64,000 nt of DNA from an uncultured Pelagibacteraceae bacterium (GCA_902536765.1 CACAYM010000002.1:124001-188000); one strand, 5' to 3'. Numbered from the stretch's first letter, positions 1 through 64,000 are shown. Translations and numbers: made by a program. Notes: generated from the letters alone by a model not told the origin.

Positions 1-156
1 GGGACTAGGACGTTACCAATAAATGTTTACCAACAAGGTTTTGCTATATCAGATATAGGCATGGGATCTGCTGTCTCAATAGTAATAGTTTTATTACTTA
101 TAATTTTTATGTTTATTTATTTTAAATTAATTGGAAGAAAGGCAAATGAAATTTAA
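1..156 (+). CDS. ABC transporter permease (MalF/UgpA-like), C-terminal fragment cut by window start
   Basis: Frame 1 translates GTRTLPINVYQQGFAISDIGMGSAVSIVIVLLLIIFMFIYFKLIGRKANEI*, a permease C-terminus, overlapping the next permease gene by 11 nt. Confidence 0.7.
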   Translation, partial: GTRTLPINVYQQGFAISDIGMGSAVSIVIVLLLIIFMFIYFKLIGRKANEI

Positions 157-1339
157 GTCATTATCTATATATTTATTAACATCATCTATATTTTTATTAT
201 GTTTGTTGTCTATATTAAAAATAATGTCTACCTTACAAGGTATAGATTTTACAAATTTAAACATTAGTCAAAATTTTATTCTTGGAATATGTTTATCTCT
301 TGGGTTGTTAGTTGTTGGGAATAAATTAAATCATTTTATAAAGATTTTTTCTTTGACATCAGTTTTTACAATTTTTTATCTATATATTAATGAGAGTGCT
401 CCAATTTGGTATTATATTAGTGTATTTATAGTTATCTTATTTTTTTCACACAAAGTTAAGAATTATAATTTAAATTATTTAAAAGAAGATTTCGTATCAG
501 AAAAAATAATTTTTGATTTTATAACTCTATTTGGAATTATATTTTTTGCTTTTGTGATTTTGTTTCCATTTTATATAATGCTTGTGACCAGTTTTAAAAC
601 CCAAATAGCCTTATTAGTTAATCCTCTAGATTTCAGCTTAGATTTTAAAAAAGATTTATCTGATTTATTCAAATCATATTTCGTTATCTTTGATACCTAT
701 AATTTTGGAAGATATATTCTTATCAGCTCACTTGTTTCTATTGGAACAGTAATAATTACCTTAATGTTTGCAATACCTGCAGCTTATGCCGTAGCTAGGT
801 TAAACTTTTTTGGTAAAACTTTTCTGTCATCGTCAATATTAATTATTTATATGTTTCCAGCTATCGTTCTTGTAATTCCTTTGTATACAGTCTTTAGCCA
901 ACTTGGTTTGAGAAACTCAGTTGTAGGTCTTTTGATTGTTTACACAGCAACCACCTTACCTGTAGCAATTTATATGTTACAAGGTTATTTCAAAAGTATT
1001 CCCAAAGAGATCGAAGACGCTGGAATTATGGATGGTCATAGTTGGTTTGGCATCATTTTAAAAATTATAATTCCATTGAGTCTTCCTGCGATTGCATCTG
1101 TTGCGTTATATGTGTTTATGATAGCTTGGAACGAATTTTTGTTTTCGTTAATGTTTTTAGATAATCCAAAATCCTTTACACTTTCAAGGGCTATACAATA
1201 TTTAACTGGAGATGCTGAAACACCAAGGCAGTACTTAATGGCAGGATCAGTAATAGTTACATTACCTGTGCTTATAATATTTATTTATTTTGAAAAATAT
1301 TTAGTAAGTGGTTTAACAGCTGGAAGCGTAAAAGGTTAA
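146..1339 (+). CDS. ABC-type sugar transporter permease (MalG-like) with extended N-terminal TM region
   Basis: ORF track 131..1339; ATG at 146 (MKFKSLS) preferred over TTG at 131. Permease signature region QGYFKSIPKEIEDAGIMDGHSWFGIILKIIIPLSLPAIASVALYVFMIAWNEFLFSLMF. Confidence 0.9.
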   Translation: MKFKSLSIYLLTSSIFLLCLLSILKIMSTLQGIDFTNLNISQNFILGICLSLGLLVVGNKLNHFIKIFSLTSVFTIFYLYINESAPIWYYISVFIVILFFSHKVKNYNLNYLKEDFVSEKIIFDFITLFGIIFFAFVILFPFYIMLVTSFKTQIALLVNPLDFSLDFKKDLSDLFKSYFVIFDTYNFGRYILISSLVSIGTVIITLMFAIPAAYAVARLNFFGKTFLSSSILIIYMFPAIVLVIPLYTVFSQLGLRNSVVGLLIVYTATTLPVAIYMLQGYFKSIPKEIEDAGIMDGHSWFGIILKIIIPLSLPAIASVALYVFMIAWNEFLFSLMFLDNPKSFTLSRAIQYLTGDAETPRQYLMAGSVIVTLPVLIIFIYFEKYLVSGLTAGSVKG

Positions 1340-1357
1340 CGCTTTTATTTTCTAAAT

Positions 1358-2083
1358 TTATTTTTCCCAATCAAATCTGGGAAAAGAATCAAAAATTTTA
1401 AAAATACCATCTGACCACTGATTACATACTTTTGAGTATTCATCATCGTTAATATTCAAGCATTTTTTCGAAGCAATTTTAAATTCATCCTTTTTATAAA
1501 CTGCAAAATCTATCGGAGGTCCAACGGTCAAGTCACTTTTTAAAGTTGAGTCCATGGAAATCATTGCACATCGAGACGCATCACCTACAGATACATCAGG
1601 TTTAATTACTCTATCTAAAATTGGCTTACCATACTTTACTTCACCTATTACCAAATATGGCTTGCTATCTGCGGGCTTAATATAATTTCCTTGAGGGTAG
1701 ATTAAATATAATTCTAAGGATTGACCTTTAATCTGTCCTCCAACTATAAATGTTGAACCTAAAAGAACAGTATCCGTATTAATTCCCTTTGGCGAAGAGT
1801 GTTCAGTATTTAAAGATCCAATGTAAGAAGCTATTTGGTCAAAACTTTTACATGTATTTAAATTCATTACTCCAGATGTATCTTTTAAGTCATTTTCAAT
1901 AGATTTATATACAGCTTGTGATGTTCCAAGATTACCGGATGTTACTATAATTATTGATCTATCGCCTACGTCGTAAGTAAACATTTTTGAATATATGTTT
2001 ACATTGTCTAAACCTGCATTTGTCCTTGAGTCTGACGCAAATACAATGCCATCATTAGCTTTAATTCCTATACAATAAGTCAT
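1358..2083 (-). CDS. Proteasome-like N-terminal nucleophile hydrolase, Anbu/COG3484-type protease
   Basis: MTYCIGIKANDGIVFASDSRTNAGLDNVNIYSKMFTYDVGDRSIIIVTSGNLG; divergent neighbour is the ATP-grasp gene typically linked to Anbu. Confidence 0.88.
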   Translation of the reverse strand: MTYCIGIKANDGIVFASDSRTNAGLDNVNIYSKMFTYDVGDRSIIIVTSGNLGTSQAVYKSIENDLKDTSGVMNLNTCKSFDQIASYIGSLNTEHSSPKGINTDTVLLGSTFIVGGQIKGQSLELYLIYPQGNYIKPADSKPYLVIGEVKYGKPILDRVIKPDVSVGDASRCAMISMDSTLKSDLTVGPPIDFAVYKKDEFKIASKKCLNINDDEYSKVCNQWSDGIFKIFDSFPRFDWEK

Positions 2084-2188
2084 AATTACTAATATTTAAT
2101 TTATCATTTATCATACAATTTAAAAATAACATACCTGATATATCTATTATGCAATTGATTGTTATTGGGAATTATTAAACATTTGATA

Positions 2189-3631
2189 ATGGTCTCTAAA
2201 TTATGGAAGAATTATAATTCAAGTAAAGCTTACGATGGATACTTTACTGAAGATAACAAGCTAAGAAAGCATGCTATTATCATTTCTAGTATTCTAGAGA
2301 GACATGGAAAGAAAAAACTTCAAGAAATTGAGAAAAATTGTCAAAGTACGATTAATGCACGTGGAATAAATTTTAGAGTTTACGCTGCAAATAATAGAGC
2401 TGAAGAAAAGAGATGGCCTTTGGATATTATTCCAAGAATAATTCCAAAGAAACAATGGAACAAAGTTTCGAAAGGTTTGAAGCAAAGAGCAAAAGCCTTA
2501 AATTTATTTATTGATGATGTTTACAATCAAAAGAAAATTTTTAAAGATAATATAGTTCCAAAAGATATAATTTATAAATCACCATATTACGTTAAGGAGT
2601 GTGAGGGTTTTTCTCCAAAGTTTAAAGCTTGGTCTAATATCTCTGGTATAGACTTAATTAGAAATAAATCTGGGGATTATTTAGTTCTAGAAGATAATCT
2701 AAGAGTTCCATCTGGTGTTTCCTATATGTTGGAAAACAGAATGGTAATGCGAGATGTTTTTCCTGAATTATTTACTAGATATAAAGTTGCATCTATACAT
2801 CAATATACAAATAAACTTTATAATTGTATGGTTGAGTGTATTCCAAAAAAAACTTCTAATCCACATATGGTGCTCTTAACTCCAGGAGTTTATAACTCAG
2901 CCTATTTTGAACATGAATTTTTAGCAGACCAGATGGGTATCGCTTTGGTAGAGGGTAAAGATCTTTTTGTTGAAAATGATAATGTTTATATGAAAACAGT
3001 AAAAGGTCCGTTAAGAGTAGACTGTATATATAGAAGATTGGATGATAATTTCTTAGATCCAAAAGCTTTTAATAAAGACTCTTTGATTGGTGTTCCTGGT
3101 TTATTTAAATGTTGGTTAAAAAAAAATGTTGGAATACTTAATGCCATTGGAACTGGTGTGGCTGATGACAAAGTTGTTTATTCTTACGTTAACAAAATGA
3201 TAACATATTATTTAGGCGAACAACCGATTTTAGATCAAGTGGAAACTTATTTATGTCATGACGAAACACACAAAAAATATGTAATAAAAAATATATCAAA
3301 ATTAGTTGTAAAACCTGCTAATGCATCTGGAGGCTATGGTATAATGATTGGACCTAAGGCCCCTAAAAAAGAAATAGAGGAGACAATCTCCAAGATAAAA
3401 CAAAATCCTAGAGAATATATTGCTCAACCATTAGAAATTTTATCTACCGCACCAACAATTACAGAACATGATATTGAGCCACGTCATTTAGATCTAAGAC
3501 CATTTATTTTAACTGGAAAAACAAATTATGTTACTACAGGTGGATTAACTAGAGTTGCTTTGAGGAAAGGCAGTACCATTGTTAATAGTTCTCAAGGTGG
3601 CGGATCAAAAGATACTCTTATCGTTGATTAA
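2189..3631 (+). CDS. Circularly permuted ATP-grasp family protein (COG2308-type)
   Basis: ORF 2159..3631, ATG at 2189 (MVSKLW) more likely; RNKSGDYLVLEDNLRVPSGVSYMLENR ... VVKPANASGGYGIMIGP ... RHLDLRPFIL ... VNSSQGGGSKDTLIVD. Confidence 0.88.
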   Translation: MVSKLWKNYNSSKAYDGYFTEDNKLRKHAIIISSILERHGKKKLQEIEKNCQSTINARGINFRVYAANNRAEEKRWPLDIIPRIIPKKQWNKVSKGLKQRAKALNLFIDDVYNQKKIFKDNIVPKDIIYKSPYYVKECEGFSPKFKAWSNISGIDLIRNKSGDYLVLEDNLRVPSGVSYMLENRMVMRDVFPELFTRYKVASIHQYTNKLYNCMVECIPKKTSNPHMVLLTPGVYNSAYFEHEFLADQMGIALVEGKDLFVENDNVYMKTVKGPLRVDCIYRRLDDNFLDPKAFNKDSLIGVPGLFKCWLKKNVGILNAIGTGVADDKVVYSYVNKMITYYLGEQPILDQVETYLCHDETHKKYVIKNISKLVVKPANASGGYGIMIGPKAPKKEIEETISKIKQNPREYIAQPLEILSTAPTITEHDIEPRHLDLRPFILTGKTNYVTTGGLTRVALRKGSTIVNSSQGGGSKDTLIVD

Positions 3632-3676
3632 AGTTTGGATTTATTTTAATTAATAAATAAAATACAATAAAAAATC

Positions 3677-3859
3677 ATGAATCCTACTGACATATTACTT
3701 AGCATAGCAATTGTTGGAATATATACACTAATTTATATTTATTTAAGACATAACTATAAAAGTTATAAAAAAATATTTAAACTTTTTAGTGAAGGTTTTG
3801 TTTATGCAACAGTGATTACTGGCATTCTATATTATCTAATTAAGTATATAGTTTCGTAG
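3677..3859 (+). CDS. Small hypothetical membrane protein (60 aa, 2 predicted TM)
   Basis: ORF with two hydrophobic segments; not overlapped by another coding gene. Confidence 0.5.
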   Translation: MNPTDILLSIAIVGIYTLIYIYLRHNYKSYKKIFKLFSEGFVYATVITGILYYLIKYIVS

Positions 3860-3939
3860 ATTTACCATAGTAAAAATTTAACTTTTTTTTTAGCAAAAGC
3901 CCAATTTTTGTGGTTTAATTTCATATAAATAAAATTATT

Positions 3940-4980
3940 ATGCCTTATAAAAAAACTATAATTTTTATATTATTTTTTATTCTGTCTGCTTGCGGTGATA
4001 GTGGAGACGAAAGAGTTTCAAAAGGTCATAGAGATGCAATTAAAATTCAATGCGAGGATGCTTCAAATGTTAAAGCTTGCGGTCTAGAGGTAAGAGAAAA
4101 TTTTATTGAAGATGGAAATGATTACGCTGATTTCAGCGAATTAAATGCTGATCAAATAAATGCAGTGAAGTTTGAATGTATAAGATCCAAAAAATTTGGA
4201 CTAATTGCATATAACAATTGTTTGGAAAAACATATAGATAAAGCTCTTGGAGGAACTTTATTCGCTGATAAGAAAAAAAAACCGGAGAACAACATAGAGA
4301 AACTTGAGGAGTCAACTGTCTTCATTGCTCGAGCGGCAGTTAACTTATCGAAAGATCCTCCTGAAGAATATGATTTCACCTCAGGTTCTGGAATAATTAT
4401 TAGTAAAACCGAAATAGCAACTAACTGTCACGTTGCAATGGCTGAACCAGATTCAAAATTTCTCAATTTATTAAAAGAAGAGGGAAAATGGAATTTAAAT
4501 GATAATATTAAAATTGTAACTTGGATTAGATTAATAAGTGGAAAAGATTGGGCTTTAGCAGAATTAATAAAACAAAACGTCAAAAAGGATGTTTGTATAA
4601 TTAGATATACTCCAAAAGAGGCATTTAAAGTATCAATGAAACCTATAAGTAGATTTGTACCTTTTGATAAACTCAAAAAAGGAGACTTTGTTAGAGCCAT
4701 GGGTTCACCTAGTGGGTTAATTGGCTATACCTCAACTGGGGATATACAATGGCTCGGTACAACAGAGGGTCTTCGGAATACATTGAGCAATATAGATGAA
4801 TTTGATAAAGATACCAAATTCATTGTTCATGGCGCAAATATAGATGGTGGAAGTTCTGGTGGACCATTATTTGATGCGGACGGAAATTTAATTGGATTAA
4901 ATACTCTCATATCAAATACTGCTGCAGAAAATATTGCAGTGTCTGCAGACCATGTAAAGGATTTATTATATAGCAATTAA
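3940..4980 (+). CDS. Trypsin-like serine protease lipoprotein; first gene of tubulin/Hsp70-like operon
   Basis: Lipobox ILSACGD; catalytic-type motifs IATNCHVAM (His), VCIIRYTP (possible Asp region), GGSSGGPLFDADGNLIGL (Ser). Confidence 0.85.
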   Translation: MPYKKTIIFILFFILSACGDSGDERVSKGHRDAIKIQCEDASNVKACGLEVRENFIEDGNDYADFSELNADQINAVKFECIRSKKFGLIAYNNCLEKHIDKALGGTLFADKKKKPENNIEKLEESTVFIARAAVNLSKDPPEEYDFTSGSGIIISKTEIATNCHVAMAEPDSKFLNLLKEEGKWNLNDNIKIVTWIRLISGKDWALAELIKQNVKKDVCIIRYTPKEAFKVSMKPISRFVPFDKLKKGDFVRAMGSPSGLIGYTSTGDIQWLGTTEGLRNTLSNIDEFDKDTKFIVHGANIDGGSSGGPLFDADGNLIGLNTLISNTAAENIAVSADHVKDLLYSN

Positions 4981-4982
4981 TT

Positions 4983-5795
4983 ATGGGAAATAAAATTTTA
5001 TCACTTGTATTTACATTAGTATTATTATCTTCTTCAATTATAATCATTAATAAAGTAAACGCTCATAGTCCTGGAGGTAAGGAACATGATCCAATTAAGT
5101 GTATTCCACCTGAAAAAAGAACTATGATTGAAAGAGAATATTGTAAAATTCTATTAAAGTCCCACCGTTTGTGTAAGTTAGAAGAACATTGTGCAATTTT
5201 AAAACTTGAGGAACAACAAAAAAAAATTGGAGATTTAGAGGACAAATTGGGAGGTGTTGGTGAATGTGGAGATTTACCTTTTAATCATAAATCTAATAGT
5301 AAAGCTAATATTCACCAAAAAGCTAACTCAAATTCTGAAGTAATAATTAATATTGATAAAGGTGATGACTTATTATTTTATGCTCCTTCCACAAAAGATG
5401 AGAACTGGTATTATGTTAAAGTAAAAAAAATTAATTCAACATGTGCAGATGGTTATATAAAAGCAAAATATGTTGTTAAAAAAGAGGAAGCTACAGATGA
5501 TGTTGTAGTTGAAGTTAAAAAAGCAGAGTTAATTAAAATACTTAAACCTAAATTACAAAAAAATGGCAAACTAATGGTTATTGATGCTGAAGGAACTTTG
5601 TCAATAACAGGTGCTGTTACAGAGGATAAAATAGATGAAATTTTAGTTAATGAGGAAGAAGAAGTAATAAATGATGATAATACATTTACATATTTGCTTT
5701 TTGTTCCAAGTGAAGGTGCTGAAATTAGAATAATTGGTAAAAACAATGGGGAAGTCGTAAAAGAATTATCTTTTAAAATTAAGGTTGGTAAATAA
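4983..5795 (+). CDS. Secreted protein with SH3-like domain
   Basis: Signal peptide; SH3b-like segment SNSKANIHQKANSNSEVIINIDKGDDLLFYAPSTKDENWYYVKVKKINSTCADGYIKAKYV; 2 nt after previous gene. Confidence 0.65.
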   Translation: MGNKILSLVFTLVLLSSSIIIINKVNAHSPGGKEHDPIKCIPPEKRTMIEREYCKILLKSHRLCKLEEHCAILKLEEQQKKIGDLEDKLGGVGECGDLPFNHKSNSKANIHQKANSNSEVIINIDKGDDLLFYAPSTKDENWYYVKVKKINSTCADGYIKAKYVVKKEEATDDVVVEVKKAELIKILKPKLQKNGKLMVIDAEGTLSITGAVTEDKIDEILVNEEEEVINDDNTFTYLLFVPSEGAEIRIIGKNNGEVVKELSFKIKVGK

Positions 5796-5797
5796 AA

Positions 5798-7180
5798 ATG
5801 AAAAAATTTATTGCGAATTCTTTCATCATTTTGATTTTAATTTCATTTACAAATTTACAAAGTAAAGAATTTTGTAGTCCTGATGAATTATCAGTAAATA
5901 TTACTGAAACATCAAGCGCAAAGAATTCTAATGGAGAAAAAGGAAATGTATTTGTCTATTTTGATCAAAGTTTAAGTATGAAAGGATATGTAAATGATCA
6001 ACCTGGTTTAAAGAACGTATATGTTAATGTAATTGATGATCTACAACAAATTGCTGAAAATGTTGGTTCCTCAACGTATTATCATGCCTTCGGCAAGGAT
6101 ATAATACCAATAAAAGGATCAAAAATTGCAAAAGTTATAAAACCCTCTTTTTATGAGTGTAAAGGCGCAGCGTCAGAGTGCAATAATCAAGAATCTAAAA
6201 TTGAACTACCTTTTAAAATTGCAAAAGCAAATCCAGATGGGACTTATATAATAGTAACTGATTTATTCCTTTCAGATAAGCAGTTAGTAGGTGGGACACT
6301 TAAACAATTAACCAAACCTCTAAAGTCAATTCTAAAAAAAGGAAAATCAATTGGAATTATTGGGGTTATGAGTTCGTTTAATGGAACTGTATATGACATA
6401 CCAATAAAAGATGGTGGATCAATGAATTATACAGATGCAAAAATGCGACCTTATTATATCATTGTCATAGGTGACCAAAAGCATATCAATAGAATTAAAT
6501 CTAATTTAGAAGAACAGCACTTTACCGATCCAGAAGATGAATATAAATTTGCATTAATAACAAGTTCACCTATTTTACAGAATCTTAATAAAAATCAAAT
6601 AATTTCTGAAAAAAATATTCCTAAAATAGATAAAGCAGAAGGTTTTAAATTTAAATATGTTGATGATGTTTTGCCAATCTATCAATTTAACACTGGAAAA
6701 AAATTTAATAAAAAATTTAGAATTAAAAAAGATGACCTTATTGTTAAAGGCTCATCAGGAGTATCTGAATACACTTTAAAAGAGAGCTTATGGTCTAGCC
6801 CAGAAGTAAAATGCAAAAAAATTGACTGGAGAAAGTCAAAGTTTGACTCAATAAGCACTGTAACTTCCAATGAGGATGGATTAACTTTGAACTTATTTAA
6901 AAACATATCAGATAGAAAGAAATTAAAACTTTTTTTAGGTATGAGATATTTTTATTTTGTTGATGTATACGCTGAAAAACCTGGAACTGCTTCAGAGAAA
7001 GATTTTGCAGAATGGTCTGTAAGAAGTTCTGATGCTGAGGGTTTTACACAGTCTAATCCAGTAAAGTTTAAAACTTTAAATTTAACAAAAATTATTAAAA
7101 TTTTAAATGCTGTATCAAATGATACATTTGAAAAAACTCTTGTTGCAACTTTTGTAATGGACTTTAACTTATTAAAATAA
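5798..7180 (+). CDS. Secreted VWA-like domain protein
   Basis: Signal peptide; MIDAS-like VFVYFDQSLSMKGY (DxSxS); later TYIIVTDLFLSD and SIGIIGVMSSFNG consistent with a Rossmann-like VWA core; 2 nt after previous gene. Confidence 0.6.
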   Translation: MKKFIANSFIILILISFTNLQSKEFCSPDELSVNITETSSAKNSNGEKGNVFVYFDQSLSMKGYVNDQPGLKNVYVNVIDDLQQIAENVGSSTYYHAFGKDIIPIKGSKIAKVIKPSFYECKGAASECNNQESKIELPFKIAKANPDGTYIIVTDLFLSDKQLVGGTLKQLTKPLKSILKKGKSIGIIGVMSSFNGTVYDIPIKDGGSMNYTDAKMRPYYIIVIGDQKHINRIKSNLEEQHFTDPEDEYKFALITSSPILQNLNKNQIISEKNIPKIDKAEGFKFKYVDDVLPIYQFNTGKKFNKKFRIKKDDLIVKGSSGVSEYTLKESLWSSPEVKCKKIDWRKSKFDSISTVTSNEDGLTLNLFKNISDRKKLKLFLGMRYFYFVDVYAEKPGTASEKDFAEWSVRSSDAEGFTQSNPVKFKTLNLTKIIKILNAVSNDTFEKTLVATFVMDFNLLK

Positions 7181-7182
7181 TT

Positions 7183-7749
7183 ATGATAAATGTTTTTAGA
7201 TCTATATTTTATTCATTAATTGGACTTACATTAATTGGCTGGGTAAGTGTTTTATTAATATCAGTAATGTGGGTTGGACCTGGTCCAGATTCTGCATTAA
7301 CTCAATACTTCGCTAACTCAATAATTGTTTCAGAAAGACTGGAAGCATTAGGCTTCGAGTTTTATGAAATTTCTAATAATACCTTTGAAATGGTTGCCCA
7401 TATGCTGACAGCAATGTTGTCTGCAACAATATTATTTTCAATTGTTTGGTCAGCGGGTTCACATTATTTAAATATCGATGCACCAGGTAAAGCTAAAATA
7501 TATTTTATTCATTGGATAATATTTACAGGGATTTTTGTAGCTATTTTATTTATTATTTCATATTTCTTTTTAAGACAAGCATCACCTTATGATGCAGCTG
7601 ATCTTATGAAGACATCAGGTCGTTCAATATTAGTTTTGTTATCACTTATTTATTTTTTTTTAATGTATTATTTAAGTGTACTTGTTGGAACAGCTAGATT
7701 TGCTAGATCATCTGTTTTATTTGCAAACAAATTACCGGGGAATTTATGA
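7183..7749 (+). CDS. Multi-TM integral membrane protein of unknown function
   Basis: 188 aa with about 4 hydrophobic segments; ATGA overlap with the next gene. Confidence 0.7.
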   Translation: MINVFRSIFYSLIGLTLIGWVSVLLISVMWVGPGPDSALTQYFANSIIVSERLEALGFEFYEISNNTFEMVAHMLTAMLSATILFSIVWSAGSHYLNIDAPGKAKIYFIHWIIFTGIFVAILFIISYFFLRQASPYDAADLMKTSGRSILVLLSLIYFFLMYYLSVLVGTARFARSSVLFANKLPGNL

Positions 7750-9290
7750 AGAATTTTATTATTGGAATAGGTGGAACTGGAGCTAAATGTCTTGAACATT
7801 TGTTACACTGCTGTTCGTCTGGATTAGGCCCTGAAGATTTATGGGTTGGAATGGTTGATCAAGACGAAGCTAACGGCAATGTTAGTAGAACTAAAATTTT
7901 ATTAAACAAATATATTAATTTAAGAACTAGCCTTCGCGATGAAGCAAAACACGATTTAACAAATAATAGTAATCTTTTTAAAACAAATATTAGAACTAAT
8001 AACGATTCAGTTTGGTTGCCTTTGAAAGGTGCAGACCCAACATTAAAAGAAGTAGTTCATTATGATCTATTGAAACCAGAAGTTAAGGGATTAATGGATT
8101 GTTTATATGATCCTACAGAAAAACTACAAAATTTATCAGAAGGTTTTAGAGCAAGACCAAATATTGGTGCTGCTGCAATGTTAGCAACAACCGCTAACGA
8201 AAATGATCCTTTTTGGTCACAAATTTATAAAGCTATAGATGCAGCTAGAGGTGGAGAAGAAGTAAGAGTATTTATCATAAGCTCTATTTTTGGAGGAACT
8301 GGAGCATCAGGTTTTCCAAATATAGCCAGAAGAATAAAAACAATTCAGCAAGAAAAAAACGTAACTACAAACTTTCATTTAGGTGGAGCTTTAATGCTTC
8401 CATATTTTAATTATGAAGTACCAGAAGAAAATATGGAAGGAGAATTATTTGCAAAACCAGAGGAATTTTTAGATCAAACTAAAGGTGCCTTAGAATACTA
8501 TTCAAAACTGTTTGAGCATAATAAAATATTTGACCAAGTATATATTACAGGTTGGGACCCACTTTCAAAACTTTCTAATTTCAAAATGGGTGGAAATTTA
8601 CAAAATAACCCACCATTATTCCCTGAAATATATGCAGCCCTTGGAGCACTTAAATTTTTTAGCAGTGAAAATAAAATTAGCGAAAATCAAGAAATTTTTC
8701 ATATAGGAAAGAATGATAGTGATGAAATATTATGGTCAGATATTCCAAATGTTTCTAACAGTTTAAACTCAAAAGAAAATATTGCTAAACTTATAAGATT
8801 TGCTTTTAGTTATAACTGGATGTATGGACCAGCTCTTGTTGGTAGCTGGAGTAAAATAAAAAAATATTCCAATGAAAATTGGTTTAAGCGTTTAATTTAT
8901 AAATATACATACAATTCTGAAACTAAGAACTGTGAAGTAGGTCATGAACACAATCAAGAAGTTATTTTAGCTATGAAGGAATATTGTGAAGATATTTTAA
9001 TCTGGATTACAGATATGCATTATTCAACAATACTTAATACAGATCAAAAAATGAATTTGGTTGTGTCTGAATTCTTTTCTGAATTTAAAGCAAAAAATGT
9101 TTCTAATCGTGTAACAATTAAGGAAAAACTTAATTATTCTGAAAAAAATCAATTCAAAGATTTTGTTTCTGATGGAAAGAATTTAAAATTGTTAAATATC
9201 ATGAGCAATATTTGTTACAAAAAAATTTATAGAGATCAAAAAGGGCTTGGAGTTTTTATGGATATCCTTTTTAGATCGTGTGAGCAATAA
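7746..9290 (+). CDS. FtsZ/tubulin-like GTPase family protein (Tubulin_2-like)
   Basis: N-terminal MKNFIIGIGGTGAKCLEHLLH (T1-like), VGMVDQDEANGN (T2-like), VFIISSIFGGTGASGFPNIARRI (tubulin signature/T4-like, about 8279-8313). Confidence 0.78.
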   Translation: MKNFIIGIGGTGAKCLEHLLHCCSSGLGPEDLWVGMVDQDEANGNVSRTKILLNKYINLRTSLRDEAKHDLTNNSNLFKTNIRTNNDSVWLPLKGADPTLKEVVHYDLLKPEVKGLMDCLYDPTEKLQNLSEGFRARPNIGAAAMLATTANENDPFWSQIYKAIDAARGGEEVRVFIISSIFGGTGASGFPNIARRIKTIQQEKNVTTNFHLGGALMLPYFNYEVPEENMEGELFAKPEEFLDQTKGALEYYSKLFEHNKIFDQVYITGWDPLSKLSNFKMGGNLQNNPPLFPEIYAALGALKFFSSENKISENQEIFHIGKNDSDEILWSDIPNVSNSLNSKENIAKLIRFAFSYNWMYGPALVGSWSKIKKYSNENWFKRLIYKYTYNSETKNCEVGHEHNQEVILAMKEYCEDILIWITDMHYSTILNTDQKMNLVVSEFFSEFKAKNVSNRVTIKEKLNYSEKNQFKDFVSDGKNLKLLNIMSNICYKKIYRDQKGLGVFMDILFRSCEQ

Positions 9291-9292
9291 TT

Positions 9293-12200
9293 ATGGTTAA
9301 AAAAGTACTACCACCGCTAAATGAACAAAACCAAGTTTCAAATATAGCTACTTCTGGAGAATGGAAATCTGAAGATGCTTCATTTTTAGAAAAACTAGCC
9401 AAAGGGTTAAAAATGGGTGGTGAAGAAATAGTTTCTGCCACAGACATAGTTTCAGTCCCAGATGTTTGGGCAAGAGTTCTAATAGTAAGAAATGGTCTTT
9501 TAGATAACAACCAATCAATAGTAAATGAGTGGAGAGGAACTTTGGCTCTGTTAGGTTTAGCTCCTTATTACAAACATATATACGATTTATCTTCAAGTAT
9601 AGTTAACATTCAAGACATAAAAAATAATCCATATTCAGGAGGAAGTCCTGCAAACGACGGATTGGCACATATTGGGAAAATATTATTTGATGTTAAACCT
9701 TTAGATACGATGGCTCAAGGCCAAGATTGGAATGCTGTAGGGGTTTTGAATTTTAACAAATCAGCTATAGCAGTAGTTAATCCTTATACAATGTTAGCGG
9801 CAGCTAAAGATTATACAGGTATCAATAATATTTCTAAATTACCTTGGTATGAAGATGGTTATTTAATAGATCCTTGTAACGCAAGAGATATGAGAAATGA
9901 ACAATTTGCTATTTTATCTCATTACATACAAGAATTAATAAACGGAATCCAAGGTCTTACCTATTCAAATATGGAAGTATTCAATGCAGTAATGGCAAGA
10001 CTTCAAGAATTTAAAACATCATGTGATGCAAAAAGTAGTGGAGCTAGTTTTTCAAGTTGGAACCCAACAAAAGTTAATTTAAACTTACCTGCACAACCTG
10101 TCTACGATAAACTTTCAACAATATATATAGGTGCTTCTGATCAAAACGCAAAATTTGATTGTGGTCTTGAGGTTAGACCAGAGTTTAAGGATCAAATTAA
10201 AGGTGGTATTTTTGCTGATTTTAGAGTCGCGCAATCAAAAGGAAAAACATTATCAGATGTTCGTGTTTGGAATAACTATTCTTTAAATTCTTTAAGACAA
10301 GATGAAAATTTATATAAAATATTGAAATCTGAATGTGAAGAGCAAGGTTACTTATATTTAACTCCAGAAACTATTTTTACAGAAAAATTAGTTGTTCTAC
10401 CAGGAGGTGATAGAAAGCTTAAAGAGCACTCTCGAGATGGAGAACAATTTGCATATCCAATAAACTCTTCCATGTTAATGTTTATGGATCCAAAAGCGAT
10501 TTCTACAAATTGTATAATTAGTCCTGATGGCGATAACTATAAAGCTGTTTTATATTTAAATTTAGTAAGTGAGAGTGGTGGTTCTATGAGTTATACTCTT
10601 GAAAAAATTTTTAAAGCTAAAGATGTTGTTAAAAATAGATCCGTCCCATTAGGTTTTAGTATTTGGCCAGATATTAAAACAGAAGACTGGGATCAATATT
10701 ATTTCTTCTACGACGGAAATACACAAGTAAATATTTTACCTAAAAATATTTTTTCAGTGAAGGATATTAATAGTAAATTAGAAAGTCAAACAGGTAGTGA
10801 TAAAATCAAATTCTTAGACTCAATGATTAAATCGCATGAAGTTATTGGAGAAGAAATTCCAATTCAGCAAACTTCTGCAGTAACAGAGTTAAGAACTTTA
10901 AAATCCTCACCTGAAGCAGTTATGTGCAATGTTGCTACCCAAACCGGTGGAAGATCATTTGTAGATCATAATCAAAGAGTAGATGTTGGGCTAATTCTTT
11001 TTCCTGATCCACAAGAGGTCAAAGATACGAATAATATATGGTCAATTGGTATTGATTTTGGAACAACTAACTCATGTGTTTTTTATAAAGAAAACAAAGA
11101 TGAACCTAAGGAATTAGGTTTTAAAAACAGAATTAATCTTCCATACGAACCAGGTAATGAAGAAGAAGAATTAGAAGAAGTAATGCAAGCTCATAAAGAA
11201 TTTGTTCCTAGTAGATTTGTTAGCGTTCCTTTTATGACAATTTTAAGAGAAAGATCATATAAAGAAACATCATCAGAAAATTTACCGTTTAGAAGTAATT
11301 TTATTTATTATGTTGACCAAGTTCTTTACGCAATTCAAGATCTACCTGACGATAAAAGACCTTTAAAATTTAATTTGAAATGGGATGAAGCTGAGCAAAG
11401 TAGAATTAAGTCTCAGTACTTTATTTCACAAATCGTTTTACAAGCAGCGGTAGAAGCAGCTGCTCAAGGAATAAAAAGAGAAAATTTACAATTTAATTTT
11501 TCTTATCCAGAAGCATATTCCCAAGATTTATTGAGATCTTTTAGACGAATAACTAAGAGAGCAATAAACATCGGATTGAATGATGAAAGTTATAAATCAG
11601 AGGAAAAAACTAAATTTGAAACAGAAAGTATATCAAGCGCTTTGTACTTCGCCCAAGGTCAAAAAATAGCTTTCGCAAATAATGTTGTCACAATAGATAT
11701 AGGTGGTGGAACTTCAGATTTATCTCTTTGGCAAGATAACAAATTAATTTGGAGAAACTCATTCAGACTAGCAGGTAAAGATGTGCTGATAGATTATTTG
11801 ACTAATAATTTACCTTTAATTAAAGAAATAAGTGGTAATGATGAATTGTTGCTTGCTACGTATGATGACCTGCAAAAAATTAAATCTAATAAATCTAAAT
11901 TAGCAAATGGTGTTGAATTATTAGTAAACAGCACAACATTTGGTAAAGCATTTTCAAATAGATTCGACATAGTCAGTGGAAAAGAAAGAGGAAAAGAACT
12001 TAAAAACTTAACCGAATTAACTTTATCTGGAATTCTTTATTATGTAAGTCTAGTGACAAATCATCTTATAGAACAAGGTCATTTCAAAAAAGGACTAACA
12101 AAATCTTTAAGAATTTGTTTGGGTGGTAAGGCAAGCACATTATATAAAATTGTTTTTGATGATAGCGTAGAGCAAGAAAGACTAGCTAAAATGATTGAAA

Positions 12201-12703
12201 AAGTAACTGATGGTGCTTTTGAATCTATAGCACTTGAATTTACCCATACACCCAAACACGAGGTCTCTTATGGGCTTTTAGTTGATAAATTTGGCGCCAC
12301 GGATTTAAACGTAAAAGAAAAATCTCACGAAACTGTTCTTGGTGAAGATATTATGTCAGGAAAAAATAAAGTCGGTGTTATTTCTGATCTTGATCCAAAT
12401 AAACCTTGGAGAATTAAAGATGTATCTAAATTAAAGACTTTTTTAAAATATTTGCAATCCTTTTCAAAAATTCCAGTAAAACTTACAAAAAAACTAGAGG
12501 GTGATCTTGAAGGAAAAATTAATGCTGAATTAAAAAATGGTCAGGCTAAAGCAATAGAGGCTCAAAAAAATCAACAATCAGTCGAAGGAGACGATAGTAT
12601 GAAAGAATTACAAAAAACTTCTTCCATATTAGAACCTGTATTTATATTGGAATTAAAACAAGTCATTAAAGAAATTGCAAGCGGCAAACTCAAGCTAAAG
12701 TAA
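9293..12703 (+). CDS. Large protein with C-terminal Hsp70/actin-fold ATPase domain and unknown ~570-aa N-terminal region
   Basis: WSIGIDFGTTNSCVFYKE (phosphate-1, near 11041), VVTIDIGGGTSDLSLW (phosphate-2, near 11690), LRICLGGKASTLYKIVF (adenosine motif-like). Confidence 0.82.
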   Translation: MVKKVLPPLNEQNQVSNIATSGEWKSEDASFLEKLAKGLKMGGEEIVSATDIVSVPDVWARVLIVRNGLLDNNQSIVNEWRGTLALLGLAPYYKHIYDLSSSIVNIQDIKNNPYSGGSPANDGLAHIGKILFDVKPLDTMAQGQDWNAVGVLNFNKSAIAVVNPYTMLAAAKDYTGINNISKLPWYEDGYLIDPCNARDMRNEQFAILSHYIQELINGIQGLTYSNMEVFNAVMARLQEFKTSCDAKSSGASFSSWNPTKVNLNLPAQPVYDKLSTIYIGASDQNAKFDCGLEVRPEFKDQIKGGIFADFRVAQSKGKTLSDVRVWNNYSLNSLRQDENLYKILKSECEEQGYLYLTPETIFTEKLVVLPGGDRKLKEHSRDGEQFAYPINSSMLMFMDPKAISTNCIISPDGDNYKAVLYLNLVSESGGSMSYTLEKIFKAKDVVKNRSVPLGFSIWPDIKTEDWDQYYFFYDGNTQVNILPKNIFSVKDINSKLESQTGSDKIKFLDSMIKSHEVIGEEIPIQQTSAVTELRTLKSSPEAVMCNVATQTGGRSFVDHNQRVDVGLILFPDPQEVKDTNNIWSIGIDFGTTNSCVFYKENKDEPKELGFKNRINLPYEPGNEEEELEEVMQAHKEFVPSRFVSVPFMTILRERSYKETSSENLPFRSNFIYYVDQVLYAIQDLPDDKRPLKFNLKWDEAEQSRIKSQYFISQIVLQAAVEAAAQGIKRENLQFNFSYPEAYSQDLLRSFRRITKRAINIGLNDESYKSEEKTKFETESISSALYFAQGQKIAFANNVVTIDIGGGTSDLSLWQDNKLIWRNSFRLAGKDVLIDYLTNNLPLIKEISGNDELLLATYDDLQKIKSNKSKLANGVELLVNSTTFGKAFSNRFDIVSGKERGKELKNLTELTLSGILYYVSLVTNHLIEQGHFKKGLTKSLRICLGGKASTLYKIVFDDSVEQERLAKMIEKVTDGAFESIALEFTHTPKHEVSYGLLVDKFGATDLNVKEKSHETVLGEDIMSGKNKVGVISDLDPNKPWRIKDVSKLKTFLKYLQSFSKIPVKLTKKLEGDLEGKINAELKNGQAKAIEAQKNQQSVEGDDSMKELQKTSSILEPVFILELKQVIKEIASGKLKLK

Positions 12704-12704
12704 A

Positions 12705-14645
12705 ATGTTTAAAAAAAAAATTAAGCTATTACTAATTATCTTTTTCTCGTTATTTTTATTTAACACAAGCTCCTTTTCTTTTCATAAAACGAACGCTAAA
12801 AAAGGAGGTAAACCAATATTTGAAGATCCAGATATTAATAAAGATCAAATTAGACAAAAGTATTGTGCTATGAAAGTTGTAAAAAAAGGATCATCGGAAC
12901 AAGAAGAGAATGATCTAGGACAACTAGGATGGATGATCTATGGATATCACGAATTAAATCCACTTCCTGCTGGTAAAAAATTAATTTTATCTAGAGAATT
13001 AAAATCTCAATTAAATTTTAAAATTGATCCTAAAACAACTAGTTTAGAAAAAATTTTAAAAATTCATTGTTTACAATATGGCGATCAAGACAGACCTATT
13101 AAATATAGAAATTCTTCAATGTTAGATTTATATAAAATAATTGCTGAAAAAAATGGCTTATTTAATGATGAAGAAAAACCAGATTATAAATTACCAATCG
13201 GAGAAGAGATTTATAAAAATGGAATAATAATAGATATACCTAATGTTGTTTATTATATGCCTGATTACTTAATTGCTAAACACAATAAACTTCTAGAAAA
13301 AGAAAAAAAGAAAAGAGATAAGCAAAAAAAGCGTGAAGAGCAAGCTGCTAAAGATAAAATATGGGTAAAAGATAACTATAAGCCAATTTTAGATAAAGCC
13401 AAAGAAAAGAAACAAAAATTTGATGAAACTAAAATCGAGCTTATCTCAAATTTAAAAAAACTAGAAAATAAAAGCAGAAAATTTGAAGAAAGATATGATC
13501 AAGTATTAGTTGATATAAATGACGTAATAGATTTTGATATTGTTAATACAAAGAACAAAAAAGTAATTTCAAAACTCAAAGAATTAAGACGATTAAAAAC
13601 AGAAAAGATTGAACCTATTGAATTAAAAGTATCAGTTTTAGACGGTGATATTGAACTTGAGAGAAAAATAATAGAAAATTTATTTGATAAAGATCCGAAA
13701 AATTACAAAAAATTACGAAAAAAAATATCCACTACTTATGGAAACCTTGAATTAATAATATCGAGAACAAAAGAGTCAATGAAAAGAAAGACTTTGGAAA
13801 AGTATAAAAAAAGTATAGATGAAATTGATTTCAAAAATCTTGAATCAGTTAAAGATTTAATAAATCAAAAAATTTTAGACAAAGAAGGTTTTATTGATAA
13901 GAACAATAAAATGATAGATGAGGTTTACTCTTTAATTAATGAGACAATAGAACTAGATTCGGAATTAAGTGAAAAAACATCATTTACTAAATACATTGTT
14001 TATATTGGTATAGCATTTTTGGTAATTTTTGGAATTGGTCTAGTTGTTTATATTTTACTTCAGCGAAAAGAACTAACAAATCTTAAATCAGAAACTAAAA
14101 AAAGTGAAAGTAGATTTTCTGAATTACAAGGACAAATTAAAAGCACTTCAGAACAAATTAAGAAAACTTCAAGATCTTCTCCTTCCCAAATAGAAGATAA
14201 AGGAGCTCCTGTTGTTGAAAAACCAAAATCAGCAGCAGAGATACTTGCAGCTAAATTTGATGAAATGTTATCTGATTACAGAGATAGTTTAGACGATTTT
14301 TCAAAAGTTGCTGCTTTTAAACAAAAATGGAACGGATTAGCATTAAGTCGAAAAGAAAGACAAGATGGAACAAAAACAATATTAATTAATTCAACAAGAG
14401 CGTTTGAAAAAGCAGAAATATGGTGTGTAAATTTCAGCGATAAATATTTTGCATTTCCTGGCTCTACTGTGAAATCTAATATGGCAACATATATGAATTT
14501 AGATTTTGAAAAAGCAAGTAGAGATTTTAAAGGAGTTTTTGCAATATCTTCAGGATCTAGTTACATAAGCGATCCTGCGCTTTTGAGAAGAGGTGGCGCA
14601 GGGTTTGTAGTTGAAAAACCAGGTAAATTAACTTTCCCAACATAA
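12705..14645 (+). CDS. Coiled-coil membrane protein: N-terminal signal/TM, charged helical region, central TM, C-terminal domain
   Basis: KKKIKLLLIIFFSLFLFNTSSFSF; Lys/Glu-rich helical region; TM YIVYIGIAFLVIFGIGLVVYILL; 1 nt after previous gene. Confidence 0.7.
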   Translation: MFKKKIKLLLIIFFSLFLFNTSSFSFHKTNAKKGGKPIFEDPDINKDQIRQKYCAMKVVKKGSSEQEENDLGQLGWMIYGYHELNPLPAGKKLILSRELKSQLNFKIDPKTTSLEKILKIHCLQYGDQDRPIKYRNSSMLDLYKIIAEKNGLFNDEEKPDYKLPIGEEIYKNGIIIDIPNVVYYMPDYLIAKHNKLLEKEKKKRDKQKKREEQAAKDKIWVKDNYKPILDKAKEKKQKFDETKIELISNLKKLENKSRKFEERYDQVLVDINDVIDFDIVNTKNKKVISKLKELRRLKTEKIEPIELKVSVLDGDIELERKIIENLFDKDPKNYKKLRKKISTTYGNLELIISRTKESMKRKTLEKYKKSIDEIDFKNLESVKDLINQKILDKEGFIDKNNKMIDEVYSLINETIELDSELSEKTSFTKYIVYIGIAFLVIFGIGLVVYILLQRKELTNLKSETKKSESRFSELQGQIKSTSEQIKKTSRSSPSQIEDKGAPVVEKPKSAAEILAAKFDEMLSDYRDSLDDFSKVAAFKQKWNGLALSRKERQDGTKTILINSTRAFEKAEIWCVNFSDKYFAFPGSTVKSNMATYMNLDFEKASRDFKGVFAISSGSSYISDPALLRRGGAGFVVEKPGKLTFPT

Positions 14646-14646
14646 A

Positions 14647-15567
14647 ATGATATATAAATTTATAGATAATAATGGATCAGAAATAACTGTAAATTCCTTA
14701 TCAAGTCTTCAATCACTTGTCGATAGCGAAACTATAAAAAAAAATACTAAAGTAAAAGCTGGATTAAGAGGAAAATGGACAATAGCATCAAACATAGAAG
14801 GCCTAAACTTTATTGCAGAGGAGGAAATTCAAAATATTTCAGAAACAGGGGAGGATATCAAATCTTTTATAACACGAACTGAAAATTTCAAAACTCAAGA
14901 GGAAACTAAAGAAGAAGCTTATACGAAAACTGAAGAAGATAATACGAAAGTTGAAAATGGAGATAAAAATGTTGAAGAAATTAAAAAAGAAGAAGTTGAA
15001 GTGTATGATGAAACTAAAGAGGATGTTGTTGATAATTCAGATTATTACACAGAAAAATTTAGTAAACAAAATGATCAGTCAGATTATTACACAGAAAAAT
15101 TTAATAAACAAAATGAACAGGAGGAAAGTATGGGGATGAATTTACCTGAAGCTGTAAAGAAATGTTTTAAAAAATATTTTGATTTTAAAGGAAGGGCTAG
15201 TAGATCTGAGTACTGGTATTTTGTCCTTTTTATAATTCTTGGTTATATAGTTGGTTTTTTATTAATCTTGATTACACCACTTTTTGCCTGGTTGTTTGGA
15301 GGCTTCATCATAGGAATAATTATACCAGCAATATCAGTTACTGCTAGAAGATTACATGACATAAATAAAAGTGGATGGTTTCAAGCTATACCAATACCTG
15401 CTGGTATTTTAGAAACTGGATTTGCAATGAATAGAAATGAGACTGGTGAGTTAATTTTTTTATTTATAGGTCTAGCTCTTTATATTTATTTAATTGTTTT
15501 ATATTGCACAGCTGGTGATAGTAAACAGAATAGATTTGGAAAAAACCCTTTAAAACAAAAAAAATAA
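14647..15567 (+). CDS. DUF805 family membrane protein with N-terminal GYF-like domain and repeat linker
   Basis: KKYFDFKGRASRSEYWYFVLFIILGYIVG...SVTARRLHDINKSGWFQ...LYCTAGDSKQNRFGKNP is DUF805-like; N-terminus resembles GYF_2. Confidence 0.82.
   Translation: MIYKFIDNNGSEITVNSLSSLQSLVDSETIKKNTKVKAGLRGKWTIASNIEGLNFIAEEEIQNISETGEDIKSFITRTENFKTQEETKEEAYTKTEEDNTKVENGDKNVEEIKKEEVEVYDETKEDVVDNSDYYTEKFSKQNDQSDYYTEKFNKQNEQEESMGMNLPEAVKKCFKKYFDFKGRASRSEYWYFVLFIILGYIVGFLLILITPLFAWLFGGFIIGIIIPAISVTARRLHDINKSGWFQAIPIPAGILETGFAMNRNETGELIFLFIGLALYIYLIVLYCTAGDSKQNRFGKNPLKQKK
15037..15120 (+). repeat. In-frame 42-nt tandem duplication (2 units) encoding SDYYTEKF[SN]KQN[DE]Q
   Basis: Units 15037-15078 and 15079-15120 nearly identical. 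Confidence 0.9.
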
Positions 15568-15570
15568 TAA

Positions 15571-15909
15571 ATGAAACAAACATTAATCGTGCTAATATTA
15601 GGTTTGTTATTAAGTAGCTGTTCGGATTATCTTTCAGAAAAAAAACGTTTGAAATTACAAAAAGATAAAGAAATTTTAGAAAAACAAAGAAATGAAGATA
15701 AAGCTACTTGTAAATATTATGGATTTAAGGCTGATACAGCAGAATTTTCTGATTGTTTAATGAATTTAGATATTGCAAGAAAACAAGAATTACTAACTAG
15801 AAAAATGCTTGAATGCGAGGCCGTCAGGAAGAGCAATAGTGAAAGTGGAGTTACCGGTTTTTGGGGAGGTGTCTTAATGGGTGCCAGAGAAAATCTAGCA
15901 TGTGATTAA
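15571..15909 (+). CDS. Small lipoprotein
   Basis: Signal peptide with lipobox GLLLSSCSDY; last gene of operon, 3 nt after previous. Confidence 0.65.
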   Translation: MKQTLIVLILGLLLSSCSDYLSEKKRLKLQKDKEILEKQRNEDKATCKYYGFKADTAEFSDCLMNLDIARKQELLTRKMLECEAVRKSNSESGVTGFWGGVLMGARENLACD

Positions 15910-15912
15910 TTT

Positions 15913-15932
15913 AATAACTCATGCCCTCGTGG
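15913..15932 (+). pseudogene. tRNA-Leu 5'-end remnant plus upstream sequence
   Basis: aataactcatgccctcgtgg, 20-nt exact match to 18784-18803; gccctcgtgg is the 5' end of tRNA-Leu(TAA) at 20705. Confidence 0.6.
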
Positions 15933-15956
15933 AGACATCAGTATTTATCAAATTAA

Positions 15957-18722
15957 ATGAAAAAAATTTATCTACTATTTTTCTTAATTTTATCATCTAG
16001 TCTTAGAGCAGAGATATTTCCAATTGACCCAAATATTAAATATGGAAAGTTAGAAAATGGCTTTACCTACTATATTAGAGAAAATCAAACTCCAAAAGAC
16101 AAGGTAAGTATCAAACTTTTGATTAATACAGGTTCGATCATGGAAGAGGATAGACAACAAGGTCTAGCTCATTTGTTAGAGCATATGGCTTTTAATGGTT
16201 CTGAAAATTTTCCTAAGAAAAAAATTGATGAATATTTAACATCAATTGGTCTTAATCTTGGCTCAGATTACAATGCATCAGCTGGCCATTTAACAACCAA
16301 TTATAGATTTACAGTTCCTACAAAAAATCCTGAACATGTTGAAACGATAATAAAAATTATTTCAGACATAACCCATAAGCTGACTTTAGAGCCTGAGGCA
16401 TTTGAAAGAGAACGTAAAATTGTAGAGGAAGAGTGGAGAATAAAATATGGAAACTCCAAAAGATATTATGAAGAGATAAAGCAATATTTGTTTAAAAATT
16501 CAATTTTCCTCAACCGTGATCCGATAGGTAAAATTGATGTAATTCAAAATTTTGATTATCAGGATGTAATCGATTATTATCAGAAATGGTACCAGCCTGA
16601 GTTAATGAGTGTATTTGTTATTGGTGATATAGATACTGATAATATTGAAAATTTAATTAAAAAGTACTTTAAAGAAATTAAGAATACACCAGTCAAACTT
16701 CCTGATTATAAAATTCCAAATTATACTGAAAACCAGTTTTATACTTTTCAAGATGATGAGCAAACAAACATCAGCTTTTCGATATTTGAAAAAAATAAAT
16801 TTAATAAAATTGATACTCTTGAAAGCTACAAAGAGGCAATAATTAACAACCTTATTGTAGACATTTTCAAAAGACGAATAAATGAAAGTATAGAAAAAAA
16901 AGAGGTTAAATTTTTAGATGCCTATATTACTGATTTTAATATTTCTGATTTAGATGAATTTAGAATTATTTCTGCCGATCTAAAAGAAGATCAAATTTAT
17001 GAGGGAATTGAAAATATATTATTTTTAGTTGAACAAATTAAACAACATGGTTTCTTAAACACAGAGCTAGATCTTGCTAAGAAAAATATGATCAATACAT
17101 CACGAAAAAGCCTAGAAGAAGAAACGACGCGATCATCTGCAAGTTTTATCAACGAGTATGAAAGACACTTTTTATATAATGAAATGATTACTGGTATTAA
17201 AAAAGAGTTGGAAATAAAAAGACAAATTTTACCAGAAATTACAGTTCAGGATTTAAGTAATTATTTTTTAAAATATATAAGAGCAGAAAATCAAATATTA
17301 ATCATTAAAGCGCCTGAGTATATCCAAAATATTCCAACAAAGGATGAAATTGATCAAATAGCTGCTCAAATAAGTCAACAAGAAATTAAACCGTATTTTT
17401 TTGAGTTAAAGCAAGTCGAGTTAATTAAAAAAGATTTGTTAGGCTCTAAAATTATTAAGAGAAAAAAATATCCTAAATCAAACGTTATTAAGCTGACTCT
17501 AGGAAATGGTGCAAATATATACTTAAAAAAATCAACATTAAAGAAAGATAGAATTTCTCTGAGAGCTCTAAGTGATGGCGGTTATTCAACCGTTGAAATT
17601 GAAAAGCTTCCTTCTGCTAAATACACAGAAAATATTTTAAACAAAGCAGACATTGGGGAACTTAGTATTTCCGAAAAAGATAATTTGTTTGATGATCAAA
17701 TTGTTGATGTTTCACCAAGAATAAGTGAGGGAAAAGAACAAATAATTGGTTACTCAAATAACGAAAATCTTGAAACTATGTTTAAGTTTTTATATGTGAA
17801 TTTTACTGATTTAAGAATTAAACAAACACATATTGATCGGTTAAAGGAGCAAAAAATTAATGAATATAGAGCTGAGAAGGAAAGCCCAAAACACCAACTT
17901 AATTTGGAATTTAGAGAAAAACTCTATCAAAACCACCCAAGAACCTTTTATCCAACCGAGGAAGTATTTAAAAAAATAAATTTATCCACTGTCAAAGAAT
18001 TTTATAAAGATCGCTTTAAAGATGGTGCTAATTTTCATTTTATCATTGTTGGTGATTTCGAATTAAAGGTTATTGAACCTTTAATCGAGAAATATATTGG
18101 AAGTCTTGAAAGCTCTAAAAGACATAAAGAATTTGTTGATCATGGTATAAGAGTGACCCAGCAAAGAGAAGAATTATCTTTTATTGAAGATAACCCAAAA
18201 AAAGCAACCGTAACAAGAATATACAACAAACCGTTTAAATACTCTTACAAAGAAAAATTAAAATACAACTTAATGCTTTCTATATTAGACAAGATATTAT
18301 TCGATGAAGTAAGAGAAAAAGATAATTTAGTTTATTCGATTAATGCTGCAAAATATTATGATCAAAAATCACCAATACCATTAATGAGTTTCTATATTGT
18401 ATACGGCTCAGAACCAAATAATGTTGAAAAAATTGATCAAAAGATAAATGAGATATTAACTAGAATTAAAAATGGAGATTTTGATACCAAGCTTTTTAAA
18501 GATCAAAAATTAGTACTAAAAAATCAATATAAAACCGCAAGAGAGTCTAATAATTTCTGGATAGCATCAATAGCTGACGCTATAAGTAATAATTTAAATT
18601 TTGAGCAAATAAATAATGTTGATACAATGATTGATAGCATCACTTTAAGAGATATATTAAGATTAGCTAAGAAAAATTTTGATCAAAATTATATCAACGA
18701 ATTAATTAAAGAATCAGACTAA
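15957..18722 (+). CDS. M16 family zinc metalloprotease (pitrilysin-like)
   Basis: Signal peptide; HxxEH motif in GLAHLLEHMAFNGSENF; second M16-like half downstream. Confidence 0.92.
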   Translation: MKKIYLLFFLILSSSLRAEIFPIDPNIKYGKLENGFTYYIRENQTPKDKVSIKLLINTGSIMEEDRQQGLAHLLEHMAFNGSENFPKKKIDEYLTSIGLNLGSDYNASAGHLTTNYRFTVPTKNPEHVETIIKIISDITHKLTLEPEAFERERKIVEEEWRIKYGNSKRYYEEIKQYLFKNSIFLNRDPIGKIDVIQNFDYQDVIDYYQKWYQPELMSVFVIGDIDTDNIENLIKKYFKEIKNTPVKLPDYKIPNYTENQFYTFQDDEQTNISFSIFEKNKFNKIDTLESYKEAIINNLIVDIFKRRINESIEKKEVKFLDAYITDFNISDLDEFRIISADLKEDQIYEGIENILFLVEQIKQHGFLNTELDLAKKNMINTSRKSLEEETTRSSASFINEYERHFLYNEMITGIKKELEIKRQILPEITVQDLSNYFLKYIRAENQILIIKAPEYIQNIPTKDEIDQIAAQISQQEIKPYFFELKQVELIKKDLLGSKIIKRKKYPKSNVIKLTLGNGANIYLKKSTLKKDRISLRALSDGGYSTVEIEKLPSAKYTENILNKADIGELSISEKDNLFDDQIVDVSPRISEGKEQIIGYSNNENLETMFKFLYVNFTDLRIKQTHIDRLKEQKINEYRAEKESPKHQLNLEFREKLYQNHPRTFYPTEEVFKKINLSTVKEFYKDRFKDGANFHFIIVGDFELKVIEPLIEKYIGSLESSKRHKEFVDHGIRVTQQREELSFIEDNPKKATVTRIYNKPFKYSYKEKLKYNLMLSILDKILFDEVREKDNLVYSINAAKYYDQKSPIPLMSFYIVYGSEPNNVEKIDQKINEILTRIKNGDFDTKLFKDQKLVLKNQYKTARESNNFWIASIADAISNNLNFEQINNVDTMIDSITLRDILRLAKKNFDQNYINELIKESD

Positions 18723-18732
18723 GATTAAAAAT

Positions 18733-18832
18733 TTTACTTATTCCTCTTGTTCAATTATAAATATTAGCATAAATACTCATGAAAATAACTCATGCCCTCG
18801 TGGTGAAATTGGTAGACACAAAGGACTTAAAA
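18733..18832 (+). repeat. Direct repeat of tRNA-Leu promoter region plus 5' half (copy 1)
   Basis: Near-identical to 20644-20743. Confidence 0.85.
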
Positions 18833-18840
18833 GCCGAGGG
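18794..18840 (+). pseudogene. Truncated tRNA-Leu(TAA) remnant: 5' half to anticodon loop joined to gccgaggg
   Basis: gccctcgtggtgaaattggtagacacaaaggacttaaaa identical to the tRNA-Leu 5' portion, then gccgaggg, which also occurs at the tRNA 3' acceptor. Confidence 0.85.
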
Positions 18841-18957
18841 ATTCACAGACGAGTCAGTCCGTGGTAGTCCAAGGTAGTCTAAATATCTTTTAAAATCCCA
18901 TAACTTTGATTTAGCTTTAAATTTATATAAGGTAATCAAGCTCATTGAATTTCTCCA

Positions 18958-18987
18958 AACCAGTACAAGACCAGTACACAGAGAGAT
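18958..18987 (+). repeat. 30-nt direct repeat containing 11-nt period units (accagtacaag/accagtacaca), copy 1
   Basis: aaccagtacaagaccagtacacagagagat identical to 20601-20630. Confidence 0.9.
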
Positions 18988-19009
18988 GAATTTATAGTAC
19001 TGTTATTTA

Positions 19010-19435
19010 ATGAAAAAGCTCTTTGCAATATTTGTAATATTTCTTTGTTCAATTAATCCAACTCTAGCAGATATGAATTTAAGCTGTGTTATGACAAATT
19101 GGAATACAAATGAAGATTATGACAAAGATCCATATAATATTGAGTATAAAGAATTATCACCTAGTCGTTTTTCTGTAATTATAGAAGTTACAAGTCCAGG
19201 CAAAGTTATTGGTAGGTTAATAGGTACCTCAGAAACTGGAAATATGAGAAGTCCATATGTAGGAACAATGGATGATAATAAAATAAAAATGAATCATAAA
19301 GCTTTTGAGATAAATGAAAGAGGTAGTGATTTTATCTTAGATTTAATTTCAGGAATGTTCGAAAATGAGACTTATATTGGACAACATAAATATTGGTATG
19401 TACAAAGAACTGGAACATGCAGATTAGTAAAATAA
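19010..19435 (+). CDS. Small secreted protein of unknown function
   Basis: N-terminal signal peptide MKKLFAIFVIFLCSINPTLA. Confidence 0.6.
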   Translation: MKKLFAIFVIFLCSINPTLADMNLSCVMTNWNTNEDYDKDPYNIEYKELSPSRFSVIIEVTSPGKVIGRLIGTSETGNMRSPYVGTMDDNKIKMNHKAFEINERGSDFILDLISGMFENETYIGQHKYWYVQRTGTCRLVK

Positions 19436-20583
19436 TAAAAATATTAATAACATTGTTTGTAATATTTTTCATGCACACAAACTTACAAGCAGAAATAATA
19501 AAATTTTCTAGCTGTAAATTTACAAAAGACTCATTATCAAAAACAATTCATGATGTCTTAAATGATCAAAAAAAGGAAAAAGGGGAAAAAACTACTCCAT
19601 ATAATATAAAAAAAGCGATGGCAGAAAAAAATGCCAAATATGAATTTATCGACAGAACTTTCGACACTGAGAGTGGAATAATGGTCAAAACGCAAAAAAA
19701 AATAGAAAAAGAAAAAGAAGAAGTTCAGTCTAATTTTGAAATAAGAGATGATAATACGTTTATAATTGTAGATATTAGAGAAGTGGGTGCTGATCCTGTT
19801 TATAACAGTGAGACAAAGAAATTTGATTTTAAAAGCACAAGGGTTCAATACAACGTATATTTTTACTATTTGTCTGAGGGTATAGTTGAAAAATATAATT
19901 ATGGAGGAAGACATAAGGAGTTAAATTATCAACAAAAATGTAAAACTAATTATTCTTTACCAGGCTCATCTGACTCAGAGAATATTGCTAGTGGATCAGG
20001 TTTTTTTATAAATAGAAATGGATATTTTGTAACAAATAATCATGTAATTTCAGAATGTAGATCAAAGTCAAAAATTACATTTAATAAAAAAGAAGTAGAA
20101 GCTGATCTAATTGCATCTGATGCAACATTAGACATTGCATTATTAAAAGCTGATATAAGACCAAAAAATTTCTTAAAATTCTCAAATGACAGACCTGAAA
20201 AACTTCAAAAAGTAATTGTTGCAGGTTATCCTTTTGGTAAAGGACTTAGTGATGATCTTAAATTTACCCAAGGTATAATTAGTTCTTTAAAAGGATATGC
20301 AGATAATTCTAATGAACTTCAAATTGATGCAGCTATTAACCCAGGTAATAGTGGAGGACCGATTGTAAATGAAGACGGTGATTTACTTGCTGTAGCAGTA
20401 TCAGGCCTTTCAAAAGATATAGCTGAGGGTATAAACTTTGGGATCAAAGGATCATCTGTGATGAATTTTTTAGATGTTAATTCTATTAACTACACATATT
20501 CAAAAACTTCTACATTTAGTTTTGGAAAAAAAAAATTAAATAAGCTTTTAGAGGAGAGTACTGTTTATACTTATTGTAATTAA
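19417..20583 (+). CDS. Secreted trypsin-like (S1C/DegP-like) serine protease
   Basis: ORF 19393..20583; ATG at 19417 likely. GSGFFINRNGYFVTNNHVI, DATLDIALLK, INPGNSGGPIVNEDG triad. Confidence 0.88.
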   Translation: MQISKIIKILITLFVIFFMHTNLQAEIIKFSSCKFTKDSLSKTIHDVLNDQKKEKGEKTTPYNIKKAMAEKNAKYEFIDRTFDTESGIMVKTQKKIEKEKEEVQSNFEIRDDNTFIIVDIREVGADPVYNSETKKFDFKSTRVQYNVYFYYLSEGIVEKYNYGGRHKELNYQQKCKTNYSLPGSSDSENIASGSGFFINRNGYFVTNNHVISECRSKSKITFNKKEVEADLIASDATLDIALLKADIRPKNFLKFSNDRPEKLQKVIVAGYPFGKGLSDDLKFTQGIISSLKGYADNSNELQIDAAINPGNSGGPIVNEDGDLLAVAVSGLSKDIAEGINFGIKGSSVMNFLDVNSINYTYSKTSTFSFGKKKLNKLLEESTVYTYCN

Positions 20584-20600
20584 ATAGGATTTTATAGGAT

Positions 20601-20630
20601 AACCAGTACAAGACCAGTACACAGAGAGAT
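20601..20630 (+). repeat. 30-nt direct repeat with 11-nt period units, copy 2
   Basis: Identical to 18958-18987. Confidence 0.9.
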
Positions 20631-20643
20631 AAAATAAAAAAAA

Positions 20644-20743
20644 TTTACTTATTCATCTTGTTCAATTATAAATATTAGCATAAACATTCATGAAATTCAT
20701 TAATGCCCTCGTGGTGAAATTGGTAGACACAAAGGACTTAAAA
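20644..20743 (+). repeat. Direct repeat of tRNA-Leu promoter region plus 5' half (copy 2, part of intact gene)
   Basis: Near-identical to 18733-18832. Confidence 0.85.
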
Positions 20744-20790
20744 TCCTTGCCCTTTTGGGAGTGCCAGTTCGAGTCTGGCCGAGGGCACCA
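20705..20790 (+). tRNA. tRNA-Leu(TAA)
   Basis: GCCCTCG/CGAGGGC acceptor, AAGGA CTTAAAA TCCTT anticodon arm, long variable arm, TTCGAGT T-loop, encoded CCA. Confidence 0.97.
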
Positions 20791-20794
20791 CTAA

Positions 20795-21559
20795 ATGTCA
20801 AAACCTCAAATAATTTCAGATACGAATAAAAAATCTTTAAAAATTAAATCTTTAATTAAAAACAAGTTATCTAAATTTAAATTGAAAAATATAAATATTG
20901 TAATTGGAGGAGATGGTTTCATGCTCAAAACACTTAAAAAATTTAAAAATTCTTCAAAATATTTTTATGGAATAAATTCTGGAGATTATGGATTTTTGAT
21001 GAATAAATTTTCATCAAAAACAATTGTAACTAATCTTAATAAAGCGAACCTAATAATAATCTCACCATTAGAGATGAAGGTAACAAATAAACAAGGGTCC
21101 ACAAAAAAATATTTAGCAATTAATGAAGTTTCAATTTTAAGACAAAGTAGACAGGCTGCCTCGGTTTTAATTAAAGTAGGATCAAAGATAATAATGAAAA
21201 AATTAATTTCGGATGGTGTATTAGTTTCAACACCCGCTGGCAGTACTGCCTACAATTTATCTGTTAGAGGTCCGATATTAAGTCTTAATTCAAAAAAATT
21301 ATCTATAGCTCCTATAAGTCCATTTAGACCAAGAAGATGGAAAGGAAAAATAATAAACGATAAGCTTTTGGTTTCTATAAGAAATCTAAACACTGTTAAA
21401 AGACCCATCAGTGCTGTTGCAGATAATATAGAAGTTAGAAATGCGAAGAATATAGTAGTGAAAATTAACAAAAAAATAAAGTTTAAACTTCTGTATGATA
21501 GAAATAGGGGACTACAAAAAAAAATAAAGTTAGAGCAATTAAGAAAAGAAACAAATTAG
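20795..21559 (+). CDS. nadK: NAD kinase
   Basis: IVIGGDGFMLKTLKKF, GINSGDYGFLMN, NEVSI, SDGVLVSTPAGSTAYNLSVRGPIL. Confidence 0.93.
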   Translation: MSKPQIISDTNKKSLKIKSLIKNKLSKFKLKNINIVIGGDGFMLKTLKKFKNSSKYFYGINSGDYGFLMNKFSSKTIVTNLNKANLIIISPLEMKVTNKQGSTKKYLAINEVSILRQSRQAASVLIKVGSKIIMKKLISDGVLVSTPAGSTAYNLSVRGPILSLNSKKLSIAPISPFRPRRWKGKIINDKLLVSIRNLNTVKRPISAVADNIEVRNAKNIVVKINKKIKFKLLYDRNRGLQKKIKLEQLRKETN

Positions 21560-21560
21560 A

Positions 21561-23204
21561 ATGCAATTTGTTGTTTTTATTTTAACCTACTTTATATTAG
21601 CTTTTAATGTAATTGGTTATGGATATTTTTTCGCAAAAAATTTAACAGCATATAATAAAAGTCCTAACGTTGGATACATAGGACTTTATGGAATTACATT
21701 TTTAACTTTAATCTCATATTTAACCAACCTGATATTGAAACATGATTACTCTCATAACTTTATTATTCACATAATTGGAATATTTTTATTTTTTTATTAC
21801 TCTTCTTCAATAAAAAATTTTAAACAAAATAAAGAAGTTAGATATCTACTTTTTTTTTTAATATTGTCCATAACCTCAATTTTGTACTTCAAAAGCCATG
21901 ATGATTTTTTATATTATCATTTAAGTTTTATTGATAACTTAACAATTAATAAGCTTGAATTCGGACTAGGAAATTTTGATTTAGCATTTAATCATGTTTC
22001 ATCTTTATTTTTTTTTCATTCCCTATTTAAATTACCATTTACTGAAAATTATTTTTATTTTATTGGACCAGCCTTAATAATGGTTTTCACTAATGTTATT
22101 CTTGTAAAAAGTATTTTTGAACGTAGAGCTAAACTAAATTTTAACTTTTTTTTAAAGTTATTTATTTTTATATTTATAAATATCTTTTTTTATAGACTAG
22201 CTGAACATGGAACAGATAGATCTGCAATAATACTAATTTTACTCAGCATATTATTAATTTTTAATATACTTGAGAAAAAAAAACTCAATCATCAAGTTTT
22301 TGAAAATTTTATTATTTTATTAACGTTTATTGTGAGTTTGAAGTCTTTTTATTCAATTTATGGCTTATTATTTTTAGTAATTTTCTTTAAATATTTTAAA
22401 ATCTCAAATTTAAGAATTTTTTATAAAAATTTTAAAATTATTAATTTTTCAATAATTTTTGCTTTATTAATAATATTTTACAACATAGCCTATACAGGAT
22501 GTTTAATTTATCCTTTGTCATATACTTGTTTTGAAAGTTTTTATTGGGGTCTCGATGTCTCAAGAGTTGAATGGGCTGCCAGTTTCTATGAACTATGGTC
22601 TAAAGCAGGAGCAACACCCACTTACAGAGTTGATAATCCAGAAAATTATATTTCAGGCTTTAACTGGCTAACTGTTTGGATAGAAAATTATTTTTTCAAT
22701 AAAGTTTCAGATACTATAGGTGGTTTATTTGTAGCAGTTTTAATATTTTTTGTTATTTTCAAACCAAAAAAAATTAAGTTTGAAGTTATTCGAGAGCATA
22801 AAACAATTTATTTTATTCTATTGCTATACGCTTTCGAGTGGTTTTTTTATCATCCATCACTAAGATATGGTGGCTATCATTTACTTGCTTTAATTTTCTT
22901 TATACCTGCTTCAATTCTTTTAAGTAGCCAGGGATACAATTACACGAAAAATTTTAAAAAAATTCAATTAATTTTACTAATAGGCATTGTTATATTTTCT
23001 TATCGCAATATAGATAGAATTGTAAATGAAAATGTAGTTTATAATTATAATCCTTTAATTTCACCGAGGTATAAAATCGATCAAGGAGATTATTATCTTA
23101 AAAATAAAAAGAAAATTATTTTTAAAAATACTAAAAATTGTAATAGAGAATTTAAAAAAGAACAAAACTGTAAAATGGTTAATTCCTATAGAATTTTCTA
23201 TTAA
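21561..23204 (+). CDS. Multi-TM membrane protein, probable surface glycan-related (polymerase/glycosyltransferase-like)
   Basis: 547 aa with many hydrophobic segments next to a polysaccharide gene cluster. Confidence 0.6.
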   Translation: MQFVVFILTYFILAFNVIGYGYFFAKNLTAYNKSPNVGYIGLYGITFLTLISYLTNLILKHDYSHNFIIHIIGIFLFFYYSSSIKNFKQNKEVRYLLFFLILSITSILYFKSHDDFLYYHLSFIDNLTINKLEFGLGNFDLAFNHVSSLFFFHSLFKLPFTENYFYFIGPALIMVFTNVILVKSIFERRAKLNFNFFLKLFIFIFINIFFYRLAEHGTDRSAIILILLSILLIFNILEKKKLNHQVFENFIILLTFIVSLKSFYSIYGLLFLVIFFKYFKISNLRIFYKNFKIINFSIIFALLIIFYNIAYTGCLIYPLSYTCFESFYWGLDVSRVEWAASFYELWSKAGATPTYRVDNPENYISGFNWLTVWIENYFFNKVSDTIGGLFVAVLIFFVIFKPKKIKFEVIREHKTIYFILLLYAFEWFFYHPSLRYGGYHLLALIFFIPASILLSSQGYNYTKNFKKIQLILLIGIVIFSYRNIDRIVNENVVYNYNPLISPRYKIDQGDYYLKNKKKIIFKNTKNCNREFKKEQNCKMVNSYRIFY

Positions 23205-23236
23205 TTTAAAATAAAGTGAAAATTTAGAATAAATAT

Positions 23237-23311
23237 GGGACTGTAGCTCAATAGTAGAGTACCTCGTTGACATCGAGGGGGTAGTAGGAGCGTAACCTAC
23301 CAGTCCCACCA
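23237..23311 (+). tRNA. tRNA-Val(GAC) with non-canonical T-loop and D-loop
   Basis: Acceptor GGGACTG/CAGTCCC, anticodon arm CCTCG TTGACAT CGAGG, T-stem GTAGG/CCTAC, encoded CCA; T-loop AGCGTAA and D-loop AATAGTA are atypical. Confidence 0.85.
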
Positions 23312-23330
23312 CAAATCAAATAATTTTTAA

Positions 23331-24296
23331 TTAATATTTTTTAAAAAAATGGATATGTTCTTTGTACCAATTGTAAGTTTTTTGCAAACCATCATCTAAA
23401 TTCACTTTCTGTTTCCATCCTAATTCTTTAGAAATTTTTTTATAATTAAGTTTTTGGCTAGTTATTTCTTTTTTGGAAGTGTTCAATACTTTAATTTTAA
23501 TTTTTTTATTCTTATTTAATTTTGATATTTTTTTTATCATACCAAAAACATTCATATTATATTTTGAACCTACGTTATAAATTCTTAGTTTTCTATTGCT
23601 ATTAATCAATGATAACATAGTTAGGTAATATGCTTGTACTGCGTCATCTACGAATAAATAATCTCTTACTAACTTACCACTTGATCTGATTTTAAATATT
23701 TTATCTTTCAAAATTGATATTATAAAACCGTTAATTAATCTATTTCTATTAAAATCTCCAGGCCCATAAAGGTTTCCACATCTTAAAATTCCAACTTTCA
23801 GATTAAAGGTTTTAGAATAAGATTGACATATTAAATCAGAACATGATTTTGAAACATCGTAAGGAAAAACTGAATTAAGACAAGTATTTTCAGTATAACT
23901 TTTTTTACCTACTTCTCCATAAGCTTTATCAGAGGAACTATAAATAAAAATAATTTTTTTATTTATTTTTCTTATAATTTCCAGAAAATTTAATGTACCA
24001 AAAATATTATTTGTATAGGTATATTCAGGACTATCTATTGCATCCAAAACTTGAGTTACTGCACCTGTGTGAAAAATGACTTTTATTTTTTTTTTAACAA
24101 TTATTTTTTTTATTAAATCTTTATCTAAATAATCACCAAGAAATACATTTTTTTTATCGAGTCTTTGATAATTTTTCTTTAAGAAATTTTTTTTTTTATC
24201 TAGGATGAATACATTGTAATTTTTTTGTTTTAAAAATTTATACAAATTGCTTCCTAGTAAACCAAATCCTCCAGTGATAAGTATATTTTGCTTCAT
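23331..24296 (-). CDS. NAD-dependent epimerase/dehydratase (nucleotide-sugar)
   Basis: ILITGGFGLLGSNLYKFL Rossmann motif; IYSSSDKAYGEV; PYDVSKSCSD. Confidence 0.88.
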   Translation of the reverse strand: MKQNILITGGFGLLGSNLYKFLKQKNYNVFILDKKKNFLKKNYQRLDKKNVFLGDYLDKDLIKKIIVKKKIKVIFHTGAVTQVLDAIDSPEYTYTNNIFGTLNFLEIIRKINKKIIFIYSSSDKAYGEVGKKSYTENTCLNSVFPYDVSKSCSDLICQSYSKTFNLKVGILRCGNLYGPGDFNRNRLINGFIISILKDKIFKIRSSGKLVRDYLFVDDAVQAYYLTMLSLINSNRKLRIYNVGSKYNMNVFGMIKKISKLNKNKKIKIKVLNTSKKEITSQKLNYKKISKELGWKQKVNLDDGLQKTYNWYKEHIHFFKKY

Positions 24297-25075
24297 AATT
24301 TTGAGAAAAAATATTTATCATTTTTATAAATCTTTTTAACTTCAGCTAAATCTTTCTGAGTATTTACTGTAAAATGATAACCTTTATGCATATGAAGAAC
24401 AATTTTTTTTAATTTGCTTAATTTTGGCAGAAAATGTGTTTCTAAATCTTCGTGTTGCTTAAATTTCATGTTTTCAAAAATTTGTTTTTTAAAAAAATAA
24501 AAACCAATATTGATAGGATCTTTAAGTACTGGTTTTTCCTTAAAACCTATAATTAATTTTTTTTTTGCATTTAAATGGCCATAAGGCGAACGTTCGTTGA
24601 AACCTGATAATACAGCCTGTATCTTTTTATTTTTAAGTAAAGATATTTGTTTTTTAAAAGAAATATTTGCGAATATATCACCATAGCAAACACCAAACAG
24701 CTCTTTATAAGATTTTATATATTTTAATGATTTATATATTCTATTTAATTTATTAGACTTAACTCCACTGTTAAAAAATAAAATATTAATTTTATTTTTA
24801 TATAATTTTGAATTTTCATTATTCAAGATATTAAGTTTATATTTAGTAATATTTTTTTTATTAAGAAAAAAATTTATAAAAAATTTTTTTTTATATCCAA
24901 GAGGTAGGACAAAAAAATTAAATCCATTTTTAAAATAGTATAATAAAATTTCTATAATAATAGGATGATTTGATACTTTTGCTAATTGCTTTGGCAAATT
25001 TTCTTCACTTACAAATCTTTCACCCTTACCACCAGCTAGAATGATAATTGGAATTTTATCATTATGAATTGTCAT
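24293..25075 (-). CDS. Nucleotidyltransferase (sugar-1-phosphate cytidylyl/nucleotidylyltransferase-like)
   Basis: IPIIILAGGKGERFVSEENLPKQLAKV; overlaps epimerase start. Confidence 0.82.
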   Translation of the reverse strand: MTIHNDKIPIIILAGGKGERFVSEENLPKQLAKVSNHPIIIEILLYYFKNGFNFFVLPLGYKKKFFINFFLNKKNITKYKLNILNNENSKLYKNKINILFFNSGVKSNKLNRIYKSLKYIKSYKELFGVCYGDIFANISFKKQISLLKNKKIQAVLSGFNERSPYGHLNAKKKLIIGFKEKPVLKDPINIGFYFFKKQIFENMKFKQHEDLETHFLPKLSKLKKIVLHMHKGYHFTVNTQKDLAEVKKIYKNDKYFFSKL

Positions 25076-25122
25076 AAAAAAGTCTGGTTTAATAAATATT
25101 TTATTATAAAAGTTAAAAGTAA

Positions 25123-25902
25123 ATGATTTTTTCTATAATAGTTAATACACACAATCAATATAAAACTATTAATCGATGTATTAAATCATGTCTTTCGCAA
25201 AATTTTCAAAAAAAATATGAAATAATAATAATAGATACGTCTGATAAAAAATTAAATAAAGTACAATTTAAATCAAAAAAAGTACGTTATTTTCACTACA
25301 AAGTTTTTTCTAAATTTCCAGAATTAAATCAATTAAAAAAAGTTTATTTAGGTTTCAAAAAATCAAAAGGAAAATGGATTTGTTTTATGGATGGAGATGA
25401 TTTTTTTAAAAAAAATAAGTTAAAATATATTTATGAAAATTATAATCTAAATAATCAAGGAGTAATCCAAGATGTAAGTTCTAATTTTATTGAGTTTAAT
25501 AAAACAGAAAAAATTCCAAAAAGAAAAAAATATAAAAAGAACTTATTGTATACTAAAGCTGTAAGTTTTTGGCCAGAAATATTTGGTACAAGCTCATTAT
25601 CTGCAAATAAAAATTTTGTAAAATCTTTTTTTAAATCTATATCTCTCGAGAAATGGAATTTCTTAGCAATAGATGCTTTATTAATATTATATGCAATTAA
25701 TAGAAAAAAATATTATTTCAATGAAAAAATTTTAACAATCAAAAGTATTAGTGAAAATAATTTAGGTTCTAAATATATTTTGTTAAGCAAAAAATTTTGG
25801 CTTAGGCGGAATCAGCAAATAATGTATTGGGAAAAAATATCGAATAAAAAAATTTATAATTTTGATAAAATAATATCAACAATAATTAATATTTTTATTT
25901 AA
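25123..25902 (+). CDS. Glycosyltransferase family 2
   Basis: FSIIVNTHNQYKTINRCIKSCLSQ; WICFMDGDDFF. Confidence 0.87.
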   Translation: MIFSIIVNTHNQYKTINRCIKSCLSQNFQKKYEIIIIDTSDKKLNKVQFKSKKVRYFHYKVFSKFPELNQLKKVYLGFKKSKGKWICFMDGDDFFKKNKLKYIYENYNLNNQGVIQDVSSNFIEFNKTEKIPKRKKYKKNLLYTKAVSFWPEIFGTSSLSANKNFVKSFFKSISLEKWNFLAIDALLILYAINRKKYYFNEKILTIKSISENNLGSKYILLSKKFWLRRNQQIMYWEKISNKKIYNFDKIISTIINIFI

Positions 25903-27002
25903 TGAAAAAAAAAAATTTAATAATTTTTATGCCATCAATTGAGGGTGGTGGTGTTGAGAAAAATTTATTTATTATTTCTAATTATTTATCTTCCAAAATT
26001 AAAAATATTTCTATAATAACAACAGGTATAAAATATAGGAATAATTTTAAAAAAATAAATTTTATAACACCAAAATCATTATTTTGGGAAAATACCTCAA
26101 GAAGAATAAAATATTTTATATGTTTATTAATTCTTTCATTGATACTTTTAAAAAATAAAAACTATGTTGTTTTTGCTTTTCAAGCAAACTTATATTGTAC
26201 TTTAGTTTGTAAGTTTTTTGGTATTAAAATAATTGTAAGATCTAACTCTTCACCTAGTGGTTGGTCTAAAAATTTTATTAAAAAGTATCTATATAAAAAA
26301 ATTTTAGGCTACACAGATAAAATAATTGTAAATAGCATTGATTTTAAAAAACAATTCAAAGATTTCTTTTCAGTTAATGCATATTGTATTTATAATCCAC
26401 TTAACAAAAAAGAGATAATTAGAAAATCAAGAGCTAAGATTAAATTAAACTTTTTTAAAAAAACAGATAATTCCTTAAAAATAATTAATGTAGCGAGATT
26501 TACAGATCAAAAAGATCAATTAACATTACTGAAAGGATTAAATTTATTAAAAAAAAAAATTAATTTTAAAGCTCTAATTATTGGCAAAGGTATAAACGAA
26601 AAAAAATTAATTAATTACATCAAAGAAAAAGGTCTAAATAAAAAAATAAAATTATTAAAATTTCAATCAAATCCTTATAAATTTATCAACTCTTCAGATT
26701 TGTTTATTCTCTCCTCTAAATTTGAAGGTTTGCCAAATGTTCTATTAGAAGCAATGGTATTAAAAAAATTTATAATTTCAACCAATTGTCCAACAGGACC
26801 AAAAGAAATTCTATTTAATGGAAAGGGTGGGGAACTTGTTCCAGTAGGTGATTATAAAGCAATTTCTAAAAAAATACTTTTTTTTAAAAAAAATCAAAAT
26901 AAGTTAAATAAAAAAATAATTTTTTCCTATAAATCTTTGTATCGCTTTGATTATAAAAGCAACTTAAATAAATATTTAAATATAATCGAAAGCTTGTTGT
27001 AA
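25902..27002 (+). CDS. Glycosyltransferase family 4-like (group 1)
   Basis: EGGGVEKNLFIISNYL; SSKFEGLPNVLLEAMVLKKFIISTNCPTGPKEIL. Confidence 0.9.
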   Translation: MKKKNLIIFMPSIEGGGVEKNLFIISNYLSSKIKNISIITTGIKYRNNFKKINFITPKSLFWENTSRRIKYFICLLILSLILLKNKNYVVFAFQANLYCTLVCKFFGIKIIVRSNSSPSGWSKNFIKKYLYKKILGYTDKIIVNSIDFKKQFKDFFSVNAYCIYNPLNKKEIIRKSRAKIKLNFFKKTDNSLKIINVARFTDQKDQLTLLKGLNLLKKKINFKALIIGKGINEKKLINYIKEKGLNKKIKLLKFQSNPYKFINSSDLFILSSKFEGLPNVLLEAMVLKKFIISTNCPTGPKEILFNGKGGELVPVGDYKAISKKILFFKKNQNKLNKKIIFSYKSLYRFDYKSNLNKYLNIIESLL

Positions 27003-27018
27003 TTTCTTTCCCCAGCTT

Positions 27019-27055
27019 GGACTTGAACCGCGGACCTATTGATTACAAATCAATT
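27019..27055 (-). pseudogene. tRNA-Thr 3'-portion remnant (anticodon arm to T-arm)
   Basis: 37 nt matching 28561-28597 of intact tRNA-Thr with one mismatch (ggacttgaaccg vs ggactcgaaccg). Confidence 0.9.
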
Positions 27056-27112
27056 ATAAAACTTTAAATTGATATTTGTTTTCAACGAAAATTAATTATT
27101 AACTTTGATCTA

Positions 27113-27134
27113 GTCACACTGATGTCACAGTGAT
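27113..27134. repeat. 11-nt tandem repeat gtcacactgat/gtcacagtgat, candidate integrase arm site
   Basis: Units 27113-27123 and 27124-27134 differ at one position. Confidence 0.7.
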
Positions 27135-27142
27135 AAGATTTT

Positions 27143-28162
27143 ATGATGGATATTAGATCTGTATTTGAAAAAATTGCAAAAGAATACCCTGAAGCAAAAA
27201 AACAGAAATTAAAAAATCATCCTTTAGCTAAATTTATAAGATTAGAAGTTCCAAAATCTTTTAAAGAAGACTTAGGTCAAACAATTTCAAAGTACAAAGT
27301 GCTTGTTGCAAAACACGCTGGAAATTGGAGTAGCGTTGCCTGGATAGTCTTGCTAGATCCAAGAGTCTCAGAAACTGCTACCAGAGGATATTATCCAGTT
27401 TATTCTTTTTTTGAAAATGGAAAAAAAATTATGCTTTCATTAGGTCAAGGTTATAGAGATATAAAATCAGAATATAAAAATGAAGCAGATGACATTTTAA
27501 TATCAAGAGGAATAATTCTAAAGAACAAAGCAGGTGACTATAAAAAGTTTGGTTTTAAAAATGTACACGGAACTAAAATCACAATTGAAAGTGATAAAAT
27601 GAGAGAAGTTTGGGTTAAGTCTTGTGCTTTTGGAAAAGTCTATGATGTTAAAAATTTGCCGTCCAATAATGAATTAATTAATGATGCTAAAAATATTCTT
27701 AATATTTATGAAAATATTATTCAAAGAGGTGGCACTAGTGAATTAATCGAAAATATTGATCCAGAAGAAGTAGAAATTATAAAAGATTTAAGTGGATCAG
27801 AAAAAAAAGCTTTAAAGAAACATAGAGAACACGAAAAATATTATATTAAAACAGACCCAAAGTTTATCAAAAGTTTAAAGAAAAAATTTGATTATACTTG
27901 CCAGGCTTGCAATCTAAAATTTGAGAGGATTTATGGGAAGTATAACGATAAATTGGATTATGTGGAAGCACATCACATAGTACCTAAGTCAGAAATATTG
28001 AAGAAGATTGATTTAAATGAAGAGCTAGGTAGAGATGAAAAAGATTTTGCTATACTATGTGCCAACTGTCATAGAATGATACACAAGTATGGATGTCCTA
28101 GTTTGGAAGAATTTAAAGAAAAAATACAAGTTGATTATAGAAACTTTTTAAAACAAAAATGA
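27143..28162 (+). CDS. McrB N-terminal-like (DUF3578) domain fused to HNH endonuclease
   Basis: ORF; ATG 27143 or 27146. GNWSSVAWIVLLDPRVSETATRGYYPVYSFFENGKKIMLSLGQGY (DUF3578-like) and CQACNLKFERIYG...VEAHHIVPKSE...ILCANCHRMIHKYG (HNH). Confidence 0.85.
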   Translation: MMDIRSVFEKIAKEYPEAKKQKLKNHPLAKFIRLEVPKSFKEDLGQTISKYKVLVAKHAGNWSSVAWIVLLDPRVSETATRGYYPVYSFFENGKKIMLSLGQGYRDIKSEYKNEADDILISRGIILKNKAGDYKKFGFKNVHGTKITIESDKMREVWVKSCAFGKVYDVKNLPSNNELINDAKNILNIYENIIQRGGTSELIENIDPEEVEIIKDLSGSEKKALKKHREHEKYYIKTDPKFIKSLKKKFDYTCQACNLKFERIYGKYNDKLDYVEAHHIVPKSEILKKIDLNEELGRDEKDFAILCANCHRMIHKYGCPSLEEFKEKIQVDYRNFLKQK

Positions 28163-28404
28163 AAAAACTTTTAGTGATCGTGGTTCTTGGTTTGTTATTA
28201 GTTTCTTGTTCTGATTATAAAACTAAAAAATTATTAGAAAATTGCGCTGATTTTAAATGGGAAGAAAGTACAGGATTAGATATTAATAATGCATTTCCGA
28301 AACTAAAAAATAAACTTAAAAATTCTGGTTATGAACAAGATTTTAAAGCTTGTGAATTAGAAATGAAGTTATCTCCAATAACATTTAAAGAAAAATATAA
28401 ATAA
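28159..28404 (+). CDS. Small lipoprotein
   Basis: Lipobox GLLLVSCSDY; ATGA overlap with HNH gene. Confidence 0.65.
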   Translation: MKKLLVIVVLGLLLVSCSDYKTKKLLENCADFKWEESTGLDINNAFPKLKNKLKNSGYEQDFKACELEMKLSPITFKEKYK

Positions 28405-28452
28405 AAAATATAGAGCCAAAATCTATTAAATCTTAAACGACCACTTGATTGA

Positions 28453-28485
28453 TACACAATCTATTCACACTATAGTCACAATCAA
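28453..28485. repeat. Three tandem 11-nt units tacacaatcta/ttcacactata/gtcacaatcaa, candidate integrase arm sites
   Basis: Exact 11-nt period with shared tCACa-like core. Confidence 0.55.
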
Positions 28486-28546
28486 CATAGAAATTTAATA
28501 AAAAATAAAATTTTTGAAAAAAAATAACGTTGATTTTATTGAGTGA

Positions 28547-28622
28547 TGGTGCCCCCGCACGGACTCGAACCGCGGACCTATTGATTACAAATCAATTGCT
28601 CTACCAGCTGAGCTACAAGGGC
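28547..28622 (-). tRNA. tRNA-Thr(TGT)
   Basis: Reverse complement GCCCTTG...ATTGA TTTGTAA TCAAT...CGCGG TTCGAGT CCGTG CGGGGGC ACCA. Confidence 0.96.
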
Positions 28623-28655
28623 ATATACAGTTTTTTAATATTATTTATGGGATTA

Positions 28656-29396
28656 TCAAGTTTTTTTTTTTAAATTTATGTAATGGAAAGCCACTGAAGC
28701 GCTATTTGAAACATTTAGACTTTCAACGTTATGATCAATTTTTATTTTAACTAAAAAATCAGTATATTTTTTAGTGTGCATTTTTATCCCATAACCCTCA
28801 GATCCAAATAATAGTATGTTATTTCCTGCCCACTCAATATCTGTAAAATCTTTTTCAGCTTTTGAATCAAATCCATAAACCCAAAAATTTTTTTCTCTAA
28901 GATATTTCAAAGTTGTATTAATGTTAGGTACCTCAAAAATTTGTATATTTTCAATTGTACCACTCGCAGACTTATACATAAGTTTACTTTCAGACGGAAA
29001 AGATCTTTCTTTTATAATTATGCCGTTAATACCAAAAGAAACTGCACTTCTAATTATAGATCCAATATTTCTTGGATCGGTGATTTCATCTAAACATGCA
29101 ATTGTCAAATTTTTTTTATCTTTAATAAAATCTTTTAATTGTATTTTTTCTAAATGCTCTATCTCTGCAACAAATCCCTGATGCTGTATGCCCTCATTTC
29201 TAGTGTACTTATCTAATTCTTTTTTGGTTTTAAAAAAAACCTTATGATTTTTTAAAAGGTTTTTTCTTGGGCTATTTCTATGTATTGTTTTTTTACTTTC
29301 TTCAGTCAAGAAAAGCTTTAAAACCTTTCTTTTTGGATTTTTAAGTGCTTCAAGTACAGCATGCTTTCCAATTATAAAAAATGACGATTTTGACAT
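28656..29396 (-). CDS. rlmB: TrmH/SpoU family rRNA 2'-O-methyltransferase (RlmB-like)
   Basis: GKHAVLEALKNPKRKVLKLF; LDEITDPRNIGSIIRSA; LFGSEGYGI; LNVSNSASVAFHYI. Confidence 0.88.
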   Translation of the reverse strand: MSKSSFFIIGKHAVLEALKNPKRKVLKLFLTEESKKTIHRNSPRKNLLKNHKVFFKTKKELDKYTRNEGIQHQGFVAEIEHLEKIQLKDFIKDKKNLTIACLDEITDPRNIGSIIRSAVSFGINGIIIKERSFPSESKLMYKSASGTIENIQIFEVPNINTTLKYLREKNFWVYGFDSKAEKDFTDIEWAGNNILLFGSEGYGIKMHTKKYTDFLVKIKIDHNVESLNVSNSASVAFHYINLKKKT

Positions 29397-29530
29397 AAAA
29401 TTATGCCTTTTATATCTAATTTTTTGCTAATTTCCCTTAATTTCTGTTATTGCATTTATGAGATAAAAATATATAAAACGCTTGTTGTTTAAAGCTTTAT
29501 TGAACAAGGGGACGCTTCCCCTACTGAAAA

Positions 29531-29616
<86 letters not shown>

Positions 29617-29654
29617 TTCAATAGCTTTAAAGACTTGGAGTGTTACTTGGTTAT

Positions 29655-29728
29655 GCGGGTGTAGTTCAATGGTAGAACGCTAGCCTTCCAAGCTGGATGT
29701 AAGGGTTCGATTCCCTTTACCCGCTCCA
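29655..29728 (+). tRNA. tRNA-Gly(TCC)
   Basis: GCGGGTG...CTTCCAA anticodon loop...TTCGATT...CCGC TCCA. Confidence 0.95.
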
Positions 29729-29761
29729 AAAACTAAAAATTATTAAGAGGTAAAAAAAGTA

Positions 29762-30952
29762 ATGTCGAAAGAAAAATTTAATAGAAGTAAACCACATTGC
29801 AACATTGGAACAATTGGACATGTGGATCACGGAAAAACAACTCTCACTGCAGCAATTACAAAAGTTCTTGCTGAAGCAGGTGGAGCTCAATTTGTAGCTT
29901 ATGATCAAATTGATAAAGCTCCAGAGGAAAAAGAGAGAGGAATAACTATTTCTACAGCGCATGTAGAATATGAAACTGAAAAAAGACATTACGCTCACGT
30001 AGATTGCCCAGGGCATGCTGACTATGTAAAAAATATGATAACTGGAGCAGCACAAATGGATGGAGCTATATTAGTTGTTAACGCTGCTGATGGACCTATG
30101 CCTCAAACAAGAGAACATATACTACTAGCTAGACAAGTTGGAGTACCTGCGATAGTAGTTTTCTTAAATAAAGTTGATCAAGTTAAAGATAAAGAGTTGA
30201 TTGAACTTGTTGAGGAAGAAATAAAAGAACTTTTAACTTCATACAAATTTCCAGGAGACAAAACTCCTATCGTTAAAGGCTCAGCATTAGCTGCTGTAGA
30301 AGGTAAAGACGAGGAAATCGGAAAAAAAGCGATTATGGATTTAATGAAAGCTGTTGATGAACATATTCCTCAACCAGACAGACCAAAAGATAAACCTTTC
30401 TTGATGCCAGTTGAGGACGTATTTTCTATTTCTGGAAGAGGAACTGTTGTGACTGGTAGAGTTGAACAAGGTGTAGTCAAAACTGGAGAAGAAATTGAAA
30501 TAGTTGGAATTAGAGATACAAAGAAAACGGTATGTACAGGTGTTGAGATGTTTAGGAAAATATTAGATACAGGTGAAGCTGGAGATAATATTGGAGCTTT
30601 ACTGAGAGGTGTTGAAAGAACAGATGTAGAAAGAGGTCAAGTTTTAGCTAAACCAGGTTCTGTTACACCACATACTGAATTTGAGGCACAAGCATATGTT
30701 CTTAAAAAAGAAGAAGGTGGCAGACATACCCCATTCTTTACAAAATATAGACCACAATTTTATTTTAGAACTACAGATGTAACTGGAGAAGTGGAGCTAC
30801 CATCTGGTACAGAAATGGTTATGCCTGGAGATGATGCTAAATTTAAAGTGAAACTAATTACACCTATTGCAATGAGTGAAAAATTAAATTTTGCTATTAG
30901 AGAAGGTGGTAGAACAGTAGGAGCTGGAGTAGTAACAAAAATTATTAAGTAA
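29762..30952 (+). CDS. tuf: Elongation factor Tu
   Basis: [18 protein letters not shown]; full length 396 aa. Confidence 0.99.
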
Positions 30953-30961
30953 GCTACCAAT

Positions 30962-31037
30962 AGGAGTGTAGCTCAATTGGTAGAGCGCCGGTCTCCAAAA
31001 CCGGAGGTTGGGGGTTCGATTCCCTCCGCTCCTGCCA
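30962..31037 (+). tRNA. tRNA-Trp(CCA)
   Basis: AGGAGTG...CCGGT CTCCAAA ACCGG...CGCTCCT GCCA. Confidence 0.96.
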
Positions 31038-31047
31038 AAAAAAAATT

Positions 31048-31239
31048 ATGAAAAATCCTTTTAAATTTATCCAGGAAGTTAAACAAGAGGCATTTAAAGT
31101 TACTTGGCCTACAGGAAAAGAGACAGTTCAAGGTAGTCTTATGGTGGTGGCTATGGCTATTATTGCAGCAATTTTTTTTCTTTTAGTTGATCAAATTTTC
31201 AAATCTCTACTTGATGTAGTGCTAAAGGTGAGTTTTTAA
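31048..31239 (+). CDS. secE: Preprotein translocase subunit SecE
   Basis: FIQEVKQEAFKVTWPTGKET; tRNA-Trp-secE-nusG context. Confidence 0.95.
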   Translation: MKNPFKFIQEVKQEAFKVTWPTGKETVQGSLMVVAMAIIAAIFFLLVDQIFKSLLDVVLKVSF

Positions 31240-31769
31240 TGAAAAACTGGTACATAGTACAATCACACTCAAGTTTTGAAAATAAGGTTGCTCAAAATAT
31301 TAAAGATGAGGCAGAAAAAGCAAAAATATCTGAAAAATTCGAGGAAATTGTGGTACCAACTCAGGATGTTACAGAAGTAAAAAGAGGAAAAAGAGTTCAA
31401 AGAAAAAAAAAATATTTTCCAGGTTATATTTTAATTAAAAGTGAAATGGATAATAATATATACCATATGATCAAAGGTATAAAAAAAGTAAGCGGATTTT
31501 TAGGTACAAAGGGAATGCCATCTCCCGTATCAGATAAAGAAATTGAAAAAATTTTAGGACAAATAAAAGATGGAGTTGCGCAAGCACAAACAGGCATTGA
31601 ATATTCGGTTGGAGAAAAAGTTCAAGTTATAGACGGACCTTTTGCGTCATTCAATGGCTTGGTTGAGGACGTGGATGAGGAAAAATCTAAATTAAAAGTT
31701 TCGGTGCTGATATTTGGAAGACCTACACCAGTAGAATTAGAATATAATCAAGTTGAAAAGGTAAGCTAA
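31239..31769 (+). CDS. nusG: Transcription antitermination protein NusG
   Basis: [20 protein letters not shown] region [15 protein letters not shown]. Confidence 0.98.
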
Positions 31770-32197
31770 TGGCAAAAAAAGAAATAAGTGGTTTTGTAAA
31801 ATTGCAGATTAAAGGTGGTCAAGCAAACCCAGCACCACCAGTGGGTCCAGCTTTAGGTCAAAGGGGAATTAATATAATGGAATTCTGTAAGGCTTTTAAT
31901 GAAAAAACGAAAGACTTCATGGGAAAACCCGTACCAGTAGTAATTACTGTTTATAAAGATAAGAAATTTGATTTTATTATTAAATCACCACCTGCATCAC
32001 ATTTTATTAAAGAAGCTGCAAAACTTAAAGGTGGATCACAAGAACCAGGAAGAAATATTGTAGCATCAATCACAAAAAAACAGGCCGAAGAAATTGCGAA
32101 AAAAAAAATGAAAGATTTGAATGCACATGATTTGGACCAAGCAACTAAAATAATTATGGGCTCAGCAAGATCAATGGGCATTGAGGTCAAAGAATAA
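31769..32197 (+). CDS. rplK: 50S ribosomal protein L11
   Basis: [31 protein letters not shown]. Confidence 0.99.
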
Positions 32198-32886
32198 TGC
32201 CTTCTAAAAGATATAAAAAATTATTAGATAATTTAAATGAAAATAATCCAGAAACTATCGATAAATTATTACCTATAATAAAAAAAAACTGCACTTCTAA
32301 ATTTGATGAAGCTATCGATTTAAGTTTTCAAATAAATAATAAACAAAAAAAAAGTGAAATTAACATAAGAACCGTAATTAATATGCCTGGTGGGACAGGT
32401 AAAAAAGTAAAAATAGCTGTTGTTTGTGATGAAGCCAAAAGCAAAGATGCTAAAGATGCTGGTGCAGATACTATAGGAGGGGATGATTTAATTGAAAAAA
32501 TTAAAGGTGGATATTTAGATTTTGAAAAATTAATTTGTACTCCTTCTATGATGGTTAAATTATCTAAGTTGGGTAAAGTTTTAGGCCCTAAAGGCTTAAT
32601 GCCAAATCCAAAATTGGGAACTGTGACTGATGATGTCAAAAAAGCTGTCAAAGATGCAAAATCTGGTCAAATAGAAATAAGAAATGATAAAGATGGAAAT
32701 ATTGGTGCAACATTAGGAAAAAAATCATTCTCTGAAGAAAACTTAATTAAAAATTTTAACGCTATTATCGATACTTTAGAAAAAGAAAAATCAAATATAA
32801 CTATAAAAGGTGATTTAATAAAAAGTTCATTTATCACTTCAACTATGGGTATTTCTTATAAACTTAAATTAAACAAGAATATATAA
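32197..32886 (+). CDS. rplA: 50S ribosomal protein L1
   Basis: LGKVLGPKGLMPNPKLGTVT. Confidence 0.99.
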   Translation: MPSKRYKKLLDNLNENNPETIDKLLPIIKKNCTSKFDEAIDLSFQINNKQKKSEINIRTVINMPGGTGKKVKIAVVCDEAKSKDAKDAGADTIGGDDLIEKIKGGYLDFEKLICTPSMMVKLSKLGKVLGPKGLMPNPKLGTVTDDVKKAVKDAKSGQIEIRNDKDGNIGATLGKKSFSEENLIKNFNAIIDTLEKEKSNITIKGDLIKSSFITSTMGISYKLKLNKNI

Positions 32887-32888
32887 TC

Positions 32889-33398
32889 ATGATGGATAAA
32901 GTTAAAAAACAAGAATATATCGAGAAAATGAGCTCACAGTTTGATAAATCTCAAGCTGTAATTGTTACTCATTATCAAGGTTTGACAATGAAACAACTTG
33001 ATGACCTAAGAAATAGAATGAGGGAGCACGGTATACAATTTAAAATAACTAAAAATAGAATTACTAAACTTGCACTTCAAAAAACTAGATGCAAAGATTT
33101 ATCTAATTTATTTACTGGACCTACTGCCGTTGCATTATCAGAAGATGCCATCACTTCAGCAAAAATATTAACAAAATTTTCTAAAGAGAATTCCAAGCTA
33201 AAGATTCTCGGTGGGATAATGGGAACTGACATTTTGGACGTTGCAGGTGTGCAAAATGTAGCAACTTTACCAACATTAGATGAAGCAAGAGCTAAAATTG
33301 TGGGAATCTTGAGGTCTCCAGCCCAAAAAATAGCAAGTATTTTACTTGCACCTGCTTCAAAAATCGCTATTTTAGCGCTCGAAAAATCAAAAAAATAA
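32889..33398 (+). CDS. rplJ: 50S ribosomal protein L10
   Basis: Family match and rplA-rplJ-rplL context. Confidence 0.98.
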   Translation: MMDKVKKQEYIEKMSSQFDKSQAVIVTHYQGLTMKQLDDLRNRMREHGIQFKITKNRITKLALQKTRCKDLSNLFTGPTAVALSEDAITSAKILTKFSKENSKLKILGGIMGTDILDVAGVQNVATLPTLDEARAKIVGILRSPAQKIASILLAPASKIAILALEKSKK

Positions 33399-33410
33399 TC
33401 GGAAAAAAAT

Positions 33411-33785
33411 ATGGCTGACTTAAATAAAATCATAGAGGATCTCTCAAGTTTGACAGTTGTTGAGGCTGCAGAACTCTCAAAACAACTTGAGGAAAAATGG
33501 GGCGTAACAGCAGCAGCTGCAGTAGCTGCAGCACCTGCAGCAGGCGGTGCAGGAGCAGCACCAGTTGAGGAAAAAAGTGAATTTACTATTGTTCTAGCAT
33601 CTGCTGGAGATAAAAAGATTAATGTAATTAAAGAGATTAGAGGAGTTACATCTCTTGGTCTAAAAGAGGCAAAAGATTTAGTTGAGGGTGCACCAAAAGA
33701 AGTAAAAGCAGGTGTCAATAAAAAAGAAGCTGAGGAAATTAAAGCTAAATTAGAAGCTGCTGGAGCTAAGGTAGAACTTAAATAA
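33411..33785 (+). CDS. rplL: 50S ribosomal protein L7/L12
   Basis: Ala-rich hinge; [28 protein letters not shown]. Confidence 0.99.
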
Positions 33786-33837
33786 TTAACAAAATTTAAA
33801 TTGCTGGTTAAAAAAATAACTAGCGATAACAACATAA

Positions 33838-36800
33838 ATGCAATTATCTTTTACTGAGAAAAAGAATATAAGAAAAAATTTTGGAAAATTAAAAGAAGGC
33901 CTTTCAATACCAAATTTAATTGAGGTCCAAAAAAATTCTTATAAAGAATTAACTGACTTAAAAGATAATATTGATAACAATCTAATAAAAGGTTTTGATC
34001 GTGTTTTTAAGGGTATATTTCCAATAGAAGACCTAAACGATAAAGCAACCCTTGAATATGTTTCATACAGATTAGAAAAACCAAAGTTTGATGTAGAAGA
34101 GTGCATTCAACGAGGATTAACTTATTCCTCTGCGCTTAAATGTACTCTAAGACTAGTAGTTTACGAAATTGATCAGGAAAATAATTCAAAGGAAATACTT
34201 TCTGCTAAAGAGCAAGAAGTTTATATGGGTGAAGTTCCAATGATGACAAATAGTGGAACCTTTATTACCAATGGTGTTCAAAGAGTAGTTGTGAACCAAA
34301 TGCACAGGAGTCCAGGTGTATTTTTTGATCATGACAGAGGCAAAAGTCATGCTAGCGGTAAGTTGCTGTTCAATTGTAGAGTTATTCCAAATAGAGGTTC
34401 ATGGCTTGATTTTGAATATGATGTTAAGGATTTACTTTATTTTAGAATTGATAGAAAAAAGAAAATTTATGTATCTACGTTACTTTTAGCGTTAGGTTAT
34501 TCAAAAAATGATATTGTAAACGAATTTTACGATAAAGAAGTATATACATTTGATAAAAAAATAAATAAATGGAAAACTAAATTTAATCCTGAAAACTATA
34601 AATCTAAAAATTTTTCTGAGGAAATAGTCGATGCAAAAACTCAAAAAATTGTTGTTAAAATAGGTGAAAAAATTAATTTTCTAACAGCAAAAAAATTATT
34701 TAATGATGGTTTAAAAGAAATTTTTGTATCTAGCAATTCATTAAATGGCAAATATCTTCATAAGGACTATGAAATAAAAGATGATAAGTTTAAAATAGGA
34801 ACAGAATTAAATGAGACCATAATTGAGAAATTTTTAACAAATGATATAAACGAAATATCTGTTTCATCAACAAACTCTATAAGTAAAGGTCCTTATCTTA
34901 TCCAAACAATATTTAATGATAAAAATGAAACAAAAAATGACGCAATAAATGAGATATATAAAGTATTAAGACCTGGGGAACCACCAACAATTGAAATTGC
35001 TTCTCAAATTTTTAATAATCTTTTTTTTAGCTCAGATAGGTATGATTTATCAGATGTCGGTAGAGTTAAAATGAATTCTAGACTAAATTTAAACTGTTCA
35101 GATAAAATAACTATTTTAAGAAATGATGATATTTTAGCCATTATTCAAAAAATGTTAGATTTAAGAGATGGTAAAGATGAAATCGACGATATCGATCATT
35201 TAGCAAATAGAAGAGTTAGATCTGTAGGGGAATTAGTAGAAAACCAGGCAAGAATTGGTGTTTATAGAATGGAAAGAGCTATTAAAGAAAAAATGACGAC
35301 ATTAGATGTTGAATCAGCAATGCCTCAAGATCTAATAAATGCCAAACCTTTGACAGTTTCATTAAAAGATTTTTTTGCAACTTCGCAACTATCGCAGTTC
35401 ATGGACCAAACAAATCCATTATCAGAAATTACTCATAAGAGAAGGGTTTCAGCATTAGGCCCAGGAGGTTTAACACGTGAAAGAGCTGGATTTGAAGTTA
35501 GAGACGTACATCCTACTCATTATGGAAGGATTTGCCCTATAGAGACCCCAGAAGGTCCTAATATTGGATTAATAAATAGTTTATCTACTTATTCAAAAAT
35601 AAATAAATATGGCTTTATTGAAAGTCCTTATAAAAAAGTTAAAGACGGAAAAGTCGAAGATAATATTGAATATCTATCAGCAATGGAAGAAACTAAATTC
35701 ACAATTGCTCAAGCTAATTCTAAAATTGATAAGAATGGAAAGTTTACAGAAGAGTTGGTTTCATGCAGACAGAATTTAAATTTTATTTTATCTAAACCAG
35801 AAAATATTGATTATATTGATGTTTCACCAAAGCAACTTGTATCTGTAGCTGCATCATTAATACCTTTCCTAGAAAATGATGATGCTAATCGAGCTTTAAT
35901 GGGATCTAATATGATGAGACAAGCAGTGCCGTTATTAAAACCAGAGTCACCATTAGTCGGTACTGGTATAGAAAGCGATGTTGCACTAGACTCAGGAGTA
36001 ACAATTGTTGCTAAAAGAGAAGGTGTTGTAGATAAGATTGACGGTAAAAGGATTGTTATTAAAGCAACATCCGAAAGTGATTTTACCAAATCAGGTGTTG
36101 ATATTTATAACTTGCAAAAATTTAAAAGATCAAATCAAAACACATGTATAAATCAAAAACCTCTTGTTAGAGTTGGCGATAAAGTAAAATCGGGGGATAT
36201 AATTGCTGATGGACCTTCTACAAAACTTGGTGAACTAGCTTTAGGCAAAAATGTAACGGTAGCCTTTATGCCGTGGCAAGGTTATAATTTTGAGGATTCC
36301 ATTCTTATTTCAGAAAGATGTGTTACAGATGATGTATTTACATCGGTTCACATTGAAGAATACGAAATAATGGCGAGAGATACTAAATTAGGTGAAGAGG
36401 ATATAACAAGAGACATACCAAACGTAAATGAAGATGCATTAAAAAACCTAGATGAATCTGGAATAGTTTATATTGGTGCAGAAGTAAAACCTGGTGACAT
36501 TCTTGTTGGAAAAGTTACACCTAAGGGTGATTCCGCATCTGGACCAGAGGAAAAATTACTCAGATCTATTTTTGGAGAAAAAGCAATTGATGTTACAGAC
36601 ACTTCTTTAAAAATGCCAAGTGGTAGTGGAGGTACTGTTGTAGATGTAAGAGTATTCAATAGACATGGTATAGAGAAAGATGAAAGATCAATAACAATTG
36701 AAAGAGCAGAAATTGACTCGGTTCAACAAGATAAAATAGTTGAAGAAGAAATTTTAGAGAGAAGCATTAAACAACGAGCTTTTCAAATACTAGAGGGAAT

Positions 36801-37920
36801 TTCTATAACAAAAAAAATAAAAGATATAGAAGCAGGAACTAAGCTCTCAAGTGACATAATAGAAAAATTTAGTGTTTCAGATATTTTAAAAATTGCACTT
36901 TCAGATGATAAAAAAACAGCTGCCTTAGATCAGCTTAAGGATCAGTACAATAAAGCTAAACAAGATATTCAAGATAGATTTGAGGATAAAGTTTTAAAAA
37001 TCAGACAAGGAGATGAACTTCTTCCAAGTGTAATGAAAATGGTAAAAGTATTTGTCGCTATTAAAAGAAGATTGAGACCTGGTGATAAAATGTCTGGTAG
37101 ACACGGTAATAAAGGAGTAGTGAGTAAAATTGTTCCTGTGGAGGATATGCCATACAGGGAAAATGGCAAACCGGTCGATATTGTTTTAAATCCCCTTGGT
37201 GTACCAAGTAGGATGAATGTAGGGCAAATATTAGAAACACATCTAGGTTGGGCATGTTCTGAGCTAGGTGAAAATATGAAAAAATTAGTTAACGAAAATC
37301 AAAAAAGAGTTGAAAAAAACGAGAAAATTTCCAATTTTTTAAAATCTGTGTATGGGAAGGAAGTTTTCTCTGAAAATTTAGATAAACTTACAAAAACAGA
37401 ATTCAAAGACCTTTGTGAAAATTTGCAAAATGGCGTTCCAATTTCAACTCCAGTTTTTGATGGAGCTAAAGAAAAAGATGTTACGAATATGTTAGATTTA
37501 GCAACCTTGCCAAAATCGGGGCAAACAATGCTTTGGGATGGAAGAACTGGTGAAAAATTTGATAGAGAAGTTACTGTAGGAACAATTTATATGCTTAAGT
37601 TACATCATTTAGTAGAAGATAAAATACATGCTCGATCAACAGGCCCTTACAGCCTTGTAACCCAACAACCATTAGGAGGTAAAGCTCAATTAGGTGGACA
37701 ACGTTTTGGAGAAATGGAAGTTTGGGCATTAGAGGCTTACGGTGCATCCTACACTTTGCAAGAAATTTTAACTGTAAAATCTGATGATGTTGCAGGAAGA
37801 GTAAAAGTTTACGAGACAATAGTAAAAGGTGAGGAGAATTTTGAGTCTGGTATCCCAGAATCATTTAATGTTTTAGTCAAAGAAATTAAAGCTTTAGCAC
37901 TTAATGTTGAATTAAATTAA
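33838..37920 (+). CDS. rpoB: RNA polymerase beta subunit
   Basis: 1360 aa; [32 protein letters not shown]. Confidence 0.99.
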
Positions 37921-37921
37921 T

Positions 37922-40900
37922 ATGAAAAAAGAATTAAAAGACTTATTTAAAGATACCAATATTTCAGAAGCACAGAATTTTAATAGTATTAAAATCACTT
38001 TAGCAAGTCCTGAGAAAATTAAATCCTGGACATACGGAGAAATAAAAAAACCAGAAACTATTAATTATAGAACCTTTAGACCTGAAAAGGATGGATTATT
38101 TTGCGCAAGAATATTTGGGCCAATTAAAGATTATGAATGTTTATGTGGAAAATATAAAAGAATGAAGTTTAGAGGAATAATTTGCGAAAAATGTGGAGTA
38201 GAGGTTACAAAATCAAATGTAAGAAGAGAAAGAATGGGCCATATTAATCTGGCAACTCCTGTCGCTCATATATGGTTTTTAAAGTCTCTGCCTAGTAGAA
38301 TTTCACTAGCAATTGATATGAAATTGAAAGAAGTTGAAAGAGTATTGTATTTTGAAAGCTTTATAGTAATCGAACCTGGACTAACAAGTCTGAAAAAAAA
38401 CCAACTTTTAAATGAAGATGAGCTTAACAAATATCAAGAAGAGTTCGGAGATGAGTCTTTTACAGCAGGTATTGGGGCTGAGGCAATATTAGAGATTTTG
38501 AGATCAATAGATTTGAAAAAAGAAAAAGAAATTCTCCTTAAAAATATAAATGAAACAAAATCAAAAGTTGCAGAAGAGAGGTCTATTAAAAGATTAAAAC
38601 TAATCGACTCGTTTATAGAAACCGGAAACAAACCAGAGTGGATGATATTAACAACAATCCCAGTAATTCCTCCAGAGCTTAGACCTTTGGTTCCTCTTGA
38701 CGGAGGTAGGTTTGCAACATCCGATCTTAATGATCTTTATAGAAGAGTAATTAATAGAAATAACAGACTTAAAAGATTAATGGATCTTAAAGCCCCTGAT
38801 ATTATTGTAAGAAATGAGAAACGTATGTTGCAAGAGTCCGTTGATGCATTATTTGATAATGGTAGAAGAGGAAGAGTTATTACAGGCACTGGTAAGAGGC
38901 CATTAAAATCTCTTGCTGAAATGTTAAAGGGTAAGCAAGGAAGGTTTAGACAAAATTTATTAGGTAAAAGGGTAGACTATTCAGGTAGATCTGTAATTGT
39001 TGTTGGACCTGATTTGAAATTGCACGAATGTGGTTTGCCAAAAAAAATGGCTTTAGAATTATTTAAACCTTTTTTATATGCGAGATTAAATAAATTAGGA
39101 TTGGCCTCAACAATCAAACAAGCAAAAAAATTAGTTGAAAAAGAGACTAATGCTGTCTGGGATGCGCTTGAGTTGATTGTAAGAGAACATCCAATACTTT
39201 TAAATAGAGCTCCAACACTTCATAGATTAGGAGTTCAGGCGTTTGAGCCAAAATTGATTGAGGGAGACGCAATAGAATTGCACCCATTAACATGCGCAGC
39301 TTTTAATGCAGATTTTGATGGTGATCAAATGGCAGTTCATATTCCATTAAGTTTAGAGGCTCAACTAGAAGCAAGAGTATTAATGATGTCTACAAATAAT
39401 ATTTTAAGTCCATCAAATGGTAAACCAATAATAGTACCAAGTCAGGACATGATATTAGGAATTTACTATTTGTCCCAACCGCCATATCAAACAGAAAAAA
39501 TTGAAGGATATTTTGTAAATAACTCTGAAATAGAACAGGGTTTAGAATCTGGTAGTATAAATGTTCATTCAAGAATTATATCAAGGTTCGAAACTGTAGA
39601 TAAATCTGGCAATACTATTAATCAAAAATTTACAAGTACTGCAGGAAGATTTCTACTTGCTAATCTTCTTCCTAAACACAAAGATATCAAATTTTCTTTG
39701 ATCGATAGACTTTTACCAAAAAGGACAGTATCTGAGGTTATCGATATTGTGTTTAGGTTTACTGGTCAAAAAAGTACAGTAATTTTTTGTGATAAATTAA
39801 AAGACCTAGGTTTCAAGCATGCTTTTAAAGCCGGTATTTCATTTGGTAAGGATGACTTGATTATTCCTGAAAATAAATCTCAATTAATTGATGAAACAAA
39901 AAAATTGATAGCTGATTATGAAAATCAATATTCCGAAGGTCTGATAACTAGAGGTGAAAAGTATAACAAAGTTGTTGATGCATGGTCAAAATGTACTGAT
40001 CGTGTAGCTGGTGAAATGATGAAAAGAATTTCAGCAACCGAGACAACAAAAGACGGTTTAAAAATAAATTCAGTTTTCATGATGGCAGACTCTGGCGCAA
40101 GAGGTTCAGCTGCACAAATGAAACAGCTAGCTGGAATGAGAGGGCTTATAGCTAAACCATCTGGTGAGATTATAGAGTCTCCAATTACATCAAATTTTAA
40201 AGAGGGATTAACAGCTTTAGAATATTTTAATTCTACTCACGGTGCGAGAAAAGGTCTTGCAGACACTGCTTTGAAAACTGCTAATTCTGGCTATTTAACT
40301 CGAAGATTGTGCGATGTTGCACAGGATTTAACGATAACCAAAAAAGATTGTGACTGTAAAAGCCGAGGAAGCATAGCTCTATCAGAGATTATCGAGGGAG
40401 GAAATGTAATAGTAGCCTTATCAGAGCGAGCCTTAGGAAGAATAGCTGCTAGTGATATAAAAAATCCAATTTCAGGTGAAACCATAATTAAAAAAGGTGA
40501 AATGATTGATGAGGCTGGTTGCGAAAAAATTGATGCAGCAGGTGTTAAATCGATACGAGTTTATTCAGTTATTACATGTGGATCAAAAGAAGGTGTCTGC
40601 GCAATGTGTTACGGAAGAGATTTGTCTAGAGGAAAAATGGTACATGTTGGTGAGGCAATTGGAATGATTTCTGCTCAATCAATTGGTGAACCAGGAACAC
40701 AGCTCACTATGAGAACATTTCACGTTGGAGGAACAGCTTCGATAAAACAAGATTCTCAAATTGTAAGTAAAAATGAAGGAACATTAAAAATAATAAATAC
40801 AAATCTTATTGAAGATTCTAAGAAAAATTTAATTGTAATGGGAAGAAATACTCAGCTTTCACTAGAGGATGATAAAGGTCTTCAAATAGCTATATATAAA

Positions 40901-42091
40901 GTACCTTATGGCTCAAAGTTATTTTTTAAAAACGGAGAAAAGATAAAGAAAAATTCTAAAATTTGTGAATGGGATCCTTATACTACGCCTGTTATTGCCG
41001 AAAAAAGTGGAATAGCCAACTTTGTCGATTTAATAGATGGCGTGTCATTATCTGAAACTGTAGATGATGCTACCGGAATTTCATCTAAATCTGTATTAGA
41101 TTGGAGATCGCAATCTAAAAACACAGATCTTAAACCGAGAATTACTCTGAGAGATCAAAAAGGAAATGTAATTAAAAAAGCCGACGATAATGAGGCTAGA
41201 TATTACTTAGTACCTGACTCAATATTATCGGTTAAAGATGGTCAAAAAATTTCAGCAGGTGATGTCATTGCCCGTTTGCCAAAAGAAACTTCAAAAACGA
41301 AAGACATCACTGGAGGTTTACCACGAGTTGCTGAATTATTTGAAGCTCGTAAGGCGAAAGATAGTGCAATAATTGCAGAAAATGATGGAAAAGTTTTATT
41401 TGGAAAAGAAGTTAGAGGCAAACAAAGAGTTTCAATAGTTTCTGACGGTGGAGAGAGCTCAAATTACTTAATTCCTAAAGGGAAACATATTAATTTTAAT
41501 GAGGGTGAAAAAATTAAAAAAGGCGAATATCTTTTAGATGGTCAACCTTTACCACATGATATACTAAGAATTTTAGGTATAGAAGAATTAACGGAGTATT
41601 TTGTTAACCAAGTTCAAGAGGTTTATAGACTTCAAGGAGTGGTAATAAACGACAAACATATTGAAACAATTTTACGTCAAATGCTTAAAAAAGTTGAGAT
41701 CAAAAACTCTGGAGATTCAAATTTATTACCTGGTGAAGTAATTGATAGAATTAAATTTGATAACATGAACGAAGAATTACAGAAAAATAATAAAAAACCA
41801 GCTGTTGGAGAAAGAGTTCTTATGGGTATTACCAAAGCTTCATTGCAAACTGAGTCATTCATATCAGCTGCATCTTTCCAAGAAACCACAAGAGTATTGA
41901 CAGATGCAGCTATAAAAGGAAAAGTTGATGTGCTACAAGGACTTAAAGAAAATGTCATAGTTGGACGTCTAGTCCCTGCTGGAACCGGAAGCATTAAGAA
42001 CGATTGGAATAGAAAAGCTTTGAAAGATGATGAGAAATTTTTATCTGAGCAGCAACCAACGGAAACGTCAGAAACCCAAGTAAATCAATAA
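37922..42091 (+). CDS. rpoC: RNA polymerase beta' subunit
   Basis: 1389 aa; [16 protein letters not shown]. Confidence 0.99.
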
Positions 42092-42120
42092 AAATAGCCG
42101 TTCCAGACTAGTATTAAGAA

Positions 42121-42148
42121 TTGACAAATATAAATTCTATAGTAATTT
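42121..42148 (+). promoter_or_regulatory. Possible promoter upstream of rpsL
   Basis: TTGACA at 42121-42126, 16-nt spacer, weak -10 TAATTT at 42143-42148. Confidence 0.3.
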
Positions 42149-42171
42149 GTCGATAATTTTTGGTTGGAATG

Positions 42172-42190
42172 TAATACCATTGGGGTATTA
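42172..42190 (+). promoter_or_regulatory. Perfect 7-bp hairpin in str-operon leader
   Basis: TAATACC-ATTGG-GGTATTA. Confidence 0.4.
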
Positions 42191-42251
42191 AACGCTGCCA
42201 CAACATATTCGGTCGCTTTTCTTTCAATCAATAAATATTAATAAAAAAATT

Positions 42252-42623
42252 ATGCCAACTATAAATCAGTTGCTTAGAAAAAGAAGACAAAAACCAGCCT
42301 CAAGGGATAAAGTTCCAGCCCTTGAAAAATCTCCTCAAAAAAGAGGTGTATGCGTTAAAGTTTATACAACTACACCTAAAAAACCTAATTCAGCTTTACG
42401 AAAAGTTGCAAGAGTTAGACTGTCCAATGGACATGAGGTAACATCTTATATACCTGGTGAAGGTCATAATTTGCAGGAACATTCAGTCGTATTAATAAGG
42501 GGTGGCCGGGTAAAAGATTTACCTGGCGTAAGATATCACATCTTAAGAGGTAACCTTGATACTCAAGGAGTTACTGCCAGAAAACAACAACGTTCTAAAT
42601 ATGGGGCAAAAAAAGGTAAGTAA
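42252..42623 (+). CDS. rpsL: 30S ribosomal protein S12
   Basis: [29 protein letters not shown]. Confidence 0.99.
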
Positions 42624-42625
42624 AA

Positions 42626-43096
42626 ATGTCAAGGAAAAAAAAAGCTCCAAAAAAAATTCCGATAGTTGACCCCAAGTTTAAGTCAACAGTTATCCCTAAA
42701 TTGATAAATTCAATAATGTATGACGGAAAAAAAACAGTTGCTGAAAAAATTATTTATGATGCTATTGACAAAATTAAATCTAAAACAAAAGATGAACCTA
42801 TTAATATTTTTAATCAAGCTATAAATAACATCAAACCAACAGTCGAGGTAAGATCTAGAAGAGTGGGTGGCGCAACTTACCAGGTTCCAGTTGAAGTAAA
42901 AGCTAAAAGATCCCAAGCTCTTGCACTTAGATGGTTAATTGATGCTTCAAGAAAAAGAAAAGACAAGAACATGTCAGACAAAATTTTTAATGAAATTTTT
43001 GATGCTTACCAGAACAGAGGGTCAGCAATTAAAAAGAAAGAAGACACACATAAAATGGCAGAATCTAATAAAGCCTTTGCACATTTTAGATGGTAA
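42626..43096 (+). CDS. rpsG: 30S ribosomal protein S7
   Basis: VRSRRVGGATYQVPVEV. Confidence 0.99.
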   Translation: MSRKKKAPKKIPIVDPKFKSTVIPKLINSIMYDGKKTVAEKIIYDAIDKIKSKTKDEPINIFNQAINNIKPTVEVRSRRVGGATYQVPVEVKAKRSQALALRWLIDASRKRKDKNMSDKIFNEIFDAYQNRGSAIKKKEDTHKMAESNKAFAHFRW

Positions 43097-43102
43097 AAAT
43101 AT

Positions 43103-45178
43103 ATGAGCAGAACACATAAATTAGATAAATATAGAAACATAGGCATCATGGCTCACATAGATGCTGGTAAGACGACAACTACAGAAAGAATTTTATATTA
43201 TACAGGAAAGAGTCATAAAATTGGTGAAGTTCATGATGGTGCTGCAACCATGGATTGGATGGAACAAGAACAAGAAAGAGGAATAACTATCACCTCCGCA
43301 GCCACAACATGTTTTTGGAGGGATTATAGAATTAATATTATTGATACACCAGGACACGTTGATTTTACAATTGAGGTAGAAAGATCTTTGAAAGTCCTTG
43401 ATGGTGCTGTTGCTGTATTTGATGGTGTAGCTGGTGTTGAGCCACAATCAGAAACTGTTTGGAGACAAGCTGATAAATATAAGGTCCCAAGAATATGTTT
43501 TGTAAATAAACTTGATAGAACTGGTGCTGATTTTTTTAGATGTGTTAGTATGATAAAAGAGAGACTTGGTGCTAAACCTTTAGTTATGCAAATTCCAATT
43601 GGTATTGAAGCCTCATTACAAGGTGTTGTTGATCTTATTAAAATGAAAGCAATAGTTTGGAAAAATGAGGATCTTGGTGCAGAGTGGGAGGAAAAAGATA
43701 TACCCACAGATCTTAAAGAGATTTGCGAAAAATATAGACAAGAATTAGTTGAAACTGCTGTCGAACAAGATGAGAAACTCATGGAAAGTTATTTGAATGG
43801 AGACGTTATTTCAAGCGAAGATCTAATAAAATGTGTAAGAAAAGGTTGTTTAAGTTTTGATTTTGTCCCAGTTCTTACTGGTTCTGCTTTTAAAAATAAA
43901 GGAGTACAACCTTTATTGGATGCGGTTGTTGATTATTTACCTAGCCCTCAAGATATAGGAACAATTAAAGGAACAAAACCTAATTCTGAGGAAGAACTGG
44001 TTATGAAATTTGATGATAATGCACCTTTTTCTGCTTTAGCTTTTAAAGTAGCAAATGATCCTTTTGTGGGGTCTTTAACATTTATTAGGGTTTACTCAGG
44101 AACTGTCAAAACAGGAACAGCTATCTACAATACTTCAAAAGATAAAGAGGAAAGAGTTGGTAGAATGCTTCTTATGCATGCTAATTCAAGAGAGGATATA
44201 AAAGAAGCTAACTCAGGCGACATTGTTGCGTTAGCAGGTCTTAAAAACACAATCACTGGTCACACATTATCCGACGAAGATAACCCTGTTTTGCTAGAGC
44301 CCATGGAATTCCCTGATCCTGTAATAGAAATTGCTGTAGAACCCAAAACCAAGGGAGATCAAGAAAAAATGGGTGAAGCATTAGGAAGATTAGCTAAAGA
44401 AGATCCTTCTTTTAGAGTTACTTCTGATGAAGAATCGGGGCAAACAATTATCAAAGGTATGGGTGAATTACATCTAGATATAATTGTAGATCGTATGAAA
44501 AGAGAATTTAAAGTTGAAGCTAACGTTGGTGCACCTCAAGTAGCTTACAGAGAAACAATTGAAAAAAATACAGAATTTGATTACACGCATAAAAAACAAA
44601 GTGGAGGCGCTGGACAATTTGCTAGAGTTAAACTTTCTGTAGAGCCGTTAGAACCAGGCAAAGGAAGAGAAATTGAAAGTAAAATTAAAGGGGGTGCTAT
44701 ACCAAAAGAATTTATTCCTGGAGTAGAAAAAGGTGTAGAGACAGTGGCAGATAATGGAATCCTAGCTGGTTTTCCTTTAATAGATTACAAAGTTACTATT
44801 TTAGATGGACTGCATCACGATGTAGATTCAAGCGTATTAGCATTCGAATTAGCATCAAGACAATGTTTCAAAGAAGCTTGTACAAGAGCTACTTTAAAAT
44901 TATTAGAGCCAGTAATGAGAGTGGAGGTTGTGACACCAGAAGACTACATGGGAGATGTTATAGGTGATTTAAATAGTAGAAGAGGTCAAATTAATACTCA
45001 GGAACAAAGAGGTAATGCAACAGTTATAACAGCTATGGTACCACTGGCTAATATGTTTGGTTATATAAATAATTTAAGATCTATGTCACAAGGAAGAGCA
45101 CAATATTCAATGTTTTTTGATCATTATGCAAAAGTTCCTCAAAATGTTCAAGATGAAGTAACAAAGAAAACAGGTTAA
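43103..45178 (+). CDS. fusA: Elongation factor G
   Basis: [22 protein letters not shown]. Confidence 0.99.
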
Positions 45179-45183
45179 ATATT

Positions 45184-45492
45184 ATGCAAAAACAAAATAT
45201 AAGAATAAAATTAAGAGCATATGACAACAAGGTATTGGATCAATCTACTGAAGAGATTGTAAACACAGTAAAAAGAACTGGTGCCAATATTAAAGGACCA
45301 ATTCCTCTACCCACAAAAATAGAAAGATATACAGTTTTAAGATCACCTCATATTGATAAAAAAAGTAGAGAACAATTTGAAACCAGAACACATAAAAGGC
45401 TTATTGATATAATCGAACCTACTCCACAAACAGTCGAGGCGTTAATGAAGTTAGATTTAGCATCAGGAGTAGATGTAGAAATCAAAATTTAA
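45184..45492 (+). CDS. rpsJ: 30S ribosomal protein S10
   Basis: [16 protein letters not shown]. Confidence 0.99.
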
Positions 45493-45497
45493 AAACT

Positions 45498-46208
45498 ATG
45501 AGTGAAATTGGACTAATAGCAAAAAAAATTGGTATGACAAGGGAATTTTATAGAACGGGTCAATCTATTCCCGTAACTGTTTTAAAAATTGAAAAGGGCA
45601 GAGTAATCAATGTAATTGGGGAAAATGAGAGAGGATACAAAGCAGTTCAATTAGGGTTTGGAAAAATTAAAAACTCAAAATTATCTAAGGCAATGAAAGG
45701 CTACTTTTCAAAAAGAAATACAGAGCCAAAAAAAAGACTAAAAGAATTTAGGGTCAAAGATACAGAGGCTTATAAAATAGGAAATGAATTTGGTTTAGAA
45801 GTTTTCAAAGATATAAAATTTGTGGATATTAAATCAAGAACTATAGGAAAAGGTTTCGCTGGTGGGATGAAGAGACATAATTTTAGCGGGCTAAGAGCAA
45901 CACATGGTGTATCCGTATCCCATAGGTCGCACGGTTCAACTGGACAAAGGCAGGATCCTGGTAAAGTTTTTAAGGGAAAAAAAATGGCAGGGCATATGGG
46001 AGATAAAATACGAACAATGCAAAACATAGAAATTATAAAATCTGACTTAGAAAATGAGCTGTTGTTTATAAAAGGTTCCATACCAGGAGCAAAAAATACC
46101 GAAGTTTTAGTAAAAAAATCAATAAAAAATATTGCTAAACTAACAACTAAAGAGAAAGTTGAAGCATTGGAGAAATTAAAAAAAGTACCAGAGAAAAAAA
46201 AGAAATAA
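45498..46208 (+). CDS. rplC: 50S ribosomal protein L3
   Basis: GLIAKKIGMTREF; THGVSVSHRSHGSTGQRQDPGKVFKGKKMAGHMG. Confidence 0.99.
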   Translation: MSEIGLIAKKIGMTREFYRTGQSIPVTVLKIEKGRVINVIGENERGYKAVQLGFGKIKNSKLSKAMKGYFSKRNTEPKKRLKEFRVKDTEAYKIGNEFGLEVFKDIKFVDIKSRTIGKGFAGGMKRHNFSGLRATHGVSVSHRSHGSTGQRQDPGKVFKGKKMAGHMGDKIRTMQNIEIIKSDLENELLFIKGSIPGAKNTEVLVKKSIKNIAKLTTKEKVEALEKLKKVPEKKKK

Positions 46209-46209
46209 A

Positions 46210-46833
46210 ATGAAGATAGATAAAATTAATTTAAACGGTAAAACTGATAAGATTGAAATATTGGACAATATTATTTCTGCAAAAATAAATAAGAAGTTAG
46301 TGAGTTCATTGCTATATAAGGTAAATGCAAACTATAAAGGTAGAAAAGCTAAAACAAAACAAAAAAATGAGATTATTGGATCAACTTCAAAAATTTATGC
46401 CCAAAAGGGAACAGGTAATGCAAGACATGCTAGCAGAAAAGCACCAATATTTGTTGGTGGTGGTATAGCTCATGGTCCAAAAGGTGAAAATAATTATAAA
46501 ATAAGAAAAATTAATAAAAGTGAAAAAAAGAAAAGTATATCTTCACTGATTACTGAAAAAAATAACGAAAAAAATCTTATGATTTTTTCAGACTTTACAA
46601 GTGAAATTACTAAGACAAAGGAAATGAACAAAATTCTAGAGAAATTTAAGGCTAAAAATTCCCTTATTATATTAGATAAACTCTCAAAAGAAAAAATATT
46701 TAGATCTGTTAAAAATATTCCAAACGTAAAGGTTACTGATGTAAATCATTTTAGCAGTTATGATGTCGTTAAGTTTAAAAAAATCATATTTACCGAAACA
46801 TCTTTAAGAGAATTGGAGAAGAAATATGCATAA
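46210..46833 (+). CDS. rplD: 50S ribosomal protein L4
   Basis: GTGNARHASRKAPIFVGGGIAHGP. Confidence 0.98.
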   Translation: MKIDKINLNGKTDKIEILDNIISAKINKKLVSSLLYKVNANYKGRKAKTKQKNEIIGSTSKIYAQKGTGNARHASRKAPIFVGGGIAHGPKGENNYKIRKINKSEKKKSISSLITEKNNEKNLMIFSDFTSEITKTKEMNKILEKFKAKNSLIILDKLSKEKIFRSVKNIPNVKVTDVNHFSSYDVVKFKKIIFTETSLRELEKKYA

Positions 46834-47119
46834 TTTTCATCCATACGATAAAATTTTATCACCAATTGTAACTGAAAAATCAACAAATTTATCTGAGCAA
46901 AATAAAATTGTCTTTAAAGTTCCAAATTCTTCAAATAAAGAAATTATAAAAAAAAATGTAGAAAAAATATTCAAAGTAAATGTAATTAAGGTAAATATTA
47001 TAAATAAGCATCCAAGAAATAAAATTACAAGAGGTAGAAAAGTGAAGGTTAAAGGATTTAAAAAAGCAATCATAACATTAAAGAAAGGTCAGACAATTGA
47101 TCTTACAACTGGTATCTAA
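46826..47119 (+). CDS. rplW: 50S ribosomal protein L23
   Basis: SPIVTEKSTNL; context. Confidence 0.97.
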   Translation: MHNFHPYDKILSPIVTEKSTNLSEQNKIVFKVPNSSNKEIIKKNVEKIFKVNVIKVNIINKHPRNKITRGRKVKVKGFKKAIITLKKGQTIDLTTGI

Positions 47120-47121
47120 CA

Positions 47122-47958
47122 ATGGCATTAAAATCATTTAAACCATATACAAAGTCAACAAGAGGAACAGTGTTAATTGATAGATCAAAATTATGGAAAG
47201 GTAAGCCTTTCAAACCGCTAACATCTGTGAATAATTCATCTAAAGGAAGAAATAATCTGGGAAGAATAACTTCAAGAAATCATGGTGGTGGTCACAAACA
47301 AAAATATAGAAAGATTGATTTTTATAGAAGAAAATTTGATTCTGCTGGTGCAGTAGAGAGAATAGAATATGATCCTAATAGATCTTGTCATATAATGTTA
47401 GTAAAATTCGAAGATGGTCAAAATTTCTATTACTTAGCACCGCAAAAAATAAAAGTTGGAGATAAAATAAATAATGGATCTAATATAGAAATAAAAATTG
47501 GGAATTGCTTGCCATTACAAGAAATACCAGCTGGAATAGAGATACATAATGTTGAATTGCAACCAGGTGCTGGTGGTAAAATTGCAAGATCAGCCGGAAC
47601 GTCTGTTACCATAACTGGAGTTGACGGAAACTATTCCCTAATAAGAATGGCCTCGGGCGAAGTCAGGAAAATCAATTCAAGATGTATGGCCACTATAGGT
47701 GTATTATCTAATCCTGATCAAAAAAATATAAAGATTGGTAAAGCTGGCAGATCACGATGGCTTGGAATAAGACCGCATACAAGAGGAGTTGTTAAAAATC
47801 CTGTTGATCATCCACATGGGGGTGGAGAAGGAAAATCTGCTGGCGGAAGACATCCGGTTTCGCCAAAAGGACAATCTGCAAAGGGTTTAAAAACTAGAGA
47901 TAACAAAAGAACAGATAAATTTATTATTACAAGAAGAAAGGTAAAAAAAAATAGATAA
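47122..47958 (+). CDS. rplB: 50S ribosomal protein L2
   Basis: [25 protein letters not shown]. Confidence 0.99.
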
Positions 47959-47960
47959 AA

Positions 47961-48269
47961 ATGGCAAGATCAGTTTGGAAAGGACCGTTTGTAGAGGAAA
48001 GTGTAATCAAAAAAGTTGATAAACAAAAAAACGAAACAAATAAGAAGCCAATTAAAATTTGGTCAAGAAAATCAACAATTATTCCTGATTTTGTTGGGGT
48101 AAGTTTTTTAATTTATAATGGAAAAAAATTTATTCCTATTACAGTATCGGAAGATATGGTTGGTCACAAATTTGGAGAATTTGCGCCTACAAGACAATTT
48201 TTTGGACATACCCCTGCTGATAAAAAAGCCAAAGAGGGTGTTAGCGATAAACCTGTGGAGAAAAAATAA
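47961..48269 (+). CDS. rpsS: 30S ribosomal protein S19
   Basis: [27 protein letters not shown]. Confidence 0.98.
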
Positions 48270-48271
48270 CA

Positions 48272-48664
48272 ATGGTAACAGTAGATAAAGATAAACAAAA
48301 AATTGCAAAATCAATAAATAAAAATGTTAGATCTAGTACAAGAAAATTGAAACCGCTTCTTAGATCTATAATTGGAAAAAAAGTTGATATAGCTGTAAGA
48401 GATCTTACATTTTCTGATAAAAGAATATCAAAAGACATAAAAAAAACGCTATCTTCAGCAATTGCGAATGCAGAGAATAATTTTCAATATGATATTGATA
48501 AGTTATTTATAAAAGAAGCTTACTGTGGGAAGCAAGTTGTGATGAAGAGATTTAGAGCACGAGCTAAAGGAAGAGCAGCTCCAATTAAAAAACCATATTC
48601 AAATTTAACTATAGTGCTGGAAGAAAATAACAAAATAGAGAGAAAACATGGGACAAAAAGTTAA
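48272..48664 (+). CDS. rplV: 50S ribosomal protein L22
   Basis: [26 protein letters not shown]; context. Confidence 0.97.
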
Positions 48665-49307
48665 TCCAGTTGGATTAAGATTAGGTATTAATAGAGGCTG
48701 GGACTCAGTCTGGTATGCCAAAAAAAAAGATTTTGGAAATTTTTTAATTGAGGATTTTAAAATAAGAGAATACATAAAAAAAAATGTAATTAATTCTGGT
48801 GTATCAAAAGTAATGATAGAAAGAACATCAAAAAAATGTTTTGTAACAATATACACCTCGAGACCTGGCTTCGTTATAGGTAAAAAAGGTAGTGATATAG
48901 AAAAAATTAAAAATAAGTTATCTGCTTTAACAGCTAATGAAGTAAATCTAAATATTAAGGAAGTTAAAAAACCTGAGACAAATAGTTATTTAGTTGCAGA
49001 GAATATCGCTCAACAACTAGTAAAAAGAGTTTCTTACAGAAGAGCTATGAAAAGATCTATGCAATCAGCGTTAAGACTTGGGGCAAAGGGTATTAAAGTT
49101 TCTGTAAGTGGCAGATTGGGTGGAAATGAAATAGCAAGAACAGAATGGCTTAGAGATGGAAGTATACCCTCACATACTTTAAGAGCAGACATTGATTATG
49201 CCGAAGCAGAAGCCCTTACTACTTATGGTATTATTGGGATAAAAGTTTGGATTTATAAGGGAGAAATTTTTACTAGAGAATTTAGCCAGGAGACAAATAA
49301 AAAATAA
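48648..49307 (+). CDS. rpsC: 30S ribosomal protein S3
   Basis: [24 protein letters not shown]. Confidence 0.99.
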
Positions 49308-49309
49308 AT

Positions 49310-49720
49310 ATGTTACAGCCAACAAGAACAAAATTTAGAAAAGCACACAAAGGGCGTATTCACGGAAATGCTTCAAGGTGTAATTTTATGAACTATGGTT
49401 CATATGGCTTAAAAGCTATGTCTCCTGATAGAGTAATATCTAAACAGATTGAGGCCGCGAGAGTCGCTTTAACAAGACATATGAAGAGACAGGGCAGGGT
49501 ATGGACTAGAGTATTTCCAAATATACCTGTATCTAAAAAGCCAACAGAAGTAAGAATGGGTAAAGGAAAAGGCTCACCAGAATTTTGGGCATGCAGAGTA
49601 AAACCTGGCAGAATTTTATTTGAAGTTGATGGAGTTTCTGAACAAATCGCGAGAGAAGCTCTTTATAAAGCTTCTGCAAAATTACCAATTAAGACAAAAT
49701 TTATAAAAAGATTTACATGA
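49310..49720 (+). CDS. rplP: 50S ribosomal protein L16
   Basis: [37 protein letters not shown]. Confidence 0.99.
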
Positions 49721-49911
49721 TGAAAAAAAAAGATACTAAAAAAATTACAAGGGACCAAGCTATGAAAGATTTAGATAAATTAAAAAAAGATTTGTTTAAT
49801 TTTAGATTTCAAAAAGTAAATGGACAGTTAACTAATCCATCTAAAATTAACATTACAAAAAAAAGTATTGCTAGATTAAAAACAATAATCGAAAGGAAGT
49901 CAGATGCCTAA
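49717..49911 (+). CDS. rpmC: 50S ribosomal protein L29
   Basis: Position between rplP and rps[17 protein letters not shown]. Confidence 0.95.
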
Positions 49912-50140
49912 AAAAATTTTACATGGAATTGTTGTGGGAGATAAAGAAAATAAAACTATCAAAGTTATGGTCGAAAGAAAATACCAGCATCCGTTATTTA
50001 AAAAAGTGGTTAAAAGTAAAAAAAAATATAGTGCACACGATGAAAAAAATAAATTTAAAGTTGGAGAAAAAGTTTCAATTGTTGAATGTAAACCATATTC
50101 AAAAAACAAGAAATTTGAAGTTCTGGAGGATAATAAATGA
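49904..50140 (+). CDS. rpsQ: 30S ribosomal protein S17
   Basis: [27 protein letters not shown]. Confidence 0.98.
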
Positions 50141-50505
50141 TACAAATACAAACAGAATTACTTGTAGCTGATAATACGGGAGCAAAAAGAATTGAGTGTA
50201 TAAAAGTTCTTGGAGGGTCAAAAAGAAGATATGCAAGTATTGGCGACACAATTGTAATTGCTGTTAAAGAGGCAATACCTAAAGGAAAAGTGAAAAAAGG
50301 TTCTGTCCATAAAGCTGTTGTAGTGAGAGTTAAAAAAGGAATTCATAGAGAAGACGGTTCAAAAGTTAAATTCGATAATAATGCAGCAGTTTTGGTAGAT
50401 GATAAAGGTGAACCTGTTGGAACAAGAATTTTTGGTCCTGTAACAAGAGAGTTGAGAAATAGAGGTCAAATGAAAATAATTTCATTAGCTCCAGAGGTCC
50501 TATGA
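50137..50505 (+). CDS. rplN: 50S ribosomal protein L14
   Basis: [27 protein letters not shown]. Confidence 0.99.
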
Positions 50506-50756
50506 TGAATATTAAAAAAGGAAGTAAAGTAAAAATTTTAATTGGTAAAGATAAAAACAAAGAGGGCGAAGTGATTGAAATCAATAGATCAGACTTTAGA
50601 GCTAAAGTTAAAGGTTTAAATATGATTAAAAAACATGTTAAGACCACAAAAGAAAAAAAAGGTGGAATTTTTGAGAAAGAAAATTTTATCGATCTTTCCA
50701 ATTTGAGTGTAATCGAAAATGATAAAAGTAAAAAAAAGGAAAAAGCTAAAAAATGA
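50502..50756 (+). CDS. rplX: 50S ribosomal protein L24
   Basis: [21 protein letters not shown]. Confidence 0.97.
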
Positions 50757-51307
50757 CACCAAGATTGAAAGATTTATATAATAAACAAATTCAAGTTGAT
50801 TTACAAAAACAGTTTGGAATGAAAAATTTATTAATGGTTCCAAAGATACAAAAAGTGGTAGTTAATATGGGACTTGGTATTGATGGGAATGATAATAAAA
50901 TTTTGAAATCATGCGAAGATGACTTAAGCAAATTATCAGGTCAAAAACCTGTAATTACAAAATTCAAAAAATCAATTTCAAATTTTAAAACTAGAAAAAA
51001 TAGTAACGCTGGGCTTAAAGTGACGCTTAGAAAAGACAAGATGTATGAATTTATTGACAGACTAGTGAATATTGCGCTTCCAAGAATCAAAGATTTTAGA
51101 GGATTATCCTTAAAGGGCTTTGATAAATTTGGAAATTATTCTTTTGGTGTCAAAGAGCATATAATTTTCCCTGAGGTGAACTTTGATAAAGTTGATAAAA
51201 TAAGAGGTTTAGATATTTCAATAATAATACTGTCAATGAGTAAGGATCATAGTTTAGAATTATTAAAAAAATTTAATTTCCCATTTAAAAGTGAAAGGAG
51301 CAATTAA
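50753..51307 (+). CDS. rplE: 50S ribosomal protein L5
   Basis: [32 protein letters not shown]. Confidence 0.99.
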
Positions 51308-51309
51308 AA

Positions 51310-51615
51310 ATGGCTAAACTTAGCGCAATAAACAAAAATAACAGAAGAATTAAACTTTCAAATAAATTTTATAATAAAAGGAAAAAATTAAAAAATATTG
51401 TTATGAATAAAAAAATTTCACTTGAGGAAAGATTTAAAGCACAACAAAAACTTTCAAAACTACCTAGAAATTCCGCAAAAACGAGAGTCATGAACAGGTG
51501 TCAAATAACTGGCAGACCCCATGGAGTTTATAGGAAATTGAAAATTTCAAGAATAGCTCTGAGAAAGCTTGGTCTTGAAGGTAAAATACCAGGAATGGTA
51601 AAATCAAGTTGGTAG
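51310..51615 (+). CDS. rpsN: 30S ribosomal protein S14
   Basis: [35 protein letters not shown]. Confidence 0.98.
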
Positions 51616-51627
51616 AAAGGAGAAATT

Positions 51628-52023
51628 ATGACAATGAGTGATCCTATAGGAGATATGTTAGCAAGGATTAAAAATTCTCAAATGAGAAGTCAAAAACAAG
51701 TAAATATGCCGTCATCTAAATTCAAAACAAAGATTGCTGAGGTACTTAAGGAAGAAGGTTTTATAATAGACTTTGAAGAAAAGGAAAATGAAAATAAAGT
51801 TATATTAACAATTATGTTGAAGTACAATTCAGGCAATCCAGTTATTAATACTATTGAAAGAGTATCTAAACCAGGAAGAAGGATATTTTCAAGCGCTGAA
51901 AGTTTACCAAAAATAAACAACGGGCTCGGGATTGCAATTATATCGACTCCAAAGGGTGTTATGACAGATGTAAATGCGAGAAAACAAAAAATCGGTGGAG
52001 AAATTATTTGTAAGGTATTTTAA
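51628..52023 (+). CDS. rpsH: 30S ribosomal protein S8
   Basis: MSDPIGDMLARIKN. Confidence 0.98.
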   Translation: MTMSDPIGDMLARIKNSQMRSQKQVNMPSSKFKTKIAEVLKEEGFIIDFEEKENENKVILTIMLKYNSGNPVINTIERVSKPGRRIFSSAESLPKINNGLGIAIISTPKGVMTDVNARKQKIGGEIICKVF

Positions 52024-52562
52024 TGTCAAAAATTGGAAAGATAAATATAAATATTCCTGAAAAAGTTAAAGTAGCGTTGTCTGGAAATCTTGTAAATGTA
52101 GAGGGACCATTCGGTAAAAAAACAGTTTCAATAGATACAAATAATTTTGATTTAAAAATTAATGAGGGAAAGGATATTTCAATTAAGCCAAAAAAAAATG
52201 ATCAAAATGTAAAAAGATTGTGGGGAATGAATAGAAGTTTGTTAAATAATGCGATAATAGGTGCTGAAAAGGGATATGAAAAAATACTTGAACTTGTTGG
52301 CGTAGGTTACAGAGCAGCTTTAAAGGGAAATCAATTAAATCTGCAATTAGGTTTTAGCCATGATATAAATTTTGATATTCCTAAAAATATTAAAATTTTG
52401 GTAGAAAAACAAACAATAATTAAAATTAGCGGCATAGACAAACAAGAAGTTGGAATGATTGCTTCAAAAATAAAATCTTTAAGACCACCTGAACCATATA
52501 AAGGTAAAGGCATTAAAGAAAAAGGTCAATATATTTTAAGAAAAGAAGGTAAAAAGAAATAA
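52023..52562 (+). CDS. rplF: 50S ribosomal protein L6
   Basis: [26 protein letters not shown]. Confidence 0.99.
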
Positions 52563-52915
52563 TGAAAATTACAGCAACAGTAAGAAGAAAATTTAGAGTT
52601 AGAAACAAATTGAAAAAAATTTCAAAAGGTGACAGGTTGAGATTATCCATCACTAGATCATTAAAAAATATTTCAGCCCAGATAATTGATGACAGTAATC
52701 AATCAACTATTTTGTCCGCATCATCTAATGAAAAAGATATGAGGTCGATTAAGAAAAATAAAATTGATCTTTCAATCCTTGTTGCGGAAAAACTAGCAAA
52801 AAAAGCAATAGAAAAAAATATAACAAATATTTATTTTGATAGAGGGATATATAAATATCATGGTAGAATAAAAATTTTTGCTGAAACTTTAAGAAAAAAT
52901 GGGATGAAATTTTAA
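52562..52915 (+). CDS. rplR: 50S ribosomal protein L18
   Basis: [27 protein letters not shown]. Confidence 0.98.
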
Positions 52916-52917
52916 AT

Positions 52918-53418
52918 ATGGAAAAAAATATTGAGTTCATTGAGAAACTAGTTCATATAAACAGAATTACAAAAGTAGTTAAAGGTGGAAGAAGATTTGG
53001 ATTCTCTGCTTTAGTAGTTGTTGGAAACCAAAATGGCAAAATCGGGGTAGCTCATGCAAAAGCTAAGCAAGTTCCAGATGCAATAAAAAAAGCTAATGAA
53101 TTAGCAAGAAGAAATTTAATACAAATACCTCTTAGAGAAGGCCGAACAATACATCACGATATATTTGGAAAAGATGGAGCTGGAAAAATAAAATTAAGAT
53201 CTGCACCTAAGGGTACTGGTATAATTGCTGGTGGACCAGTTCGTGCTGTATGTGAAGTTTTAGGAATAAAAGATATAGTTGCAAAGTCGTTAGGAACTGC
53301 AAACCCTCATAATGTAATTAGAGCTTGTATGAAAGCACTTTTAAAGCAAACATCACCTAAACATATATCAAATATTAGAAATAAAAAAATTTCTGAAATT
53401 ATTGAGAAGAGAGGGTAA
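52918..53418 (+). CDS. rpsE: 30S ribosomal protein S5
   Basis: [29 protein letters not shown]. Confidence 0.99.
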
Positions 53419-53419
53419 A

Positions 53420-53872
53420 ATGAACTTAAATTTTACAAGTAAGATCAAAAAAAAAAAAATTAGACCAGGAAGAGGTATTGGTTCAGGCAAAGGTAAAACT
53501 TCTGGCAGAGGACATAAGGGGCAAAAATCGAGAAGAGGTGTTGCAATAAAAAGTTTTGAGGGTGGTCAAATGCCTCTTTATAGAAGATTACCAAAGAGAG
53601 GTTTTAATCCTATTAAAAAAAATCCCGTAGCAATATTTAATATTGAAAAGATCCAGAAATTTATTGACGCAAAAAAAATAAAAAATTCAGATAAAATTGA
53701 CATTTTATTACTAAAAAAACTAAAGTTAGTAGGTAAAAAAACCAAAAAAATTAAGATTTTAGGAAATGGTGAATTAAAAGACAAAATTAATCTTGAGGTT
53801 GATTTTATTTCAAAATCAGTAAAAGATAAATTATCTAAAAACGGAAGTACCATTAAGATCAAAAATATCTAA
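53420..53872 (+). CDS. rplO: 50S ribosomal protein L15
   Basis: RPGRGIGSGKGKTSGRGHKGQKSR; ATG at 53420. Confidence 0.98.
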   Translation: MNLNFTSKIKKKKIRPGRGIGSGKGKTSGRGHKGQKSRRGVAIKSFEGGQMPLYRRLPKRGFNPIKKNPVAIFNIEKIQKFIDAKKIKNSDKIDILLLKKLKLVGKKTKKIKILGNGELKDKINLEVDFISKSVKDKLSKNGSTIKIKNI

Positions 53873-55152
53873 TGAGTTCAACCACACCTTCAAATGATTT
53901 AAGAAATAGAATTTTATTCACGATCTTCGTGCTATCAATTTACAGGTTGGGTACTTTTGTTCCACTTCCAGGTATTGATCCCGAACAACTACAGATAATG
54001 ATGGAAGGTAATCAAAAAGGTTTACTTGGAATGTTTAATGTATTTGCTGGAGGTGCGGTTAGTAGAATGGCAATTTTCGCATTAGGTATAATGCCATATA
54101 TATCTTCATCAATCATAGTACAACTTCTTACAGGGGTTTCTGATTATTTTAAAAATTTAAAAAACCAAGGAGAAATTGGTAGGAAAAAAATTACTCAAAT
54201 AACCAGATATGGCACAGTATTGCTTGGCACTGTTCAAGGATATGGACTAGCTGTCGGACTCGAGTCATCAGCAAATCTTGTCATCAATCCTGGAGTATTT
54301 TTTAAATTATCAACAGTGACTACAATTGTTGGAGGTACAATTTTTTTAATGTGGCTTGGTGAACAAATTACACAAAGAGGCATTGGCAACGGTATATCTT
54401 TGATTATTTTTGCAGGTATCGTCGCTGAAATACCTAGAGCCCTTGTTACTACCTTTGAACTTGGAAAAACAGGAGCCATCTCAGGATTTATGATTTTTAT
54501 GATACTTGTTCTACTAATAGCAACAATTATGTTTATTGTATTTATGGAAAGAGCATTAAGAAAAATTCTTATTAATTATCCAAAAAGACAAATGGGTAAT
54601 AAAATGTATGGTGGTGACTCGTCTCATTTACCTCTAAAAATTAACGCTGCAGGGGTAATACCTGCCATATTTGCATCTGCTTTATTATTATTACCAGTTA
54701 CATTTTCTAACTTCAGTATTTCAGAAAATGAAACATTCTTAAATATATCATCTTTTTTTTCACAAGGGCAACCTCTTTACATGATTCTTTATGCATCAGG
54801 AATAATATTTTTTACTTTTTTTTATACATCAATAGTTTTTAACCCAAATGAAACCGCAGAAAATTTAAGAAAGTATGGTGGTTTCATACCTGGTATAAGA
54901 CCAGGAGAAAGTACTGCAAATTATATAGATAATATTTTGACAAAATTGACAACTATTGGTGCACTTTATTTAACACTAGTGTGTCTTATGCCTGAATTTT
55001 TAATTGCCAACTATCCTATTCCATTTTATCTAGGCGGTACTTCAATCCTAATTGTTGTTGTTGTAGCAATAGATACTGTAACACAAATACAAACAAGAAT
55101 GATGAGTTCACAGTATGAACAACTAATTAAAAAAACTAAATTCGGAAAATAA
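53872..55152 (+). CDS. secY: Preprotein translocase subunit SecY
   Basis: RNRILFTIFVLSIYRLGTFVPLPGIDP. Confidence 0.99.
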   Translation: MSSTTPSNDLRNRILFTIFVLSIYRLGTFVPLPGIDPEQLQIMMEGNQKGLLGMFNVFAGGAVSRMAIFALGIMPYISSSIIVQLLTGVSDYFKNLKNQGEIGRKKITQITRYGTVLLGTVQGYGLAVGLESSANLVINPGVFFKLSTVTTIVGGTIFLMWLGEQITQRGIGNGISLIIFAGIVAEIPRALVTTFELGKTGAISGFMIFMILVLLIATIMFIVFMERALRKILINYPKRQMGNKMYGGDSSHLPLKINAAGVIPAIFASALLLLPVTFSNFSISENETFLNISSFFSQGQPLYMILYASGIIFFTFFYTSIVFNPNETAENLRKYGGFIPGIRPGESTANYIDNILTKLTTIGALYLTLVCLMPEFLIANYPIPFYLGGTSILIVVVVAIDTVTQIQTRMMSSQYEQLIKKTKFGK

Positions 55153-55156
55153 TTAA

Positions 55157-55720
55157 GTGAATATAATAATTTTTGGTCCCCCAGGAGCAGGAAAAGGGAC
55201 CCAAGCTAAATATTTAGTAAATAAATTACAAAATTTTCAAGTATCTACAGGAGATATGTTAAGAGATGAAATAGAAAAACATAGTGAAATTGGTAAGAAA
55301 ATTATTAAAAATATGAATGATGGGAAATTTGTTGACGATACAATAGTAAATAAACTTCTTGAAAAAATTATATTTGACCCAAATAAATCAAGCAAATTAA
55401 TCTTTGATGGTTATCCTAGAACAATTAATCAAGCAAAAAATTTAAATTATTTATTAAAAAAATCTAATCAAAAAATAGATTATATTTTTTTTCTAAATGT
55501 AAAAAAAGATTCTATAATAAAAAGAATTGAAAAAAGAAAAATCTTAGAGAAAAGATCTGATGATGATGCAGATACAATTCTTAAAAGGTTCGATACATAC
55601 ATGAAAATAACAAAACCTGTGCTAGATTTTTACTCCAAAAATGAAAATTTTCATGAAATCGATGGATCCTTAAAAATAGATGAAATTTCGCAAAAAATTG
55701 AGGAAATACTTAAGGTTTAA
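55157..55720 (+). CDS. adk: Adenylate kinase (short-lid, 187 aa)
   Basis: IIIFGPPGAGKGTQAK; DGYPRTINQA. ORF track start used. Confidence 0.97.
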   Translation: MNIIIFGPPGAGKGTQAKYLVNKLQNFQVSTGDMLRDEIEKHSEIGKKIIKNMNDGKFVDDTIVNKLLEKIIFDPNKSSKLIFDGYPRTINQAKNLNYLLKKSNQKIDYIFFLNVKKDSIIKRIEKRKILEKRSDDDADTILKRFDTYMKITKPVLDFYSKNENFHEIDGSLKIDEISQKIEEILKV

Positions 55721-55724
55721 AATA

Positions 55725-55752
55725 TTGACTTTATAACTTCTTCTTATATAAA
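55725..55752 (+). promoter_or_regulatory. Promoter for rpsM-rpsK-rpoA-rplQ
   Basis: TTGACT (55725-55730), 16-nt spacer, TATAAA (55747-55752). Confidence 0.45.
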
Positions 55753-55775
55753 AGGCTAAATTTTAATCACAATAT

Positions 55776-56159
55776 ATGGCTCGTATAGCAGGTGTTAACA
55801 TACCACAAAACAAGATTGTTCAAGTTGGATTAACTTACATCCATGGTATCGGTGATAAATTTTCTAAGAAAATTTGCAAGGATTTAGAAATACCTAAAGC
55901 GAAAAGAGTCAACGAATTATCCGATGACCAGATCTTAAAAATACGGGAATATATTGATAAACATTATACAGTTGAAGGAGATTTAAGAAGAGAAACTTCA
56001 TTGAGTATAAAAAGACTTATTGATTTAGCTTGTTACAGAGGATCTAGGCACAAAAAAAAATTACCTGTTAGGGGACAAAGAACAAGATGCAACGCCAGAA
56101 CAAGAAAAGGCAAGGCTATCGCGATAGCAGGTAAAAAACTTACACCATTAAAAAAATAA
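55776..56159 (+). CDS. rpsM: 30S ribosomal protein S13
   Basis: [37 protein letters not shown]. Confidence 0.99.
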
Positions 56160-56164
56160 ATAAT

Positions 56165-56599
56165 ATGGAATCAGAAAAAAAAAAACAAAAAGAAAATGAA
56201 ATTAAAACAGTTAAAAAAAGTACGTACTCCAAAAAAAAAAAAGTAAAAAAAAATATACTTAATGGTAAAGCTTTTGTGTTATCGACATTTAATAATACAA
56301 TAATTTCAATCTCAGATACTAATGGTAACGTTGTATCTTGGTCGTCTGCTGGACAAAAGGGTTTTAAGGGATCAAGAAAATCGACACCATACGCGGCACA
56401 AGTTGCAGCTGACTCTGCCGCTGCAAAAGCATTGGAATACGGAATGAAAACCTTAACAGTTGAAATCAAAGGCCCTGGTTCTGGAAGAGAAACTGCGTTG
56501 AGAGCATTACAAGCTCGAGGTTTTAAAATTTTATCAATTAAAGATACAACACCATTGCCACACAATGGTACAAGGCCACCAAAAAAAAGGAGAGTATAA
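56165..56599 (+). CDS. rpsK: 30S ribosomal protein S11
   Basis: [35 protein letters not shown]. Confidence 0.99.
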
Positions 56600-57628
56600 A
56601 TGGAAAGTGTAGATGTAAATATAAAAAATTGGAAATCATTAATAAAACCACCTAAACTAGATATAAAACTGAGTGATGACAAATCATTTGCTAAAATAAC
56701 TGCTGAACCTTTAGAAAAAGGCTACGGTCTAACACTCGGAAATTCACTCAGAAGAATACTATTATCATCAATAAGAGGTGCAGCTGTTACATCAATTCAG
56801 ATAGATGGTGTTTTGCATGAATTTAGTTCAATTAAAGGTGTGAGAGAAGATGTAACTGATATTGTTCTTAATATTAAGTCATTAGCTTTAAAAAGTCATT
56901 CAGAAGGATCAAAAAAACTAATTCTGGATGCAAAAGGTCCTGGTGAAATCAAAGCATCAAATATATCAAAAGTTGCAGATATTGAAATATTGAATCCAGA
57001 TTTAGTAATTTGTAATTTAGATGAGAATACTAATTTCCATATGGAGATGAATGTAGGCACAGGTAAAGGTTATGTTTCTGCTGATATGAATAAACCAGAA
57101 GATCCTCCATTAGGATTAATCCCAATTGACTCATTGTACAGCCCCGTCAAAAGAGTCTCTTATTCAGTAAGTACAGCTCGAGAGGGAAAAGCTTTAGATT
57201 ATGACAAATTAACCATGGAAGTAGAAACTAATGGATCAATATCAGCTGAAGATGCAGTAGCATATGCTGCTAGAATATTTCAAGATCAATTGGGAATGTT
57301 TGTAAATTTTGATGAACCACAAGAAGTTATTGTTAGAGAACAGCCTACTGAACCTGAATTTAATAAGAATCTATTAAGAAAAGTTGATGAACTAGAACTT
57401 TCTGTAAGATCAATGAATTGTCTGAAGAACGATAATATTGTTTATATAGGTGATTTAGTTCAAAAATCTGAGGGAGAAATGTTAAGGACACCTAATTTTG
57501 GGAGAAAATCTCTAAATGAAATTAAAGAAGTTTTAACTGGTATGTCATTATATTTAGGAATGGAGATACCTAATTGGCCTCCAGACAATATTGCAGAATT
57601 ATCTAAAAAACTTGAGGAATCAATATAA
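56600..57628 (+). CDS. rpoA: RNA polymerase alpha subunit
   Basis: [20 protein letters not shown]; alpha-[22 protein letters not shown]. Confidence 0.99.
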
Positions 57629-58077
57629 TGCGCCATAAATTTGGTTATAAAAAATTAAATAGAACATCAGAGCATAGAAAAGCATTAATTAAAAATATGC
57701 TTAACTCTTTAATCAAATATGAACAAATTAAAACAACCCTTCCAAAAGCAAAGGTTTTAAAACCACAAGCTGAAAAAATCATTACGCTAGGAAAAAAAGA
57801 GAGTTTAAAAAATAAAAAAATATTAATTTCCAAGCTACAAGATAAAAAATCTGCTTCAAAGGTAGTAAAAACTTTATCTAAAAGATACGAAAAAAGAAAT
57901 GGTGGCTATACTAGAATTATTAAGGCTGGATTCAGATATGGTGATAAAGCACCGATTGCAATAATAGAATTTGTAGATAGAGATGTTGAAGCAAAAAAAG
58001 CTGATAAAAAGAAAGCTGATGCTTTAAAAAAAACAGAAATACAAAAAAAAGAAGATAAAAAAGAAGCCACAGCGTAA
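57628..58077 (+). CDS. rplQ: 50S ribosomal protein L17
   Basis: [24 protein letters not shown]. Confidence 0.98.
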
Positions 58078-58095
58078 TTAAGTCTTATCATTTTA

Positions 58096-59004
58096 ATGAT
58101 AAAAATCTTTAAAGTAGAAGAACAATTCTCCGACATGAGAATAGATAGATTTATTAAAAAGGCTATTAGCAATATACCGCAAGGTTTAATTGAAAAAAAT
58201 TTAAGAACTGGCAAAATTAAACTAAATGGAAAAAAAATAAAAAGTTCTCATAGATTAAAAAAAAATGACGTATTAAATTTTTTTAATATTAATTTTAATG
58301 AAAATATTCAAAATAAAAAACCCTTATACAAGCCATCTAAAAAAATAATTAAATCAAATGAGAAATTGATAATTGAAAATAATGAAGATTTTGTTGTTAT
58401 AAACAAAGATGCGGGTATCTCTGTACAAGGTGGAACGAAATCAATTAAAAATCTGATAGATATATTTAGAGGAAGTAGTATTTTTGAAAATACTAAACCT
58501 TATTCGGTTCATAGAATAGATAAAGATACTTCTGGAATATTTTTAATTGCAAAAAATAGGAAAACCGCACAACTATTAACTTCATTGTTTAGACTACGAA
58601 GAGTTCATAAAACATATGTAGCTATATGTCACGGATCAATAAATAGTAAAAAAGGAACATTAAAAAATATTCTTGTTCGTTACGATAATAATAAAAAAAT
58701 AAGTGAAAAAGCGGAGACATTATTTAAAGTTATAGATAAAAATACATACTGCTCTCTTGTAGAAATGAAACCTATTACAGGGCGCAAGCATCAATTAAGA
58801 AAACAAATGTTATTATTAGGACATCCTATAATTGGAGATGCTAAGTATAACCTGGAGAATCAAAGTAGTTTGAGTAAAAATAAACAACTAATGCTTCACT
58901 CAAATCAAATAAAATTTATGATTAATAATGAAAAATACACTTTTAATGCTCCGCTTCCAGCATATTTTGAAAAATATCTCAAAATTAAAAGATTAAGATT
59001 TTAG
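58096..59004 (+). CDS. RluC/RluA-family pseudouridine synthase with S4 domain
   Basis: PYSVHRIDKDTSGIFLIAKNRKTAQLL; ITGRKHQLRKQMLLLGHPIIGDAKY. Confidence 0.93.
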   Translation: MIKIFKVEEQFSDMRIDRFIKKAISNIPQGLIEKNLRTGKIKLNGKKIKSSHRLKKNDVLNFFNINFNENIQNKKPLYKPSKKIIKSNEKLIIENNEDFVVINKDAGISVQGGTKSIKNLIDIFRGSSIFENTKPYSVHRIDKDTSGIFLIAKNRKTAQLLTSLFRLRRVHKTYVAICHGSINSKKGTLKNILVRYDNNKKISEKAETLFKVIDKNTYCSLVEMKPITGRKHQLRKQMLLLGHPIIGDAKYNLENQSSLSKNKQLMLHSNQIKFMINNEKYTFNAPLPAYFEKYLKIKRLRF

Positions 59005-59613
59005 ATTTTTCAAAAAATTTTTAATTAGCGTTTTTTCAAAATTTTTATAATTCTGTTTCTTAATATTTATCAGATTTGTTACACTGTGTTTTTTAATTCC
59101 ACACGGAACAATTTTTTCGTATTTTGTTAAATCATTATTAATATTTATTGCACAGCCATGATAAGCAATCCACCTTCTAACTTTGATACCGATAGCAGCA
59201 ACTTTTTCTTTTTTTTTATTTTTTTTCACCCAAATTCCAACATTTTTTCTGTCGGCAAAAGATTTTATTTTATATTCTTTGAGAGTGTCTATAATTATCT
59301 TTTCAATAATATTAACAAACTTTCTTATATCTTTTTCTCGCTTTGATAGATTTATTACAAAATAAAAAATCATTTGTCCTGGCCCATGCCATGTAATTTT
59401 TCCTCCACGATTTGTTTTAATAACACTTATTTTTTTGTCTAATATCTCATCACTTTTGGTTGATATACCAGCTGTATAAATACTAGGATGGCTTAATATC
59501 CATAATAATTCATCTGTTTGCTTAAAATGCAAAGATCTAACCTTTTTTTCCAGATAACTAATAGCTTTATCATAATCTATCGGTTTTTTTGATATTTTGA
59601 TCTTAATACTCAT
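58993..59613 (-). CDS. lipB: Octanoyltransferase LipB
   Basis: NRGGKITWHGPGQMIFYFVINL; AAIGIKVRRWIAYHGCAININNDL. Confidence 0.94.
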   Translation of the reverse strand: MSIKIKISKKPIDYDKAISYLEKKVRSLHFKQTDELLWILSHPSIYTAGISTKSDEILDKKISVIKTNRGGKITWHGPGQMIFYFVINLSKREKDIRKFVNIIEKIIIDTLKEYKIKSFADRKNVGIWVKKNKKKEKVAAIGIKVRRWIAYHGCAININNDLTKYEKIVPCGIKKHSVTNLINIKKQNYKNFEKTLIKNFLKNLKS

Positions 59614-59674
59614 TAAATATTTGTATTATATAAATTATGCATTATTAAGGCTTATAATTTAATTATATAATTTT

Positions 59675-61054
59675 ATGACTTTAGAAAAAAAAATTAAAGA
59701 TAAAAAAGTAAATTTTGAATTTAACAAAGAATTTATAAAAGTCGTAACTGAAAAAATTTCAAATAACGACGCTATTTTTATTACAAACTCATTTAAAGAA
59801 ATGCATCCATCAGATGCTGCTGATATTATAGAACATTTAAGTGACAATAATAGAGAGAATTTAATAAAACTAAATAATTTTAAACTCGACCCACAAGTAT
59901 TTGTTGAATTGAACGAATCTATTCAAACAGAAATAATTAAATATTTATCTAAAGAAACAATAGTAGATATTCTAAAAAATTTAGAGTCGGATGACGCTAT
60001 TAAAATATTAGAAAATTTAGAAGAGAAAAATAAAAATGATATTTTAGGATCTTTACCACCTAAGGATAGATTTGTGCTATTAGAAAGCTTAAGTTACCCA
60101 GAGGATTCAGCTGCTAGAATAATGCAAAGAGAATTTACCGCTATACCAAGTAATTGGTCAGTAGGGCAGACCATTGATTATTTGAGAGAAAATAAAGACT
60201 TGCCCGAGGAATTTTTAGAAATATTTATTGTTGATAATGAATTTAAACCAATTGGAACTGTTCCATCTTCTAAAGTCCTCAGAACAGCTAGAGACACAAA
60301 AATGATCTCTATAATGAATGAGTCACAACTTTTAATACCAGTAGATATGGACAGGGAAGAGGTTGGTCATTTATTTGAAAACTATAATTTAAATTCAGCA
60401 TGTGTAGTTGATAAAAGTAACAAACTTGTAGGAATGATAACAAGTGATGATGTTTTAACAGTTCTTAAAGAAGAAGCTGAAGAAGATGCATTAAGACTTG
60501 CCGGAGTTGGTGATGAAGAAATAACTGATGGAATTTTAAAAAAAACAAAGAGAAGATTTAATTGGCTTTTATTAAATCTATTTACAGCAATAATTGCTTC
60601 AGTAGTAATAGGTTTTTTTCAGGAAGATATTGAAAAAGTAGTGGCACTAGCCGTTCTAATGCCAATCGTTGCATCAATGGGTGGGAATGCTGGTATGCAA
60701 ACATTAGCTGTAACTATTAGAAGTATTGCAACTAATGAATTAACTAAAAATAATTTTAGCCAAAATGTAATAAAAGAATTTTCTATTGGAATTTTAAATG
60801 GAATTATTTTTGCAATAATAAGCGCTGTTGTTGTTCATATTTGGTTCAATGACCTTACTCTATCTCTTATTATTTCTATATCTATGGTTTTAAATATGAT
60901 TGTAGCGGGTCTATTTGGAATTTTAGTACCAATAACTTTAAAAAAATTTAATATTGATCCAGCTATTGCATCCAGTGTATTTGTAACAACCATAACTGAT
61001 GTTATTGGATTTTTGTCTTTTTTAGGCGTTGGTGCCTTCTTTTTTTATAATTAA
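59675..61054 (+). CDS. mgtE: Magnesium transporter MgtE
   Basis: MgtE N domain, CBS domains, TM domain MPIVASMGGNAGMQTLAVTIRSIA. Confidence 0.95.
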   Translation: MTLEKKIKDKKVNFEFNKEFIKVVTEKISNNDAIFITNSFKEMHPSDAADIIEHLSDNNRENLIKLNNFKLDPQVFVELNESIQTEIIKYLSKETIVDILKNLESDDAIKILENLEEKNKNDILGSLPPKDRFVLLESLSYPEDSAARIMQREFTAIPSNWSVGQTIDYLRENKDLPEEFLEIFIVDNEFKPIGTVPSSKVLRTARDTKMISIMNESQLLIPVDMDREEVGHLFENYNLNSACVVDKSNKLVGMITSDDVLTVLKEEAEEDALRLAGVGDEEITDGILKKTKRRFNWLLLNLFTAIIASVVIGFFQEDIEKVVALAVLMPIVASMGGNAGMQTLAVTIRSIATNELTKNNFSQNVIKEFSIGILNGIIFAIISAVVVHIWFNDLTLSLIISISMVLNMIVAGLFGILVPITLKKFNIDPAIASSVFVTTITDVIGFLSFLGVGAFFFYN

Positions 61055-61860
61055 AAGTTGTCAATTAATCTTACATTTCCAAAATAATAAGCTACAAAAA
61101 TTTTAAAATTATTTTTATTTATATTTTTTTTTAAATTATTCTTATTTCGTATTTCTAAATATTCAACTCGAGAACAAATACCAGAAATTTTATTTTTAAT
61201 ATTTTCAATATCTTTTATTTTGGAAAAATCCTTAGATATTTGATAATGAAATTTTTTAATTATTTTTGATATCAAAATTCCATATTTTATATTTTTCTTT
61301 GAAAGTAGATTATTTCTTGAAGAATAGGCTAATAAATTTTTAAGTCTAATTGTTTTGCAATCAATTATTTTAGTAATAAATTTATTACCTAAATATTTTT
61401 TAATAAGAAATATTTGTTGAAAATCTTTGTTACCTAAAAACATATATTTTGCTTTTATATTCTCCAAAAAAACTGAAATTACCCCCAAAACACCCTCAAA
61501 ATGACCAGGTCTATACTTAGAACAAAGAATTTTATCTTCATTATTAATCTTAATTCTCATCTGTTTTTTTGTTTTATACACTTCCTTTATTGATGGAATT
61601 AATACGTAATCTACTTTTAATTTTTTTAAGATTTTAAGATCTTTATTTAGGTTTCTAGGATATTTTCTGAAGTCTGTACTTTTATTAAATTGGGATGGAT
61701 TTACAAAAATACTAACAAGAGTTTTAGTGCATTTTTTTTTAGAGCTTTGTATTAAGGAAATATGTCCTTTATGAAGAGATCCCATTGTCGGTACAAAACC
61801 AACATTTGCCTTAATATTAACCTTTTTTTTTAATTTATTAATACTTTTAAAAATTATCAT
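61051..61860 (-). CDS. panC: Pantoate-beta-alanine ligase
   Basis: VGFVPTMGSLHKGHISLIQSSKK; SIFVNPSQFN; FLGNKDFQQIFLIK. Confidence 0.93.
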   Translation of the reverse strand: MIIFKSINKLKKKVNIKANVGFVPTMGSLHKGHISLIQSSKKKCTKTLVSIFVNPSQFNKSTDFRKYPRNLNKDLKILKKLKVDYVLIPSIKEVYKTKKQMRIKINNEDKILCSKYRPGHFEGVLGVISVFLENIKAKYMFLGNKDFQQIFLIKKYLGNKFITKIIDCKTIRLKNLLAYSSRNNLLSKKNIKYGILISKIIKKFHYQISKDFSKIKDIENIKNKISGICSRVEYLEIRNKNNLKKNINKNNFKIFVAYYFGNVRLIDNF

Positions 61861-61891
61861 TTATGATAGCCATTTAATATTACAAAAAGCA

Positions 61892-62707
61892 ATGATTAAA
61901 CAAGCTATAATACCATTAGCAGGACTAGGCACAAGGCTTTTGCCTCTTACAAGCATTTTTGCAAAAGAGCTTTTACCTATGAATGGTAAACCAGGTATTC
62001 AGTATATTCTAGATGAGTGCATAGAAGCTGGTATTAAAGAAGTAATATTTATTATTTCAAACAAAAAAAAAATTATAAAAAAATATTTCTATAATGACAG
62101 TTTTTTTAAAAAAATCATAAAAAAAAAAAAAGATAAAAGATTAATAGAAGAATATAAAAAAATTAAAAAATATAAAAAAATGATTAAATTTGTATATCAA
62201 AATAAACCATTAGGTACTGGGGATGCTGTATACAAAACAAAAAGTAAGATAAAAAATGATTTTTTTTTAATGTTATTACCAGATGACCTCATAATTAAAA
62301 AAAATTGTTCAAAAGCCATGATATCAATTCATAAAAAAAAAAAGTGTTCTGTCATGGCAAGTATGAATGTTCCAAGAAAAACTGTAAATAGATGGGGTAT
62401 TTATATGAAAGAAAAAAATATAAATAAAAAAAACTTTTATATTAAAGATGTTGTAGAAAAACCTAATGTAAATGATGCTCCATCAAATTATGCGGTAATC
62501 GGAAGATACATTTTGCCAAAAAAAATATTTTATATTTTGAAAAATCAAAAAAAAGGAAAAGGCGGAGAAATTCATATTACAGATGCTATTAGAACTTTAA
62601 TTCAACAAAATAATAAATTTATTGGCCATAATTTTGAAGGAAAATATTTAGATTGTGGAACAATGCATGGATATATTAAATCTTCATTAGAGATTGCTAA
62701 ATCATGA
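61892..62707 (+). CDS. galU: UTP-glucose-1-phosphate uridylyltransferase
   Basis: KQAIIPLAGLGTRLLPLTSIFAKELLPMNGKPGIQYILDE. Confidence 0.95.
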   Translation: MIKQAIIPLAGLGTRLLPLTSIFAKELLPMNGKPGIQYILDECIEAGIKEVIFIISNKKKIIKKYFYNDSFFKKIIKKKKDKRLIEEYKKIKKYKKMIKFVYQNKPLGTGDAVYKTKSKIKNDFFLMLLPDDLIIKKNCSKAMISIHKKKKCSVMASMNVPRKTVNRWGIYMKEKNINKKNFYIKDVVEKPNVNDAPSNYAVIGRYILPKKIFYILKNQKKGKGGEIHITDAIRTLIQQNNKFIGHNFEGKYLDCGTMHGYIKSSLEIAKS

Positions 62708-64000
62708 AACTTTGTATGGTAGGTACTGGATATGTAGGTCTTGTAAGTGGAGTTTGTTTTGCCGATTTGGGAAACAACGTAATCTGCGTTGATAAAGACC
62801 AACGAAAAATTAATTCTCTTAAAAAAGGTAAAATTCCTATTTATGAGCCAGGTTTAGAGGAATTAGTTTTAAAAAATTATAAAAATAAGAGACTTGATTT
62901 TTCAACGGACCTGAATGACTCAGTTAAAAAATCTGATATAATTTTTATATGCGTTGGTACTCCGACAAAAAAAGGTGGCAGCAACGCTGACTTAAGTCAA
63001 GTTTATAATGTTGCAAAAGATATTAGTAAATCAATTAATAAATTTAAAATTATTATTACTAAATCAACGGTCCCAGTTACGACTGGTGATGAAATTGAAA
63101 AAATTATTAGAAAAAAAAATAAAAAAAAAAATTTTTCAATAGTTTCAAATCCTGAATTTTTGAGGGAAGGGGAAGCAATTAGGGATTTCATTTATCCAGA
63201 TAGAGTTATAGTTGGTACAAATGAAGTTAAATCAAATAAAATTCTTAAAACACTTTACTCACCATTAATTTCTAAAGGGGCTCAATATCTAAATACATCA
63301 AGAAGAGCAGCTGAACTAATCAAATATGCTTCAAATGCATTTTTAGCAACAAAAATAACTTTTATAAATGAGTTGGCTAACTTATGTGAAAAAACCAATA
63401 TTAATATTGAGGATATATCAATAGGCATGGGTCTTGATAAACGTATTGGTGGTCGTTTTTTGCGAGCAGGACCAGCATATGGTGGATCTTGCTTCCCAAA
63501 AGATACAAAAGCAATAATGAATACTGCTGAACGTTTTAAAATAAATCTTTCTGTTATCAAAAGTGTAATTAAATCAAATGAGAATAGATCAAAACTGTTA
63601 TTAAATCGTATTAAGAAGTTATTAAAAAATAGAATTAAAAATAAAAATATTTGTTTCTTAGGAGTTACATTTAAAGCTAATACTGATGATATGAGAGATT
63701 CATCAAGTTTATCTATGATACCTGCGTTGAGCAAAAAAGGTGCAAAAGTTTGTTATTATGATCCTACAGGATTAAAAAGCGAATTTAACAAATATAAAAA
63801 TGTTACCTTTAAACAAAATATTAAAGATGCAATAATGAAATCAGATCTAATAATTATTCACACAGAATGGAATGATTTTAAGTCAATTAATTTCAAATCT
63901 TTCATAAAAGGAAGGAAACCAATAATATTTGACATGAGAAATATTTATTCTCCTACAAAAATGAAACATCAAGGTTTTAAATATTTTGGTGTGGGAAGAT
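62704..64000 (+). CDS. ugd: UDP-glucose 6-dehydrogenase, truncated by window end
   Basis: Not in ORF track; read directly: MKLCMVGTGYVGLVSGVCFADLGNNVICVDKDQRKINSLKKGKIPIYEPGLEELV; catalytic GPAYGGSCFPKDTKA; ATGA overlap with galU. Confidence 0.95.
   Translation, partial: MKLCMVGTGYVGLVSGVCFADLGNNVICVDKDQRKINSLKKGKIPIYEPGLEELVLKNYKNKRLDFSTDLNDSVKKSDIIFICVGTPTKKGGSNADLSQVYNVAKDISKSINKFKIIITKSTVPVTTGDEIEKIIRKKNKKKNFSIVSNPEFLREGEAIRDFIYPDRVIVGTNEVKSNKILKTLYSPLISKGAQYLNTSRRAAELIKYASNAFLATKITFINELANLCEKTNINIEDISIGMGLDKRIGGRFLRAGPAYGGSCFPKDTKAIMNTAERFKINLSVIKSVIKSNENRSKLLLNRIKKLLKNRIKNKNICFLGVTFKANTDDMRDSSSLSMIPALSKKGAKVCYYDPTGLKSEFNKYKNVTFKQNIKDAIMKSDLIIIHTEWNDFKSINFKSFIKGRKPIIFDMRNIYSPTKMKHQGFKYFGVGR

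Follow-up and report, generated by a model that had tools for sequence, protein, structure and literature searches.

What apparatus is encoded by a run of nine genes that places a tubulin/FtsZ-like GTPase next to an ATPase of the actin/Hsp70 fold, among secreted and membrane proteins, in the small genome of an ocean bacterium? The genes occupy positions 3940–15909 of a 64,000-nt stretch of DNA (the window) from a SAR11 genome of 1.14 Mb whose close relatives are titled Pelagibacter or Pelagibacteraceae. Checking the sequence confirmed that all nine collinear open reading frames (ORFs) listed in a preliminary description of this DNA are present on a single strand, separated by 2, 2, 2, −4, 2, 1, 1 and 3 nt, and topology predicted by hydropathy supports the proposal made there that their products span the envelope. 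A tenth ORF, which by sequence encodes an M16-type peptidase, begins at 15957, 47 nt past the operon; this ORF is not conserved with the cassette, and we did not find it in the other genomes in which it was sought as an evolutionary control. Scans for sigma-70 promoters and for terminators gave results scarcely above those obtained with shuffled sequence. A foreign origin of the operon is not supported by its base composition (29.5% GC compared with 29.2% for the window).

The product of the gene at positions 7746–9290 (plus strand) belongs to the FtsZ/tubulin superfamily, and within it to Tubulin_2 (FtsZl1 type). It matches Tubulin_2 of Pfam at 1e-10 with 41.9 bits, the curated cut-off being 27, and the top Foldseek matches of an AlphaFold2 model made with 8 sequences (pLDDT 70, pTM 0.76) are all FtsZ, CetZ or tubulin structures (prob 1.00), as expected if the tubulin fold proposed from the sequence is correct. 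Two glycine-rich nucleotide-binding loops are found at residues 7 (GIGGTG) and 181 (IFGGTGASG), with core glycines that are invariant in all 11 of the aligned relatives. There is also a conserved GxxxQxN...E segment (residues 282–294) that precedes a helix, at a place where the model is of low confidence.

The adjacent gene (9293–12703, plus strand) encodes a member of the actin/Hsp70 ATPase superfamily, in which a domain of about 580 residues precedes an ATPase part at approximately 11039–12412. Pfam returned only sub-threshold matches to MreB, EutA and FtsA for this protein, and a profile made from ten relatives (A4) finds matches, at each of the two phosphate loops, to Hsp70, MreB and FtsA chains of known structure. 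Foldseek analysis of an AlphaFold2 model (7 sequences, pLDDT 67.5) gave DnaK as the best match (1.2e-9) and also BiP and MreB, in agreement with the fold named in the preliminary description. Phosphate-1, phosphate-2 and adenosine motifs are located at residues 586, 801 and 942. Residues D588, K696, E778 and D802, which we take to be the catalytic positions from what is known of Hsp70 and from their place in the motifs, are invariant across the ten relatives in the A4 alignment, and because of this invariance the protein is likely to have ATPase activity. With modest Foldseek TM-scores and moderate model confidence, the assignments of both NTPases are best read as assignments to a fold class. 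The Hsp70-like protein shares its ATPase fold and its phosphate and adenosine motifs with DnaK/Hsp70, MreB and FtsA but differs from them in its long N-terminal domain and in not being matched by the family model PF00012. Thus, it is not a plain relative of DnaK: in the window's own genome PF00012 finds one DnaK-like and one MreB-like protein and passes over the cassette protein, in which no canonical substrate- or peptide-binding domain was recognised.

Upstream of this pair, on the same strand, the first gene (3940–4980) encodes a lipoprotein-like secreted protease of the trypsin/HtrA type (Trypsin_2, 1.1e-14) that has an N-terminal domain with a Cys motif, is without a PDZ domain, and carries triad motifs that look intact (TNCHV, KDVCIIR and GGSSGGPL, at positions 161, 216 and 303). 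In the locus of the alphaproteobacterium G948 (L045) the Cys-motif domain is kept and the trypsin domain is gone. The second gene (4983–5795) encodes a secreted, predicted periplasmic SH3-like protein (weak SH3_3 match) whose C-terminal part is a beta domain; a profile of the protein finds homologues in the G037 locus (L015; 4e-24) and in L045 (5e-14). The third gene (5798–7180) encodes a secreted protein that had been called vWA-like; its MIDAS motif is indeed present (DQSLS, with DxSxS from residue 54 on, together with a TDL motif), but no Pfam or NCBIfam match supports the call. Alignment of the family with Escherichia coli YegL and YfbK using hhalign joined the motif alone, at 1–3% probability, a PDB sequence search with the profile returned nothing useful, and Pfam VWA_2 yielded no usable SAR11 comparators; we refer to the protein as vWA-like, a motif-based designation. 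The fourth gene (7183–7749) specifies a small protein with four transmembrane (TM) segments by hydropathy, which is variable save for its last ~35 residues, these being well conserved when identity is followed stepwise.

Downstream of the pair, also on the plus strand, lies a gene (12705–14645) whose product, as judged by hydropathy and block-wise conservation, consists of a signal peptide, a variable coiled coil, a single TM segment (14004–14060) and a conserved cytosolic C-terminal domain (14268–14642). A profile of this last domain has matches in the G037, G948 and G692 loci; its cyanobacterial versions fall below significance and are at most suggestive. In G692 the cytosolic C-terminal domain is joined, in a single protein, to a TM segment and an SH3 domain (3.9e-12); by its predicted domains this protein is a natural fusion of parts that the window encodes in separate genes, and in L015 one protein carries a PDZ domain, a TM segment and the cytosolic domain. 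The next gene (14647–15567) encodes a protein with a GYF-like cytosolic N-terminal domain and a DUF805 membrane domain (2.1e-22). In the SAR11 locus L005 the GYF-like domain is retained and the DUF805 remainder has been swapped; in the other alphaproteobacteria we could not demonstrate a GYF domain. More generally, edge genes vary more than the core across relatives, several of which have the genes for the protease and the SH3 protein in inverted orientation.

The pairing of the two NTPases is conserved: it is found in relatives from three phyla, where the two genes are neighbours. Similarity to the tubulin identified four SAR11 loci, G037 (from another family of the same order), cyanobacterial plasmids and Prevotella, and similarity to the Hsp70-like protein identified the alphaproteobacteria G692 and G948; the carriers comprise six SAR11-order genomes, two other alphaproteobacteria, four cyanobacterial plasmids and Prevotella. 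A class-wide search with profile A4 matched 161 genomes, of which all but two were left uncounted because their matches were short, covered the phosphate loops only and lay mostly in proteins about as long as DnaK, FtsA or MreB. In all relatives found, the order vWA – small multi-TM – tubulin – Hsp70-like recurs, with the vWA-like gene lying across the small membrane gene from the tubulin gene in every locus compared (it is inverted in Gloeothece, and the L002 locus stops within the Hsp70-like gene). Leave-one-out profiles recover the Prevotella proteins (tubulin 2e-42, Hsp70-like 1e-31, vWA 4e-7), those of the cyanobacteria (tubulin at 1e-61 or below, Hsp70-like at 7e-69 or below, vWA 2e-14 to 1e-19) and, for vWA, the alphaproteobacterial member (3e-20). 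Together with the cross-phylum gene order, these profiles rule out chance clustering of the vWA-TM-tubulin-Hsp70 core. G037 and G948 also contain homologues of the 4-TM and SH3 proteins, of the protease's Cys-motif domain and of the C-terminal domain found in the coiled-coil protein. The cassette is nevertheless rare, being present in 2 of 297 genomes of the order and 2 of 399 of the phylum, the window's own genome being counted in both.

Comparison of the window with the loci L002, L003 and L004 indicated that the tubulin is 82–92% and the Hsp70-like protein 77–89% identical, whereas the exported and membrane parts are 35–80% identical (protease 43–79%, SH3 35–55%, vWA 48–80%, 4-TM 40–69% and coiled-coil protein 40–47%). 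Relative to the more distant L005, the envelope parts are 25–44%, the tubulin 58–59% and the Hsp70-like protein 55–56% identical. As controls from the same genomes, FtsZ is 83–100% identical (64–66% to L005), MreB is 87–100% identical, and two periplasmic solute-binding proteins are 86–93% identical between the window and L004, with 73% between the window and L005. The cytosolic parts of the cassette evolve at housekeeping rates, and the switch to variability falls at the membrane, as it does inside the coiled-coil protein, where conservation is ~20% on the outside and reaches as much as 81% in the cytosolic domain. L002 and L003 have FtsZ and MreB proteins that are identical over the compared parts (~90–93% at the DNA level), yet their proteases are 45%, their vWA proteins 48% and their 4-TM proteins 42% identical, as against 92% for the tubulin; nucleotide similarity between the two loci does not begin before the end of the 4-TM gene. 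Moreover, the exterior of L002 resembles that of L004 (vWA 80%), yet FtsZ of these two is just 91% identical. The pattern seen for L002 is what would be expected from exchange, or from rapid divergence, of the outer half; relaxed or weak constraint on the exported proteins may instead account for the variability in this handful of strains. Because tubulin identity roughly follows that of FtsZ, the data do not support a recent spread of the core by transfer between these SAR11 strains.

The closest kin of the cassette are the predicted FtsZl1/vWA systems and the GAP1-N2 GTPase systems. The main text of Makarova and Koonin 2010 (PMC2875224) describes Tubulin_2/FtsZl1 together with vWA, GTPase, kinase and OmpA proteins and proposes a role in membrane remodelling, so the FtsZ/tubulin–vWA link given in the preliminary description holds. 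Like the system in that account, the cassette combines Tubulin_2, a vWA-like gene (by motif) near the Tubulin_2 gene, and TM or exported partners, and is patchily distributed across phyla. According to the same text, the FtsZl1 tubulin has a coiled coil and an alpha-helical C-terminus, whereas the cassette tubulin (514 aa) has no obvious coiled coil, and P-loop GTPases, kinases and OmpA are frequent though not universal there, whereas the cassette operon has none. Specifically, no kinase, OmpA or P-loop GTPase Pfam domain was found in the window operon, none of its nine genes holds a P-loop/Walker A motif, and 11 related cassettes contain isolated pattern matches only, inside ORFs that are not GTPases. 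The cassette in turn has an actin/Hsp70-fold ATPase beside its tubulin, and Hsp70 goes unmentioned in the main text on the FtsZl1 system (PMC2875224). That paper has, beside its main-text parts, the unnamed families A1–A2 and B1–B9.

Kaur et al. 2020 (PMC7159879) predicted membrane-associated conflict systems organised around a DO-GTPase and GAP1; in their GAP1-N2 branch, tubulin and vWA make up one theme and HSP70 belongs to a second, the two being non-overlapping and found in Firmicutes/Actinobacteria. These systems and the cassette have in common tubulin, HSP70, extracellular vWA (by motif in the cassette), trypsin, SH3, PDZ and GYF domains and TM anchors, as well as a constant core with variable parts (PMC7159879), so that the earlier description of the operon as a candidate for an undescribed machine needs amending in part: the parts list is partly precedented. 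The cassette differs from them in having no DO-GTPase (TRAFAC clade), which is their defining part, in joining the tubulin and HSP70 themes, and in occurring in Proteobacteria, Cyanobacteriota and Bacteroidota. No sign of GAP1 or FNIII was seen among the parts assigned in the cassette; in the window operon, the one soluble cytosolic part left unassigned is the first half of the Hsp70-like protein. By analogy, the cassette may work like the DO-GTPase systems, themselves purely predicted, but is not a member of them because it has no P-loop GTPase and joins both themes. The E. coli yeg locus (YegD Hsp70, YegI kinase, PphC and YegL vWA) likewise has an Hsp70-family gene near a vWA gene, and YegD matches the Hsp70-like profile with 94% probability; unlike the cassette, the yeg locus has a kinase and a phosphatase and is annotated with neither a tubulin nor such exported parts.

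With respect to genomic setting, tRNA genes adjoin the cassette in three SAR11 loci. The window and the L004 locus have a common chromosomal site, whose flank (20705–21559, plus strand) holds tRNA-Leu(TAA) and an NAD-kinase-like gene, and L005 adjoins tRNA-Pro. A resolvase is encoded close to the G948 locus. Each of the four copies inspected in cyanobacteria sits on a plasmid, and two of these plasmids are typed mobilizable. The cassette was absent from the viral and phage collections searched, PADLOC 2.0 returned nothing for the operon but the generic trypsin part of RT-Protease_XI, no clear defence gene was seen among the ten neighbours tested, and the cassette lacks classical effectors such as nucleases or toxins. 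The lack of a classical effector and of a PADLOC system, and the absence from viral collections, speak against a role in defence.

We tentatively favour the view that the cassette encodes an NTP-driven trans-envelope sensor and assembly system in which a constant cytosolic engine serves a variable exterior, with a role in conflict or defence in the style of Kaur et al. 2020 minus the DO-GTPase. This role is favoured because of the rarity of the cassette, its tRNA-adjacent and plasmid sites, the variability of its exterior and the toolbox it has in common with those systems. The exported vWA, SH3 and protease proteins, together with the coiled-coil ectodomain, would sense an outside signal that changes fast, most probably a phage or other hostile agent at the envelope. 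The signal would pass through the tail of the 4-TM protein and the conserved cytosolic domain of the single-pass protein to the tubulin-like/Hsp70-like pair, whose NTP-dependent assembly would restructure the membrane or build a scaffold that limits the threat. It is possible, if somewhat doubtful, that the cassette stands for a widespread but unrecognised class of immune-like trans-envelope systems with a tubulin-like and actin/Hsp70-like engine and exchangeable outside sensors; tubulin-fold and actin-fold proteins would then be obligate partners in a single bacterial apparatus, something rarely seen. If the cassette is defensive, bacterial immunity would gain a cytoskeleton-like strategy that senses at the envelope, one present even in the streamlined SAR11 cells of the ocean. 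What the comparison provides is a defined conserved gene set that pairs tubulin-fold and actin-fold NTPases and in which the split between constant and variable parts maps onto the membrane. Culturable carriers (Picosynechococcus strains) make the long-open function of FtsZl1/Tubulin_2 accessible to direct study.

Two adjacent cytoskeletal-type folds, membership of the FtsZl1 family and the export of vWA and coiled-coil proteins would also suit a machine for membrane remodelling, vesiculation or a surface organelle, not directed against invaders, as in the reading of Makarova and Koonin: tubulin- and actin-like polymers would curve or organise the inner membrane, with the exports forming a surface structure or adhesin. 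We regard this as rather unlikely, though a serious competitor; alone, it leaves unexplained both the rarity of the cassette and exteriors that differ despite identical FtsZ and MreB proteins. Signalling of envelope stress or quality control, in which the HtrA-type protease and the PDZ–TM–cytosolic domain protein of G037 would detect misfolding of envelope proteins, with the Hsp70-like ATPase and the tubulin-like protein acting as a switch or chaperone, is likewise to be taken seriously but seems improbable to us, given that L045 is without the protease domain and that the canonical Hsp70 family model fails to match. In addition, stress systems are usually neither so rare nor plasmid-borne.

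Plasmid carriage in cyanobacteria, and a resolvase and an AAA_25 protein near the G948 locus, could point to maintenance, partition or transfer of a mobile element (TubZ/ParM-like), the cassette spreading with plasmids. We think this very unlikely: in SAR11 the surroundings are ordinary chromosomal genes and no gene for replication was seen close by, such a function would have no need of the exported half, and the Gloeothece plasmid has its own ParAB. SAR11 genomes are gene-dense, and an unrelated gene run might be retained by chance in so compact a genome, an explanation that is hardly credible for an order kept over three phyla, non-streamlined genomes included. For the small, peripheral lipoprotein gene that ends the run (15571–15909, plus strand), chance placement is possible; this gene is not conserved in place, being elsewhere or absent in relatives, and in L003 its homologue is found beyond the operon, on the opposite strand.

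The circularly permuted ATP-grasp gene (window 2159-3631) and its divergent neighbour (1358-2083) are kept as a pair in the relatives that we compared, and beyond this pair gene content differs from genome to genome, indicating that the region downstream of the conserved pair is a variable site.

At the cassette locus of G037, which belongs to another family of the same order, we found an extra single-pass protein (L015:2866-4851) comprised of a PDZ domain, a transmembrane segment and the conserved cytosolic C-terminal domain; this protein is one more swapped exterior. At the more distant SAR11 cassette locus L005, the GYF-like N-terminal domain is retained at L005:14971-16935, DUF805 is absent, and the product is instead a protein of 654 aa whose C-terminal part is repeat-like. 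The grouping in Escherichia coli K-12 of an Hsp70-like protein, a kinase, a phosphatase and a vWA protein from yegD to yegL (L065/L066) is a simpler parallel of the Hsp70-vWA link.

A small stand-alone protein (window 56165-56599) has the Cys-motif N-terminal domain in common with the protease of the operon (about 1e-10 after iteration), and this domain therefore has uses elsewhere in the same genome. A second trypsin-like protease (19393-20583) lies outside the operon though nearby, close to tRNA-Leu; in PADLOC it has a hit, at 3e-23, to the protease portion of RT-Protease_XI.
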